In this document: positions 1 to 64,000 of the stretch, one piece after another
Position numbering within the stretch: position 1 is the first letter of the stretch
Layout: every line of letters begins with the position of its first letter
DNA from: Bryoerythrophyllum caledonicum
Taxonomy: Eukaryota; Streptophyta; Bryopsida; Pottiales; Pottiaceae
Length of the DNA stretch: 64,000 nt
Reading direction: 5' to 3'
Assembly (NCBI GenBank): GCA_963971425.1
Contig: OZ020518.1
Span: forward strand, 29,022,770 to 29,086,769
The notes under the pieces: generated by a model
Told to the model about the DNA's origin: nothing
The model's database searches: none
The model's input: the letters and a program-made list of their open reading frames with translations, nothing else
Program-made: the position numbers and the translations under genes

Positions 1-3000
1 CTAGCTCTAGATCCTGCACTACCCACATCAAACATGCACAAGTAGATCTAGATCTGGATACCATGTCACAGCTAGAAACACCACACCTAGCACCTCCTCA
101 ACCAGAACACTAGCACATTTACATGAAGATTGACTACTGCCAACAATACGCACAACACCGAAGTCAAGATACAAGATTTATCCACAAGGGCCGACACTCT
201 CAAGGATCAGCTAAGTTACATATATGTAATCTGTACTTAGGAAAGTCTTTACATTGCTCATACAAACGTAGTAGGTACATGCTAGAAATTGTTGATGCTG
301 CCATACGCATGTCTAATCCCTATTGCAAGAAGTCACAAGAGCAGCCCAAGCAGATTGGTACTGAAACGCAGGTACTCCTGAGGACAACGCATGAAGCAAC
401 AGCACCCAGAGTAGAAAGCCAAGACACCTGCGACAAAAGCAACAAATTAGTGGTAGCACCCCGCAGTCAACAAACTCATCAACTGCTGCAGATCAGCAAC
501 AAAGCTCAAGGATCCATACCCCCCGAGGACAACACAAGGAGCTGCAACAGTCAAGTCCAACAGCCCGAGAAGATCAGCATTGTGATGTATTACAGGGATC
601 AACCCTTACGAGAACGACGTAAGGAGCAGAAACACAGAGCAAGGTGCGGCACGAGCAGCAGCACTCGCTGGAAGAGCGATGAGCTTCAAAACCGACACAG
701 TCCAAGGAAACCAGGGTCATATCAACAAGGACAACAAAGGGAGCAGCAGTACCTGCTAGAGAGCACCACCGCAGGGAATACAACAAACATCGACACTCCA
801 GCCCACCCGGCCAAGGTACGTCCCTCTAACCTTAAACTCAGCACCACTTATTTTTTTTCCATGACCTTAGGAAAAATGTAGAACACATCACCAGATCAGC
901 GAGAAGAAATGAGACATGCCAACAAAACAAGAAGGAGCTGAAAAAGGACAAAACAGCAGAATACGAGAACTCATCAAAACCGAAAACGAAGGAAGATCAG
1001 GCCTCTCGACCCTACAACTTGAGTAGTCCCACGTCAAGACCAATACAGCAACAACACCACTCCCAATGCCAAACTCGACAACTGAAAGCAAACAAGACCT
1101 CAGAACAGCAAACAAGCATCAGGTATGTGCGCAATCAGGTAAGCAACCTTACCACCACCACATCTCAATTCTTTCTTGCTAGTAAAACACTACTAAATAC
1201 TGACTGATTGCCAAAGGCCATACAACACACAGGAGACCATGACCAGCCACAACCATACAAGCAAAACCCTAGCCGCCACAACAAGAATGACGAATCCACG
1301 AAAAAACAAGATCAAAACGCCCATCTGAGTCATGACAACTTACCAGCCACAACCCAACGGCTACCAGAAGGAGCTAACCCTATACGACCAAAAAAACGAC
1401 GACGTTCATCAACCTCAACTACATCCAGCAAACACCAACACAATACAAGGTATAAATCACGCCCTCATTCCACTCTCAGATCCTCTCACATTGTTCTATT
1501 GCGCAGCCATTCTCTCCATGCGCTGAGGCAACACCGCGATATCTACTCAACCCGTGTAGAGTTCACGTGCCTGCCAGCAGCTGCGAAGCATTGGCGGAGT
1601 AGTGTGTTCACGTACCTGCCAGCGGCCGCGAAGCATTGGCGGAGGAGAGTGGAGACATCTTCAAATCCAGCCCGAACGCCCTGCACCAACAAAGAACAGG
1701 CTACCTCTCCCCTTGTGGACTTATTGTTTCTCTTGTGGTTTATTTGTGTACTAATCAACTCTAACTTGATCTTGAAGTGCCCTCCATACACAGAAAGGTA
1801 CCTGCAGACAAATGCACGACGTCACAAGTTAGCACGCACAGAAGTGGTGGTCAGACAGATCGAAGGCACTTCGACTTACCAGTACAAGGCGCAGCAGATC
1901 CGCACGAAGCGCCGTCTCCCGAAGCAGAGGGCTGCCTACCAACCCCGATACCGATCTCAGCAAAGACGAATGCAGAGTACCACCCCAAGCCAGGCGATCG
2001 GACAAGCCCAGCCCTGGAGACCCAAACCCTATAGAAGCCGAAGGAAGAGCCACGCAGACAGGCCACAATCAGACCGCAGAGCCGTGCAGATCGCAGCCCG
2101 CAACCAAGCTCAAACCCTACACGCGGTCGGAAGTGAAGTTTACATTCAACGATCATGCCCACCGTTTGGTAACCTATCGTGCTGCCAGCCCATCAGTGTC
2201 CCACCGAGTAACCACATCAACAGACAAACACAGCGCCCGGAGACTGCGCATAGGCAAGCGCGAGTCACACACAACGACTCTGTTAAGCCACTGACCCGCC
2301 GAATATCCCGAAGCCGGCACCCTCGCACCAGTCCCAGACGATTCGCACCTCCTTCTTGGTGGGATCAAGACCTACCGAGCGTAATCTTTGCAGAAGGCAG
2401 CCAACGGAAGGGCCCATCTCGGAAGGCGCTCGAAACCCCGGTGGAACGAGAACGGTGTGGAGAGCTGAACGTGAAGTCTCGCGCCCACGCGGGAGATACA
2501 GTGAAGACGCCAACCTGCTACATTCAGCCCCCTCCCCCAAGACCGACCCCAGGGACCCAACTCCCTGCCTCTTCCAAAACCACCAGCGTGACAACGACCA
2601 GTTTTGGCGAACGAAGAGGAGACCAGGAGAAGACTGAGAGTAGACCAAGAGGTGCAGTCCTCAATTACAACACCACCAACTGTTCTCCTCAAGCCAAGAC
2701 CTCACATCATAGCGTACAAAAGGTAAAAATTTGTTCAGGCCATACCTCTTTCACTTCTTTATCACAACTATCTGTTTTTCGCCATCATTGGGATTATTAT
2801 GCAATCCTATGGGCATGTTAACAACATATAATAATTAAGCCAGCTACTTGGGGAGGTGACCAACATTCTGGCACCTCCCATGTGTGTGCATGCGCAAGAG
2901 TCAATGTCAATGTATTGTATTATGATAATCCCTCTAAAGTCCAAGTCTTAGATATTAAGTCGGTCGATTGTTGGTATACCTTTCATATTACTTTCAAACC

Positions 3001-3060
3001 CTTCTTGGTAACTCTAACTTCAAAAAGCCTTCAACGTATTGTCATCAAGTTGAGGACAAG
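1..3060 (+). promoter_or_regulatory. 5' region of LINE copy 1, probably non-coding
   Basis: A C- and A-rich stretch on the plus strand with several long open frames but no recognisable protein domain; codon content looks compositional, not coding. It holds GT..AG segments that look like short introns, for example about 793-850 (gtacgt to ttag) and 1117-1183 (gtatgt to ctag). A tandem pair of about 47 bp lies near 1560-1651. An inverted repeat gggaggtg/cacctccc sits near 2850-2879. Copy 2 has a similarly AC-rich leader with different tandem repeats. I infer a long leader or promoter region; where the element truly starts is not visible. Confidence 0.5.
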
Positions 3061-4719
3061 ATGATAAGGGCCAATAGTGAGCCAAGACAATCTACTCCAT
3101 CGATTAATATTCTTCACTTTGACTGTCAGAGTATGTCGCAATGCCAAGATGTTGCCTCCTCCTCCAAGCGCCTATTTGTTGATGTGGTTGAAGAAAATCC
3201 TTGCCCAAAAAATACTAGTCAAAACCTCCTATTTATCACAAACACTAGCCAGAAAAAAGTGAAGGCAACAAGTTTGCCTTGCACCGAATTTTGGCTAGGC
3301 TTTCATGCAATGAATATGATTGCAAAAAAGAATGGGAATCAAAAAATACCTATAGTTAGCATAGAAGACTTGGTCAAAAGTGGACTGAATATTCAAGAAG
3401 CTAGTGAAAGTTTTAATGCCATGCCTGCTTTTCCATTCGTCCCCCAAAACGAATGGCCATCTGAAAGAATAGATGGTAAATTGGGTAACCACTTTAATCT
3501 TACCCAACTCCCAAGTGAAGTTGAGGTGGATACTAGTGGCTATGCACTGGACTACCAAGTGGCGATTTACTTCGAACTCGGTACCCAAGTTTGGACCAAA
3601 GACAGCGTGTTAGACATGGTGAAAGCTAGGCTAAACGAAATGGGGATACCTACTGGAGCAGGCATTGGTGAGCCAATAGCCGTATTTTGCTACCACCAAA
3701 CCAACAATTGGAATGGGGTCATTAAAATACACCTAAAGAATCCGGATATTGATGCTAGTGGATTGTTGAAAGGCAAGAGACCCTTCATTCTCATCTTGAA
3801 TGAAGGGATTCCACACAAGGGTAAAGTGTGCAAATCATATGACTCCCTTGCCTTTTCACACCTACTATCAGTGAAAATATCCGGCCCTAATCTTGCCACC
3901 AAAGAATCTTTTGAATTGCATGAAGAGATAGTAAGGGATAGTTTTGCAAGGGGTCATGAGTTTGAAATAACCGGGGTTGAAAAAAAGGGACTCGCTGATT
4001 TTGCATGGGTAAAAACTCCCTCCCCAGAGCAAGCAGCCAAAGTCAAAGATTACAAAATCTCATTTTCTAATGAGATATTTGTGCCAATGTTTGCCACTAG
4101 GAAGATGGATGAAAATGAAATCGCAAAAAAGAATTGTCTCATTCTCATTGCTAAAAACCTTAACAAAACAAAAAATGAAAAAGAAATTACAAATGGAATC
4201 AAATCCATATTTGGTGAGGAGAATGTGGTTAATATATTCTTCAAACTCGAACATGGGCGACATGTAGGGACATGTAACATTGAATGCCTAAATGCTGCTG
4301 TATATAAAAAGTATGTCAAACAAAGCAAAAAATTACATGGTAAGTATGTCATGTTCACCCCTCATCCTAAGAGTTTAGATGGAAGCAATAAACCAAGTAC
4401 GGAGGAACTCACGAGATTAGGATTCTCGGATGTAAACTCGGCAGTAGTAAACGCTGTGATTGCCATGGAGAATGGACCGAACAAAGGGAACGGAGTTACC
4501 CTTGACCAACTTAGAGAGGAAATGAAGACCATGAAAGGTGAGATCGTACACGAGGCAAGACAATATGCGGATATGGTACAAGCGAATACCGTCAAGTCCC
4601 TTAGGGGAGAAATGTCAACTCTCCGATCTCAACTCATCCAAACAATCATGGCGGCCGAATCACAAGCATCGGAACGGGAGCAACGTGCGATAGAAGGCAA
4701 GATGGACATGTCAAACTAA
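3061..4719 (+). CDS. LINE ORF1 protein, RRM-like fold plus C-terminal coiled coil
   Basis: An open frame of about 550 residues from the ATG at 3061; the frame is open further upstream to 2968, but copy 2 starts at the equivalent point with a good ATG context. LINE ORF1 proteins bind element RNA and package it with pol. Near residue 360 there is a beta-alpha-beta-like block (LILIAKNLNK, then VNIFFKLEHGRHVGTCNIEC) resembling an RNA-recognition fold. The last 80 or so residues are rich in E, K, R, Q and heptad-like, suggesting a coiled coil after the RNA-binding part. No CCHC knuckle is seen. The middle block TFE/LGxQVxTKDxVLDMV is shared with the copy 2 protein but I do not recognise it. The stop at 4717-4719 overlaps the next ORF, which lies in the -1 frame. 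Confidence 0.8.
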   Translation: MIRANSEPRQSTPSINILHFDCQSMSQCQDVASSSKRLFVDVVEENPCPKNTSQNLLFITNTSQKKVKATSLPCTEFWLGFHAMNMIAKKNGNQKIPIVSIEDLVKSGLNIQEASESFNAMPAFPFVPQNEWPSERIDGKLGNHFNLTQLPSEVEVDTSGYALDYQVAIYFELGTQVWTKDSVLDMVKARLNEMGIPTGAGIGEPIAVFCYHQTNNWNGVIKIHLKNPDIDASGLLKGKRPFILILNEGIPHKGKVCKSYDSLAFSHLLSVKISGPNLATKESFELHEEIVRDSFARGHEFEITGVEKKGLADFAWVKTPSPEQAAKVKDYKISFSNEIFVPMFATRKMDENEIAKKNCLILIAKNLNKTKNEKEITNGIKSIFGEENVVNIFFKLEHGRHVGTCNIECLNAAVYKKYVKQSKKLHGKYVMFTPHPKSLDGSNKPSTEELTRLGFSDVNSAVVNAVIAMENGPNKGNGVTLDQLREEMKTMKGEIVHEARQYADMVQANTVKSLRGEMSTLRSQLIQTIMAAESQASEREQRAIEGKMDMSN

Positions 4720-4721
4720 TA

Positions 4722-5031
4722 TTGCCAAACAACGCTGCAATAAATCAATACATACCAGTATATATGTATACTATATTACACAATATAAAAATCCAGAAAA
4801 AACATTACAAAAACTCATACAAACCAAAAACAAAAACAAAAACTTTAGTATATTTATATTCTATTAAACACAACAATTACAAAAAAAATATAAACAAAAA
4901 CAAAAAAAGATATAATATAGTATATATATATACTATTGTCATACCAATATTCTACCAAAAAATACATCAAAAGCAAAACATAATATATCATTATACTACC
5001 AAACAAACCAAAAATAACAACAATAAACACC

Positions 5032-5088
<57 letters not shown>

Positions 5089-5816
5089 ACCCCACACCCC
5101 TCCCACTAACGGCCATAAACATTATACATTACAAAATATCAATTTTACTTTGTGGAGACATTGAAACTAACCCCGGCCCAATGCCAAATGTCTTCCGCAA
5201 CCACCCAAAAACACACAAAAGGTTATCAAAAATATATTTTATTCCAAATACTATAAAACTCCATCCCGAATATCAACACCTAGCATCTTCCTTCGCACCA
5301 CTTCTAAAAAATAATCACACACTTCACCAAACATACTCCACCCTCTACCCCAACATATCCCACTACATACAACAAAAAAACAATCACCCATCCACACATA
5401 TATTATTCGCCATAATCACCACCCTCCACCCTTCAATAGATGAATGCAACAATATCACTAGCCAACACTCTACCAACACAAACCCCACACATTGGACAAA
5501 TATACTACTAAACACCCTATCCTCTCTACATAATCCCCCTGAAAGACATATAGATACACTCCACCCATACACCAAATTCCTAGAAGAAAACCAACACCTT
5601 CTTGAACACAAAACCTCTCTACACAATGACCTATATAACTTTATCCATAACCAAACCACACATCCTTCCCCCGATGAACTACAACGAAAATTTCCCTACT
5701 TCCCGCATATCTTATCTTTGAAACTCTCACATGCTTTGAACCAATCCATGCCTACACGCACCCCACCCCAACACCTGCATACATTTCCCCTCCACTTTGT
5801 AACCACGACTATATAG
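4722..5816 (+). CDS. LINE middle ORF with 2A peptide and an unknown conserved domain
   Basis: This frame lies -1 to ORF1 and is open across the ORF1 stop, so translation could arrive by frameshift or by stop-coupled reinitiation; no strong ATG precedes it (first in-frame ATG about 4764). The first 140 residues are low-complexity K, N, Y, T and a polyglutamine run encoded by CAA repeats (5031-5087). Then comes LLCGDIETNPGP, a canonical 2A sequence that makes the ribosome skip the last Gly-Pro bond, followed at once by MPN and about 210 residues of unknown function (blocks PPERHID and FLEENQHLLEH). That domain is conserved in copy 2 (PPERHIS, FLENNLNI). The ORF stops at 5814-5816, while pol continues in the -1 frame of this ORF. 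I infer that 2A frees the downstream protein from the low-complexity leader. Confidence 0.75.
5031..5087 (+). repeat. (CAA)n microsatellite encoding polyglutamine
   Basis: About nineteen CAA/ACA units sit between ORF1 and the 2A motif and are read as Gln. Copy 2 has a different simple repeat (ACAT/ACAC type) in the same place, so a low-complexity spacer is kept but not its sequence. Confidence 0.95.
5154..5180 (+). other. 2A ribosome-skipping motif GDIETNPGP
   Basis: Codons at 5154-5180 read G-D-I-E-T-N-P-G-P, matching the D-x-E-x-N-P-G-P consensus of 2A peptides found in picornaviruses and some LINEs. It is preceded by hydrophobic ILLC and followed directly by Met. The same motif is kept in copy 2 at 25855-25881 although surrounding sequence has diverged. 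Activity is inferred from the consensus. Confidence 0.92.
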
Positions 5817-8800
5817 ACAATAGAAATACAAATATAATTACATGGAACGCGTCAACGTTAAACACTGCTTTACCATGCATCCACAATCTTATCGCCCACA
5901 CCAACACACCACCCGCCATAATTGCCATACAAGAAACTAAACTAACCGCTACTAAATCCACAAAATACATCCAAAAAACATTTCCCGATTACAAACTCAT
6001 ATTCAATAATACTCACTCCCTCACACGATGCATCCAACAATGTAGGCCATATACACCGGCAAGAGGAGGCCTACTCATGCTCTTACACCAATCATATGCC
6101 TTCCCCGGGAATATTACTAAAATCCCTACCCCGGCTAACATATCACCATATCTTCAAATTATTGAAATCACTAACAGACCCCTCCAACCATGGCTCATTC
6201 TTTACCTATACATGCCCTCACATATAGAAGACTCTAGGCTTATTCCGGAAATCCAAAATTCCATCACTTCACAAATTAACACACACACTAACCATACAAT
6301 ATTACTTTGCGGAGACTTTAACCGAGATATTGCCCTTATTGGAAGACAAAACGGAGGGTTTTGTACCCCCCCACTTGACATAGACTATCAATGGCAAAAT
6401 TATACAGATAACCTAGAATTACACTTAATTCCAACCAATACACAATACTCTCGTCAAGGTGGACCTAACTACACACAAACAAGCCTGATTGATGGATTTT
6501 ACATTAAAACACCTAACCATACCCAATACACATCTTTTACCAATACCACAACCAACTTAAACTCGGACCACTTCCCAATCCAACTAAACATACCTCACAA
6601 CACCCTTATAAATAGACCCCCCACAACCATCAACTCAAATGATATTAAAATACTTAACCCCATCCCAAGAGAAAATCTTGATAACTTTAACACAATGTTC
6701 TTTGAAAAAAACTCACTACTAATAGACTCCCTTACAGATACTCTTTCTAACCACCAACACCTCACACACAAACAATGGCAAGAAGCTTGCACAACTCTTG
6801 ACAAACTCATTAAAGAAATTTCTACTACAATAGAAAAGACTTGTAAAGCACCCCCGATTCCACTACTCACCCCTAGAACCTCGAAACAAGGAGGGTATCT
6901 TCCGAGAAAATTAGCCAAAAAATGGAAACAACATCTTGTCACATACCACACTATTCGTAAAATAGTTTATATTGTTAAAACTAACCAAAATTGGCGTACC
7001 CACCCCATATTCTCTGAACTACAAAACAACCGTCACCCTCAAATACCACAGGTACCACTACCCAACACCCCTCACGAAGATTGGCTAAAAGACATTGCAA
7101 CCATTGCAAAAATTGCCAACAAAGAAGCTCGGAAAATTACTACAAAATATGCTAGAGAATGTGTTAAAAAAGCCATTTCTAAATATCGACAACTATACGA
7201 AACTAGCCCAAAAAAGATCAATAGAAAAGTCTTCAAAAATAACACAAACCTGCCACTAGACTGCATTCTAGATCAAAACAACAACATACTAACCAGCCCA
7301 GATGACATCGCAAACGAAATACATATTCAACAATCCATAAACAATAGACCAACCACCCCCCCATGCCACTTCCAACCACAACATTCATCAACATGCACGT
7401 GTGGAGTCAGGCAATACCCGTGGCATGATTTGGACGGATTTACCATTGATAAAAGAGGCGAACCAACAACACCTCTCCACACATATTATAACAGAGACAC
7501 ATACAACATGTGCCTAAAAAATTTGGGAACCAATAAAGCCCCTGGCCCGGACCATATACCTAACTCAATTCTAAAAAACATGCCCCCAAGATTCCATGAC
7601 CTTCTATCACTATTCTTTTTTCATTGCTACAAACAAAAATCCATTCCCGCATCTTGGAAAACAAGTTTAACAATCTTATTATACAAAAAAGGCAACCCAT
7701 ACATGCTACCTAACCACCGACCCATTGCCCTAGCTAACACCATCTACAAACTATATACTAGCACACTAACATCAATATTATCGGCCTATGGAGAAATACA
7801 CCAAATACTACACGAAAGCCAAGAAGGGTTTAGAGCCGAGAGAAGTACCTCACGGCAACTTCAAACCCTCATTGCCGCTCTTGAGGATGCAAAATTTACT
7901 AATAAAGACATTTACATACTCTACATCGATTTCAAAAACGCATTCGGATCCATTGACCATCCCCGACTGCTAGCCATTATGAGCGATATTGGATACCCGG
8001 AAGACGCAATCACATTGGTTGGCAATATATACTCCCAATCTACCACTACATACACTGGGGAATTCTTTGGTAATACACGCCCTATCCCTATCCAACGTGG
8101 TACCATCCAAGGCGATACACTAAGCCCATACCTTTTTATTATTTTTCTAGAACCCCTACTAAGATGGCTCCAAAGAGGTAATAATGGTTACACATTTGGC
8201 ACTTCAAAAGTTATCATAAACTCGGCCGCATATGCCGACGATCTAGCGGCCATCTCCGGGAGTCTTAAATCACTTCAAATTCAATTAGACAAAATAGATA
8301 AATTTTGTCTATGGACCGGGATGGAACTTGGGGTCCAAAAATGTGCAGTAACTGGATGCCCAAACAAATCCAAAATAAATCCGACCGCCTTCAAAGCCCT
8401 TATCCAAGCTACCAACATCCAATATCGTAACCAACCAATTCCGGTACTTAACCAAAACCAACCCTACACATACCTTGGAATAAAACTAGTTCCATCTTTA
8501 AAATGGAAAATTCAAATTCACGCTACTACTACAAAACTTATTAAACAATGTAATGAACTCGCACTATGTCCGGCAACATTGCAACAAAAAATAAAAATGA
8601 TTGATACCGTTATACGATCGGGTATCGCATACAGTTTCTATGCGGTCCCTTATTCCATGCCCGCCATAAACAAACTTGACAAAAAAATTATAGCCATACA
8701 AAAGAAAGTATGTGGACTCCCTAAGTGCACGCCCAATGTCATAACACAACTCCCTCACGAACTATTTGGATTAGAAGCCTTCTCCCTCAAAAATGCCTAT

Positions 8801-11800
8801 CTACGTTGTATTGGAGAACAACTCCAAAACGCACTTAACGACAAGGGACGACTAGGGCTAATTTACAGTGGACTCCTTCGGCACATCCTTGCCATATATG
8901 GAGGGGCACAACACCTCCAAAGACTTAAAAAATCCGATTGCCTTCGGTCACCTATTACCCGCACACTTTTTCTACTCAAAACAGAAGGCCAAGCATTCCT
9001 AAAGAGCACACTAGAAGATTTTCTACTAGACCCGGCACCGCTAGAACAAAATTGGGCAAATGAATTACACAATCTCCCTAGACTTGACCAACAATTATCC
9101 GCCAAACTCCTACAAAAACTCTTTTCCGCAAACATCACTGATCTTAAACAAATCACACTACCAAATGGAACACAACTTATAGACAAAAACTACAAAGCAT
9201 TCTACGGTACCCCTCACAAATTAATAAAAAGTGCGTTAAAAATTGCCAAACAATTATTCTGTCATCCCCCATGCCTCCCTATATGCCCCAACCCCTGCAC
9301 CACTCACGCCCCACCGTACACACTCAAAGACTCATACATCATCGATCACAATGACACCCACCCCAACATCAACCCCCCATTAATCCCTCCAAACCCGCCA
9401 CATTCACGATCATATGCCCCCCCACCACATATATTAAAAAATCCTGTCATACATCCAATAAATAACATTACCGCGCACAAACATAGAAAGTACATTGACT
9501 CTAACAACATAAGCAAACAATACACGTCATAACTATGCCATTGGTCCCACAATAACATCACCTACGCCAAATGGCTCCCACAAAGAAATCTTTTCCCCTG
9601 GCACAACCCAAATACTTCCTTACATAACACCGAAATCCTCACACAATACTACCTTAGAACTCAAAACAATTATTACCTAAATATCATACAAGTACACCAC
9701 CCTCAAACACAACCTCGAGATAGAAGATTTGTAACGCCACCTCTTATTATCCCCCTTCTTAACATCTTTACAACCGAATGTAACCCCGAAACGGACATCC
9801 TAGCACAAACAAATACAATCAAAATACAACAAGATAATGCCCACATATACGAAGGTAATGGTAGACACCTAATAACCATACCACTCAACAGACTACAATG
9901 GCTGTGGAATCAATATCACAACGCACTCCAAAGCCACATTAACATTGAACCAATACCCCAAACATTTGAAACCGAAATTGTTTGGCTATACCAAAGATAT
10001 AACTACCGGACACCCAAAAATGACCCCCTTAAAAATGCACACTACACATTACCCGTTCCTATCCTAGACTACCTTATTACATCTCTGAATATCACACATT
10101 CATACTTTTCATCCCCCGTTACATGCTCCACAAAAATCTCAAAATTTTACTCCCCATTTGAACGAGATAAGATTTTTGGTTCTCTTGGTAAAGCTTTTTA
10201 TTATAAGTGGAGCGGAATAGGCCTCGCACACCCTCACAACGAAGAAGAAACACAACAAGCAACACATTGGGCACGCCTAGCGGCAAATAATGATCCCAAC
10301 CACAACATCACCATTATTATCACTCCCGACACTCATTGGTACCACAACTCTAACCCACACTTAGGTCCATTCCCGGACTCCCACATCATAGCTCTATTTG
10401 AAGCGGACTCTATGATTTACAAAGAACCCACTATACAACCGCAAATACAAACACCCCGACTTGAACCAGCAACCCTACGTATCCTATGTATACATCAACA
10501 AACTGGAGAAATAGGTACTTTAGAAAACCTCACTCATCTCACTTTGATAGCAAAAAATCTAAATATTAACATGGTATACACCGCAATTGCTTCTCCCACA
10601 CCTATTCCAACCCACGTAAACCGCAACAAAAAATGGTCTAAAACCCCATACACAAACATCTCCGCATTACCAATTACCGAATTGAGCCTCCCCATCTCCT
10701 ACTACCAAATTAATACAGACCTTAAATTTGACCCCAACCTTAGCTACTACACTGACGGCTCTTTCAAAGAACCAACCGAAGTAAGCCCGGGACATTGGCA
10801 CCGAGAAAAAGCCGGATATGGGATATATAATTCAACCAAACAAATTAAATTAGGCAAAAGACTACATGGACTCCAAAATATTCTACGAGCCGAAATGATG
10901 GCTATACATAAAACCCTTAAGATAATCACCACTCAATACCCCAACGAACCGGCTCACATATTTACAGATTGCATAAATGTATTATATCTCCTTAATACAC
11001 ACATTAAACACCCTACTTTTCACAACAGTCACCCGGATAAAACTATCCTTACATCTATGATTGAAATGCTTCAAAAACGCACACAGATTACTACACTCCA
11101 CAAAGTCCGAGCTCATGCCAATATCGACGGCAATGAACAAGCCGACAAACTAGCAAAGGAAGGAAGAGAAAAAACCCACAAGAATGCCGAACACCCATAT
11201 GAACACGCCCACGCCACCCCATATTACTTCCATAGATATGAATGGCCCTCTATGGGTGAAACCCCCGATAAAGGCCCCATACGATTCTTGGACAAATACC
11301 TCAAAAAACATGATCTTAAAAATAACCTAGAAGAACTGACAGAAAACTTCCCCAATATTGATAAATGGACCGGCAACCCAAATATTCACAACGCAATGTC
11401 CAATAATTTTTGGAAAAACCCCATAATTACGGACTCACAAATCACATGCCTAATCAAATTCCGCACCGGACAATACATGGGAAATGCCCGCAAACAACTC
11501 TTCTTCGGAATTGAAAGATTCCCTACAATAACATGTCCAATTTGCAACACCACGGACCCGGATACATGGCTACATGTCTTACTCAAGTGCCAAAACCCCC
11601 ATATACACTCACTAATTGTCAAAAGACATAACAAAGCCGTATGGGCTATTCGTAAACTACTTATTTCATCAACCAAATCCCGGTGCTTCATTCTCATGAA
11701 TGCCGGAACCTTTAATGATAACCCACAAGAAAATACGGTCCCCCCTTGGCTATTACCATGCATTTGTCACACTCAAAGATGCCACTGCAATGCAAGATTC

Positions 11801-12211
11801 AAACCGGACCTACTATGTGTTAGAGGACTTCCATACAAAGACCCCCCACCTAACCACATTGACCCGAGTCTCACTATTCAGTTTATTGAATTCACATATT
11901 GTAATGATAGATTCTCTCCGGACACTATTGTAAACAAAACAAACAAATTCAAACAATTACTTGACGATATTCAAGCACTAGGATGGAAAGTAGACCCCCT
12001 CATTGTCATCACAGCGGGTGCTAGAGCCACCACCTTCATTCCTTCTATGACAACCCTTGAAGATACATTCAAAATTCCCATCACTTCAATCAAAACCACC
12101 TTTTCTAATATTAACACTATTGCAATTCAACATGCTATGTCGATACTCCTGCATAAACGTAAACTTGAAAACAACCAACCCCTTCCTGTCACATTGAACC
12201 CCCCTCCATAG
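5741..12211 (+). CDS. LINE pol: AP endonuclease, RT, RNase H, CCHC, restriction-like nuclease (one stop)
   Basis: One frame from about 5741 to 12211, broken only by TAA at 9530-9532. The AP endonuclease shows QETKL (about 5931), GDFNRDI (about 6316) and SDHFPI (about 6560). RT shows KAPGPDHIPNSIL, LYIDFKNAFGS (catalytic Asp codon 7928), GTIQGDTLSPYLF and YADD (8231-8242). RNase H has its four acidic residues: YTDGSF (Asp codon 10754), AEMMAIH (Glu 10892), FTDC (Asp 10967) and NEQADKLA (Asp 11144). Then comes CPIC-x9-H-x4-C (11534 on), KRHNKAV, and a PD-(D/E)xK-like core: KPDLL (Asp 11807), FIEFTY (Glu 11888) and NKTNKFK (lysines from about 11936). CCHC, then RHN, then PD..E..K is the order in R2-type restriction-like endonucleases. 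The pol therefore carries two nuclease types, as in Dualen. Its start is set by frame only; it lies -1 to the 2A ORF. Confidence 0.9.
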
Positions 12212-12543
12212 ACCTATATTTGCACTTCACCGTACACGCCCTCCCCCCTTTTTTTTTTCTTCTTTTTTTTTTTTTTTTTTTTATATATATATTTTTTTTA
12301 TATATATATATATATTTTTTTTTATTTTTTTTATTTTTTTATTTTTTTTTTAAAAAGACTTTTGGGACCTAGGGTCCTTTGTTATTGGTTACTTGTTACC
12401 GTGGACATAGTGTCTACCTTCGAAAGGGGGAAGTAGTTCCATACTACTAATCCATGCCCGGTGGGCATGGACTTAGTGGTGGAATGAACAGACACTTTAT
12501 TCACGCCGGCCCCCTTCGGGGACCGGCGTTCTTCTTCTTCTTC
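12212..12543 (+). other. 3' UTR and tail of LINE copy 1
   Basis: A run of T and TA about 105 nt long (12248-12352) is followed by about 190 nt closely shared with the end of copy 2. A hairpin at 12503-12529 has arms acgccgg and ccggcgt closed by a TTCG-type loop, and (TTC)n follows at about 12528-12543. By analogy with other LINEs this end is the likely template-recognition signal for the RT. Confidence 0.8.
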
Positions 12544-13576
12544 TGCATGCTGGGGGTTCTTTGCATACCTTGCATACAAGTGTAGATTCGGATGGGGGTG
12601 GCTGGTCTACTGTAAAAGCTTGGAGGGTACAACCTTCAAACTCAGTCTCGTTAACTTGATAAATGCGAGGTCGGCGTTCCAGAAATGGGCACTCCTTGTT
12701 GTTGCAACGCAGCCATCCAACGCAGCTGGAATAGCGAAAAGAGAGGCCAAAGTCGTTTGTGATGTTGGTGGTGATGGTCTTGGTCCACACGTGGCCGTCG
12801 TATCGCTTGTCCATTCCTTGCATAGACTTCGCTTGCGACCTTGAGGCTCCTTCACCAGTTGGGGGCAACTAAAAAATAACTGCACCATCGAACACTGCAG
12901 GCAAGTACTCAACTCTCTCGTGTCTAATGAATGAGTAGTCTATTTTTTTCAGAATGTTTTTCTTCCCTGGTCTCTCGGCAAGTTTGCGAAGCAATGGGAC
13001 TAGACTAACAGTCTCCACCTTTGAAGATTGAGAGGGAGTGGGACATTTAACTGGAAGCGCAACCGGCGGCCTGGAATCTACAGTTTGTTTTGGAACATGA
13101 GGGGTTGATTTCATAGGACTAGTTTCCTCGTCTGAGGAGAGAGAGATGACTGGCGTTGCAACAGGAGTTTCCAGGCCAGGCTCTACTTTAACCTTCACGT
13201 CACGAGGAAGTGAAGTCTGAACAGTACATGTAGAGGAACGACGGGGAGTTAGAATCTCCGTGGATGCCTGCATCTGAGAATTTGTGAGACCGTATACTCT
13301 ATACCTACCGGGATAGAGATTCCAAAACACAGTATTGTCATCGTCTCTCTCTGAAACCTGATCATCTGTATGCATAACCTCTGAGGTCTCATCGTCGTAT
13401 ATCTCCTCCTCAATACTAATAGTATCCTCTCTGAAGTGGAATCTAAGGCTGAGGCGAAGCGCCGTAACTGTTGCCAACCCATCATCATCTACACGTACTG
13501 TAAGTGGGATGCCAACGCCTTGAGCTCGGAGTACGGCCATACCTAACACTCTCTCTGCAGGGAGCTGCGCCATCAC
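12544..13576 (-). pseudogene. Plant repeated-family protein, cut by LINE copy 1
   Basis: Reading from 13576 leftward there is a 235-residue frame, then one TAG (12869-12871), then the same frame goes on to the LINE tail. The second half has a Cys/His-rich core: GLSFRYSSCVGWLRCNN, then CPFLERR, NETEFEG and CKVCKEPPAC, which looks like a small zinc-binding domain. I recall similar sequences as hypothetical proteins in mosses and ferns, but the function is not known to me. The N-terminal half is acidic and Ser/Pro-rich with no domain I recognise. The coding sequence is replaced by LINE 3' sequence straight after PPAC, so the LINE landed in this gene and any 3' part lies left of the window. One stop plus the insertion argue for a dead copy; a short intron around the TAG is not excluded. 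Confidence 0.5.
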
Positions 13577-14018
13577 TGATAGTGGGGCGCGAATGGAAAT
13601 TGCGTAAGGAATTTAATAACCTAGAATGAGAGGAATGTTGCATCGACGATCATCAATTTATGCGATCCAATAGATCAGGTAGTTTTGAATGCATTCTCGA
13701 CGATACTTCAATGAACGAACGTAATCCTGTTGGCTACCTGGCACATAGTTTAATTTTATTAGGTAGCCGCCATTTCTCATTACTACATCATGCTGCAAAT
13801 TCTACTTGTCCATAAAATTCTCTGAGATTAGTATCAGCCGTCTTTGCTAGTTAGAAATAGGTGATTGTTTTGAAATGGAAGTAAATCATTATTATTTATG
13901 ACAAGACATCCTAGCAAGTGTCCATCCTATAAAATATAGGGTGTAGAGCTAGAAGCTACATTAGGGTGACAGCAACTACTTTGATATTGCATACCGGACG
14001 AAGCTATCTTGCGTGCGG
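13577..14018. other. Intergenic, no feature seen
   Basis: Ordinary mixed-composition sequence upstream of the minus-strand gene fragment. No coding frame, repeat or RNA gene is visible; promoter elements could be here but I cannot point to one. Confidence 0.5.
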
Positions 14019-14075
14019 TGAGGTGTGAGCGGTGAGCAGTGAGGCATGAGCGGTGAACGGTGAGCGGTCAGAAAA
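14019..14075 (+). repeat. Short GTGAGCG-type minisatellite
   Basis: Repeated short units such as gtgagcggtgagcag and gcggtgaacggtgag, about 7-15 bp each and degenerate, with no coding meaning. Confidence 0.7.
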
Positions 14076-14430
14076 AAGTTGGTAAAAAGTTTTTGAAAAT
14101 TGTCACTTTTTACTATATAAAAGTTACTTTTTCACTATATAAAAGTAATTTTTTAACTATACGATAGTAAACAGACTACAGGAACTGAAACTTATGTTAC
14201 CAAAAATAATCTAAAATAAGGATTCCAAGACAGCCTTATGACCGGGAAAGGAGCAAGACAATTTCACGTACATGGCCGCGGACAGAAACTGTGAAAAACA
14301 AACAAAAAAGAGGAAAAAAAAAGTAAGTAAAAAAAAATGAGAAAATAAAAGAGAGAAAAAGTGACAAAAAAGATAAAAACAAAGTGAAAAAAAATTACAA
14401 AAAAGTGGAGATTGAAAAAGTACGAGTGAT
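14076..14430 (+). other. A-rich low-complexity stretch
   Basis: Includes a pair of near-identical segments (actttttactatataaaagt type, about 14105-14150) and a purine-rich run at about 14290-14420. No gene is seen. It abuts the foldback element. Confidence 0.6.
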
Positions 14431-15665
14431 TGCACGACACTATGCGGGTGTGCCGCTAGCGGCACACCTCCCATCATTCAAACCTTGGTTCCTAAAAGGT
14501 GCCAAGGTATGAGCGATGGAAGTTGTGCCGCTAGCGGCACACCCCCGTAACGTCGTGCTTATGAATGATTGCGCAACACTATGGAAGTGTGCCGCTAGCG
14601 GCACACCTCCCATCACTCAAACCTTGGTTCCTAAAAGGTGCCAAGATATGAGCGATGGAAGTTGTGCCGCTGGCGGCACACCCCCGCAACGTTGTGCTTA
14701 TGAATGATTGCGCAACACTATGGGGGTGTGCCGCCAGCGGCACACCTCCCATCACTCACACCTTGGTTCCTAAAAGGTGCCAAGGTATGAACGATGGGAG
14801 GTGTGCCGCTGGCGGCACACCCCCGCAGCGTCGTGCTTATGAATGATTGCGCGACGCTATGGTGGTGTGCCGCCAGCGGCATAGCTCCCATTGCTCACAC
14901 CTTAGTTCTTAAAATGGCCATATCTCACTCAAAAATAGTCCAAATTTAGCGTGCGATATGTTTTCTGGCATCTAGAGAAAATTTTAATGTCAAAACACAC
15001 CTTAAACGCTTAATTTGGGCTATTTTTGAGTGAGTTATGACCATTCAAAGGTGCCAAAGTGTGAGCGATGGGATGTATGCCGCTGGCGGCACACCCCCAC
15101 AGAGTAGCGCAATCACTCATTAGATTGACTCTGTGGGGGTGTGCCGCCAGCGGCATACCTCCCATTCTTCACACCTTGAATCCTTCTATGGTCATAACTC
15201 ACTCAAAAATAGCCCAAATTAAACGTTTGAGGTGTGTATTGACATTAAAAAAATTTCTAGATGCCAAAAAACATATTGCACGCTTAATTTGGACTATTTT
15301 TGAGTGAGATATGGCCATTTTAAGAACTAAGGTGTGAGCGATGGGAGCTATGCCGTTGGCGGCACACCCTCATAGCGTCGCGCAATCATTCATAAGCACG
15401 ACGCTGCGGGGGTGTGCTGCGAGCGGCACACCTCTCATCGCTCATACCTTGGCACTTTTTTGGAACCAAGGTTCGAGCGATGGGAGGTGTGCCGCTGGCG
15501 GCACATCGCCATAGCGTCGCGCAATCACTCATAAGCACGACGCTGCGGGGGTGTGCCGCCAGCGGCACACCTCCCATCGTTCATACCTTGGCACCTTTTA
15601 GGAACCAAGGTTTGAGTGATGGGAGGTGTGCCGCTAGCGGCACACCCCGATAGTGTCGTGCAAAT
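14431..15665. mobile_element. Foldback-like element made of palindrome-bearing subrepeats
   Basis: A near-symmetrical inverted structure centred near 15113. The left edge ttgcacgacactat is matched by atagtgtcgtgcaa at the right edge. Each arm holds units of about 139 bp containing the 16-bp palindrome GTGCCGCTAGCGGCAC or a one-base variant (GCTGGC/GCCAGC), about fourteen copies in all. Unit boundaries carry ccttggttcctaaaaggtgcc or its complement. An inner pair (about 14925-15050 and 15185-15320) is a longer inverted repeat with the core ctcactcaaaaatag. Long internally repetitive inverted arms with no coding sequence fit a foldback-type nonautonomous DNA transposon. No clear target duplication was found at the edges, so class membership is inferred. 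Short open frames inside are produced by the repeats. Confidence 0.7.
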
Positions 15666-15689
15666 AGTGTGACTATGGCATAGTGTCAC

Positions 15690-17054
15690 CCCCATAGTCT
15701 CGCAAAAATTTTACGATAAATATCCTGAAGAGTGTCAATGGACCAGAAAATTGGTTGATGACTGGGTCTCTACGGCGGTGAAAAGGGTCGAGGACAGTCA
15801 GCAGTCGGAGCTAAAGAAGTTGCTTCCAATTGCAGATCCAGATCTCATGCCGGCTTTCTTTGAGGAGATCAAAGTCCACTACGAAAAATTTGAAGCTCTA
15901 GAGATGCTCAAGGAGAATCTCTATATTTCTTGAAAACTGTTATTGGCTTTTGCGGGGGGTACTTGCATGACGACGGGGCACTCCTCTTGTTTCATCCAGT
16001 CAACCCGCAGGTCAAGAGGGAGATCCAGAGTTACCTTAACAACAGCAGTCTGATGGTCAAGGATGACTGGACAATCGTGAATTCCATGCATTTAACTCAT
16101 CCCACCACGCACTCCAAATTCATAAGCCAACCAAATCTTTCCATTTGTCCCTTCACCTCTGCTTTTATTGCAAAGCCAATATTAACTTATCATTTGTTTT
16201 CCTTGCATTTCAGACTCTAATGTTCAAAGCAATACTGCTGATTCGATCCTTAGATCTATCACTGAGGCAGCCGAAGGATTTGGTCATTAGACACGATCCA
16301 CGTTTTGGAAAAATAAATCTTGTAAAAGATGATTGCATCACAATGTTGTCACCGAGGATTCAGCTCTCAAGGTGAAGAAGGATGGGACGCTGTGGAGGGG
16401 TCCGAAGGAGAAAGCAGTGGCTTTCCTCCAATTGCTAATTACTGGCCTTTGCCCCAACGAGGGCATAGTCATCGACCTCAATGCTGGAACAAGTATTGCA
16501 TACACTCTATTCCATGATCCGATACCGCTCTCATATGGTTCTCATGTGATTTCATCATTGGTTTGTTGTTTTTAGGAGCTTCTATTCGAGCGGCCATGAA
16601 TACTGGCAGGCAGATTCTTGCCCTCGAGGCTGACACAGAAATCTACGAGGAGGAACTCAAGCCTCTCCAGATTGCCCCGGCCCCGACTGCTTCTGATGTT
16701 GTCATGCTGGACGATGAAGAACCCTTGCCCGATGTGGATCGAATTGACCTCTGTAAGTAAGTCCTTTTTGTCAAAGTCTCATGGTTCCTATCTGTCATTC
16801 CATAATCCGATTTAGAACTAATCATTACCTTGTTTTGCAGTCTGAGTCCAATGAGCTCTTGGGGAGGATACAGGTCACCCACTACCTCAGACCTACTGCT
16901 TCCATGTTATGCAGAAAGTTTGGCAACCCGAATGGCTGAAGAATCTTCCCAAAGCTCCAGCGCGTCCTCCTCTCCCCGTGAGAGATTCGATCCTAGGGCC
17001 CGAGTTTTCTTAGATGTGAGTGCTTCAGAGAGTGAAGACGAGTTTGTACCATGA
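15690..17054 (+). pseudogene. DNA N4/N6-methylase-like gene, probably decayed
   Basis: Several plus-strand segments look like exons of one gene. The first (about 15700-15930) reads KFYDKYPEECQWTRK and then a helical region. A second, in another frame, reads GFCGGYLHDDGALLLFHP. A third has DGTLWRGPKEKAVAFLQLL and GIVIDLNAGT. An apparent intron (about 16492-16575, gtattg to tttag) leads to ASIRAAMNTGRQILALEAD. The pair 'WRGPKEKAVAFLQLLI' plus 'VIDLNAGT..AAMNTGR..ALEAD' matches the end of the DNA methylase N4/N6 fold, where the SAM-binding loop and GR..G.E motif occur. No DPPY catalytic motif is visible. The tail is Ser-rich and acidic. The frame change near 15925 and stops between blocks suggest decay, though unrecognised introns could explain some of them. 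Known relatives occur as repeated genes in non-seed plants; the activity of this copy is unproven. Confidence 0.45.
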
Positions 17055-17535
17055 GACTTTACAGTTATATGGATTTGGACTTCTTTGTACAGTCCTCTAC
17101 TATATAATTTGGTTGAATGCTTGGGCCATTGTTCTTCTATGGATCCTGTCTTCCTAATATATCATATGGTGCATTACTCTCTTCACAGAAGTTTGAATGT
17201 TGTTGAATTTACCAACGACAAGGCTAAGACAAACATAAAGTATATCTCAAATTTCAATTTATCAGCCTCAACACCTAACCCATTGTCTTTGAAGTGTTTT
17301 CTGACCTCTGGACCTTCTCAAAACCTTGCAACTCACTTAACTTGATTTTCTTCGTTCCCTCCAATTCCTAACGAGACCCTAGTCAGTGAAACAACAAATT
17401 ATGTCTGAAGTACGCCCATGACATTTCTTCAAGAATAAAGCTGAGATATAAGGAAAAAATGAAATATGTCTGCTGTTACAAGTGCCGTTAGCACTTGGCC
17501 TCCTTAGTGCTATATAGTAATCTGTGGTGGTCATG
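17055..17535. other. Intergenic, no feature seen
   Basis: AT-rich sequence between two convergent gene remnants; it may hold their 3' UTRs. No repeat or RNA gene recognised. Confidence 0.5.
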
Positions 17536-19029
17536 TCAACTCTTGCTTCCAGTAATTTTGGGTGTGTTGATACTATCACTAGCTGCCTTCAAAACTACGG
17601 AGAAGCTTGTACACTCAATTTCTTGTTGGGGGTTTAACTCGCCACCAAACTGGGCAACCCATGGTTCTACAAGGTGGATTGGAGACGAGGCTAGGAGGAC
17701 ATCCTTGCAAATCTTGCATCGATAACTCTGGCATGAAATCATTTCTGCAACACAGGGAGGGTGCAAAAAACAACCACAGGAGGAGAGTACAACTGCTTTC
17801 CAAACGAATCCCAAGCCACAGTAAGCACAAGCATCTTTACGTGGATAACCCAAAGGTCGGACAGATTGGACCTTGGGATATTCAAACACTCTTGGTGTTT
17901 TTAGAGTAAGCATCTACCCCCTTGCAGTCGAGACTGCTCCCTTACATGTTAGTAACTCTGCATTGGCATCCTCCATTACTTTAGCTTCATTACCCAACTC
18001 AAATTCCAACTGAACAATATTCTCTCAGATTTGAGCATCAGCCTCCCGCATGTTAGCCAGTTCCTTATACAATGCCTCAGACTCTGCAACAGTTGCCTTG
18101 TATTGTACTGTGGGACCCTCTCTACGTAGAATCTGCCGGGCCTCCTTAAGTTTTGAAACGTTTTTCTCATTTAAATCTTCTTCTGCAATTTCAGAGGATT
18201 TAGCCCGCATCCTTTAAAGACTAGCGTTGTACCTCTGCCGTATCTCGTGAAGGCGCTCCTCCACAGCCTTCACTATGTCAGCCCTTTGGCGCTCCACTTC
18301 TAGTGCTGCTTGGAGCTCATGAACTAGAGGATTAGGTCCCGCTTCACCTCTACCTATACCACATAATTCCTTGATTATCGTGCACAGGCCCTCTACTTGG
18401 CATCTAGTTGCAACTGGGCCTAGTTTTGTTGGATTTCGCCATGCGTTCTTTAGGCGAGCTTCCTGTCGGTCCAATGCCTCAGCACACCAATTCATTGGCT
18501 TCCCATAAATAAAAGTTGCAAAGCAAGCCTTTAGAAAATGAAGACAGAAGTAGTTGTTATGGGGCCTGTTACCGTACACCTTGAAGTACTGCTGACCAAA
18601 CATCTTCAGTTGCTCCTCATCTTCGCACCTTGAGAACTCATAACGCCCCTTTGAGACTCCCTCCTTCCACACAACAGTTACTTCTTCATCTGTGATGAAA
18701 CTGTAGCACTTGGAAACATCCCTTAAAAGCGGCCCTTGATCATAAAGCCCAACAACATCAGTAAAGAACTTGCTACCATACTCTGCATCTCGCCCCATGA
18801 GCATTGGCGCTGCAACAAGCATCCGCTGACGCACCCCCTCTTCGATGTCACCGAGTTCAAATGGGTCGCCAAACTCCTCTGTGCTGAATACTCGATTACT
18901 TCCGCCCTCTCCATCACTTCGAATTCCAGTGTTATCGTCACTAACTTCTTGGACATCAGAAGCACCCTACACAGAACTTCGGTGTCTAGTTCTCTGCTGC
19001 TTACTCGCCTTCTTCCTCTTCGACGTCAT
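17536..19029 (-). pseudogene. RING-like zinc-finger protein, one or more breaks
   Basis: From the ATG at 19029 leftward the frame reads MTSKRKKASKQQRTRH, meets one TAG (18967-18969), then runs open to 18214. It contains KFFTDVVGLYDQGPLL, KCYSFITDEEVTVVWKEG and NWCAEALDRQEARLKNAW, followed by a charged coiled-coil stretch (ELQAALEVERQR, AVEERLHEIRQR). A second coiled-coil piece lies at 18025-18210. Near 17830-17620 there is a Cys-rich block, CAYCGLGF, SSCGCFLHPPC, CKICKDVL, with the spacing of a RING-type finger. Such an arrangement would suit a ubiquitin ligase-like protein, but that is inference. I do not recognise the family. At least one stop and frame changes between blocks indicate a pseudogene or an unsolved exon structure. 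Confidence 0.45.
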
Positions 19030-19853
19030 CTTCTTATCTATCACAGAGTCACCCCCTCAGAAGTCCCCCTTCACCTTTGAACACTTGGTAACTAATACTT
19101 CGCAGTAAACTTTCTCACTTTCCACTACCACTGAACAACGATACAGTGCTGAAAGAAAATGCTGCAGATGGATCACCATGTTGACATTGTAGGAGAGTGA
19201 ACAACAAGTAGAACCCAAGCGCAAAATGATAACCACTGATGATCCTAGCCGCAAAACACATGACTGTATTTATTATATTCATTAGACATGTCTGAAATTA
19301 TTTATCATTTGTACAACGAGGAGGCGCCTTCATTAGAAGTGGACTGGCCAGGCTTGGATACTCACAAGTTAAGGTAGACATTATTGTTGGAAATTATTAC
19401 ATTCAACGAGGTTACTCGTACACAGAATCATAAAGATAAAGGAGAAGACGGCTGTTTAAAATGTTCAAAACAGTCCATATAAAGACCCTAAACCAAAACA
19501 TGAAACATTAAAAAATTAAACAACACATAAAACATGACATAAGAAAAAAGGAAAAATAAAATTAAAAAATTAGAAAAAAATGATACAATGGATGAAGAAT
19601 TAAATCATTATCTGCTAATTAAGATTGGAAAAATGCCATGGTGAAGATGAATTTAAGAAATCGTCATACAACTGGAATTTAATAATTTAAAATCGCAAAA
19701 CAAAGAAATCGTATTAAATGATTAGTATAATGAAATTAAAATATAGACAATAAATCAGAACCAAAAAAAAAAAAAATCAAAATCAAAAAAATATAAAAAT
19801 ATAAAACATAAATAAAATATTAGGAAAGGACTTAAGCCACTCTCATAGTAAAA
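19030..19853. other. AT-rich intergenic, no feature seen
   Basis: Mostly A-rich, especially 19490-19820. No coding frame, repeat family or RNA gene recognised. Confidence 0.5.
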
Positions 19854-20312
19854 TCAATCTAACCTATTCTTAGGGGAGACCCAGATACCACGTCGTGGTG
19901 CAATCTTCTCTCCCGGCTGCAGCCAGAGAGAGTGGTTCCTATTGTCACTTAGCAATGACCTCAACTGATCTACTTCACAACAACTAAGTTCGCCAAGTGA
20001 CGTTGTCTCTAACCTCTCATTATTAATTGGATCTGCTAATGACCAATAATTCTTAAAGATGTTCCAGTTCACGTTGAAGCAATATGCTTCATACTCGTCC
20101 TTCGGAGTCCAGTGCCCTCCTCTATATGAAACGTAATCCCATTTTGCTAGCCAAAGGCAAGCATATTCAAGACTGTCGTCAATCTCACGTTTCCAAAGCT
20201 TGGACACAACACGAGCATTCTCAACATCTTGAAACGTGATTATCGGTGGAGGAGTCCAACACCGTGTTCTACTACATCCCAGTAGATCCCAAGGGTCAGG
20301 ACTGTCTGCCAT
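19854..20312 (-). CDS. Hypothetical protein, possibly F-box-like fragment
   Basis: An open frame of 152 residues starting MADSPDPWDLL at 20312. It contains ITFQDVENARVVSKLWKREI, which resembles the second and third helices of an F-box (the 'lRlVSK.Wr' pattern). The rest is Trp-rich (CLWLAKWDYVSYRGGHW, NWNIFKNYW) and unfamiliar. An F-box protein would recruit substrates to an SCF ubiquitin ligase, but the leading LP motif is absent and the match is weak. No neighbour supports a role. It could be a real small gene, one exon, or a fragment. Confidence 0.35.
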   Translation of the reverse strand: MADSPDPWDLLGCSRTRCWTPPPIITFQDVENARVVSKLWKREIDDSLEYACLWLAKWDYVSYRGGHWTPKDEYEAYCFNVNWNIFKNYWSLADPINNERLETTSLGELSCCEVDQLRSLLSDNRNHSLWLQPGEKIAPRRGIWVSPKNRLD

Positions 20313-21057
20313 CCACTGAAGCAGATCCTACAAGGTTGTTTCACTGGCGATGACCTCAAGGGAATTGCTCAATCTCTGAAAATGCTCTGTGGCGGGTGCA
20401 AGATTCAGTTCTAGAAATGATTTCGTTGAGACGTGTTGATATCTTTACAACAAGGTTCATATGAGATTATGATTCACAGAAAAGGTACAAGTGATGTTCT
20501 TTAAAGGCGAAGAAATTTTCGATGTAGACAAGCACTATGACATGGAATAAATTTTGGTTTCAGCAACACTATTATTGTACACGATTTTTAATATATTCTA
20601 GGAAGTTTTCAAAGCCATTATGTCATGTTCTATGAAATATGTTTTTACTTTCTATTCAAAGTCCAGAGGGGCAAAGTCATATGTCTAGTTGTGGGACTTT
20701 TTGTGCTTTTGTAATTATTACTATTTAAAGAAGATAGGATTAGTATAATCACGGAAAGATGTAAATAAAATAGAAGTGACTTAGGTCTTATATCATAAAA
20801 ATATACTGTGATGTACGCATGACATCATCATGACGTCAACCCTAATTTTAATGGCTTAATATGAATCTAGTTGAGCTGAGAGTTTTAGGATTAGAAATCC
20901 ACGGAAATACAGACCTTTATTAAAAATATTCCTAAAAATATTTGCCTAAATTTTGTATTTCTCCACGGTTACAGGGTACATTTTTCTTTCAAAGATTTGG
21001 CGAAAGGTCAAATTTATGCTCTCCATTTTCCGCTCTCCGCTCTCCGCTCGCATGCTA
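20313..21057. other. Intergenic, 5' flank of LINE copy 2
   Basis: Mixed sequence with no gene recognised. At 21018-21052 the motif cgctctc is repeated about three times. The switch to AC-rich sequence near 21058 is my estimate of where the LINE leader begins. Confidence 0.4.
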
Positions 21058-21225
21058 ACTTTCCCCAAACAGCTACAAGCAGCTCACGATTATCAAGAAG
21101 TCCAAGCTGCCGAAGAAAGAACGTGGCCTAAAGCCACAAAAGCAACACCAAAGCTCGCGAAGTCACGTCGCAGCTAGAAGCGGAAGCCCTCGAAGCAGAC
21201 TAAGTATCTCTATCTGCCACGACCG

Positions 21226-22442
21226 AATACATGTAAGATCCTTACATCCTCCCACCAATCTTGATCCTTTTCTTCATGCGGCAGCCCTTGGTACATGTGC
21301 AACAGACCCGACCTTGAGCCAGAAAGAAGACATCAGCTGACAAGCTCAAACCACACCTGCACAAGAAGGTACACACAACATCAGAAGACAAACAAGACTA
21401 AGGCCGAATCTCAAAACCGGATCAAATCAACTGCCACTCGAGATAGGACACAAGTAGTTATTACTACTTGCGAATATATTGACAACCTGAGAAGGTGCAA
21501 CAAATTTAATATAGGCGGAGAGACTCTAGCAGAACATCCACAAAAATCACACAAGACACTGCGACACAGAAGACACCCGACACTCCCGCTACAACTACAC
21601 CGGAGACGTAAACGCAACATCCAAGAAAACGACATACAAAAACGACACAGAAGACAGCCACAACTCCAAGGGTACCGGGACTACACAACACAAGATCAAG
21701 ACGGCGACCCCCCTCAGAGAACTCAAGCCCCACCCACGCAGAGCAACGGACGGACTACCGCCGAACAGACTGACCAAGACCAAGTTTACAGCCTCCCCCA
21801 AGGAACCCAACGCCCTCACACCCGAAGTCTCAAACCCTTGCCCCTGAAGAATACCAGCACAGGATCCCCTCACGCACGTGGCCCTAAACGCCCGCCCTCG
21901 ACGTATCCCAACCCAAGACCTGCACACCAGCGCCCCAACACATGACCCCCTCACGCTCGCGACATCAAACCCCCGCCCCTGACAAATCTCAACCCAAGAC
22001 CTGTAAACCACCGCCCTAAGGATCAAGACCAAGGACAGAGACACAAGCCGACATATCAAGTCTCAGCCCTCCAAATCAAGATGACAACTGAAACAGGGAC
22101 CCGCTCCGACTCGACACAAGTTACAACATCGACCCCAAGACTCCACATCAGGTACGCAACTCTACTAACAAACTCTCATGCAGGACATGACAACCGACAC
22201 CAAAGAGGCAAGACTAGACAACAAAGACGAGTACTAAACTACGACGACACAACCAAGACACAAGAATCCCCGCCACCAACAAAGAAGAACGATAGCTCCG
22301 CCGTCCCTCACCAACGACATCATGCACACAAGTTAGTTCCACATGAGCTATCGCAAGAAACACAAGTGCCAGACCCAACTGGAGCATCCAAGAACATAAC
22401 GGTAAGTATACATCTCACATCGACACTAATCATGAACCTGCA
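21226..22442 (+). promoter_or_regulatory. Leader of LINE copy 2 with short intron-like segments
   Basis: AC-rich leader with at least three short GT..AG intervals having good 5' sites and A-containing branch-like motifs: about 21232-21284 (gtaagatcc to gcggcag), 22152-22184 (gtacgcaac to atgcag, with ctaac inside) and 22400-22442 (gtaagtata to ctgcag, with ctaat inside). Each is only 30-55 nt. Whether they are spliced is unknown; the pattern is also present in the copy 1 leader. Confidence 0.35.
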
Positions 22443-22738
22443 GGGGTGAGAAAAACAATCCGAAGGGCAGCTGCAGACAGGGAACCCTCAGACGAGGGCC
22501 ACAACCAACTATTCCTCCGGAGCACAGATACACAAGAAATCGAGAACAGGAACAGGAATAACTTCCCTACAAGACCGGCACTCATAGAATCGCAAGCGCG
22601 CAGCGAACTCAGGCGCAAAGGCTCGAGACCAGATCAGGCGCACGACAAGGCGGGAGCACCACAAACAAGCACACAACAACAGAAGGGAGGCACGAGGGAG
22701 ATTCCCCAGAGAAGAACAAGGTCTCCGCACAACTCCAA

Positions 22739-22912
22739 GGAGGCCCTAGAGAGAGGAGTAAGGAGATTGAAGAGAGCTGAGGAGGGCCCGAGAAGAAACG
22801 CAAGACTCTTGCAGAGAGCCGAGAGGGAGGCCCTAGAGAGAGGAGCAAGGAGACTGAAGAGTGCCGAGGAGGCCCCAGAAGAAACGCAAGACTCCTGCAG
22901 AGAGCCGGGAGG
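22739..22912 (+). repeat. Two tandem 87-bp units in the LINE copy 2 leader
   Basis: The unit starts ggaggccctagagagagg at 22739 and again at 22826, with the same following sequence ending in cagagagcc. It is purine-rich and read through as Arg/Glu-rich sequence. Not present in the copy 1 leader. Confidence 0.85.
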
Positions 22913-23179
22913 CAGGAGACGACAGCAAAGGCCGAGGCCCTCGAGGGGAGAGTGATACGTTATAGTGAGGCCCCAGTGCCTCACCTTATATCCCAAGCCG
23001 CCCCTCTCACGGGGACAAGACAACTCAAGCCATCAGACAAGGCCGCCAAAGGCGAACAGACCTCAGGAGCTGCAATCCACATGAAGCCATCTCGAGTGCA
23101 CATCAACCCCCCTTCCGGATCCCAAGTAAGTCCCCTCACACTCATTCAAGTTATTTCACATTCAAAGTACAAGCTAACC

Positions 23180-24823
23180 ATGAGTGGCAGAAGAGGCACA
23201 GTATTTGACGAAGCAATGGAAGTTGATGACGTGACGGCGTACAAAGTGGTTGCCCCGAAAGAGAAAGGTTCAAGGAAGAATACGGACCAAACCGGCAGCA
23301 GTAAGAAGAGCAAGAACGCCCAAGAAGACAAAGGTAAGTCCACTAAACCACTACCACTAACTTCATACCTAAATCTATGGCTAGGATTTGAAGTCATGGA
23401 GCGCATCGCGATAGATGAAGGAATGGCAGCCCCCACAAGTGACGAAACCATAGAAGACAAGATGGCCAGGGGTTTCAAAGCTAACGAAGCGGAAGAAGTA
23501 ATGGAGGCTAGAGAGGCCTTTCCAAGGATCCCCCAACTACTATATCCTTGCAAGAGAAGAGGAGCACAAGAACAACACTACAATATCACCCAAGTCCCAC
23601 AAGACATCAAGATCAATGAGGCCAGAGGTTTGGCCTTGGACTTCCACATTGCTATCTTTTTCGAACCTCCCACCATTGTTATGTTGTATGATGATGTATA
23701 CAACATAATAACTAGAAGATTAGAAGAAATGGACATTAAACTAGGCACAAGTTTGATTGATCCAATCTACATCTAATGTCAAAGTGTCAAAAGAGGAGGT
23801 CAAAAGGGGGTATGGGCGGGGATGTTTAAATTGCACCTACTTAACCCCGACACGGATGGTCTCATGCTACTTAAAGGCCTAAGGCCTTTCATACTAGTGA
23901 TAGATAATCACAAGATCATTGGTAAAGTATGTAAGACCTATCACCACACGGCTAACGCCACTAACCTCTCCGTGTGCATTAGAAGTGATTCCTTGATAGG
24001 TATCCCGGCTCACCAACTCATCATGGACATCTTCCACAATAGCTTCAACCGAGGCCAAGACTTCGAGGTCACCGGAGTGCAAAAGGTCACAAGTGATCCT
24101 TGTGCCTTCGTCTCTACCACCACTCCACAACAACCCTTGAAGATCCAACTACAACACGTTACAACCCAACACATAGTCCTTCAAGCAAAGAAAACCTTCA
24201 CCGGGGGGCGTATGACACCCAAAACAAAGGCAAAAAAGGATGCCCTCACTCTCACCCTATCTCCCTTGCCTATTCTCATGAGTGTTGTCGATACCACTAA
24301 TGCCACCTACATAGTCCTAGGAATTAATAACACTAAGAGCATATGGTTTCACAAAGAGAATGGTGAAAGGCATAATGGGAGTGCAAATGTGGAATGTACT
24401 AACCTTATCGTATATAGGAAGTTCGTGAAGAAGACAATCAAGATTGGAGATAACCACGTGGACTTTGCTCCACACTGAAGAAGCTTGGAAGGAGTGGAAT
24501 CTCCAACCCAAGAACAAGTTGAAGGTTTTGGGTTCAACGACATCAACACCGCCATGGTCAATATCGTTGCAACATTCAAGATCCAAGACACCCCCACCTC
24601 CACCAACACCAACGTCACGAAGAAAGACCTAGAAGATGCATTGGAAGAGAACAACAAGAAGATGAGGAGAGAGAATAGAGAGTACACGGATAAGCTCCAC
24701 GAAGAACTTGTTGCACAAATGGAGAGCATACAAAATTCCACGCAAGCCACCATCGAAGCTATGAGAGCCATCAAAGGGAGAGTAAAACCAAGACAAATTG
24801 AAGACACACCGCCAAACATGTGA
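23180..24823 (+). pseudogene. ORF1 of LINE copy 2, broken
   Basis: Starts at the ATG at 23180 in a good context (aaccatgag), reading MSGRRGTVFDEAMEVDD. Blocks match copy 1: LWLGFEVMERIA (copy 1 FWLGFHAMNMIA), HYNITQVPQDIKI (FNLTQLPSEVEV), RPFILVIDNHKIIGKVCKTY and NSFNRGQDFEVTGVQK. The RRM-like block and a Glu/Lys-rich coiled coil (KKDLEDALEENNKKMRREN) follow. The frame stops at 23774-23776, resumes in another frame from 23822 and stops again at 24476-24478 before the coiled coil. The last stop, TGA at 24821-24823, overlaps the next ORF, which is again -1. Confidence 0.8.
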
Positions 24824-24979
24824 AGACCAAAGACCACACGGTAAAACATATTTACCATAACACTAGTGACAAATCCTTATACCATAGGTTATTAGAACTA
24901 CACAAGTACAAAAATACGCTATACCAATACTGTACTACTATATTTACTCAATACAATCACAGTATTCTACACACATGGT

Positions 24980-25560
24980 CCAAGACATATATAAATACAT
25001 ACATACACACATATATATACATACATATACACAAGCATACATACACGTATATACATATACATATACACAAGCATACATACACATACATACACACATACAT
25101 ACACACATACATACATACACACATATTCATACACACACATATAAATATACAGGCATACACACTTACATACATACAAACAACCACACATACATACACTCAC
25201 ATAAATACAAATAAAAAACAACACACAAACATATACAAGGACACAACCACATACACACATCAAATACACATACAAATACACACTCCACCCCTACACACAC
25301 ATTCACATAAATCAACACAAACAACTACACACACCCACATACATATACACATTCAAATACATCAAAACAAACATACAAACACTCACACACCCCACTCATA
25401 TAAAAAAACACAAAACAAACCCACAAATAAACATAAACACTCATCCATACAAACATATCCACACAACCAAACACACATACACAAGCCCAAACTCACACAT
25501 AACATATATACGCACATACACACACAAACAACTATATACCCATACTCACAAACTAGAACC
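24980..25560 (+). repeat. ACAT/ACAC low-complexity tract
   Basis: Degenerate (ACAT)n, (ACAC)n and (ATAC)n repeats occupy the spacer between ORF1 and the 2A motif, where copy 1 has a CAA repeat. The open frames on both strands here are compositional. Confidence 0.9.
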
Positions 25561-25854
25561 CACACATATACAACCTCAGAGACACATACAAAGCACTACC
25601 AAAAAAACATATATAAACAAACCCTAAAAAAAGTCATAAGAAATACACATCCAAAGATAACAATTAAAACCACAAACACGAACAAAACACCAACAAACCC
25701 CACAAATAAAAATTCATACACATACACAAACAAAAACACTAAAACCAAAAACACAAAAACAAAGAAATATCCAAAATATACACACAAACCTATAACACAA
25801 AAACAAAAACAACATATCAAACCCCTATACTATATAACCCTAATAATACTAAGC

Positions 25855-25881
25855 GGGGATATAGAAACCAACCCCGGACCC
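25855..25881 (+). other. 2A ribosome-skipping motif GDIETNPGP, copy 2
   Basis: Codons read G-D-I-E-T-N-P-G-P followed by Met, identical in protein to copy 1 but with several synonymous differences (for example gat/gac, ata/att, acc/act), so the protein sequence was kept under selection before this copy decayed. Confidence 0.9.
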
Positions 25882-28800
25882 ATGCCCAATGTACTAAAAA
25901 GAAACCACACAACACATAAAAAAATGCCAAAACCTACTTTATACCAAACACCATCAACCTACAACCGGAATACAAACATATTGCAGGGACATTTGCGCCC
26001 CTCCTAAAAACCACGCACACATTACACCAATTACATAACATAACACATCCAAGCATTGCCCAATATATACAACAAAAAAATACACACCCAACAACACACA
26101 TACTCTACGCCTTAGTGAATACCACCCACCCTAACCCCTACGAATGTAACAGAATTATGGAACTACAAAACCCAAATATAACCACATGGACTAACACACT
26201 ATTACAAACTCTATCAAAATTACAAAATCCACCCGAAAGACACATTAGCATCCCACATCCTTACACAACATTTCTGGAAAACAACCTAAACATCATAAAC
26301 CACAACACATCAAAAAACAAAGAATTATATGACTTCATACATAACCAAAATACACCCCCATCAAATGCCACAATAAAACAAAAATTCCCCTACCTCCCAA
26401 ATACAATAACAACTGAATCACTGAAGTCCGTAAACCCCTCCCGGAATACACTCATCTACCCCCACCGCCAAACCACATCCCATCACAGAACCACACCCCT
26501 CAAACGAACAACAATAATACAACCATAATAACATGGAACGCCTCATCTCTCAACACCGCACTCCCAAACTTATAAAATATAGTTATATACACTAACACAC
26601 CACCGGCACTCATAGTCATACAAGAAACAAAAATCTCGGCCACAAAATCCACAAAATATATACAATGACTATTTCCTGACTACAAACTCATCTATAACAA
26701 CACACATGCTCTAACACGATGTATACAACAAAGGAGACCATATACACCAGGTCGAGGGGGCCTCCTCACCCTCATACACAAAAACTATGCATTTCCAGGA
26801 AATATCAAAAAAATCCCCACCCCGTTGAACATATCCCCACACTTACAAATTATAGAAATTTCTACTTCAACCTTGGCTAATCCACCATATATACATGCCG
26901 TCCCACCCCAAAGACATGAGACTCATTGAAGATATCAAAATTAACATCACCTCTCATACTACCAACAACTCCAACCACAACCACATTTTATGTGGTGACT
27001 TCAACAGAGACATTGCCCTCATAGGAAGACAAAACGGAAACCAACATACACCACCACAAATGATAGACCTACAATGGAAACAATTTACAGAAGACCTAAA
27101 CTTTAATTATATACCCACGAACACTACATACTCTAGACAAGGACGACACAACTATAGTGACTGGAGCCTAATTGATGGATTCTACATCCGTGCGACAAAC
27201 CATAATACGTTCTTTTCCACAACAAATAATGACATCCACCTAAACTCCGATCACTCACCCATACAACTCCATATCCCAAACAACACACTCATAAATCGCA
27301 CACCAACCACCAGAACAAACAATAACCACATACGCATCCTTAATTCCATCCCACAAACCAACATAGAACTATTCAACACAAAATTCTTCGAGAAAAACTC
27401 AACTCACATTGATTCTTTAATCAATACATTAGAATGTAACCACCTTTCCCAAACACAATGGCAAGAAGCTTGCCACACCCTAGACATACTCATCAACAAC
27501 ATATCCAATATAAAGGACAAACCTGCAAAGCCCAACCCATACCACAAATGACAAATCGAACATCACAACAAGGTGGATATTTACCTCGCAAATTATCTAA
27601 AACATGGAAACAACACCTTACCACCTACCACACTATACGGAAAACCATAAGAACCGTAAAAAACAACCCCCAATGGCGAAGCCACCCTATCCTCAACGAA
27701 CTACAAAACCTTCAACACACACAAATCCCAAACCCACCCCCATACATCTATCCCCCGACACATGGATAAGTAATATAACACTAATTGCAAAAAATGCCAA
27801 CACTCAAGCCCGAAAGATCACCACTAAATACGCCCAAGAAAACATTAGAAAAGCCATCTCAAAATACAGACAACTATGTGAAACCAACCCCAAGAAAATA
27901 AATAGAAGAATATTCAAAACTATAGAATTCCCACCATTAGATTGCATCATAGACCAATACAACAACATACTAACGAGTCCAGAAGACAATTGCAAACGAA
28001 ATAGTCAACCAACAAACAAAAAACAATAGACCTACAGTAGAAATGTGTTACTATCAACCGGACCACCCCATAATATGCACATGCGCAGTACGACAATACC
28101 CATGGCATGACCTTGACGGATTCACATTAGAAAAACGAGGAGACCCAGATACCCCACTACACACATACTTTACCCAAGCCACATATGACACTTGCCTACG
28201 AAACCTAGGAAATAATAAGGCCCCCGGACCAGACCGCATACCGAACTCTATACTAAAAAATATGCCCTCAAGGTTCCACAAACTACTAAACCTCTTTTTT
28301 TCTCTGTGCTACAAACAAAAACAAATCCCTGCTTCATGGAAAACAAGTACAACAATCTTACTATACAAGAAAGGAGATCCATCCATACTACCAAATCATA
28401 GATCCATTGCATTAGCCAACACCATCTATAAACTATCCACAAGTACAATCACATCAATACTATCATCATACGGAAAAAAATACAAAATACTCCATGATAG
28501 CCAAGAGGGGTTCCGCGCAGAAAGAAGTACCGCTAGACAAATCCAAACACTGATAGCCGCATTGGAAGATGCACGCTTTACAAATCAAGACATATTCATA
28601 TTATACATAGACTTTAAAAATGCCTTCGGATCTATTGGTCATGCTAGACTCTTAGCCATAATGACGGACCTTGGATACCCCAAAGACGCCAGCACACTAG
28701 TGGGAAATATATACTCGGAATCCTCAACCTCCTACATAGGAGAACACTTTGGAAAAACTACACCCATAGCCATCCAAAGAGGAACAATACAAGGTGATAC

Positions 28801-31800
28801 CCTAAGCCCATATTTATTCATCATATTCCTAGAACCACTACTTAGATGGCTAGATAGAGGCAATAATGAATACACATTTGGGACATCACAAACAACCATC
28901 AACTCCACGGCATACACAGACGACCTTGCGGCCATAACCAACAAAATTAAAGATATAAAAATACAACTTAACAAAATAGACAGATAGTGCAAATGGACAA
29001 GAATAGATGTAGGTGTCTCAAAATGTGCAGTCACTGGATGCCCAAATAAATCAAAAACAAATCCCACCGCATTCAAAGCTCTAATACAAACCTCTAACAT
29101 TAATTACCGAAACCAACCAATACCCGTATTCCACCAAAATGAACCATACACATATTTAGGAATAAATCTCGTCCCCTCCCTAAAATGGAAAACCCAAATC
29201 CATACCACCACCAAAAAACTAATTAAACAATGTAAAGAATTAGTAGCTTGCCCGGCCACTATGAAGCAAAAAATAAAAATGATTGACACAATACTAAGAC
29301 CGGAAGTGGCATACAGCTTCTATGTGGTACCATACTCAATGCCCGCCATAAAAAAACTGGACCAAAAAATAACGGCCACACAAAAAACCGTACGCGGCAT
29401 GCCAAAATGTATGTCTAATATAATAACCCAATTACCGCACAACCTCTTTGGACTAGAAGCTTTTTTGCTAAAAAATGCATACCTTAGATGCATAGGAGAA
29501 CAACTACAGAACGCCCTAAATGACAATGGACGACTTGGAACAATATACAAGGGACTAACACACCACATCCTCGCCCAATATGGGAGGGCAGAAAACATAC
29601 CTAGAATAGAAAAGACAAATTGTACAAGATCACCAATAACACGTACCTTCTTCTTACTAAAACACGTAGCAAAAGTCCACCTAAAAAGTACTCTCTCCAA
29701 CTTTCTTATAGATCCAACAACACTAGAAAAAGCCTGGACTCTCGAAACACAAAACCATAATACACTCAACACACAACTATCTCAAAAATTATTACAAAAA
29801 CTCCTATCAAAAAACATCTATGAACTAAAACAAATTTCACTACCTAATGGAACACACATCATGAACAATGAAGAGTTTAAAACATACCACTTCACCCCAT
29901 CAAAACTAATCAAAAGTGCACTCAAAATAGCACGACAACTCTTTTGCCACCCAATATACCCCCCCCCACACACTAATAATAACAACATACATACATACTC
30001 CCATACACTTAAAAACCCATTCATCACTATAAACAATGACATCACCCCAAGAAATACCCCCCACCACCGACCCATCCTCCCAACTCCCACCCACGCTACC
30101 CTTGCCCCCCAAATTACATCCTCAAAAATCCCACCACATACCCCATAGACACCATCATACACCACGAACATAGAAAAAAATAGATAATAACCAAATTGAA
30201 AACAAATACGCGAGATATTTATGCCAATGGGACCACAATAACAACAAATACAACAAATGGCTCCCCCAAAGAAACCTCTTCCCAAGACACAACCAAAACA
30301 CCATTACACACAATATCAATAAATTGACACAATATTACCAAAAAACTCAACATAAATTCTACTCCAAAATTATCCTAGCTCACCACCCACAAAGCCAACC
30401 CCAAGATACAAGATCCATCACCCCACCCATAAGAATCCCCCTACTAAACATTAAAACAATGGAATGTAACCCCGAAAAAGACATTCTCACCTCATCTAAT
30501 ATGATTAAAATAGACAAAGACCAAGCACACATGTACGAAGAAGATGGAAGACACCTCTTTACCATCCCCATCATTAGGCTCATATGGTTATGGAACCAAT
30601 ATAACACTAAACTACAAAACCCTACGAACATTTGAACCTATAACTCAATCATTTGAAACCGAAATCATTTGGCTATACCAAAGATATAAATATAAAATAC
30701 CAAAAAAATAACCCCCTTAAACTTACACAATATACACTACCGACACCGATACTAAACTCATTAATTTCAACATTCAACATCCAACACTCATACTTCTCCT
30801 CCCCCGTCACATGCCCCACCACACTTAACAAATTTTACTCCCCCTTCGAAAGAGATAAAATATTCGGTTCATTAGGAAAAGCCTTTGACTACAAATGGAT
30901 AGGCAATGGCATAGCTCACCCTCACAATGAAGAAGAAACACTACAAGCTTTACAGTGGGCCCGCCTCGCGGCCAAAAATGACCCGAACCACACCTCCACC
31001 ATCATCATAACAACAGACAAAAACTGGTACCAAAACCTTAATCCACACTCACGCCCTTTCCCAGACTCACACATCATAGCACTATTCGAAGCGGACTCAA
31101 TAACATACGAAGAACCCACTATCCCAACCGAACAAAAAAAGCCTAGGCTTGAACCAGCTACCCTACAAATACTATGTGTCCATCACCAAAACAACACAAT
31201 AGGAACCTCAGAACAACTAGCCACGCTCACATCCATAGCCAAATCTCTAAACATAAATCGGATACACAAAAATATTGCCTCACCCACACCTCCTCAAACA
31301 CCAGTAAACCGTAGCAAAAAATGGTCTAAAGTAGAATACAATAACAACACACTAAACTACTCCATAACAACTCCTCCCCCTCCCTAATTACCACACAAAT
31401 ACTCACCCAAAATATGACCCCATACATAGTTACTACATAGATGGATCCTTCAAAGAGCCGGTAGAAAGTAGCCCTGGACACTAGCATAGAGAAAAAGCCG
31501 GATATGGCATATATAATCCCAACAAAGAAATTAAATTAGCCAAAAGACTTCACGGACTCCAAAACATCCTCAGAGCAGAGATGATGGCCATACACAAAAC
31601 ACTCCAAATCATCAACACACAATATGCCAACGACCCCGCACTTATCTTTACGGATTGCATCAATGTTCTATATCTACTAAACACACAAATAACTCACCCT
31701 ACTCTCCACAATAGTCACCCCGACAAAATAACACTAATGTCCATGGTACAAATGCTCCAAAATCGAACACAACCCACTACATTCCATAAAGTTAGAGCCC

Positions 31801-32446
31801 ACGCTAATATAGAAGGAAATGAACAAGCCGATGCACTAGCCAAAGAAGGAAGAGAAAAATCACATAAAAATGCCAAAGACCCACATGAGCACGCACATGC
31901 CACCCCATATACTTCCAAAAAGAGGATTGGCCCTCCAAAAATGACACCCCGGACAAAGCCCCGGTCCGATTTTGGGAAAATACCTCAAAAAACAAGATAC
32001 ATACAACGACATTGACACGATCTCAGAAAACTTCCCTAACATAGAAAAATCGACCGGCAATAATAACGTAGACAATGAATTATCTACAAATTTCTGGAAA
32101 AATCCCACCATTACCGATTCACAAATTACATGCCTTATCAAATTCCGCAGTGGTCAATATATGGGGAACGCCTGTAAACAACTCTTCTTTGGAATAGAAC
32201 GCTTCCCATCCATAACATGCCCCATATGTACCTCTACAGACCCCGACACATGGCTACATGTCCTACTAAAATGCCAAAACCACCACATACACTCCCTCAT
32301 TGTTAAAAGACACAACAAAGCAGTATGGGAAATCCGAAAACTAATCACCTCACATAGCAAATCTCGATGCTTCATACTCATGAATGCCGGCACTTTCAAT
32401 AATAACCCTCAAGAAAACACTGTTCCATCCTGGCTACTCCCATGTA

Positions 32447-33024
32447 CAATAGGGTGACATTCAAATTGGCCGTTTAGTAGTTCCAGGGATAGTGTCCGAC
32501 ATTGCTGCCAACTTTGACACCCTCCCCAAAGCTGAGAAATTGTTATTTTACCATGAAAATTTGGGGACAGCATCACCTTTATGTTGAAAACATGCATACC
32601 AAATTTCAAGTCCAGGAGACTTATACAAAAAAACTAATGCAAGATCTACCAACATGGGATAGCTGTGAGAAAAGTATCACAGCTGCCAACTTTGACACCC
32701 TCCCAAGAATTGAGGAAATTTTTTTTGCCCATGAAATTTTTGGAGAAAAAACATTTTTATGTTGTTTGCATGTGTGGAAAATTTCAAGTCCAAAAGACCC
32801 AAACAAAAAACAATATTCCAAATCTACCAACATGTGTAGTTTTGAGAAACAAAGGGGAAAACCATTTTACTACTTCCAATTTTGACGCCCTCCTTAGGAT
32901 TGAAATTTTGTTGATACATAATGAAATTTTTGGCACAAGATCATCTCTACGCTGGTAACATGTGAGATAAATTTCAAAGCCAAAAGATGTACACAAAAAA
33001 GTTATTCCATATCTACCAACGTGT
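32447..33024 (+). repeat. Left terminal inverted repeat of the nested Tc1/mariner
   Basis: Three diverged units, beginning near 32508, 32688 and 32874, share ccaactttgacaccctcc, aaatttcaagtccaaaagac and atctaccaacatg. The mirror image lies at 34648-35225. Confidence 0.85.
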
Positions 33025-34022
33025 ATGTCCTCCATTAGTGTCAATCACTCCTAGTAACCTAGAGGGCATAGAATGACATAGTTGAAGGAGCTTTGTACCA
33101 TTGACTAACTTCCACTCTCTTTCAAGAACTACCTTCAACACATCTAAGCTTCTAGGGCATTGTTTGCCATGGTGCACAACATCTTTTAACATCCTCCAAA
33201 CGTTCTCGATTGGATTGAGATCGGGAGAGTTTGCAGGCCAGTTGAGCTTTTCGAGAAGGTGGCTTTGTCTCCATTCTTCACATATTTTTCTCCTATGGAC
33301 GGGTGCCCCATCTTCCGTAAGCACTCCTTGTGGAATTTGACCCATGAAATGAACCAATTTGGCATCGTAAACCACTTCTATAAAATCCTTAGCAGAACGT
33401 TGACCTTTAGGCATAAAGACAAGTTCTGACTTTTGTCCTTCGGCAAATGCGCCCCAAATCATTAAAGAAGTCCTTCTACTTTTAAAAGTAGGAGCTAGAC
33501 AACTTGATGAATAACGCTCGTATGCACTTCTCCAAACATGAATTTGCTGAGAATTTTTTCCAATTTCAAAAGTAGATTCATCTATCCAAACAACACGCTC
33601 CCACTCTTTTGCACTCCATCCACGGTACTTCTGAGCAAAAGCTAATCGTTGAGACATGCGACGAGGTGTCAAAAAAGATTTTTGACTGCAATTCGACTAA
33701 AAATGCCATTTTTATGTAAGACCCTTTGAATAGTACGTCTACACACTTGAGTAGGACATGCATTGGTAATCTCTGAGAGTGAAGAGCAACGATGAATTTT
33801 TGAGTAATGCACAATACTACGAACATCTCTATCACTATGCTTTTTAGCGTGACTTCCACCGCAAGGTTTGCTCTTGTAGGTTCCATCTTCTCTAAATGTT
33901 TTTACTAACCTTGTAACTGTTCTAAAAGGAACTCCAATAGTAGCTGCAATTTGAACTCTTGTAAATCCTCTCTCACTCAAACCTATGATGCGAGTACGAA
34001 TTTCATTTGAAATTGCCATCAT
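33013..34022 (-). CDS. Tc1/mariner transposase, DD34E, in two frames
   Basis: From 34022 leftward, the first frame (to 33669) is an N-terminal paired-type helix-turn-helix region: RTRIIGLSERGFTRVQIAA, then TVTRLVKTFREDG and RRTIQRVLHKNG. It ends at TGA (33669-33671). The -1 frame picks up exactly where the family continues, LTPRRMSQRLAFAQKYRGW, and holds the catalytic triad: WIDEST (Asp), TEDGAPVH (Asp), and NSPDLNPIENVW (Glu), with 34 residues between the second Asp and Glu. The end matches Tc1 C-termini (SMPSRLLGVIDTNGG). Joined, the product would be about 335 residues, the usual size. The step sits on C-TTT-TTT (33671-33677 on the plus strand). The other copy has the same run at the same codon (47224-47230). 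It is either ancestral damage or programmed -1 frameshifting, known in the related bacterial IS630 family. Confidence 0.85.
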
Positions 34023-34054
34023 AAACTTATAGAGTGCGTGATGCTAGCTACAAC

Positions 34055-34240
34055 AGTAGAGTAGGGGTTGGAGCAAAGCAAGGGGGAGAGAAGGGGGCCA
34101 AGGGGCTAGAGCAGAGCAAAGGGGGTTGCAGGATTGACACGTGACAATTGGTAGAGGAAGGAGAACAGGGCTGGAGCAGAGCAAGGGGGAGAGAAGAGAG
34201 CCAAGGCGCTGGAGCAGAGAGGAGAGAGAAGGGTCGCCAA
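34055..34240 (+). repeat. GA-rich minisatellite inside the Tc1/mariner
   Basis: Repeated units like ggagcagagcaagggggaga and gagagccaaggcgctgg lie just upstream of the transposase start; possibly part of its promoter. Confidence 0.65.
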
Positions 34241-34647
34241 AACACAAGCCCATATGCATACATGAAAAATCGTTTTGCTCTTAATCACTCATCATGTATG
34301 CCCAATGTGAATCAACACTCATGCATCCCACAATACAACACTCTCTGTTTTGAGGATTGTCTCACCATTCAGTCTATCACAAATCACACACACCATTCCC
34401 TTTACATAGTGTTCAATAGATATTTAGAAGAAAAAATTTGTCATGTGTCTAATGCACACTTTATGGCCAAGTGGATTCTTCTGCATGGAACACCTCTTCA
34501 CTTCTTCATTTAGATGTTGTTGATCTTTTTGAGAAGCATTTATGTTTGGTGGCTTACTCACATGATTGAGTTCAATGAAAAAGCATGAGGTGTCAAAGAT
34601 ATTTTGACATTTTCAATATGACCTTCAAATTGTTTATCATAGTTACA

Positions 34648-35225
34648 CATGTTGATAGATATGGGATAACTTTTTTTATGTATGTCTTTTGGCTTTGAAA
34701 TTTATCCCACATGTTACTAGCGTAGAGATGATCTTGTGCCAAAAATTTCATTATGTATCAACAAAAAGTCAATCCTAAGGAGGGCGTCAAAGTTGGAAGT
34801 AGTAAAATGGTTTTCCCCTTTGTTTCTCAAAACTACACATGTTGGTAGATTTGGAATATTGTTTTTTGTTTGGGTCTTTTGGACTTGAAATTTTCCACAC
34901 ATGCAAACAACATAAAAATGTTTTTTCTCCAAAAATTTCATGGGCAAAAAAAATTTCCTCAATTCTTGGGAGGGTGTCAAAGTTGGCAGCTGTGATACTT
35001 TTCTCACAGCTATCCCATGTTGGTAGATCTTGCATTAGTTTTTTTGTATAAGTCTCCTGGACTTGAAATTTGGTATGCATGTTTTCAACATAAAGGTGAT
35101 TCTGTCCCCAGATTTTCATGGTAAAATAACAATTTCTCAGCTTTGGGGAGGGTGTCAAAGTTGGCAGCAATGTAGGACACTATCCCTGGAACTACTAAAC
35201 GGCCAATTTGAATGTCACCCTATTG
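34648..35225 (-). repeat. Right terminal inverted repeat of the nested Tc1/mariner
   Basis: Reverse complement of the left arm with few differences, ending ...gtcaccctattg at 35225. The inner edge is approximate. Confidence 0.85.
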
Positions 35226-35670
35226 TACATGTGCAACCCAACGATGTCACTGTAATGCTAGATTTAAACCCGACATACTTTGTGTAAAAGGCCTACCATA
35301 CAACGACCCACCACCCACCCATGTTGATCCAAACTATACCATCCAATTTATAGAATTCACATATTGTAACGACAGATTCTCACCAGAAACAATAGAACAC
35401 AAAATAAATAAATATCAACCTCTCATTGATGACATAAAAAACCTCAGATGGAAAATTGACCCCCTCATAGTCATCACGGTTGGTGCCCGCGCCACAACCT
35501 ATATCCCACCCATGAACACCCTTGAAGAAACTTTCAAAATACCCATGAACACAATTAAACATACCTTCAAATAATATAAACACCATCGCAATCCAACATG
35601 CTAGGTCCATACTACTACATAAACGGAAAATAGAGAATAACCAAACCCTCCCCGATCCACATGACACACC

Positions 35671-35998
35671 ATAAAAAGCCCAACTTTCCCATTGCCCCAT
35701 TCACCTCCTCCCCTTCCTCCCCCCCCTCTAGTCCATCCGTCCTCTTGGTCTCTTCTCTTTTCCTCCCCCTTCTTCTCCTCTTTTCTTCTCTTTTCTCCCT
35801 ACCCCCTTACTTTGATTCCAGCTCTCTCTTGTTTTGGTTACATATTTTCGGTTACTTGTTACATAGTGTCTACCCTCGAGAGGGGGAAGTAGCCCCATAC
35901 TACTAATTCCCTGCCCGGTGAGCACGGTCTTAGTGGTGATGCAAACAGACACTTTATTCACGCCGGTCCCCTTCGGGAACCGGCGTTCTTCTTCTTCT
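35671..35998 (+). other. 3' UTR and tail of LINE copy 2
   Basis: A C/T-rich stretch is followed by the same conserved 3' block as copy 1 (catagtgtctacc to the hairpin at 35960-35986 and the TTC tail ending about 35998). Confidence 0.85.
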
Positions 35999-36440
35999 GT
36001 GGAAGATAAGTGGTTGTGATTAACTTGAAAATGAATGGAGATCTTCTAACTCGTGTGATGTTGGAGATCTAACGTGTTGGTTGAAGAATTGAACTTGAAT
36101 CCTCGATGTGATTGGACGTATGTATAAAGTGTGGAGCTTGATTGCATGAAGTTAGTTTGTGATTTCTAAAGAAATTAATTAAAGAACCAAAAGCACTGAG
36201 CAATGAATTTGCCCAACGTGACATAAATTAGAGATTCACGGCACACACATAGTTGAGACAGGAAGCAAGGCTCTTGTTATGCACTCTTGTTCTTGGGATT
36301 AACCTAGAGTCCCTAATCCTTGAAGAGTCTTCTAAAGTAGATTGGTAATCCTAAACATTCCAATAGAAGATAACTTTTAATATACAATTAAACTCAAACT
36401 ACCTAGTACTAGACTCTAGACCATCCCGGAGTGCAAACTT
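35999..36440. other. Flanking sequence, no feature seen
   Basis: AT-rich unique-looking sequence 3' of LINE copy 2. No gene recognised. Confidence 0.5.
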
Positions 36441-36450
36441 GGAATAGTAG

Positions 36451-38830
36451 TTATTCTTGGGTGTTTTTGGAAGTAGCGAATTCCGCTTGACAAACACCAA
36501 TCTTAACGGAAAGTTTATGTGGTGGTAAATCACTAACGTCAAGAGTATTCAGATATTCCATAGGAATTATTGTTGTGGCATCAATGTCTTCAACTTGATT
36601 AAAATTACAGTAATCATGAAAATCACTTGGCCATAGGTCCAAAACGACAATATTAATCAATGAAACTGCATCATTTTGAGGAGCCAAAATTGCATGTTCC
36701 CTCAAATATTCCTTTGTCGGCGCTCCTTACCTTGTTCCAAATTAAATAGCCTTAATCATACTTTAAGTGTTTCCTAAGAGTACAATGGTAATTTTGGAGC
36801 ATTGTATATACTCATTATCAACCATTGAAATATTGTTGACACCAAGACAAAGGAGCAATTCTCAAAAGGTGCAATTGCCAAAATCATCATAAATAGTGCG
36901 TACTCCACCCACTCACATGTTTTGTCACAGATGAAAAATATCAATTGACCTTTATAGCCGTGATTCCTTGATGGACAAAGATACAATATCCACTCGGGTT
37001 CTTTTTAGTATTGCAGGAAGAACTTGACGGATATCACTTGACATAACAAATGTAAATCTGCCATAAGCTACGTCCGTATTCATGAGATCACGCAACGTAC
37101 GGTTAACAACTTAAAATGCATTTTTGTTGGTCATTGGAGCTTCATCTTAGAGGATCAACCTTGTTTAATCAATTAGCTCTACTAAATCATATTGCTTTGT
37201 GATTTTGGCAAGTAGATCTAAAGTCAAGCGCAATTAGTCTTTTAAAATAAGAATGCGTGGTGCAGCCTCCTTCAAGTAAAAATGCAACAATGTCTAAAGA
37301 GGCAACAACAACTGCAATATCTTTACATAACCTTGTAGTCTTCAGAATAATATTTTCAATGCATGTCTTATTTGTCTCACTCCATCGTTCAATAAAAAAA
37401 TACTTTGCTTTTGTGGACAATGTATGCATTGTTTACGGCATCATACACAGTTTGTTGATGGGCATCAAGGCTAAGTACGCTAGAGAGATCTTCCTCATCA
37501 AATTGCCCAATCGGGTAGTTGTGCTCTACGTCAATTAGGCAATTTGTTTCTAAACCTTCAAGAGGATTGACTAGAAGCGGAAGGTTATAGGTTTCACGGG
37601 CTTGGTCAAATTTTTTGAGTGATTCATATAAATAATGCAAGCCTCAACTTTTCATTTCTTCAACACTTGGATTTTGGTTCTCACATTGTCGCAAGATGCT
37701 TCCGCAGTCATCACATCTAGTAGCCTTATAGGTGTCAAATATAAGAGTTCCTGGATACCAAAAATGAGTATCATTACAAAAAGGATGCTAATTGAGCCCC
37801 ACACTACGTTCTAGCCGCTTTGTTCATGCAAAGATTCCACTCTTTGTCAATGGTACATAATCCAAGTGCAACGCATGCAGCTTGGAAGTTGTCATGGACA
37901 TGGCTGTCTATTGTATGAAAGTATTCAAATGAAGTTGCCCCTTTAACCTTGGTTAGCAGAGTTTGCAAGAAATAAAGTTTGCCGGCAATAGAAGTAAAGG
38001 CGGCCAACCACAAACCCTTTTTTTTTCTTTCACTATCCATTTCTTCATAGTACTATTCCACACAAATTCCATAAGGAAATCTAAATAGGTATGTTCTTTG
38101 GTTCTTGAAAGTTTAATATTAGTTCTAAAATATGCTATTAACATAGTTTTCTTCAACAATTGTCTTAAAAATAGCAGAACTTGTCATTGTGAATGACATG
38201 CTAATGGTCATGCTTGTCAACACCAAGTTGCATAATGGACGGTGATCCATCATGCATTTTATATGAAAAAAAATCTCCAAAGACCTTCTTATGTAGACAC
38301 GTATCGTGCATCAAGATATTGTTGGATTTCATCACTCGACTTATTTGGTTCACCATTATTCCCTTGGGCTTCAAGGACAACAGTTGCTCAATCAAGCCCC
38401 ATATATACATACTTATTATTGTACTTAACCGCAAGGAGGGATGAGCACTTCTACAAAAAAAAATAAAGAGTGAGTAAAAGAGAGAAAAGGAGTCACAATC
38501 CCAATATGCGTGTTGTATTTTGTTGTAAGATAGACATTGTGAGGCACAATCCACCTATTATTGACAATCTTGCCTTTTGAGTCAATGAATTCACGGATAT
38601 GCCTTCTGCTATAGAGCACATATTCATTTCCGTTGCAACGTGTCTCATTGTTAAATTCACGCGGATATGTTTTTGCATTTTCCATTCTCCATACAAAGAG
38701 CATTTGGATTTTCCTCACTACAGGGATGGTGAACCAAACAACGAGTCATTGTCTCACACTCTTCAAGATGACGTTCTGGATCAGGTATTCTACCTAACAC
38801 CGTGAAATCGTAGTCCTTGAGAGTGCGTCA
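36451..38830 (-). pseudogene. Helitron Rep/PIF1-type helicase, heavily decayed
   Basis: Minus-strand fragments, in order from 38718 to 36451, match successive parts of Helitron-type proteins: YPREFNNETRCNGNEYVLY and NRWIVPHNVYLTTKYNTHI (38700-38500), QTLLTKVKGATSFEYFHTI with VALGLCTIDKEW (about 37960-37830), LDAHQQTVYDAVNNA (about 37460), IAVVVASLDIVAFLLEGG (about 37300), LPAILKRTRVDIVSLS (about 37020) and HAILAPQNDAVSLIN with LNTLDVSDLPPHKLSVK (about 36690-36500). The encoded enzyme would unwind DNA during rolling-circle transposition. The GPGGTGKT Walker A motif and the Rep HUH motif are not seen. Many stops and frame changes exist. No TC/CTRR ends were identified, so the element limits are unknown. 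A host PIF1 gene is less likely given the N-terminal blocks specific to Helitrons. Confidence 0.7.
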
Positions 38831-40039
38831 CTTAGAGGCCTCGTCCATAATCACTAACATATGTGCAGGCAGTAATCATCTTTTTTGAAATACAATCACC
38901 CAAATTTTTGTAATAACATTACGATGAACTTCTTTTTTGATGTCCTCCAGAAGCTCATCTAACTTCAAATTAAACACTCAACTTAGTATCACTCTTATAA
39001 GAATTGGTTCCAAAGTATTAATCCAAGAATTCTATAGTGCTCCTTTATAATCTATGATGGTGCCTAAGGTATATAAACTCCTAAAACTATACCTCTTAGA
39101 CTAACATCGCAATATTCATGAAAATGTCACATACACATGTGGCATTTTTATTTTTAAGGCCAACTCAATTTTAGGTCAACGCATCGAAGAAAATATGTAC
39201 AACCTCATTCAATGGTAAAAACGAACAAGTACTTCGGAAGAAAAAAACAAGGAAAAACATTATCAAAATTTGATAAAATATGAAGTCTTACAAAGTTTAC
39301 ATCGAGCAATAAATGACCAAGGACTTCACAGCCAAGCAAAGAATCAAGACATCCAAAACTAGGGTTAGATCGAGACATCCAACAACGCCGCTGGAAAAAT
39401 CAGACTAAGGATTTGCAAATGCTTAAGAGTTCGAATCTCAAACGGGAAAAAAACCGTCAAGAGTGCAGGAGCAGGAGCAATCTGTTGCTTATCTCAGGAG
39501 AAGAGAGCATCCGCCATTGCTAACCTCGTAGAAGAAAACCTAACAGACATGCCCAGAAGCAGAAGCACGAACTACAGCGAACAAAACCCCACCAGCACCA
39601 CCATAGAGTTTATCATTTGCACATGACACATATCACATCCAAACCGCAAGCGAGGATGGCCGTCCGATGAGGGGCGGCAGCCGTGTGGGCCATGCCGTAG
39701 TTCCAGGATAAAAGGGCGGATGAGATCATCTTTCTTCCTCATGTGGCGGAATCGCAGTAACTCAGTGCGAATCAGCAACTAACTGCATGTAAAATGTGCG
39801 AATCTGCAACCACCGCATGTAAAATTTCTGAAACTGATGCACTAGTTTCTGTCGATGAGCTCCAGTTGGTGGACATGGAGTTTGCGTATCGGAGATGGTG
39901 AGAAATTGGTATTCTGGGTTTGGAATGCCGATGTGAGCAGCAACCGGAGACATTGCAGGAGCTGATCTTGTTGAGGTGCTCGTGGTCTGATTTGGGTTCC
40001 TCGTTTTTTCAGATGTTTGGGTATTGAGTGAGAGGAGTG
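38831..40039. other. Intergenic, no gene recognised
   Basis: AT-rich to 39300, then mixed and more GC-rich toward 40000, where the promoter of the next gene is expected. The short open frames on both strands show no domain. Confidence 0.5.
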
Positions 40040-43000
40040 ATGGCTGTGGTGGCTCTGGACGAGGAGGGGCTTGCCGCGTCGACGTCAGGGAGAGTGGATT
40101 TGGCGTTCTGGGATGTGGGGCGGAAGCGGCGAAGGCCAAGCGCTTGGAGCTCGCCCACGGGCGTGCTCTACTTCGTCAATGTGTGTGGTAATTTGTAGAA
40201 GGTGCATGCACAGCTTTGGGTAGGTTTTGGTTGATTGATCTTGGGAATTTCGCCATCTGCAGCGGCCGAATGAGTTCCTCCTTTGCGAGCTGGAGCAGGG
40301 AAGGAAGTTGGAAGAGAATGTGGCGATTGACACGAGGCATTCAGGTGAGCAAGATCTTTCAAGATGCGTGTCGACGGTGTTCTCTTGAATTCTGATCAGT
40401 AGTAGTATTGAGGGGATGAATCATACCATCTTTTCCTTTTGATTTGCAGTTTCGACTTGTTTTTGAGTAGATCATTCTCACCATCATCCCCTTTCGGTTT
40501 GTAGTTTCGACTTGTTTTAAGCAAGGGAGATTGGGAGAGGAGAAGTCCATCCTGATGTCAACCTCGCACAAATTGGACGCCGGCACTTTGCTGACAACGC
40601 ACTATGCCAACAACCTGAAAGGAGGTATTCCTTTATCCCATTGCTTTGTGAAGATCAACAAGTTTCCTCTTCTAACCATATTTGTTCTATGGTTTGCCAA
40701 CAGGTGCCGAGTTCTCCTGCAATTCGTCTCACTCCATTCTCCCTGCCTCCAGGCTTTCAACATGGTATGTATCAGTACATAATTGGTCTTGTGAAGTTCC
40801 ACTACATTTTGTGATGTGGTATGAAGTGACCGTGACTGTTATTTTTGTTTTTGTTTTTGTATCAGTTTTCATTTTGCATCTATTAGAGATCCCACGCTTG
40901 GAGTGGAGTTGGAGCACGAGAGTGAGACTAAGAAGGTGAGGTGTGGCTTGGAGACCTTTCTCATGTGAGCACATTGAAAATGTCCAGAAAGGAGATAATT
41001 CTTTGTTGTTCTCTTCTCGAAGTACCTTTGGTCATTAGAGTTCTTTGTAAAGTCGCTCAAAGATTCATTGAAGTTATAGCGTATCTGAGAAAAGAGGGGG
41101 TATCGTACTGAAAAATTGGGTGTCTTAATAAATAACTCTGGTATTTAGCGTACTGAATTCACTACTGTACCAGTTTTCAGAGACCTTTCTTGCGAATTTG
41201 CGGACTGGAGAGAGATTGCTGCGATTACACTCGAAGAATCTCGTCAATGACTGTGTGACGCTCAGCAACACCTACACTACAAATTTGAGGTAGTCACCTT
41301 TTTTGAGGAGATTTCGTAGCATGTCTGACTCTGACCTCTTTTGCACCTTTGCCATAACGTTGTTTTTTGGATATCAGAAAGTCACCTTGTTTGATGAAAC
41401 TCTTGGTGCGATTAGAAGCTGCTTTGCCATGTTTGGGCTTTGCAAACATCTCAAAAAGGTGAGATTCCATCCCTCCTTATCAGCGCTCTACATGTTCCCT
41501 TCGAGAAATCACGGTGTTGATTGATTGCATGCATTTTGTGCAGTTTCGCTACTGATTTTCAACAAAGCCATGAGTTCTGTTTGAAGGCTGAACAGCGAAT
41601 CAGTGAACGCAACACCATCAGGACAGCGTTCACAAGAAAGCTTCATCACAACAACCAACTGAGGTATGTATGTTTTTTGACAACATTCTTTTCAAACAAT
41701 GATTTTCCATACCTCAGCTTCCACACGGCAGCCTTCGCAGTTATTTTTTGTCCGTGGACGCCTTAATATCACCCGAGTATCACCGGCGTATGAATTGAGT
41801 TTCCTATTTGTTTCCTACCTGAATTTCCAACCTCAGCAGCACCTCAGCATCACCTGAGTATTACATCAGGTGACATTGAGGCGTTCACATCAGTATCACA
41901 TCAATATTACCTGAGTATTGCATCAGTATCCATGAGTTTCAACATGATCATCACCTGAGTATGGTTTGAGTTTCTAACCTTAGTAGCACCTGAGTATAGC
42001 CTAAGTTTCCAACCTTAGTATTATTAGGATCACCTGAATTTTCAATCTTAGTATCTCCTGAGTATCACCTGACTTTCCAACCTAAGCATTACCTGAACTC
42101 CAACCTGAGATTAACCTGACTATCACATGTATATTCAGCCAAGAATCTTACATTGTAAACTGCCTGTGTTTAAAGCTAACGTAGTAGTAACATATCTTTA
42201 CAGTAATTTTAAGAGAAAGTATCGGTTTATGTTTGGTTTTCTTTTGCAGTGTGCAGTTGAAGCATGTGGCACAAGGCAAGAGGGACGTTGCTGTCAATGT
42301 GGAGAGCGACCTGCACGGCACCACACAATTCAAATTGACCACTTCGCTCACCAGGCAATCAAACAGTTGGGAATGGACCTTCAGGTTCGGAATCTCATCT
42401 GAAGGCATGTTTAGGGGTGAACTTCTCTTTTGACCTCAGGTTCACCCCTAAACATGCCTTTGTTGCAAGTCGAACCTCGTGTATTTCTGTTGTATGTGGA
42501 ACAAATTGAATGATTCTGAATGGGTTTGAGGTCAAAAGAGAAGTTGGAGTTTAGATCAACGTGGTTCTACTTAGCTTTTGGGTCCTTGACTTGTTGTTCA
42601 TAGAGATAATAGAGATATCATGAAAGTGGTCACGGAGTTTGGTTGTGTATTGATCATGCTCCATGATCCTCATATAGATAGATTAGGCAATATTTTAGGC
42701 ATTGTGCACATCAACAATTGCTTTGATGGTCCTATCGTAAAGTTCATATTGTTTGCCCTTCACAATATTTACAGTGTGCACTTTTTGACTAATATTGTGT
42801 GATTGGTGGATGACATAAGTACATGAATAGAGTACTTACTAACAATCATAGGGATCTACAAGAATTTGCTTCAATAATTCATAAGAAAATTATAATGAAT
42901 CTTCATTCAATAAAAAAATGGATTTGAGCTTCTCACTCAGAGTTCCAAGTGGGGGTATTTTTTATTTGTAGAGATCATTATGACATGTATGTTGTATGGC

Positions 43001-43205
43001 TTAAACCATTGGGAATAGTGTCCTCTACCTTAGTCTCATAATTTGTGGTGTTTTTTGTGTATGATGTAGGAAGGTTTCTGGGGAAGCACATTCAGTAGGA
43101 GTGGAATGGAAGCAAGAAGTTGCCCCTGACAAGTTTCTCCTGCTCCGCACATCTTATAAGGATGGTAGTTGCACTCTTTATGCGGAGGTGCGCAGACCAT
43201 TTTGA
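40040..43205 (+). CDS. Ten-exon host gene, 351 aa, unidentified, possibly a beta-barrel membrane protein
   Basis: I traced exons at 40040-40180, 40263-40344, 40526-40624, 40704-40764, 40866-40935, 41183-41289, 41378-41458, 41544-41663, 42250-42408 and 43070-43205. All introns are GT..AG and all junctions keep phase; total 1056 nt. The start MAVVALDEEG is the least certain part. Blocks include KLDAGTLLTTHYANNLKG, DPTLGVELEHESETKK, KNLVNDCVTLSNTYTTNLR, FKLTTSLTRQSNSWEWTF and SVGVEWKQEVAPDKFLLL, ending YAEVRRPF. The alternating polar/hydrophobic strands and the aromatic residue at the end are what plastid or mitochondrial outer-membrane beta-barrels show, and the length is near that of chloroplast OEP37, but I see no diagnostic motif and do not assign it. 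No signal peptide. The preserved frame over ten exons argues for a functional gene. Intron 8 contains degenerate repeats; exon 9's donor lies inside a perfect hairpin. Confidence 0.6.
41765..42125 (+). repeat. Degenerate tandem repeat in intron 8
   Basis: Variants of cctgagtatcacc, cctgagtttccaacc and agtatcacatca recur about twenty times with no fixed period, lying wholly within the intron of the host gene. Confidence 0.75.
42402..42460. repeat. Perfect 21-bp inverted repeat spanning a splice donor
   Basis: Arms 42402-42422 and 42440-42460 are exact reverse complements with a 17-nt loop. The GT of the exon 9 donor (42409-42410) lies in the left arm. The loop and adjoining arm sequence (42420-42438) has its own exact 19-bp inverted copy at 42527-42545. 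Confidence 0.9.
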
Positions 43206-44339
43206 ATTTCATCCTTCAGTAAAGATACATGTTGGTGCAACCATCAATGGTGTACACTCTGACCTCTTCTATGTCACTATCATAACATCACAAAACCCTA
43301 GATCCATAGCATATTCTTACAATTGTGATATTACAATGGGTCACAAATCTTGTTCAAACTTGATTCTCTTTCGGTTCCTCCATCCTATGATTATGTACCC
43401 ATGTGACACTTGAAACCTAGACCTAACAGTAAATTTCATGAGTCAAATGAGTGCCTAACATCCTTGTCAAATAGGGACATGTGATAGCAGAATGCTTGAA
43501 TATCGAGGTAATTATATTTATGGGGGCTTAGTGTATTTAGCATTTTACAGAAATCAAGGTCCTTCTCCTGTTAACTTACTGCTTTCTCTAAATAACTCTT
43601 GCACATGTTTGTATGAGTTGACGTAATAGTATTTGTTGAAGAAGCACCCATTGCAATATTCAAGGAAGCACAACATGAATTGGGTGTGAAATGACAAAGA
43701 GAATAATGTGTATGTTTGGCATCTGTTAGATTTATTCATGGTGTTGTAAGTTTCATTTAGAAAATATGGTATGGAAAAATGTTTTGTTACAAGCTTGTAA
43801 CAAAACACTTGTAATAATATGGAATGACAATGCTTATCTTAGAGGTCCAACGTGAAAAAATTATATTCCCACAATCTATTATTATGGTTGCATCCTTATA
43901 GAAAAACCCAAAAAATCAAATTGGCATTGTAGGAACCTATTCAAAAATTGCGAAAGTCCTCTAAAGGACAAATGGGGATCCCACTAAAAAAACCCAATTG
44001 AGCGTTGCACCAAGCCTTAGGCTCAAGAGGGTGAAGGAGGGTAGGGACAAAACTAGCTGCTATTTTTATGTTGAAAGGGGCCCTATTTGATCGAAGAGGG
44101 GGCCCCGGAGGGCAAATTAGGGCCGTTGGCGCAAAATTTGGCAATTTTTTTGAAAGAGAGCCTCTAGAGCCTCAAAAGTGAGATGGCCACCCTCTAGGAT
44201 CAAAAAAAGATTTATGTATGAATATTTTTCTAAGATTGAAAATTAAATTGAAGATTAGTGCATGATAAGTGATTAACATCCAAATACTATTAGATGCTTA
44301 TTGAAAACTTGTTGTAAATAGCATTTCAACTACAATACG
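43206..44339. other. Intergenic, no gene recognised
   Basis: Probably begins with the 3' UTR of the preceding gene. The remainder is AT-rich with a GC-richer patch at about 43970-44170; nothing recognised. Confidence 0.5.
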
Positions 44340-45260
44340 GATCAGCATGTATCCAAAAAGCAGATGAATACAACACAGATACAACAAAAGGAAAATCCAA
44401 ACACATATTGAAGATATAATTGCATTGATGGAGTCCATGAGCTCTGGTCCTTGCGACATTGGAAGAGTTGGTTGTCGAACTTGACCACTTGACTAATTGC
44501 CTCATTGAACGTTTGCGGGTCAGGGAGTGACAACAAATCCTTCACAGTATCCTTCTAGCCCTAATAGAATTATCAAGTTGTTTTAAATCTGAGGCATAAG
44601 TCAATGCAAAACGTGTCCGTTGCCATAGGAATCAAATCTTTGTTGTTGTCCAACAAGCCTTGTCATGTTCTCCAAATGCTTCCGCAAAGGCCTCCCAAAA
44701 AGTCTCAAAATTGTTCAAGATGGATGAACTTTTCTCAAATAAGGGAACAAACCATGATAAAGCTTGTCCCGTAAGCAACTTCCCAATCAATCCAACTCGT
44801 GACTCTTCTGTTGGGTAGTGCTCCGATTGTAAGGCAATTATTAATCAAATATGATTGACAAACCCTCGAAACTTGGAGCGCGTGCCATTGAATTTCTCAT
44901 GCAGGCTTAGACAAGGTTCCGTCCATTGTAGTGGCGGATCTTGTTGAATCACAGGCAGAGCTCCTCCCTCCAGGTTGGCGAGAGATTGATGATGTTGAAA
45001 GCCACCAATGACTCCTTCAATCGTTGTGGTCCAAACCGATAACCTGTTGGTAGCATTAAGGATAGCTTCTAACTTAGCCTTGGCGGATTTAGGCATAATA
45101 AAGTCATGAGTCCCATCCATAATAAAAGACCAGAATAATCAAAAATAAAATCTTGGCCCAATGGAGGATAAATTGCAACCTTTAAACCTTTAATTCTACA
45201 AGGACAAGGGTTGCCCGCTGCTCTCACAAGAAGAACAAGACTCAAATGTTGTGACAAAAT
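44340..45260 (-). mobile_element. Fossil Ty3/Gypsy LTR retrotransposon, gag remnant
   Basis: Minus-strand fragments match the gag region of plant Ty3/Gypsy elements. Only part of gag is recognisable; no protease, RT, integrase or paired LTRs were identified nearby. It is broken, with several breaks, and looks old. Confidence 0.7.
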
Positions 45261-45705
45261 GAGATATCAGATTTGAGGGAAGAAACCACAACCTCTAAAA
45301 TTGTAAGTACACCTTTGAAAAAGAGGGGGTAAACTGCAACCTCCAGAAGGGCCCTAACCTGAAGTCAAGTGGCGTTAGTTTTGACAAACTGTCAAGGACA
45401 CAAGATACAAGAATACTTGATAAGAACTAAAACCCCAAAGAACTAAAAGAGGAAAATGTGATTTGAACTTCAACTAATATGAACTTGGATTGACAAGATG
45501 AGTACACGAAACAACAAGAGGAGTGAGTGATGGCTCCAGGAGATGCGTTGTCGAGAGTGAAAGACTCTTCAGCCTTGACCCTTATATATAATTTAATCCA
45601 CAGTAAAAGGGTTTCTAAAGTAAAATGCTAGTCTAAGGAAAAAGAAACTAGGAGGTTCCAAAGGTCATGTCCCTAACATGTGGAAACGTACGTAAGCAAA
45701 AAGTA
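45261..45705. other. Flanking sequence, no gene recognised
   Basis: Sequence between the Gypsy remnant and the second Tc1/mariner. It could include more of the fossil LTR element but I cannot show it. Confidence 0.4.
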
Positions 45706-48455
45706 CAATGGCGTGACACCCAAATTGGCACCTTGTGCAGTTCCAAGGATAGTGTCCACACTACTGCCAACTTTGACACCCTCCCAAGGGCTTCAACATT
45801 GTTATTTTACAATGAAATTTTAGACGCAAAATCACCTTTATGTTGAAAACGTGTGTACCAAATTTCAAGGCCAGGAGATTTATACAAAAAAAGATATTCA
45901 AGATTTACCAACAAGGGGTAGATGTAAGAAAAGTTTCACATCTACCAACTTTACACCCTTCCAAGGATTGAAGAATTTTTTTTTCCTATGGAAATATTGG
46001 AGTGGAAAATATTTCATATTATTTGCATGTGTGAAATAATTCAAGTCCAAAAGATCCACCAAAAAATGATATTCCAAATCTACCAACAAGTGTAGTTGTG
46101 AGAAACAAAGGGGATAATCGTTTCACAACTTTCAACTATAAGAGCCTCCCTAGGGCTGAGAATATGTTATTCCAACATGAAATTTTTGTCACAAGATTAT
46201 TGTTTTGTGATAACATGTGTGAAAAATTTTAAGGCCAAAAGATACACATAAAAATAATTATTCAAAATCTATCAACTAGTGTAACTACAATAACCAATTC
46301 AAGGACATGGTCAAAATGTTGAAATATCTTTGACACCTCATGCTTCTTCATTGAACTTATCCATGTGACACAATGTCTATTTATAATCAATAACATCCAA
46401 ATGTAGATGTGTGAAGTTGTCACATCAAGAAGAAACCACCCATGTATGAAGTTTAAATATCAATTGAGCACCATTGTGTAAACAAAAGGGAATGTTGTGT
46501 GTGATTTGTGATTATTGAATGTTGAAGTAATGATGAGAGTAAAGAGAAAGAGTGTGTTATGTGTGAGACATGGAGTGATGTGTTGCATGAGTAATTTAGT
46601 CATGCTTGCTTATCTTTGTTGAGTGATGTGTATGCCGATATGCGTGTGGCTTATGCCTGCTTACATAGGTAATTTAGTAATGCATGCTTATGCCTGCTGA
46701 GTGATTGGTATGTGGTTATTCCTACTAGGCTAAGTGATGTGCATGAGGTTATGCCTAATGGATTGAGTGTTGTGATTGAGTGGTTGTTGTTGAGTGACTA
46801 TTTTTGTCTGAAATTGTTGATGTTGTTAATGAGAGTTTAAGGTTTTGTTAGCCTTCTGAAAGAATGTCCAACATATTTCAAATGGCAATTTCAAATGAAA
46901 TTCGTTGACGTATTATAGGTATGAGTGAGAGAGGGAGTACTCAAGTTCAGATTGCAATCACTATTGGCGTTTCCATTAGAACAATTCAGAGGTTGGTGAA
47001 ATATTTTAGAAAAGATGCAACTTACAAGCGAGAACCTTGTGGTGAAAGTCACACTACAAAACTAAGTGATAGAGATGTATGTAGTGTTTTGTGTTACTCA
47101 AAAAAAGTTATCGTGCGTCAATATCAAAGATTGCCAGTATATGCCCTAGTCCAATGTGTGAATGTTCCGTTCAAAGGCTTTTATGTTGAAGTGACATTTT
47201 CAATCGAATTGCAGTCAAAATACCTTTTTTGACACCTCGTCACATATATCAAAGGTTGACTTTTGCTTAGAAGTACCATGGATGAAGCGCAAAAGATTGA
47301 GAGTGTATTGTTTGTACAAATGAATCTACCTTTGAAATTGGAAAAAATTCAAGACAAGTTCATATTTGGTGAACTGCATATGAATGTTATTCATCAAATT
47401 GTATAGTTCCTACTTTTTAAAGTAAACGGACTTCCTTGATGATTTGGGGCACATTGGTTGGAGAGCAAATGCCAGAACTTGTTTTTATGCTTTAAAATTG
47501 ACATTTTGCAAAGGATTTTGTGGAAATGGTTTACGAAGGGGAATTATCTCATTTCATGAGTAAAGTTCCACATGCATTGCTCATGGAAGTTGGCGCACCC
47601 GTCCATTGCAATAAAATATGTGAAAAAACGAAGACAAATGCGCCTTCTTGAGAAGCTCAATTGGCCTTCAAATTCCTTGGATCTCAATCTAATTAAGAAC
47701 CTGTGGAAGATACTAAAAGATGTAGTACAATGTAACAAGGGATGTCCTAGAAACATAGATGTGTTAAAGGTAGTTCTTAAAAGAGAGTGGAAGTGAGTTA
47801 GTGATACAAAGCTCCTTCAATTATGTCATTCTATGCCCTTTAGGTTACAAGCAATGATTGACGTTAATGGTGGACATATACGTTGGTAGATTGTTGAATA
47901 ACTATTTTTGTGTGTATCTTTCGGCCTTAAAAATTTTCACACTTTTTATCACATAACAATGATCTTGTAACAAAAATTTCATGTTGAAATAACATATTCT
48001 TAGCCCTATGGAGGCTGTCAAAGTTGGAAGTTGTGAAACGATTTTCCCCTTTGTTTCTCACAACTATACCTGTTGGTTGATTTGGAATATCATTTTTTGG
48101 TGGGTCTTTCAGGCTTGAATTATTTTACACCTGATATTAACATTAAAATGTTTTCACTCCAAAAATCTAATGGGAAAAAAAAAATTCTTCAATCCTTGGA
48201 ACGGTGTCAAAGTTGGCAGATGTGAAACTTTTCTTATAGCTACCCCTTGTTAGTAAATCTTGAATATCTTTTTTTTTCTAACTCTCCTGGCCTTGAAATT
48301 TGGTACACACGTTTTCAACATGAAGGTGATTTTGCGTCTAAAATTTCATTGTAAAATAACAATGTTTAAGCCCTCGGGAGGGTGTCAAAGTTGGAAGCAG
48401 TGTGGACACTATCCCTGGAATTGCACAAGGTGCCCATTTGGATGTCACCCCATTG
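45706..48455 (+). mobile_element. Second Tc1/mariner-like element of the same family, decayed
   Basis: Ends CAATGGCGTGACACCC and GGATGTCACCCCATTG are flanked by TA (45704-45705 and 48456-48457). The long inverted arms (about 45706-46290 and 47880-48455) have the same three-unit make-up as the nested element at 32447-35225, here in the opposite orientation. The arms differ from each other and from the other copy at many sites, so this insertion is older. The transposase remnant is on the plus strand. Confidence 0.9.
46882..47889 (+). pseudogene. Transposase of the second Tc1/mariner copy, broken
   Basis: Starts MAISNEIR at 46882 and meets a TGA at 46906 region, then continues IIGMSERGSTQVQIAITIGV and TIQRLVKYFRKDATYKREP. 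The C-TTTTTT run and TGA at 47224-47232 stand exactly where they do in the other copy, and the -1 frame continues LTPRHIYQRLTFA. Later blocks include LLEKLNWPSNSLDLNLIKN and MPFRLQAMIDVNGG. The catalytic Glu position reads Lys (LIKN in place of PIEN), and several stops are present, so it is inactive. Confidence 0.85.
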
Positions 48456-48457
48456 TA

Positions 48458-48982
48458 CATATCATTGAGTGATAAGTAGATCACTGTTTGATAATAAGTA
48501 AATCACTTGTTTCCATATCAGGTTGTCTCTTGAAAGTCTCAGTTGTGAGGAAAGACAAGCTTGGCTTCATACAATAGGCGGAGACTATTTGAAATCCGTT
48601 CTTCAAGAAATCAAACTATTTTAGATGACGTATTTGTACTAGGTTATTCTAAACAACCTCATTCACGTATTTAATGTAGATAACCACCTATAGCTTTTGG
48701 TTTCAAGGCATATGCCATCTAGTATATTTTACAAGGAAAAAAGGCAAGAATAGGTCTTGAAAAAGTTGAACTTTGTTTTTGCCATGCACAACATTCTTGA
48801 CATCCAAGAAGAAGACGGGGAGTGGAAATATTGTAAGCATATACACCACATCTTGTATTATCTATGTTGTAAGGATAACAAAATGGATCTTATCATGCAT
48901 ACTCCAAGTTACAAATTCAATAAAGTTATATAAATTTAGAACTTGTAAATGTTACTTAACTTGTTTGTTATATGCATAGTAC
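48458..48982. other. Intergenic, no feature seen
   Basis: AT-rich sequence between the Tc1/mariner element and the TTAA-flanked element; nothing recognised. Confidence 0.5.
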
Positions 48983-48986
48983 TTAA

Positions 48987-49794
48987 CCCCTAAAGGACCG
49001 ATGTCCCCTCGGAGGACGTTTTGAGTTTGGGTAAGGTACCACGTTCTCAATTCTAGGCATTATTTTCTGAGATTTTTTGTTGAATGGCCAACTTTTGATT
49101 AGCTTTGTGTAGACACAAATTTCGTAGAATTCCGACTTACGGTTCAAAAGTTACAATTTATTTTCACTTACATATACAAATAGTGCAGCAGTTTAGTGTG
49201 ACATATCACAAATACTGTCACCAAACTTTAATAACTTATAAATTCAATAGAAATTCGAGTTTTTGTCCATTTAAAAGAAATAAAATGTCATCTTGGAAAG
49301 GAAATTGAGATCTTTGCATCTATCATACGGATTTGTGAATTTCAAATATTTGAGAAGGATATGATATATGCAAAATGTAAAGTGTATTGTTGATTCTCGG
49401 CACATAGGTGCATTGCAGGATTTTTTAGGACATCTTCTACACCTCTTCTACTTCTAAAATTTGGTGCACATGTGCCTAACATGATATTTTTCAAGTTAAC
49501 ACAATAAAATCACGGCCCGTAGTGCAAAAAGTTGCCATAGAAGGTGGTCGAAGTTTGTTGAAGGTGTATAGTATGACCCAAAAAAGAGATTATGTCGCAC
49601 TTCAAAGGCTAATATCTTTCAATCCGTGCGGTCGAACTTACCAAAAATTTCACCACACACTCTCATACAAGTCTGGTACAAGATCCTACGGTTCAATGTT
49701 CAAAAAAATGATTTTGTATCAATTTGTGTTGAATGCGCTGAAAATGGCAGTTTGGGAGTGTTTTTGAGGAAAAATTGCCTTGGTCCTTTAGGGG
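48987..49794. mobile_element. Nonautonomous piggyBac-like element (808 bp)
   Basis: Exact 13-bp terminal inverted repeats CCCCTAAAGGACC are flanked on both sides by TTAA (48983-48986 and 49795-49798), the target site of piggyBac transposases. The left subterminal part has ggaccgatgtcccctcgg, itself partly palindromic. No transposase domain is encoded. Classification rests on termini and target duplication. Confidence 0.85.
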
Positions 49795-49798
49795 TTAA

Positions 49799-50887
49799 TG
49801 AGCACTATGTATTCATCTTCATAGATAATCAACTTATGTCTAGCAAGTCTCGCTTGAGTCGCAATTTAGTTTTACTCTAAACTAAACAATAAATGGATAT
49901 AGATTGTTTTAACTACTATTCAAGTGTCAAGGTACATTTTACATTAATCTAAGACAAAATGTCAAGGTTTCCATTTGCAATGATATGGCCAAATTCCCTC
50001 ATACCATACTGTTCCATTGAATATGAAGGATTCAAGATTTTTAAAAAACTCTAAGTATAACATCGTTGTGTTGTAATTTAAAAGAATTAAAGAAATCACA
50101 TAGAACCCTTTTAAAAGAAATCATTAAAAATTTGAGGTAAAAAGATTGAGCTATTATATCTTACCCACAGCTGTAGATTATATACTTAATTCAAATAGTT
50201 TCATTGAAAATCCTTTAAACTCTTTTCATTTATTGAAAATTGCAATCAGTTCCACCAATATTTTTAAAAACTTGGAAGAATTGGCGAAGAAATAAGAAGA
50301 GACCCATAAATTCTTGCATCACTGCTCACAAGATAGCATTGCTGTATGAAATAGTACACAGTGTGTAGCATTGAATTCGTATAAAATTACTCATATCATC
50401 AATTTGATGCTACAGGACTGAAGAAACTTGAGCAGACTGTGCTAAGGAGTCTTATCACAAGAAGCTGAGAGCCATGCTTTACATTCTATAATATCCAGCA
50501 GTCAAGAGCTGGTGTCAATGCTTCTCAATTCTCTACACAAAATTAGACAAACACACTGCAAAAACATGTGCGTTCATGTGTGAAGCCGGATTGACCTCGC
50601 CAATGTGAATGTGGAACCTCTTGACGGATTGCAGCAGCAGCAGCAGCAGCAGCAGCATCCGGCTCTACAACTTAAAGCAAAACAGATCTGAATTGCCGTA
50701 CGAACAAGCGTAGGCCTCCTTCCCTCAAAGGACTAAATGAACTGCGTGACGACCTGCTGATCAAAGAAATACTTGACTATCATTGCCACGCAGAAACTAC
50801 ATGAAATACATGAACCATGGTCTTCCATATGTATGCTACAACATGGCTCCACTGTCGAGAAGAGAGAACAACTCCCGCACATCCCCC
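49799..50887. other. Intergenic with a CAG microsatellite
   Basis: No gene seen. Eight or so CAG units lie at 50632-50656. The right part probably contains the 3' UTR of the CIP7-like gene. Confidence 0.6.
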
Positions 50888-53800
50888 TCACTGTTTCACT
50901 TTACTCCGAAAAGATGATAATGAGAAGAAAGACCGAGGTGCTGCATCAGGAAGCACAAAGTAGTCAGAATTACCATACTCAACAACGAAATTGTACATAG
51001 GCCAGACCAAAACAGAAACACTTCGTCTGGTTTGTGAAGGTAGGACACCTGAGCTAGACAGCATGACCAAGTTCAAAAGTTGCAAATTCACGGAATTTCA
51101 CCTAGCGATCAACTCATCAATGCAGGACTGCTACAAAATTACGGCAAGTACTATACCTTTCAGAAGGCTGCTGCCGCCAACATGCTCATCCCTCGTCTTA
51201 AAATGAGCCGGTGCGGTGGGTATTGAGCTCCGAACAAAGGGAACTGCACCATCGTCAAGCTTAAAGTTAGAATGAGAATTCCCACCCCGTACATATAATT
51301 TGATATCGTCGCTATACCTGCTCGAACGCGAAAGATTACAATGGTACGAACTTGGATGCAGCCACTCCAAAAGGACCAGCGTCACATGCTAAAATGGACA
51401 AGAGTACTTACTTGATACTAGACGAACTTCGGCATCCCCTTCGGTTGCACAGTCTTCGGGAATAGCAGGAGGTCCTACTAAAGCGGAGGCTTTGCCCGCC
51501 ATGCGAGAGGCGAGGCTCTTGGCACCAATATGAGTCAATTCGTCAGTTCGTGCACCATGTTCAATTGCGAAGTCAAAGTCCTCATCAATGTCAGAAGGAC
51601 TGTCACTCGTCGTTGATGCAGCACTGCTTCTATCTTTCTTTTTCAAACCGAACTTCAGGAGCCTTTTCAAGCCTCGCGGTGATTCCTTCACAGCAGGCGG
51701 TGCCAAGACCTTTTGAGAACTGAGCCACTTCTTACGAAGCCTAGCATCAGGAAAATGGGATAGCTGTAGTTGAGGAGCCGGGCTCATTGCGGGAGAGCTA
51801 GAAGCCCCAGCACCAGAGATATTATCTGACATGGACCCGTATGGAACTTCATATCGACCCTGAGATAAATTTGCGGCATCACCGGATATCGCTTGGGGAA
51901 CTTGGGAATCTTTGGGCGACAAGGACCTCAAAGGAATTGAGTGTATCGGAGAGGATCTTAGCGAAGGTGTTGCTGTACCACTGGCAGCTGTGTTCCCCAC
52001 GGAGATATTGTCTGAACCCTCACTCAAGAAATGTCTCAACGTTGATGTAAGCAGATTCTCTGATGCGAGCTCTGCATGGGTGGCATCGTGATCAGTTCTG
52101 CTTGAACGATTGTCGTCGGGACGGCACATATCCTCAGGCTCTTGCCACTCTTCAGGCCGTATCATCTCATCATCATCGTCCAGAACCAAGGCCAAATTTT
52201 GGCAAGGAGAGCTAGGTCGTGCAATCCAAATACTGGATGCGTCCACATCCGAGGCTTGCGTAGCTTCAGGAAGATCTGCGCGCAGACTACCTCCCTTCTC
52301 CTCTACTGAAGAGATTGAATTCATGGCATCCTCTTCAGCAACATCATCTTCGGCCTTCATGGCTTCTTCATGCTCGGAGTCGGAAATACTCTTTTCCGCG
52401 TCTTCTTCCAAGGTCTTTGAAGGTTCAGGAGCCGCAGCTACTTTGGATTTCCGGACGTTGGGTCCAGATCCTGGTCCTATCCCTCTTCCTTTACGGAGAA
52501 AGGGTTTGGAGTCTCCGCTTGCAGCTGAAAGTGAAAGGCGCTTATTGGGCTTGCTTGTAGCACTTGCCTCAGCTGGTGCAGTCTTGGACGCCTTCAGTGG
52601 TACCAAAACTGGGGCTTCCGGTAGAGTCTCTGTGACAGCAGCGATGCTCTTTCTTGTCCCAACACGACGCTTCTTGTCATCCGCAGAAGCTCCCCGAGGC
52701 TTCCCATTGGCTTCCAGAGGAGCTGGCGCGCCGCGCATACCAGGAACCTTGCTCCCAGTGCTGCGGGGCCGCTCATTATAAGTGCTATTGCGTATTAATG
52801 AAGGCTTGGTGTTCTCTTTTCTAAGTTCTGCCAAGTTGGGCACTGATCTACTCAAAGGATTCTCAACCTCCTTCTTTGCAAGGGCGGAGTGAGGAAGAAC
52901 TCTTTGACTAGAACGAACCGACTTAGGAGCAGAGGCGGTTGCAGCTGCAGCTGCTGCTGCTGCAGGCATGTTCCCCATCCCTCGGAACGCTCCGGCTGAC
53001 ATTCTCTTGGGAGACGACAGTCTTCGAGCGGCACTAGGCTTCGGTTTAGGAGTTATTGATGGAGTAGGAATAAGCGTTGGCAATGCAGTTGGCGTCGATG
53101 GCTGCTGCTTCTCCGCGGCTCGTGGTGTTGTTGTGGCGGAAACTGCCGTAGCCGTTCCCGTTGGAGGAGGACTGGGGCTACTTCGAGCTGCAATTCTTTC
53201 TCGTCGCTGATGTGCTATCTCTTCCAACCGCCTAGCTTCATCGTCATCCTGCAAAAGGCACACCGTGACGTTCATTATAAGACTGCAAACCCGGAATGCC
53301 ATGTTGCAAAAAACATTGATAAAAAACTTGAAACGTAACATCCTACATCAGTCAATCTCTCAACTTCATAATAGCAAACTCATCTCTCATAAGTAGTACA
53401 CTAACATAAGCATTGAGAAATGAATAAAGTATATGCCATACACATGGACACGTCTAAAATTAAAACTAGGATAGGTAATAAATCAACAGAAGTGCAAATG
53501 TCACTTTGCTGCATCATTCAGGATTCTCTATGTATTTCACTTTACAGCGAACGTGGCAAGACCTGGTTGTTCGTTCAAAGAAACGAAATAGCAGAAGCTA
53601 ATATAACGATGTCAAACGAAAATTAATGACAGTCGTCGGTTTAAATGGTTACCATGATCTGTGACCCAGGCCAAGGAGCAATGTGTAAGATAATGTTTTT
53701 CATGAAGTTGTATACAAAAACCAAACTGTCTAAAATCAACTGTAACCACGGATTTAAAAAATACCTTATTCCTCTTAATCTTCAACGCGTCAGATTTCGA

Positions 53801-56800
53801 ATTCCGCAATTTCTCGGCTAGGACTTGGGCCTCTCCATCGGAATTCTGTTTGCCTATACCCCTTCCTTTCCGGGCAGCCATTTCTGCTTTGCGATGCTCC
53901 AACACTTCCTGCATTGATTTTAACTTGGCATCTCTCTCGGCCTTCTTTGATTCCGATTCGTCGCGCAGTTTCGCATCTCTCTTTTCAGTGTATTGCTCGT
54001 AATATCTTCCTTTCGGTTCTTTAGGTGACAGTGGAACTCCAGATTGACTTGAGCGCCCATGATCGCTGCCGTTTTCAGGATAATCCATTCCGTAATCTAC
54101 TCGAGCGTTCCACCCAGAAGATGCTCGAGTGGGACTCTGATCTGGTGTTGCGTTTGCAAAAGAATCAAGGCCAGGTCCTATTCGATGCCCATCCTTCCCG
54201 TCATGGCCTAAATTTCCACCTCCTGAATTGGGGAAAGCACATTCTTCAAAATCAGAAATAAACCATAAAAAGGCACAGTATTATCCTGACACTCAAAAAA
54301 AAAAACTCGAAAATTGAAGTCAAGCCAATGGAGCAGGGTGACCGCATACAAGAGCAAGAACCTCACGTAATCGTGTGAACTGATAGTAGTTTAATATATG
54401 TGATAATATTCGAGACTCAAGGTTCTGAAATTAATAGACTGACCTTGATGTAGAACCGTACCATTCTGCTCTCCGGGACTATCATCAGTGTCCTCGTCAC
54501 TTGATTCCGATTCCTTCTGAATAGTGTCCGTGTTGTTAGCTGGTTTAGTAGAAGCATAGTTAACACTTTTCATGATCATAACTCCAGACCGTCGCATGCT
54601 ATTCCGTCCTACTTGCACCCTTCGCATTGGGGAAGCTGAGCGGCGTCTAGGTGACGAGGTTCTTCGCATCACAGGTTTAGTTTGTGGGCGATCACCGGTT
54701 TTCCCAACTGCTGGACGACTTCCTCCAGCATCTCTAACAGAGGCAGAATTACTGACAGCAGGAACGCTGTGTGAACGAGCTCCGCCCCCGGCCTTATCTT
54801 GTACTCCCACTACTTGCCTCCTCTTATGCTCTTGCCAGGATGCTGCCGGAGAAGGCAGCACATTACCATTAGCTTCCGGTGGCTTGACAACAGGTTCAGC
54901 AGCAAGAGTTGATTGCAAGTTCCCATTTCCTGCAACCCCATGGGCTTGGTATTTAGGCACCACTAGACGGGGAGCTCCATGCCCATTAGTATCTGCTGAG
55001 CCAGGACGCCAAGGCTGATCAAATTGGCCTGCAGCGGCAACTGCCATGGGAAAACCGTCATGTCCAGATACCAGAGGACCGCTCTTCGCCTTCACACCAA
55101 CAGGAATCTGATGGGCTAAATACTGTGGGGGAGGTCCCCAAGCTCTACGTTGCCGTTGACCTCGCCCACCGCGATTACTTCCATCCAAATCATTTCCAGA
55201 GTCGTTGACATTATCCGCATTGTACAAAATGTCTGGATGATGAGAACTGAGTGAAGGAAACCTCCGACTATGGCCGCCGGAGTATGAAATGTTATCATCA
55301 GCATGGGATCTAGCTGCCATCTCTTGTCCCTGAGCCATTCTAGACCCTTCATCCCAACTTGCTTGATTAGATCCTCCCCTTGATCGTGAAAAATCTCCAA
55401 TAAAGTCCCTTCTTGGACTTAACATTGCCTTTCTAAGAACGTCTCCTCCAGCGTAACCCCGGAGCGACAAGTCCTCACTATAGTAATTACTGTAGGATCT
55501 CACACTCACATCATCTCTAAGCTCATCCAACCTAAAGTCACCTGCTTCGCTGTGCATGTCTGACCACATATCCGAGTCTCGAGGTCTAAGCTCAGGGCTC
55601 GTAGGAACATTCCGGAGACTTGTTGTATCAGACAATGGCCATTCGTTCTCGTCCCAAAACCCCGATTCCTTGCTTTTCTTAAATATACTTGTGTACATAA
55701 CGCACGCATCACTGTCACAAAGCAAGCATAATAAGTGGATCAGATTCAAGGAGCAGACTGTGGATTGCCAGTGAAGAATCACTAAAATTCACAGTCGGAT
55801 ACGATAAGCTCTGAATGTCCAACCAAGACAGCACTTTCAATGCTTGTCTAGCACCAGTTTCCCAGCCAACTATTGCGTCACAGATTGCAGCTATCACCTG
55901 ATGAAGGTTGGTATCAAAGCTAAGGTCTAGCTTACAAAAGAGGAAAATTTAGAAAAAAAATACCCCAAGCGATTTGCACCGAAGCAGTCTGCAAACACCA
56001 GCAAGTGCTCCATCTTCTGCATGTCGAAGCCCGCTGCAGTTGCCCGCGCGAATGCCATACCCTGTTCCTTATGCAACAACATTTTCCGAGCTTCCATGGC
56101 TCGCAACAAACGACGCCTGTCATGCCAATCGGTACTTTCATCATTGTCCAGTGGCAACAGCTACGTCTACCATCGGAGGAAAAAAATCCATACAAAGTAG
56201 ACATTTCTTTACGTGTAAGGCAAATACCTGGCATTGTCATCTGGTGCAGGATTCTCGGCTTCATCTAAAGAATTCCGTCTCGACTGCACACAAAACATAA
56301 GTATAAGGTAGGGCTCACTGTAAAATAAATATTTCACACACAGTATAAGTCCGTTCCACTTCAAATTTCTTTACTTGTCCGCTCAAAACAGATTTGACTA
56401 GTTACCGGAGTTGGCGTGGGTGCTTGATCAGTCGTAGCGGTTACCAGTAGGCTGCTAGCTGCATCAAATCAATAATAAACAGTAAATACTTCGAGTTCAA
56501 AGTAAAATGAACTGAGAATCTCTATCACCCTAAGCATCAAATTAAACGATAAAACATAAAAGCAAAATCGAATGCATGCATCAACCCAGTACACGGAAAC
56601 TTTGATGCACCGGTTACAATATCTAAAGAGTGATCGAGGCAAGAGCAGTAAACATTGATTTTCCACAAACCACGAATGGATATGAACTCTTGCATGAACG
56701 CCAAGCTGGCAGTTGAAATAAAACGTCATCGTTATCACAAAGTTAAAATTAAATCTGATGCTGGGCATATCATTGTGGTTCCTAGCAACAACCTGCAGAT

Positions 56801-57877
56801 GGGGTTGGAACTGTAAAGCTGGGCTGTGACGCGTCAACCTGAGTCAAATCATCCAATCACATTGTGAGTACAAGATTGATAAGTTGGAGAGGTTCTGAAG
56901 GATGCCTGTGTCACTTCTTTAAGAGAACATTGAGCTGCTGTGAAGGGTTCCAAATTTCTAAACAAAGAAGTTTGTTATCACATGAACGCCATACCTTGGT
57001 AGACTCAATTGCATGTTCTCTAATGGCTCCATCCAATTGAACAAGCTCAGCTTCCACAGTGCCGACACGCTCAAGCACCTCCGGAGTACTTACAAATCTT
57101 ACAAACCTAAAACATCAACAGCCCCACACCCAAAGATGAAAACAAGGTACTGAAGACTAAGCCAATTTTAACATTCTGCAGGTACCGACATGGCAAACAA
57201 ACATCCCTCCTACTTGAACTTTTAACATACTAATTCAGATGCTAAAGAAGACATAGAACTCTAGACGAGGCAACGCTGAGGAAGTTGCTACCTTTCTATT
57301 GTCCCTTTGGTAAACCACGCAGAAGTCTCAGGCTTCGACCCATATCCATAACCGGGTGGAGGCTTCAACTTAAGTTCTTTCGTGCCAGTGGCATACTGGT
57401 CCTCGGCAGCTTTTAAATGGACAAGAAATGGTTTCAGTAAACCAGAAGCCAACCGCTCTATCTCCTCTCCACAGACTACAACAAGCTCGCACCTGGCCAC
57501 AGCCACAAACAACCCTGGTTAGCGACTCGCTCGGACAAATCCATACAACATGTATTCCTCCCAACAGTTGTGACCTATTTCTAATTATCCCAAAAGCTAC
57601 AGAAGAGTATCTACAGATTCTGAGCGTCCTATCCAAATTTTTAGAATTGCACCTCCAACAACCAAAATTTCATTAAAATTTCAACAATCAAAACGAGCAA
57701 ACAAAACGCCGGCTTCTGCGCAAACTGCCACTCCTCTCCGGACCATCACATATCTCCCACGCGACACATTGCCTGCTCTCCCCGCACTAGAAACAACAAT
57801 GCATCCCAACCACTGAACCTGTTGCGCGACGGCGTAAGCTGGAACACGGCATGGTCGAGCGCAACATCCGACTTCAT
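50888..57877 (-). CDS. COP1-interacting protein 7-like protein, 12 exons, about 1485 aa
   Basis: Exons traced on the minus strand: 57877-57819, 57492-57292, 57106-56995, 56838-56793, 56458-56406, 56283-56228, 56116-55964, 55711-54444, 54222-53765, 53248-51412, about 51317-51157 and 50940-50888. It starts MKSDVALDHAVFQLTPSR and goes on CELVVVCGEEIERLASGLL, SAWFTKGTIER and FVRFVSTPEVLERV, the conserved CIP7 N-terminus. Exon 7 has RKMLLHKEQGMAFARA and FADCFGANRLG. Then come KRDAKLRDESESKKAERDAK (coiled coil), RKKWLSSQKVLAPPAVKE, KRLLKFGLKKKDR and the C-terminal RSSIPTAPAHFKTRDEH with APRSFFSLSSFRSK. Arabidopsis CIP7 is a nuclear partner of COP1 promoting light-regulated genes; the same role here is inferred. 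All junctions keep phase except exon 10 to 11, where the sites I chose do not match, so that boundary is uncertain. No disabling change is seen otherwise. Confidence 0.88.
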
Positions 57878-58237
57878 CTTCCTCCTTGCTCTCTCCGAGC
57901 GGAGAGATGGACGCGCCTCCGCTCTCCACGAGTCCGCTCACAACACCTGGCTCACAACAACAGGCTTGTCCCACCAACACGACCACGGCGGGGGGGCGCT
58001 CACCATAGCTGTTGCTGCTACTACACCACCACTACTGCTGGCAAAAGGCGGATCACATTTTCTTTAGCCCTGGAACCACATTAAAGGTTGTGAATAGAAG
58101 AGTTCACAACTCAGAAGCTGCTCTAACCCGTCCAAAAACAATTTGTCAAAATTTTCCAAAAGAGCTAACCTGGTGTGACTCTCTTAACTGGTAGCGCAAA
58201 TGTCAATGAAAGATGAAAGTGCGCAGCAGCAACTCAC
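57878..58237. other. Upstream of the CIP7-like start, no separate gene
   Basis: Probably promoter or 5' UTR of the CIP7-like gene, or intron if the upstream exons are joined to it. No further acyl-CoA synthetase exon was found here. Confidence 0.5.
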
Positions 58238-59096
58238 AGTCTGCAATTTTTCTGAGGTACAAAACACAGCAGCAACTTCCGCAACTTCCGCATGGTTGAC
58301 ACCATACACGACAGCATCAGCCCCTGCACACGAGTTTTAGAAGCTCAAGCACACATACTCTCTTCGTTACTCAAGAAGAACGGTTTCAATAGTGTCACAC
58401 ATGAAAGACAGCAGAGGCAGAATTAATTTTGTATGCCAATCTTACTGAGCTTGGCTTCACAACTTTAAGATGATCTTACATTTAAATCCACGACTAGGTG
58501 CATAATTTATTAATTTATTTTAAAAACATAACCAAAACAAAGCACAAATAAAAATCGTCATTTATATGGGCACGTTGCAACTTACCAAGGGTATCAAAAA
58601 CTGGAACAGACACATAAGAATAGGCAGGACTCGCTACATCTAAAATGACGCATTCCGCTCGATTGATCATGTACAACTCCGCACAGGAACCCTGCGAATC
58701 ACCCAAACATCAGCGCTGAGCCAGAGCACAAAGGAAAACGCAAAGAACAGTAAAAACAACGGAATGTGAGAATGGGTGAAGCTCTTGCTCATTCTGGTGA
58801 GCTCAACACTCGTCTAGTTCAACCCTGGAGATGCCACGCCCTGATCCGACTGCAGTGCGTGCAGTTCCTACTTCTTCATAAGTCAACCACCTACAAATAC
58901 TAGATTCTAGACTCCATCACTAATACTCCACAATTTCCCTCGACGTAAAACACGGTGCGAAGATCAACCTCTACACATCCATGCGTCCATTCTACCGCAT
59001 TGTAAAGTGAAACTGTTTAGACTAACCTCGATGGCAACAAGCTGATCGACACTAGCAAACTTACGATTTTTGAGAAAGTAGATGTACTTGAGCTGT
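58238..59096 (-). pseudogene. Peroxisomal-type long-chain acyl-CoA synthetase exons, partial
   Basis: Three minus-strand exons with good GT..AG borders and consistent phase: 59096-59027, 58691-58586 and 58323-58238. The last two read GSCAELYMINRAECVILD, AYSYVSVPVFDTLG, ADAVVYGVNHAEVAE and VAAVFCTSEKLQT, aligning closely with the region of plant LACS6/LACS7 that has INRPEW, YSYVSVPLYDTLG and VNHA. These enzymes activate fatty acids with CoA for peroxisomal beta-oxidation. The first exon (QLKYIYFLKNRKFASVDQLV) does not match anything I recall. The AMP-binding motif and catalytic half are absent: next downstream is the CIP7-like gene in the same orientation. Conserved residues are altered (VFDTLG for LYDTLG). 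It is either a captured or duplicated gene fragment or 5' exons of a chimeric transcript with CIP7. Confidence 0.55.
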
Positions 59097-59846
59097 CTAC
59101 AAATACAAAACACTAGGCGTAACCGACCTCCCGTCTCGTCCCTCCCTAAACCCTAAAGCCCGAAATGTGACACAACGTAGAGAACAAAGACCCCAGCAGC
59201 CCTCAGAGATTCAACATCCACCACCGTCAGCTGCATCAACCAAATCGGTACAGCAAGAGGGCAACTCTCTCAACTGAAAGAGAGAGAGAGGGAGACGCTC
59301 ACTTGTTCGGCGAGGAAGGAGAGCGAGATGGCTAACCCCAGCAGCTACGGAGCACGAGCAGCCATGAGGAAGGGGAGAGGCGTCAATGCGAGCATCGCGC
59401 CGCAACGAGCACCACCATCAGCTCCAGCTCCGCCATCACCGCCGCCGTCGTCGCCGTCTTCGTCCTGTGTCAGGCCCCGCAGCAGCACGCCAAATGGGCA
59501 CTTGGTCCAACGCGGGCACTTCGTCCGGAGGGCTGCCGATACAAAAGCCCATACAAGGCTCCCGCCCCCGCCCGGGATCCCGGATCGTTTCATTGAGCTC
59601 TTCGCCGCCTACCCGGGACGATACCCGGGATCGATCAAGCCCTGTGTACATGACCTCCGGGCCTTGACCGTTCACCAGCTGCACTTATTTTGGCGAATTT
59701 TAAACCCTGATGGTTGCTGCCCAAGGAATCCATCAGGTTACTAAGCAACCGCACATGCAACCAGACGGAGCTCCCATTCAGACTCTAACGTCACATGGTG
59801 GCCCCCACTTTACGCAAATTTTTGTTTTGTGTCATTTTTAAGTTAC
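59097..59846. other. GC-rich stretch, possible promoter of the minus-strand genes
   Basis: About 59300-59690 is rich in C, G and CpG with a (GA)n run at 59276-59295. A 138-residue plus-strand frame here looks compositional. A promoter for the leftward genes is likely but not shown. Confidence 0.4.
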
Positions 59847-59978
59847 ACTTTGGGAACACTAGGGAACAATCGTGACCACTTGGGAACACACTTTGGGAAC
59901 ACTAGGGAACAATCGTGACCACTTGGGAACACACTTTGGGAACACTAGGGAACAATCGTGACCACTTGGGAACACACT
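59847..59978 (+). repeat. 43-bp minisatellite, three units
   Basis: Unit starting actttgggaacactaggg at 59847, 59890 and 59933, containing aacaatcgtgaccacttggg, then degrading. Confidence 0.95.
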
Positions 59979-60949
59979 TGGGAACAACAGATGAGAACAA
60001 TGTGGGAACTCACTAGGACCGGATAAGTTACAAATTTAGTCAACTTGCTTTATACAAGCATCTGATACAACAACAATTTCGTTATAACAGCCAGTTGTAA
60101 TCAGATCCAATCTTCTCCCTTTGTAAGAGCAACACTTGGAGTACACTCATTTCCCCCCCCCCTTCCATTATAATAGCCTCTTAATGTAGCACCCATAACC
60201 AACGAGGTTGTTGTAAAGGGAGCCGACTGTATGGTAAAAATTGCAAAGTCAAAGGAGGGTAAACAACTGGTTTGGTTCATAGCCAAACCAGATTTTCACC
60301 TTAGTCCGATATGGGTGTCAGGCACCAAACCCGGTCGTGCCGGAGCTGGATTTAATACCTCACAAAGTTCATGTGCGTTTGCTTACTGAGTTCTCCACTA
60401 CCCCGTTCACCTTATATAGTGTGGATTCGTTATTGATGTGGATCATTTACACTAATTTTCATCAAGCACACGTATGTCAAGTTCTGATTGAGTATTCATT
60501 TTCAAACAAGTGTGTGTGAGCCGATGATTGATTGCATATTTCCATTTAGTGTAGGAAATTGAACTACTCTGGTCCACAATATATAAAGTGAACATTGTAT
60601 CCATCCAATTCAAAGGACCTATTCCAGCCATGCCACTAGTTATGATGTTTAACTATGGCTATGATTAAAAAGGACTTGATCTACACTAAAATTATTTGAA
60701 GGTGCTATCATTTTATTTTTAGTTTGATGAAGATTTTCACTGAGCACAAATCTCTGTTACTCAAAGAGAGTGGTTATTGCATACCTCCACCAGATCAAAG
60801 TCTCATCTATAACCAATCATATTTTAGAATATTTTCCCTTGAATTCTTGAGAGGTGGCCATCCCACCAAAGCCCTAAGCATAGTTCCTTGAGCCATTTCC
60901 AAAGCCACCACCTTCCAACCAAGAGAAACCTGATAATTGACTTATTCAA
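59979..60949. other. Intergenic, no feature seen
   Basis: AT-rich sequence with a C-run at 60151-60162. No gene or known repeat recognised. Confidence 0.5.
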
Positions 60950-61085
60950 TATTCACTACTCAATATTCAAATTCAAACATTTAGTGTTCAAATTCAAACA
61001 TTTTGTATTCAAATTCAATCAGTTAGTATTCAAATTCAATCAGTCAGTATTCAAATTCAATCAATCAGTATTCAAATTCAAATAA
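60950..61085 (+). repeat. 22-bp tandem repeat, about six units
   Basis: Units of the form gtattcaaattcaatcagtt with gradual changes in the last bases (catttagt, cagttag, cagtcag, caatcag). Confidence 0.9.
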
Positions 61086-61695
61086 GTAAGAATTGGGAGA
61101 ACCAGTAGGAAAATAAGTCAGGGTGGGTTTTTGAATCGTTCAACAAAAAAGTTCATAATGATAATAAACTAATAAGATTATTAATAAATGATTTGTTAAC
61201 AAACAAATTACAATTATATTTATAATGACTATATTTTTAATAAATAATACTACTATTATGATAATGAAATAAATGTATATTGTTTAAGTTTGGAATCCTT
61301 TGTGATGCATATTTTTTTTTAATGTGTTAGACGATTCTAAAACTTATAGAGTAAGGCAGACACTTGTATCCCTAGACAATGTGGCTACTTTTGCCCAATT
61401 TATTTTTAAGGATTCATATGTGGGTCTCCTTGAATATTTATCTTCCTATGTCTTTCTATTTTGGGCAATTTCACCATTATATGGATTGAGATAGGAGACC
61501 TTAGGAAGAAATGCTTTAAGTGAATACAATTTAGGATGGCAAGTTATGTTTAGATATCAAAAACTGTTTATCCTCAAAAGAGAGCAATAGTTCTATTTCA
61601 CCAATGTAGGCATAAGCCAGTGGAGGAATGAACAAATACTATTTACATTGGTCTTCAACAAGGATTGGAATTCATCATCATCATGCTAAACAAAA
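61086..61695. other. AT-rich intergenic, no feature seen
   Basis: Strongly AT-rich to 61270, then mixed. No gene recognised. Confidence 0.5.
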
Positions 61696-61850
61696 GAAAG
61701 AAAGAAGAACACCAGTCTCCAGAGGAGGCCGGCGTGAATAGAGTGTCTATTCATTCAACTTACTAAAACGATGCCCACTCGACAAAGGATTAGCAAGATG
61801 GAACTACTTCCCCCTTTCAAGGGTAGACCATGCTAAACACCTTTACTACA
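61696..61850 (-). mobile_element. Short LINE 3' tail, 5'-truncated copy
   Basis: On the minus strand this gives gtctacccttgaaaggggg, cactctattcacgccggcc and a TTC/TTTC tail, matching the 3' ends of LINE copies 1 and 2. Only about 155 bp remain. It is a very short truncated insertion, or a SINE using the LINE tail. Confidence 0.8.
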
Positions 61851-62013
61851 TCCAAAATCTAGTAGACAAGTATAATTATAAATGTGCATGAAGAGTCTTA
61901 CAAGCCGTTTGAATGTCAAATGTATACCTTAGTATTTCCTTAGCTCTATCACTTTCTACTATCATATTAGTTTTGGTTATTATATAGTGTTTTTGTTTTT
62001 TTAAGTTTTAGTT

Positions 62014-62170
62014 AAGAAGAAGAAGAACTCCAGTCCCAATAGAAAGGCCACCATGAATAAAGTGTCCGTTCGTTCCACCACTAAATTTATGTCCACTAGG
62101 TATAGGTTTAGTAGTATGGAATTACTCCCCTCTCTCCAAGGTAGACTAGTATTTAGGGACCTAGGAATAT
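62014..62170 (-). mobile_element. Second short LINE 3' tail, 5'-truncated copy
   Basis: The minus strand reads cctaggtccctaaatac, agtctaccttggagagaggg, cactttattcatggtgg and (TTC)n, again the LINE 3' block. It ends at nearly the same inner point as the copy at 61696-61850. Confidence 0.8.
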
Positions 62171-62579
62171 AGGTGAGTTGTTGGGGCTCACTCCACACCC
62201 TATTTATTGGTACTTTCTGACAAATTTGTTTTTATTCAAATCCTGATGACAAATACTCCTTAACGAGCCATGGGAAATCTTGGGCACATTTCCATGCTTG
62301 CAATTGATATTCTTGATTTTTGAAATTATGAAAATAGATATTGTCAAAAGGATTTTTTTGTCCATATTGCACAAACAAAATTTAATCTAAGTCAAATACG
62401 AGTATCAATTGAACCCAAGTACTAGGAACTAATATTATAATTTTGTAAAAATTCAATACCTTTTGTGACAATATCCATGGATTTATGCCCTAATACTGCT
62501 ATATGTCTACAGTTTTTCATGTGCTTCTCACAAAATGTGTGCTTACTTTTCTGAAAATTGACATTGCTTATGACTCCTT
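62171..62579. other. Intergenic, no feature seen
   Basis: AT-rich flank between the short LINE tails and LINE copy 3. Confidence 0.5.
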
Positions 62580-64000
62580 CCTTCCCCCTTTAATACACAT
62601 CCTCAAAAACCCATCCACATAACCCATAAATCTCATTCTTGACCATAAACATAGAAAACATATAGACTCAAACAAAATTATAAAAAATGATACCAAATAT
62701 TTATTCCAATGACAATACAATAATAATACCTACAACAAATGGTTACTCCAACGGAACCTCTTCTCGTGGCATGACCAAGACACCTCTATCCATAACTCCA
62801 CACAATTAACACAATACTATCAAAACACACAAAACAAATTCTACTTAGAAATCATTCAAGCACACCGTCGTCAAGAACAATTTTGTGATTCAAGATCAGT
62901 TACTCCACCCATAAACATTCCCCTCCTAAGTGTACATACAACCAAATGCAACCCTGAAAAAGACATTCTCACATCAAACAAAACAATCAAAATTAATGAA
63001 CACCACGCACATATATACAAAGAAAACGGAAGGCATCTAATCATTATTCATGTCACTAAACTCCAATGGCTATGGAACCAATACCAAAACAAATTACAAA
63101 CTCCCACAAACATAGAGCCAACAACCCAACCATTGCAAACCGAAATAGTTTGGCTATACCAAAGATATAAATATTGCATCCCAAAAAATGACCCCCGTAA
63201 ACTTGCACAATATACAATACCCACACCCATTCTAGACTTACTAATCTCATCTTTCAACACCCAACACTTGTACTTTTCATCCCCCGTCACATGCCCCATC
63301 CAACTTACTAAGTTCTATTCATCTTTCGAAAGAGACAAATTTTTTGGCTCACTAGGAAATGCCTTTGACCACAAATGGATTGGAAATGGTATTGCACACC
63401 CCCACAATATAGAAGAAATACAACAAGCAATACATTGGACAAGACTTGCAGCCTAAAATGATCCAAACTCCACTTCTATTCTTATTATCACACTAAACAA
63501 TAACTTGTACCTAAAGTTTAACCCTCATTCAGGCCTATTCCAAGACCCTCACATCGTAGTCCTATTCAAGGCAAACTCGGTACCATATGAAGAACCCACC
63601 TTACCACCCGAATTATTCAAAAAAATTAGGTTTGAACCATCTACCATTTAAATACTATGCATACACCATCAAAATAATAATATTGGTATCTTGGAACAAC
63701 TTGCCATACTTACCTCCATAACAAAGAACCTCAACACAAGCAAAATATATACAAAAATAGCTCCACCTACACCTCCCCTAACCCCAGTGAATCGCAACAA
63801 AAAATGGTCCCATTTTAAATATACAAACACAACACAAACCTACCTCACTACACCACCCCTCCCCGCATATCATGACTATACCCCCTTAAAGTTTGCCCCC
63901 ACATCTAGCTACTACACAGATGGTTCGTTCAAAGAACCAATAGAAGTCAGCTTAAGACATTGGCGCAAGGAAAAGTTGGTATGGCATATACAACTCAACC
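62580..64000 (+). mobile_element. LINE copy 3, 5'-truncated, running off the window
   Basis: Similarity to the pol linker begins near 62580-62600, with no upstream ORFs or RT, so the copy is 5'-truncated. Readable blocks include TQYYQNTQNKFYLEIIQAH, CNPEKDILTS, LQWLWNQYQNKLQTPTNIEP, TEIVWLYQRYKY and FSSPVTCPIQLTKFY, ending with the start of RNase H (YYTDGSFKEP, about 63908). Stops (for example at 63456 after TRLAA) show it is dead. It resembles copy 2 more than copy 1 in several blocks. Confidence 0.85.

Follow-up and report, generated by a model that had tools for sequence, protein, structure and literature searches.

A probable natural 2A (StopGo) sequence at the ORF2 entrance of a large Dualen-like LINE family, putatively reached through a −1 shift out of ORF1 and a translated linker

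The Dualen/RandI LINEs of green algae carry APE, reverse transcriptase (RT), RNase H, and RLE. The LINE clades known to bear 2A sequences are of the APE type, with APE as their only nuclease, belong to animals or trypanosomes, and hold the 2A close to the start of the ORF that encodes RT. Such 2A-like sequences were reportedly described by Odon in 2013 in Ingi/L1Tc, Rex1, Crack, L2, L2A, and CR1 elements. The element analysed here has the same core, D(V/I)ExNPGP, as these APE-type LINEs and carries the 2A in the same part of that ORF; unlike them, it combines APE with RLE, has a putative plant host, possesses an ORF1 of its own in a different frame, and places the 2A behind a hypervariable linker that would be translated in the model proposed below. 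APE, RT, RNase H, and RLE are common to it and to Dualen/RandI, an assignment made by domains and nearest RT relatives. The work of Odon is cited in PMC12846837 and PMC4981915, and Dualen/RandI LINEs are mentioned in PMC4640811 and PMC3747384.

Viral F2A and T2A share the core peptide with the element, a likeness confined to the motif. In cardiovirus, StopGo and a −1 frameshift occur in one transcript (PMC5009743), as is proposed here for the LINE; the cardiovirus shift, however, comes just after StopGo and ends translation, whereas the putative shift in the present element lies hundreds of nt before the 2A and would open the ORF2 frame. The coupling of ORF1 and ORF2 in mammalian LINEs is treated in the same source. 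Searches of the open-access literature turned up no account of a 2A for LINEs of the Dualen type or of plants. The initial annotation knew of none for a dual-nuclease LINE in a plant.

Both motifs claimed by the initial annotation are present in the window (the whole stretch of 64 kb that was analysed): GDIETNPGPMPN is encoded at 5154 and at 25855, and a six-frame scan returned only these two matches to D(V/I)ExNPGP. The peptides are identical while 7 of the 12 codons differ, by 7 nucleotide differences that are all silent, as had been asserted; when 7 changes were placed at random, the peptide was kept in 1/200,000. The turnover described for the upstream sequence is equally evident, with (CAA)n in copy 1 against (ACAT)n in copy 2. 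The upstream reading frame, however, has not turned over: the 2A frame is open for 183 codons in copy 1 and 351 codons in copy 2, and over those stretches the other two frames contain 9 and 5 stops in the former and 14 and 15 in the latter.

All features of the two copies lie on the forward strand. ORF1 of copy 1 (2959–4719) has an MSQ near 3133 and a TAA stop at 4717–4719, and its end holds GTCAAAC (4710–4716), regarded as a candidate −1 shift site by the conservation of YYAAAC. The linker (4605–5153, including (CAA)n at 5016–5087) is open in the 2A frame, with 0 stops from the end of ORF1 to the motif as against 8 and 4 in the other frames. It is followed by the 2A peptide (5130–5180), comprising a hydrophobic lead of the LLLLSG-like upstream class (PMC12846837) and the core GDIETNPGP at 5154–5180; by a post-2A domain (5181–5816) in which the Pfam search gave nothing above cutoff and no Josephin; by the APE endonuclease and RT (5678–9532; PF14529, PF00078); and by a stretch (9533–12211) with a PCIF1-like domain (PF12237), RNase H (PF00075), and the RLE (11210–12211; C-terminal conservation and Foldseek). 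Copy 2 comprises a decayed ORF1 (22781–24823) with a TGA stop at 24821–24823 and GCCAAAC at 24811–24817, an (ACAT)n-rich linker (24802–25854) that lacks an in-frame ATG and has 0 stops in the open 2A frame against 13 and 15 in the others, the core GDIETNPGP (25855–25881), and decayed pieces of the post-2A domain and ORF2 (25920–32457, with RVT_1 in 27974–28984). Both copies are decayed: in the first, the frame is broken on the way from the post-2A domain to APE and a TAA stands at 9530–9532, and the second has several frame breaks. The window also contains a third LINE copy fragment (62713–63456) that by eye resembles the RT-to-RNase H stretch, a DDE_3 (Tc1/mariner-like) transposase fragment on the reverse strand (33013–33696), and a tandem array of 139-bp repeats with palindromic GC-rich parts (14427–15663).

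The dual-nuclease layout proposed in the initial annotation is supported by Pfam for APE and by a model match of the C-terminus for an R2-like RLE. PF14529 scored 27.8 bits in the window copy, just over the cutoff of 27.4, and ORF2 further matched PF00078 (RT), PF12237, and PF00075 (RNase H). When the C-terminal 333 residues were compared with 11 relatives (12 sequences), the C-C-H-C and PD..E residues proved invariant or at least 90% conserved, and R2 retrotransposon proteins made up the top seven Foldseek matches to an AlphaFold2 model of the RLE (mean pLDDT 75.7), with E values from 2.5e-6 for the best to 1.5e-3 for the seventh; searching PDB sequences for the RLE region brought no informative match. 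The presence of APE, RT, RNase H, and an R2-like RLE in one element marks it as Dualen-like. The PCIF1-like region (9944–10327, within the ORF at 9533–12211) lies between RT and RNase H and is common to several database relatives; PF12237 is presumably the cap m6Am methyltransferase family. ORF1 of copy 1 had no Pfam family above cutoff, and its model was poor (mean pLDDT 38), with RRM-like order at residues 408–482 and a C-terminal coiled coil.

We favour, with a probability of about 0.7, the reading that a natural 2A stands at the ORF2 entrance in this large family and is reached by a −1 shift at the end of ORF1 and a translated linker. ORF1 would be translated first; a share of ribosomes would change to the −1 frame at YYAAAC, where ORF1 ends, and go on to translate the hypervariable, G-poor linker; at NPG/P a peptide bond would be skipped, so that the ORF1-linker product would be released and the ORF2 protein would start with a clean N-terminal proline, free of the linker. 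Judged from the sequences, the 2A reading is well supported, and the wider series from ORF1 through the −1 shift and the linker to the 2A and ORF2 is likely. The motif and the purifying selection on it, the −1 register, the stop-free linker, and the two nucleases can be read from the sequences, whereas the skipping itself and the way in which ribosomes reach the −1 frame are inferred. The putatively translated linker and the −1 register in which it stands to ORF1, the relatives from algae and metagenomes, and a subfamily with a dead motif all go beyond the initial annotation.

The linker directly before the 2A ranges from 296 to 3,224 nt, and in well-kept copies it is stop-free in the 2A frame alone, this frame being the −1 frame of ORF1 and the overlapping −1 ORF continuing open past the zero-frame stop. 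A positional sample was drawn of 25 places chosen by motif and not by openness, in 15 of which the ORF1 end was tabulated; the linker table itself covers 21 copies, of which W1, W2, and L063 (outside the positional sample) and L014, L025, and L028 (ORF1 end not located) were left out of the 15-copy test, and the remaining 7 places of the sample had no ORF1 end tabulated. Stops occurred in both other frames in 15/15 of these linkers, while the 2A frame had none in 6/15 and the fewest in 11/15 (P 0.002); nine of these unselected linkers do, then, carry stops in the 2A frame. The exceptions to the fewest-stops pattern were L012, L013, L019, and L020, in the first three of which a different frame is clearly stop-poor, as after an indel. 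The register was −1 in 8/15 (L002, L006, L013, L016, L017, L021, L022, and L026), and the 3,224-nt linker of L022 has 0 stops against 83 and 135.

Domain searches, which score the best 150 of 3,849 and the best 150 of 3,726 candidates, supplied further loci that were chosen for long open frames. Among them, a −1 register with 0 stops was found in L068/L069, L071, L074–L076, L079, L082, and L083; L077 has 1 stop, the register is lost in L070, L072, and L080, and no ORF1 lay within range for L078 and L081. Over the 17 zero-stop linkers, a selected set, the totals were 0 stops in the 2A frame and 275 and 267 in the others. In near-identical young copies (7 fetched of at least 16 at 328.1 bits among the best 150 of 3,849 candidates), the linker varies from 587 to 1,085 nt through (CAA)n with the frame kept.

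At the ORF1 end, [G/C]YYAAAC lies in the ORF overlap in 28 of 29 tabulated cases, as GTCAAAC (18), GCCAAAC (7), GTTAAAC (2), or CTCAAAC (1), the one miss being the decayed L003; near-duplicates (L010, L011, L058–L062, L064, L066, L067, L069, L073, L079, L083, and L084) were excluded from the 29. The AAAC half is constant in 28/29 despite the divergence of the ORF1 proteins, whose identity between lineages falls to 25–35%. The site departs from the canonical X XXY YYZ heptamer in its first half, where GUC, GCC, CUC, and GUU break the XXX rule. Stable folds (z below −2) lie behind it in 8 of the 21 sequences folded, in CAA lineages only, with z of −0.05 in W2 and +1.17 in L017; among these folds, which were modelled as pseudoknot-free, no general stimulatory structure 5–9 nt downstream was found, most stems starting 0–3 nt after the site, which is too close for a classical stimulator. 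Since the heptamer is non-canonical and the folds are restricted to CAA lineages and mostly begin at 0–3 nt, entry into the −1 frame is a step that we infer. A hairpin occurs soon after the ORF1 stop in L002, L075, L076, L082, L063, and W1 (z −1.9 to −5.5), its stems differing yet still pairing, and AGTATATATACT-like palindromes are also seen.

The same non-canonical site, together with the failure to find a universal stimulatory structure, leaves room for a functional 2A whose linker is entered with no −1 frameshift, by termination-reinitiation or from a non-AUG or linker AUG start. An in-frame ATG is indeed present in 11 of the 17 zero-stop linkers, those of the young CAA subfamily among them (L063 at −303). 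It is, however, absent from the other 6/17, and two young copies, L063 and L083, are stop-free in the 2A frame even before their first ATG (0 stops against 13/12 and 13/11). No common near-cognate start was apparent by eye, the element in common being YYAAAC inside the ORF overlap. Such a route into the linker is thus considered unlikely, albeit by no means negligible, next to the −1 shift.

The constraint on the motif itself was followed across the 437,360,962-base genome. Degenerate DNA for GDIETNPGPMP occurs at 679 + 641 = 1,320 places and for DIETNPGP at 756 + 723, with 0 for the reversed control in both searches. The downstream YFIPNTI[K/N] served as a motif-neutral anchor (802 + 780, or 1,582 places), and among the 100 listed anchors that were examined, all on contig C1, the exact motif stood at the expected distance in 71, a recognisable decayed 2A being seen by eye in 29/29 of the others. 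These counts indicate that the family inherited the motif from its ancestor and that the sampled exceptions look like decaying copies; the initial annotation, for which a majority of copies lacking the motif would have told against its claim, is not refuted by them. Among 17 chosen copies, the core had a pN of 0 at a pS of 0.60 and the linker a pN/pS of 1.14, the zero being partly built in because the motif had itself served to retrieve 12 of the 17. In a motif-blind set (17 of 27 domain-search loci, L074–L083 being left out because they end too early for the stretch compared), six cluster representatives gave a pN/pS of 0.147 (about 0.15) for the core and 0.94 for the linker, and 0 and 1.00, respectively, when the NLGP group was removed (5 representatives). 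The dN/dS check put forward with the initial annotation therefore yields purifying selection on the core (pN/pS 0.15, motif-blind) against a value near 1 in the linker, and the asserted selection on the 2A peptide is supported by copy survey and codon test alike.

Coding sequence continues in frame on both sides of the motif, the leads KLLLLLG, SIILCG, and LLLAAG match by eye the LLLLSG-like class (PMC12846837), and the core D(V/I)ExNPGP is kept in the family and not in the NLGP subfamily. Some copies carry two motifs: the upstream one reads GDMETNPRP in L004, L013, L019, L022, and L023, and the internal second motif of L071 is also broken, which would fit a need for only the ORF2-proximal 2A; counter to this, two motif pairs 510 nt apart in the genome have both members intact, and the upstream motif of P0162, P0168, and P0170 keeps NPGP. 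Tandem 2A regions (L009, L013, L019, L022, and L023) and an APE fragment inside the L022 linker suggest the capture of 5′ ends belonging to other copies, for which template switching is one conceivable route. VVEENPGP, a candidate further 2A that fits a rare variant (p12 = V), stands at the ORF1 N-terminus of the young subfamily L058–L064 only and was rejected as unconserved, the other ORF1 starts compared having NPCP, NPSP, or NPRS at the site or nothing at all.

One amplified subfamily reads KDIENNLGP (KDIENNLGPMPK) in 5/5 fetched copies, a sequence that should not skip; it accounts for at least 14 matches of one span among the best 150 of 3,726 candidates. Its amplification implies that loss of the motif is survivable and that the 2A is not indispensable, and the −1 register and open linker, kept in 4/5 fetched copies, would accordingly be independent of the motif.

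Among 31 relatives in the protein database, 24 cover the 2A site, and all 24 read G-D-I-[E/H/Q]-x-N-P-[G/D]-P at the ORF2-proximal motif (E19/H4/Q1; x = P14/T4/S3/L3; G23/D1, that is, one NPDP). A biochemical survey (PMC12846837) likewise reports positions 14 and 15 as variable, H at position 14 as highly active, E14Q as partly active, and an LLLLSG-like lead as active. The closest RT relatives from named eukaryotes belong to the green algae Haematococcus and Pleodorina, and GDVEANPGP (17) or GDIEENPGP (1) is present in 18/26 Haematococcus proteins, one of which shows the order 2A, Josephin, APE, RT, weak PHD, and RNase H, with a Josephin after the 2A where the present element has no Josephin match. 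A 2A was seen in only 3 of 120 listed RT relatives, which may include sequences short of the site, and when ORF1 was sought in the metagenomic relatives, BLASTP against 32 relatives gave no match.

In almost every copy sampled and in 24/24 covering relatives, the residue after the ORF2-proximal motif is methionine, and five metagenomic gene calls start at that Met, so ORF2 might be thought to begin at the ATG directly after NPGP, with GDIETNPGP an N-terminal remnant that has no skipping role. Nevertheless, the nine codons before this ATG are under strong peptide-level constraint, which would not be expected of untranslated sequence, and Met follows NPGP in 0/18 of the Haematococcus proteins that have it; this start is very improbable. 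Recent common ancestry of the copies without peptide selection, to which the many copies in clonal subfamilies lend some colour, is the least probable account of the uniform peptide, given silent divergence at a pS of 0.44–0.60 with core pN near 0 and the same core in relatives that vary mainly at tolerated positions.

More tentatively, and at rather less than even odds, one group of LINEs within the green lineage could be envisaged as recoding twice in succession, first by a non-canonical −1 shift at YYAAAC into a fast-evolving, microsatellite-driven linker that is translated, then by a 2A that insulates the ORF2 protein from this linker; the 2A common to Haematococcus and the present family would on this view predate the divergence of chlorophytes and streptophytes. 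StopGo is a common tool in plant work, but a 2026 survey (PMC12846837) reports no natural case of it among plant viruses. A cellular family of high copy number that possibly uses 2A naturally in a plant or green alga may offer native variants tuned to those ribosomes. The model would also give testable answers to how a two-ORF LINE can make its ORF2 protein from one transcript and how the element copes with a leader whose length goes up and down through slippage at microsatellites.
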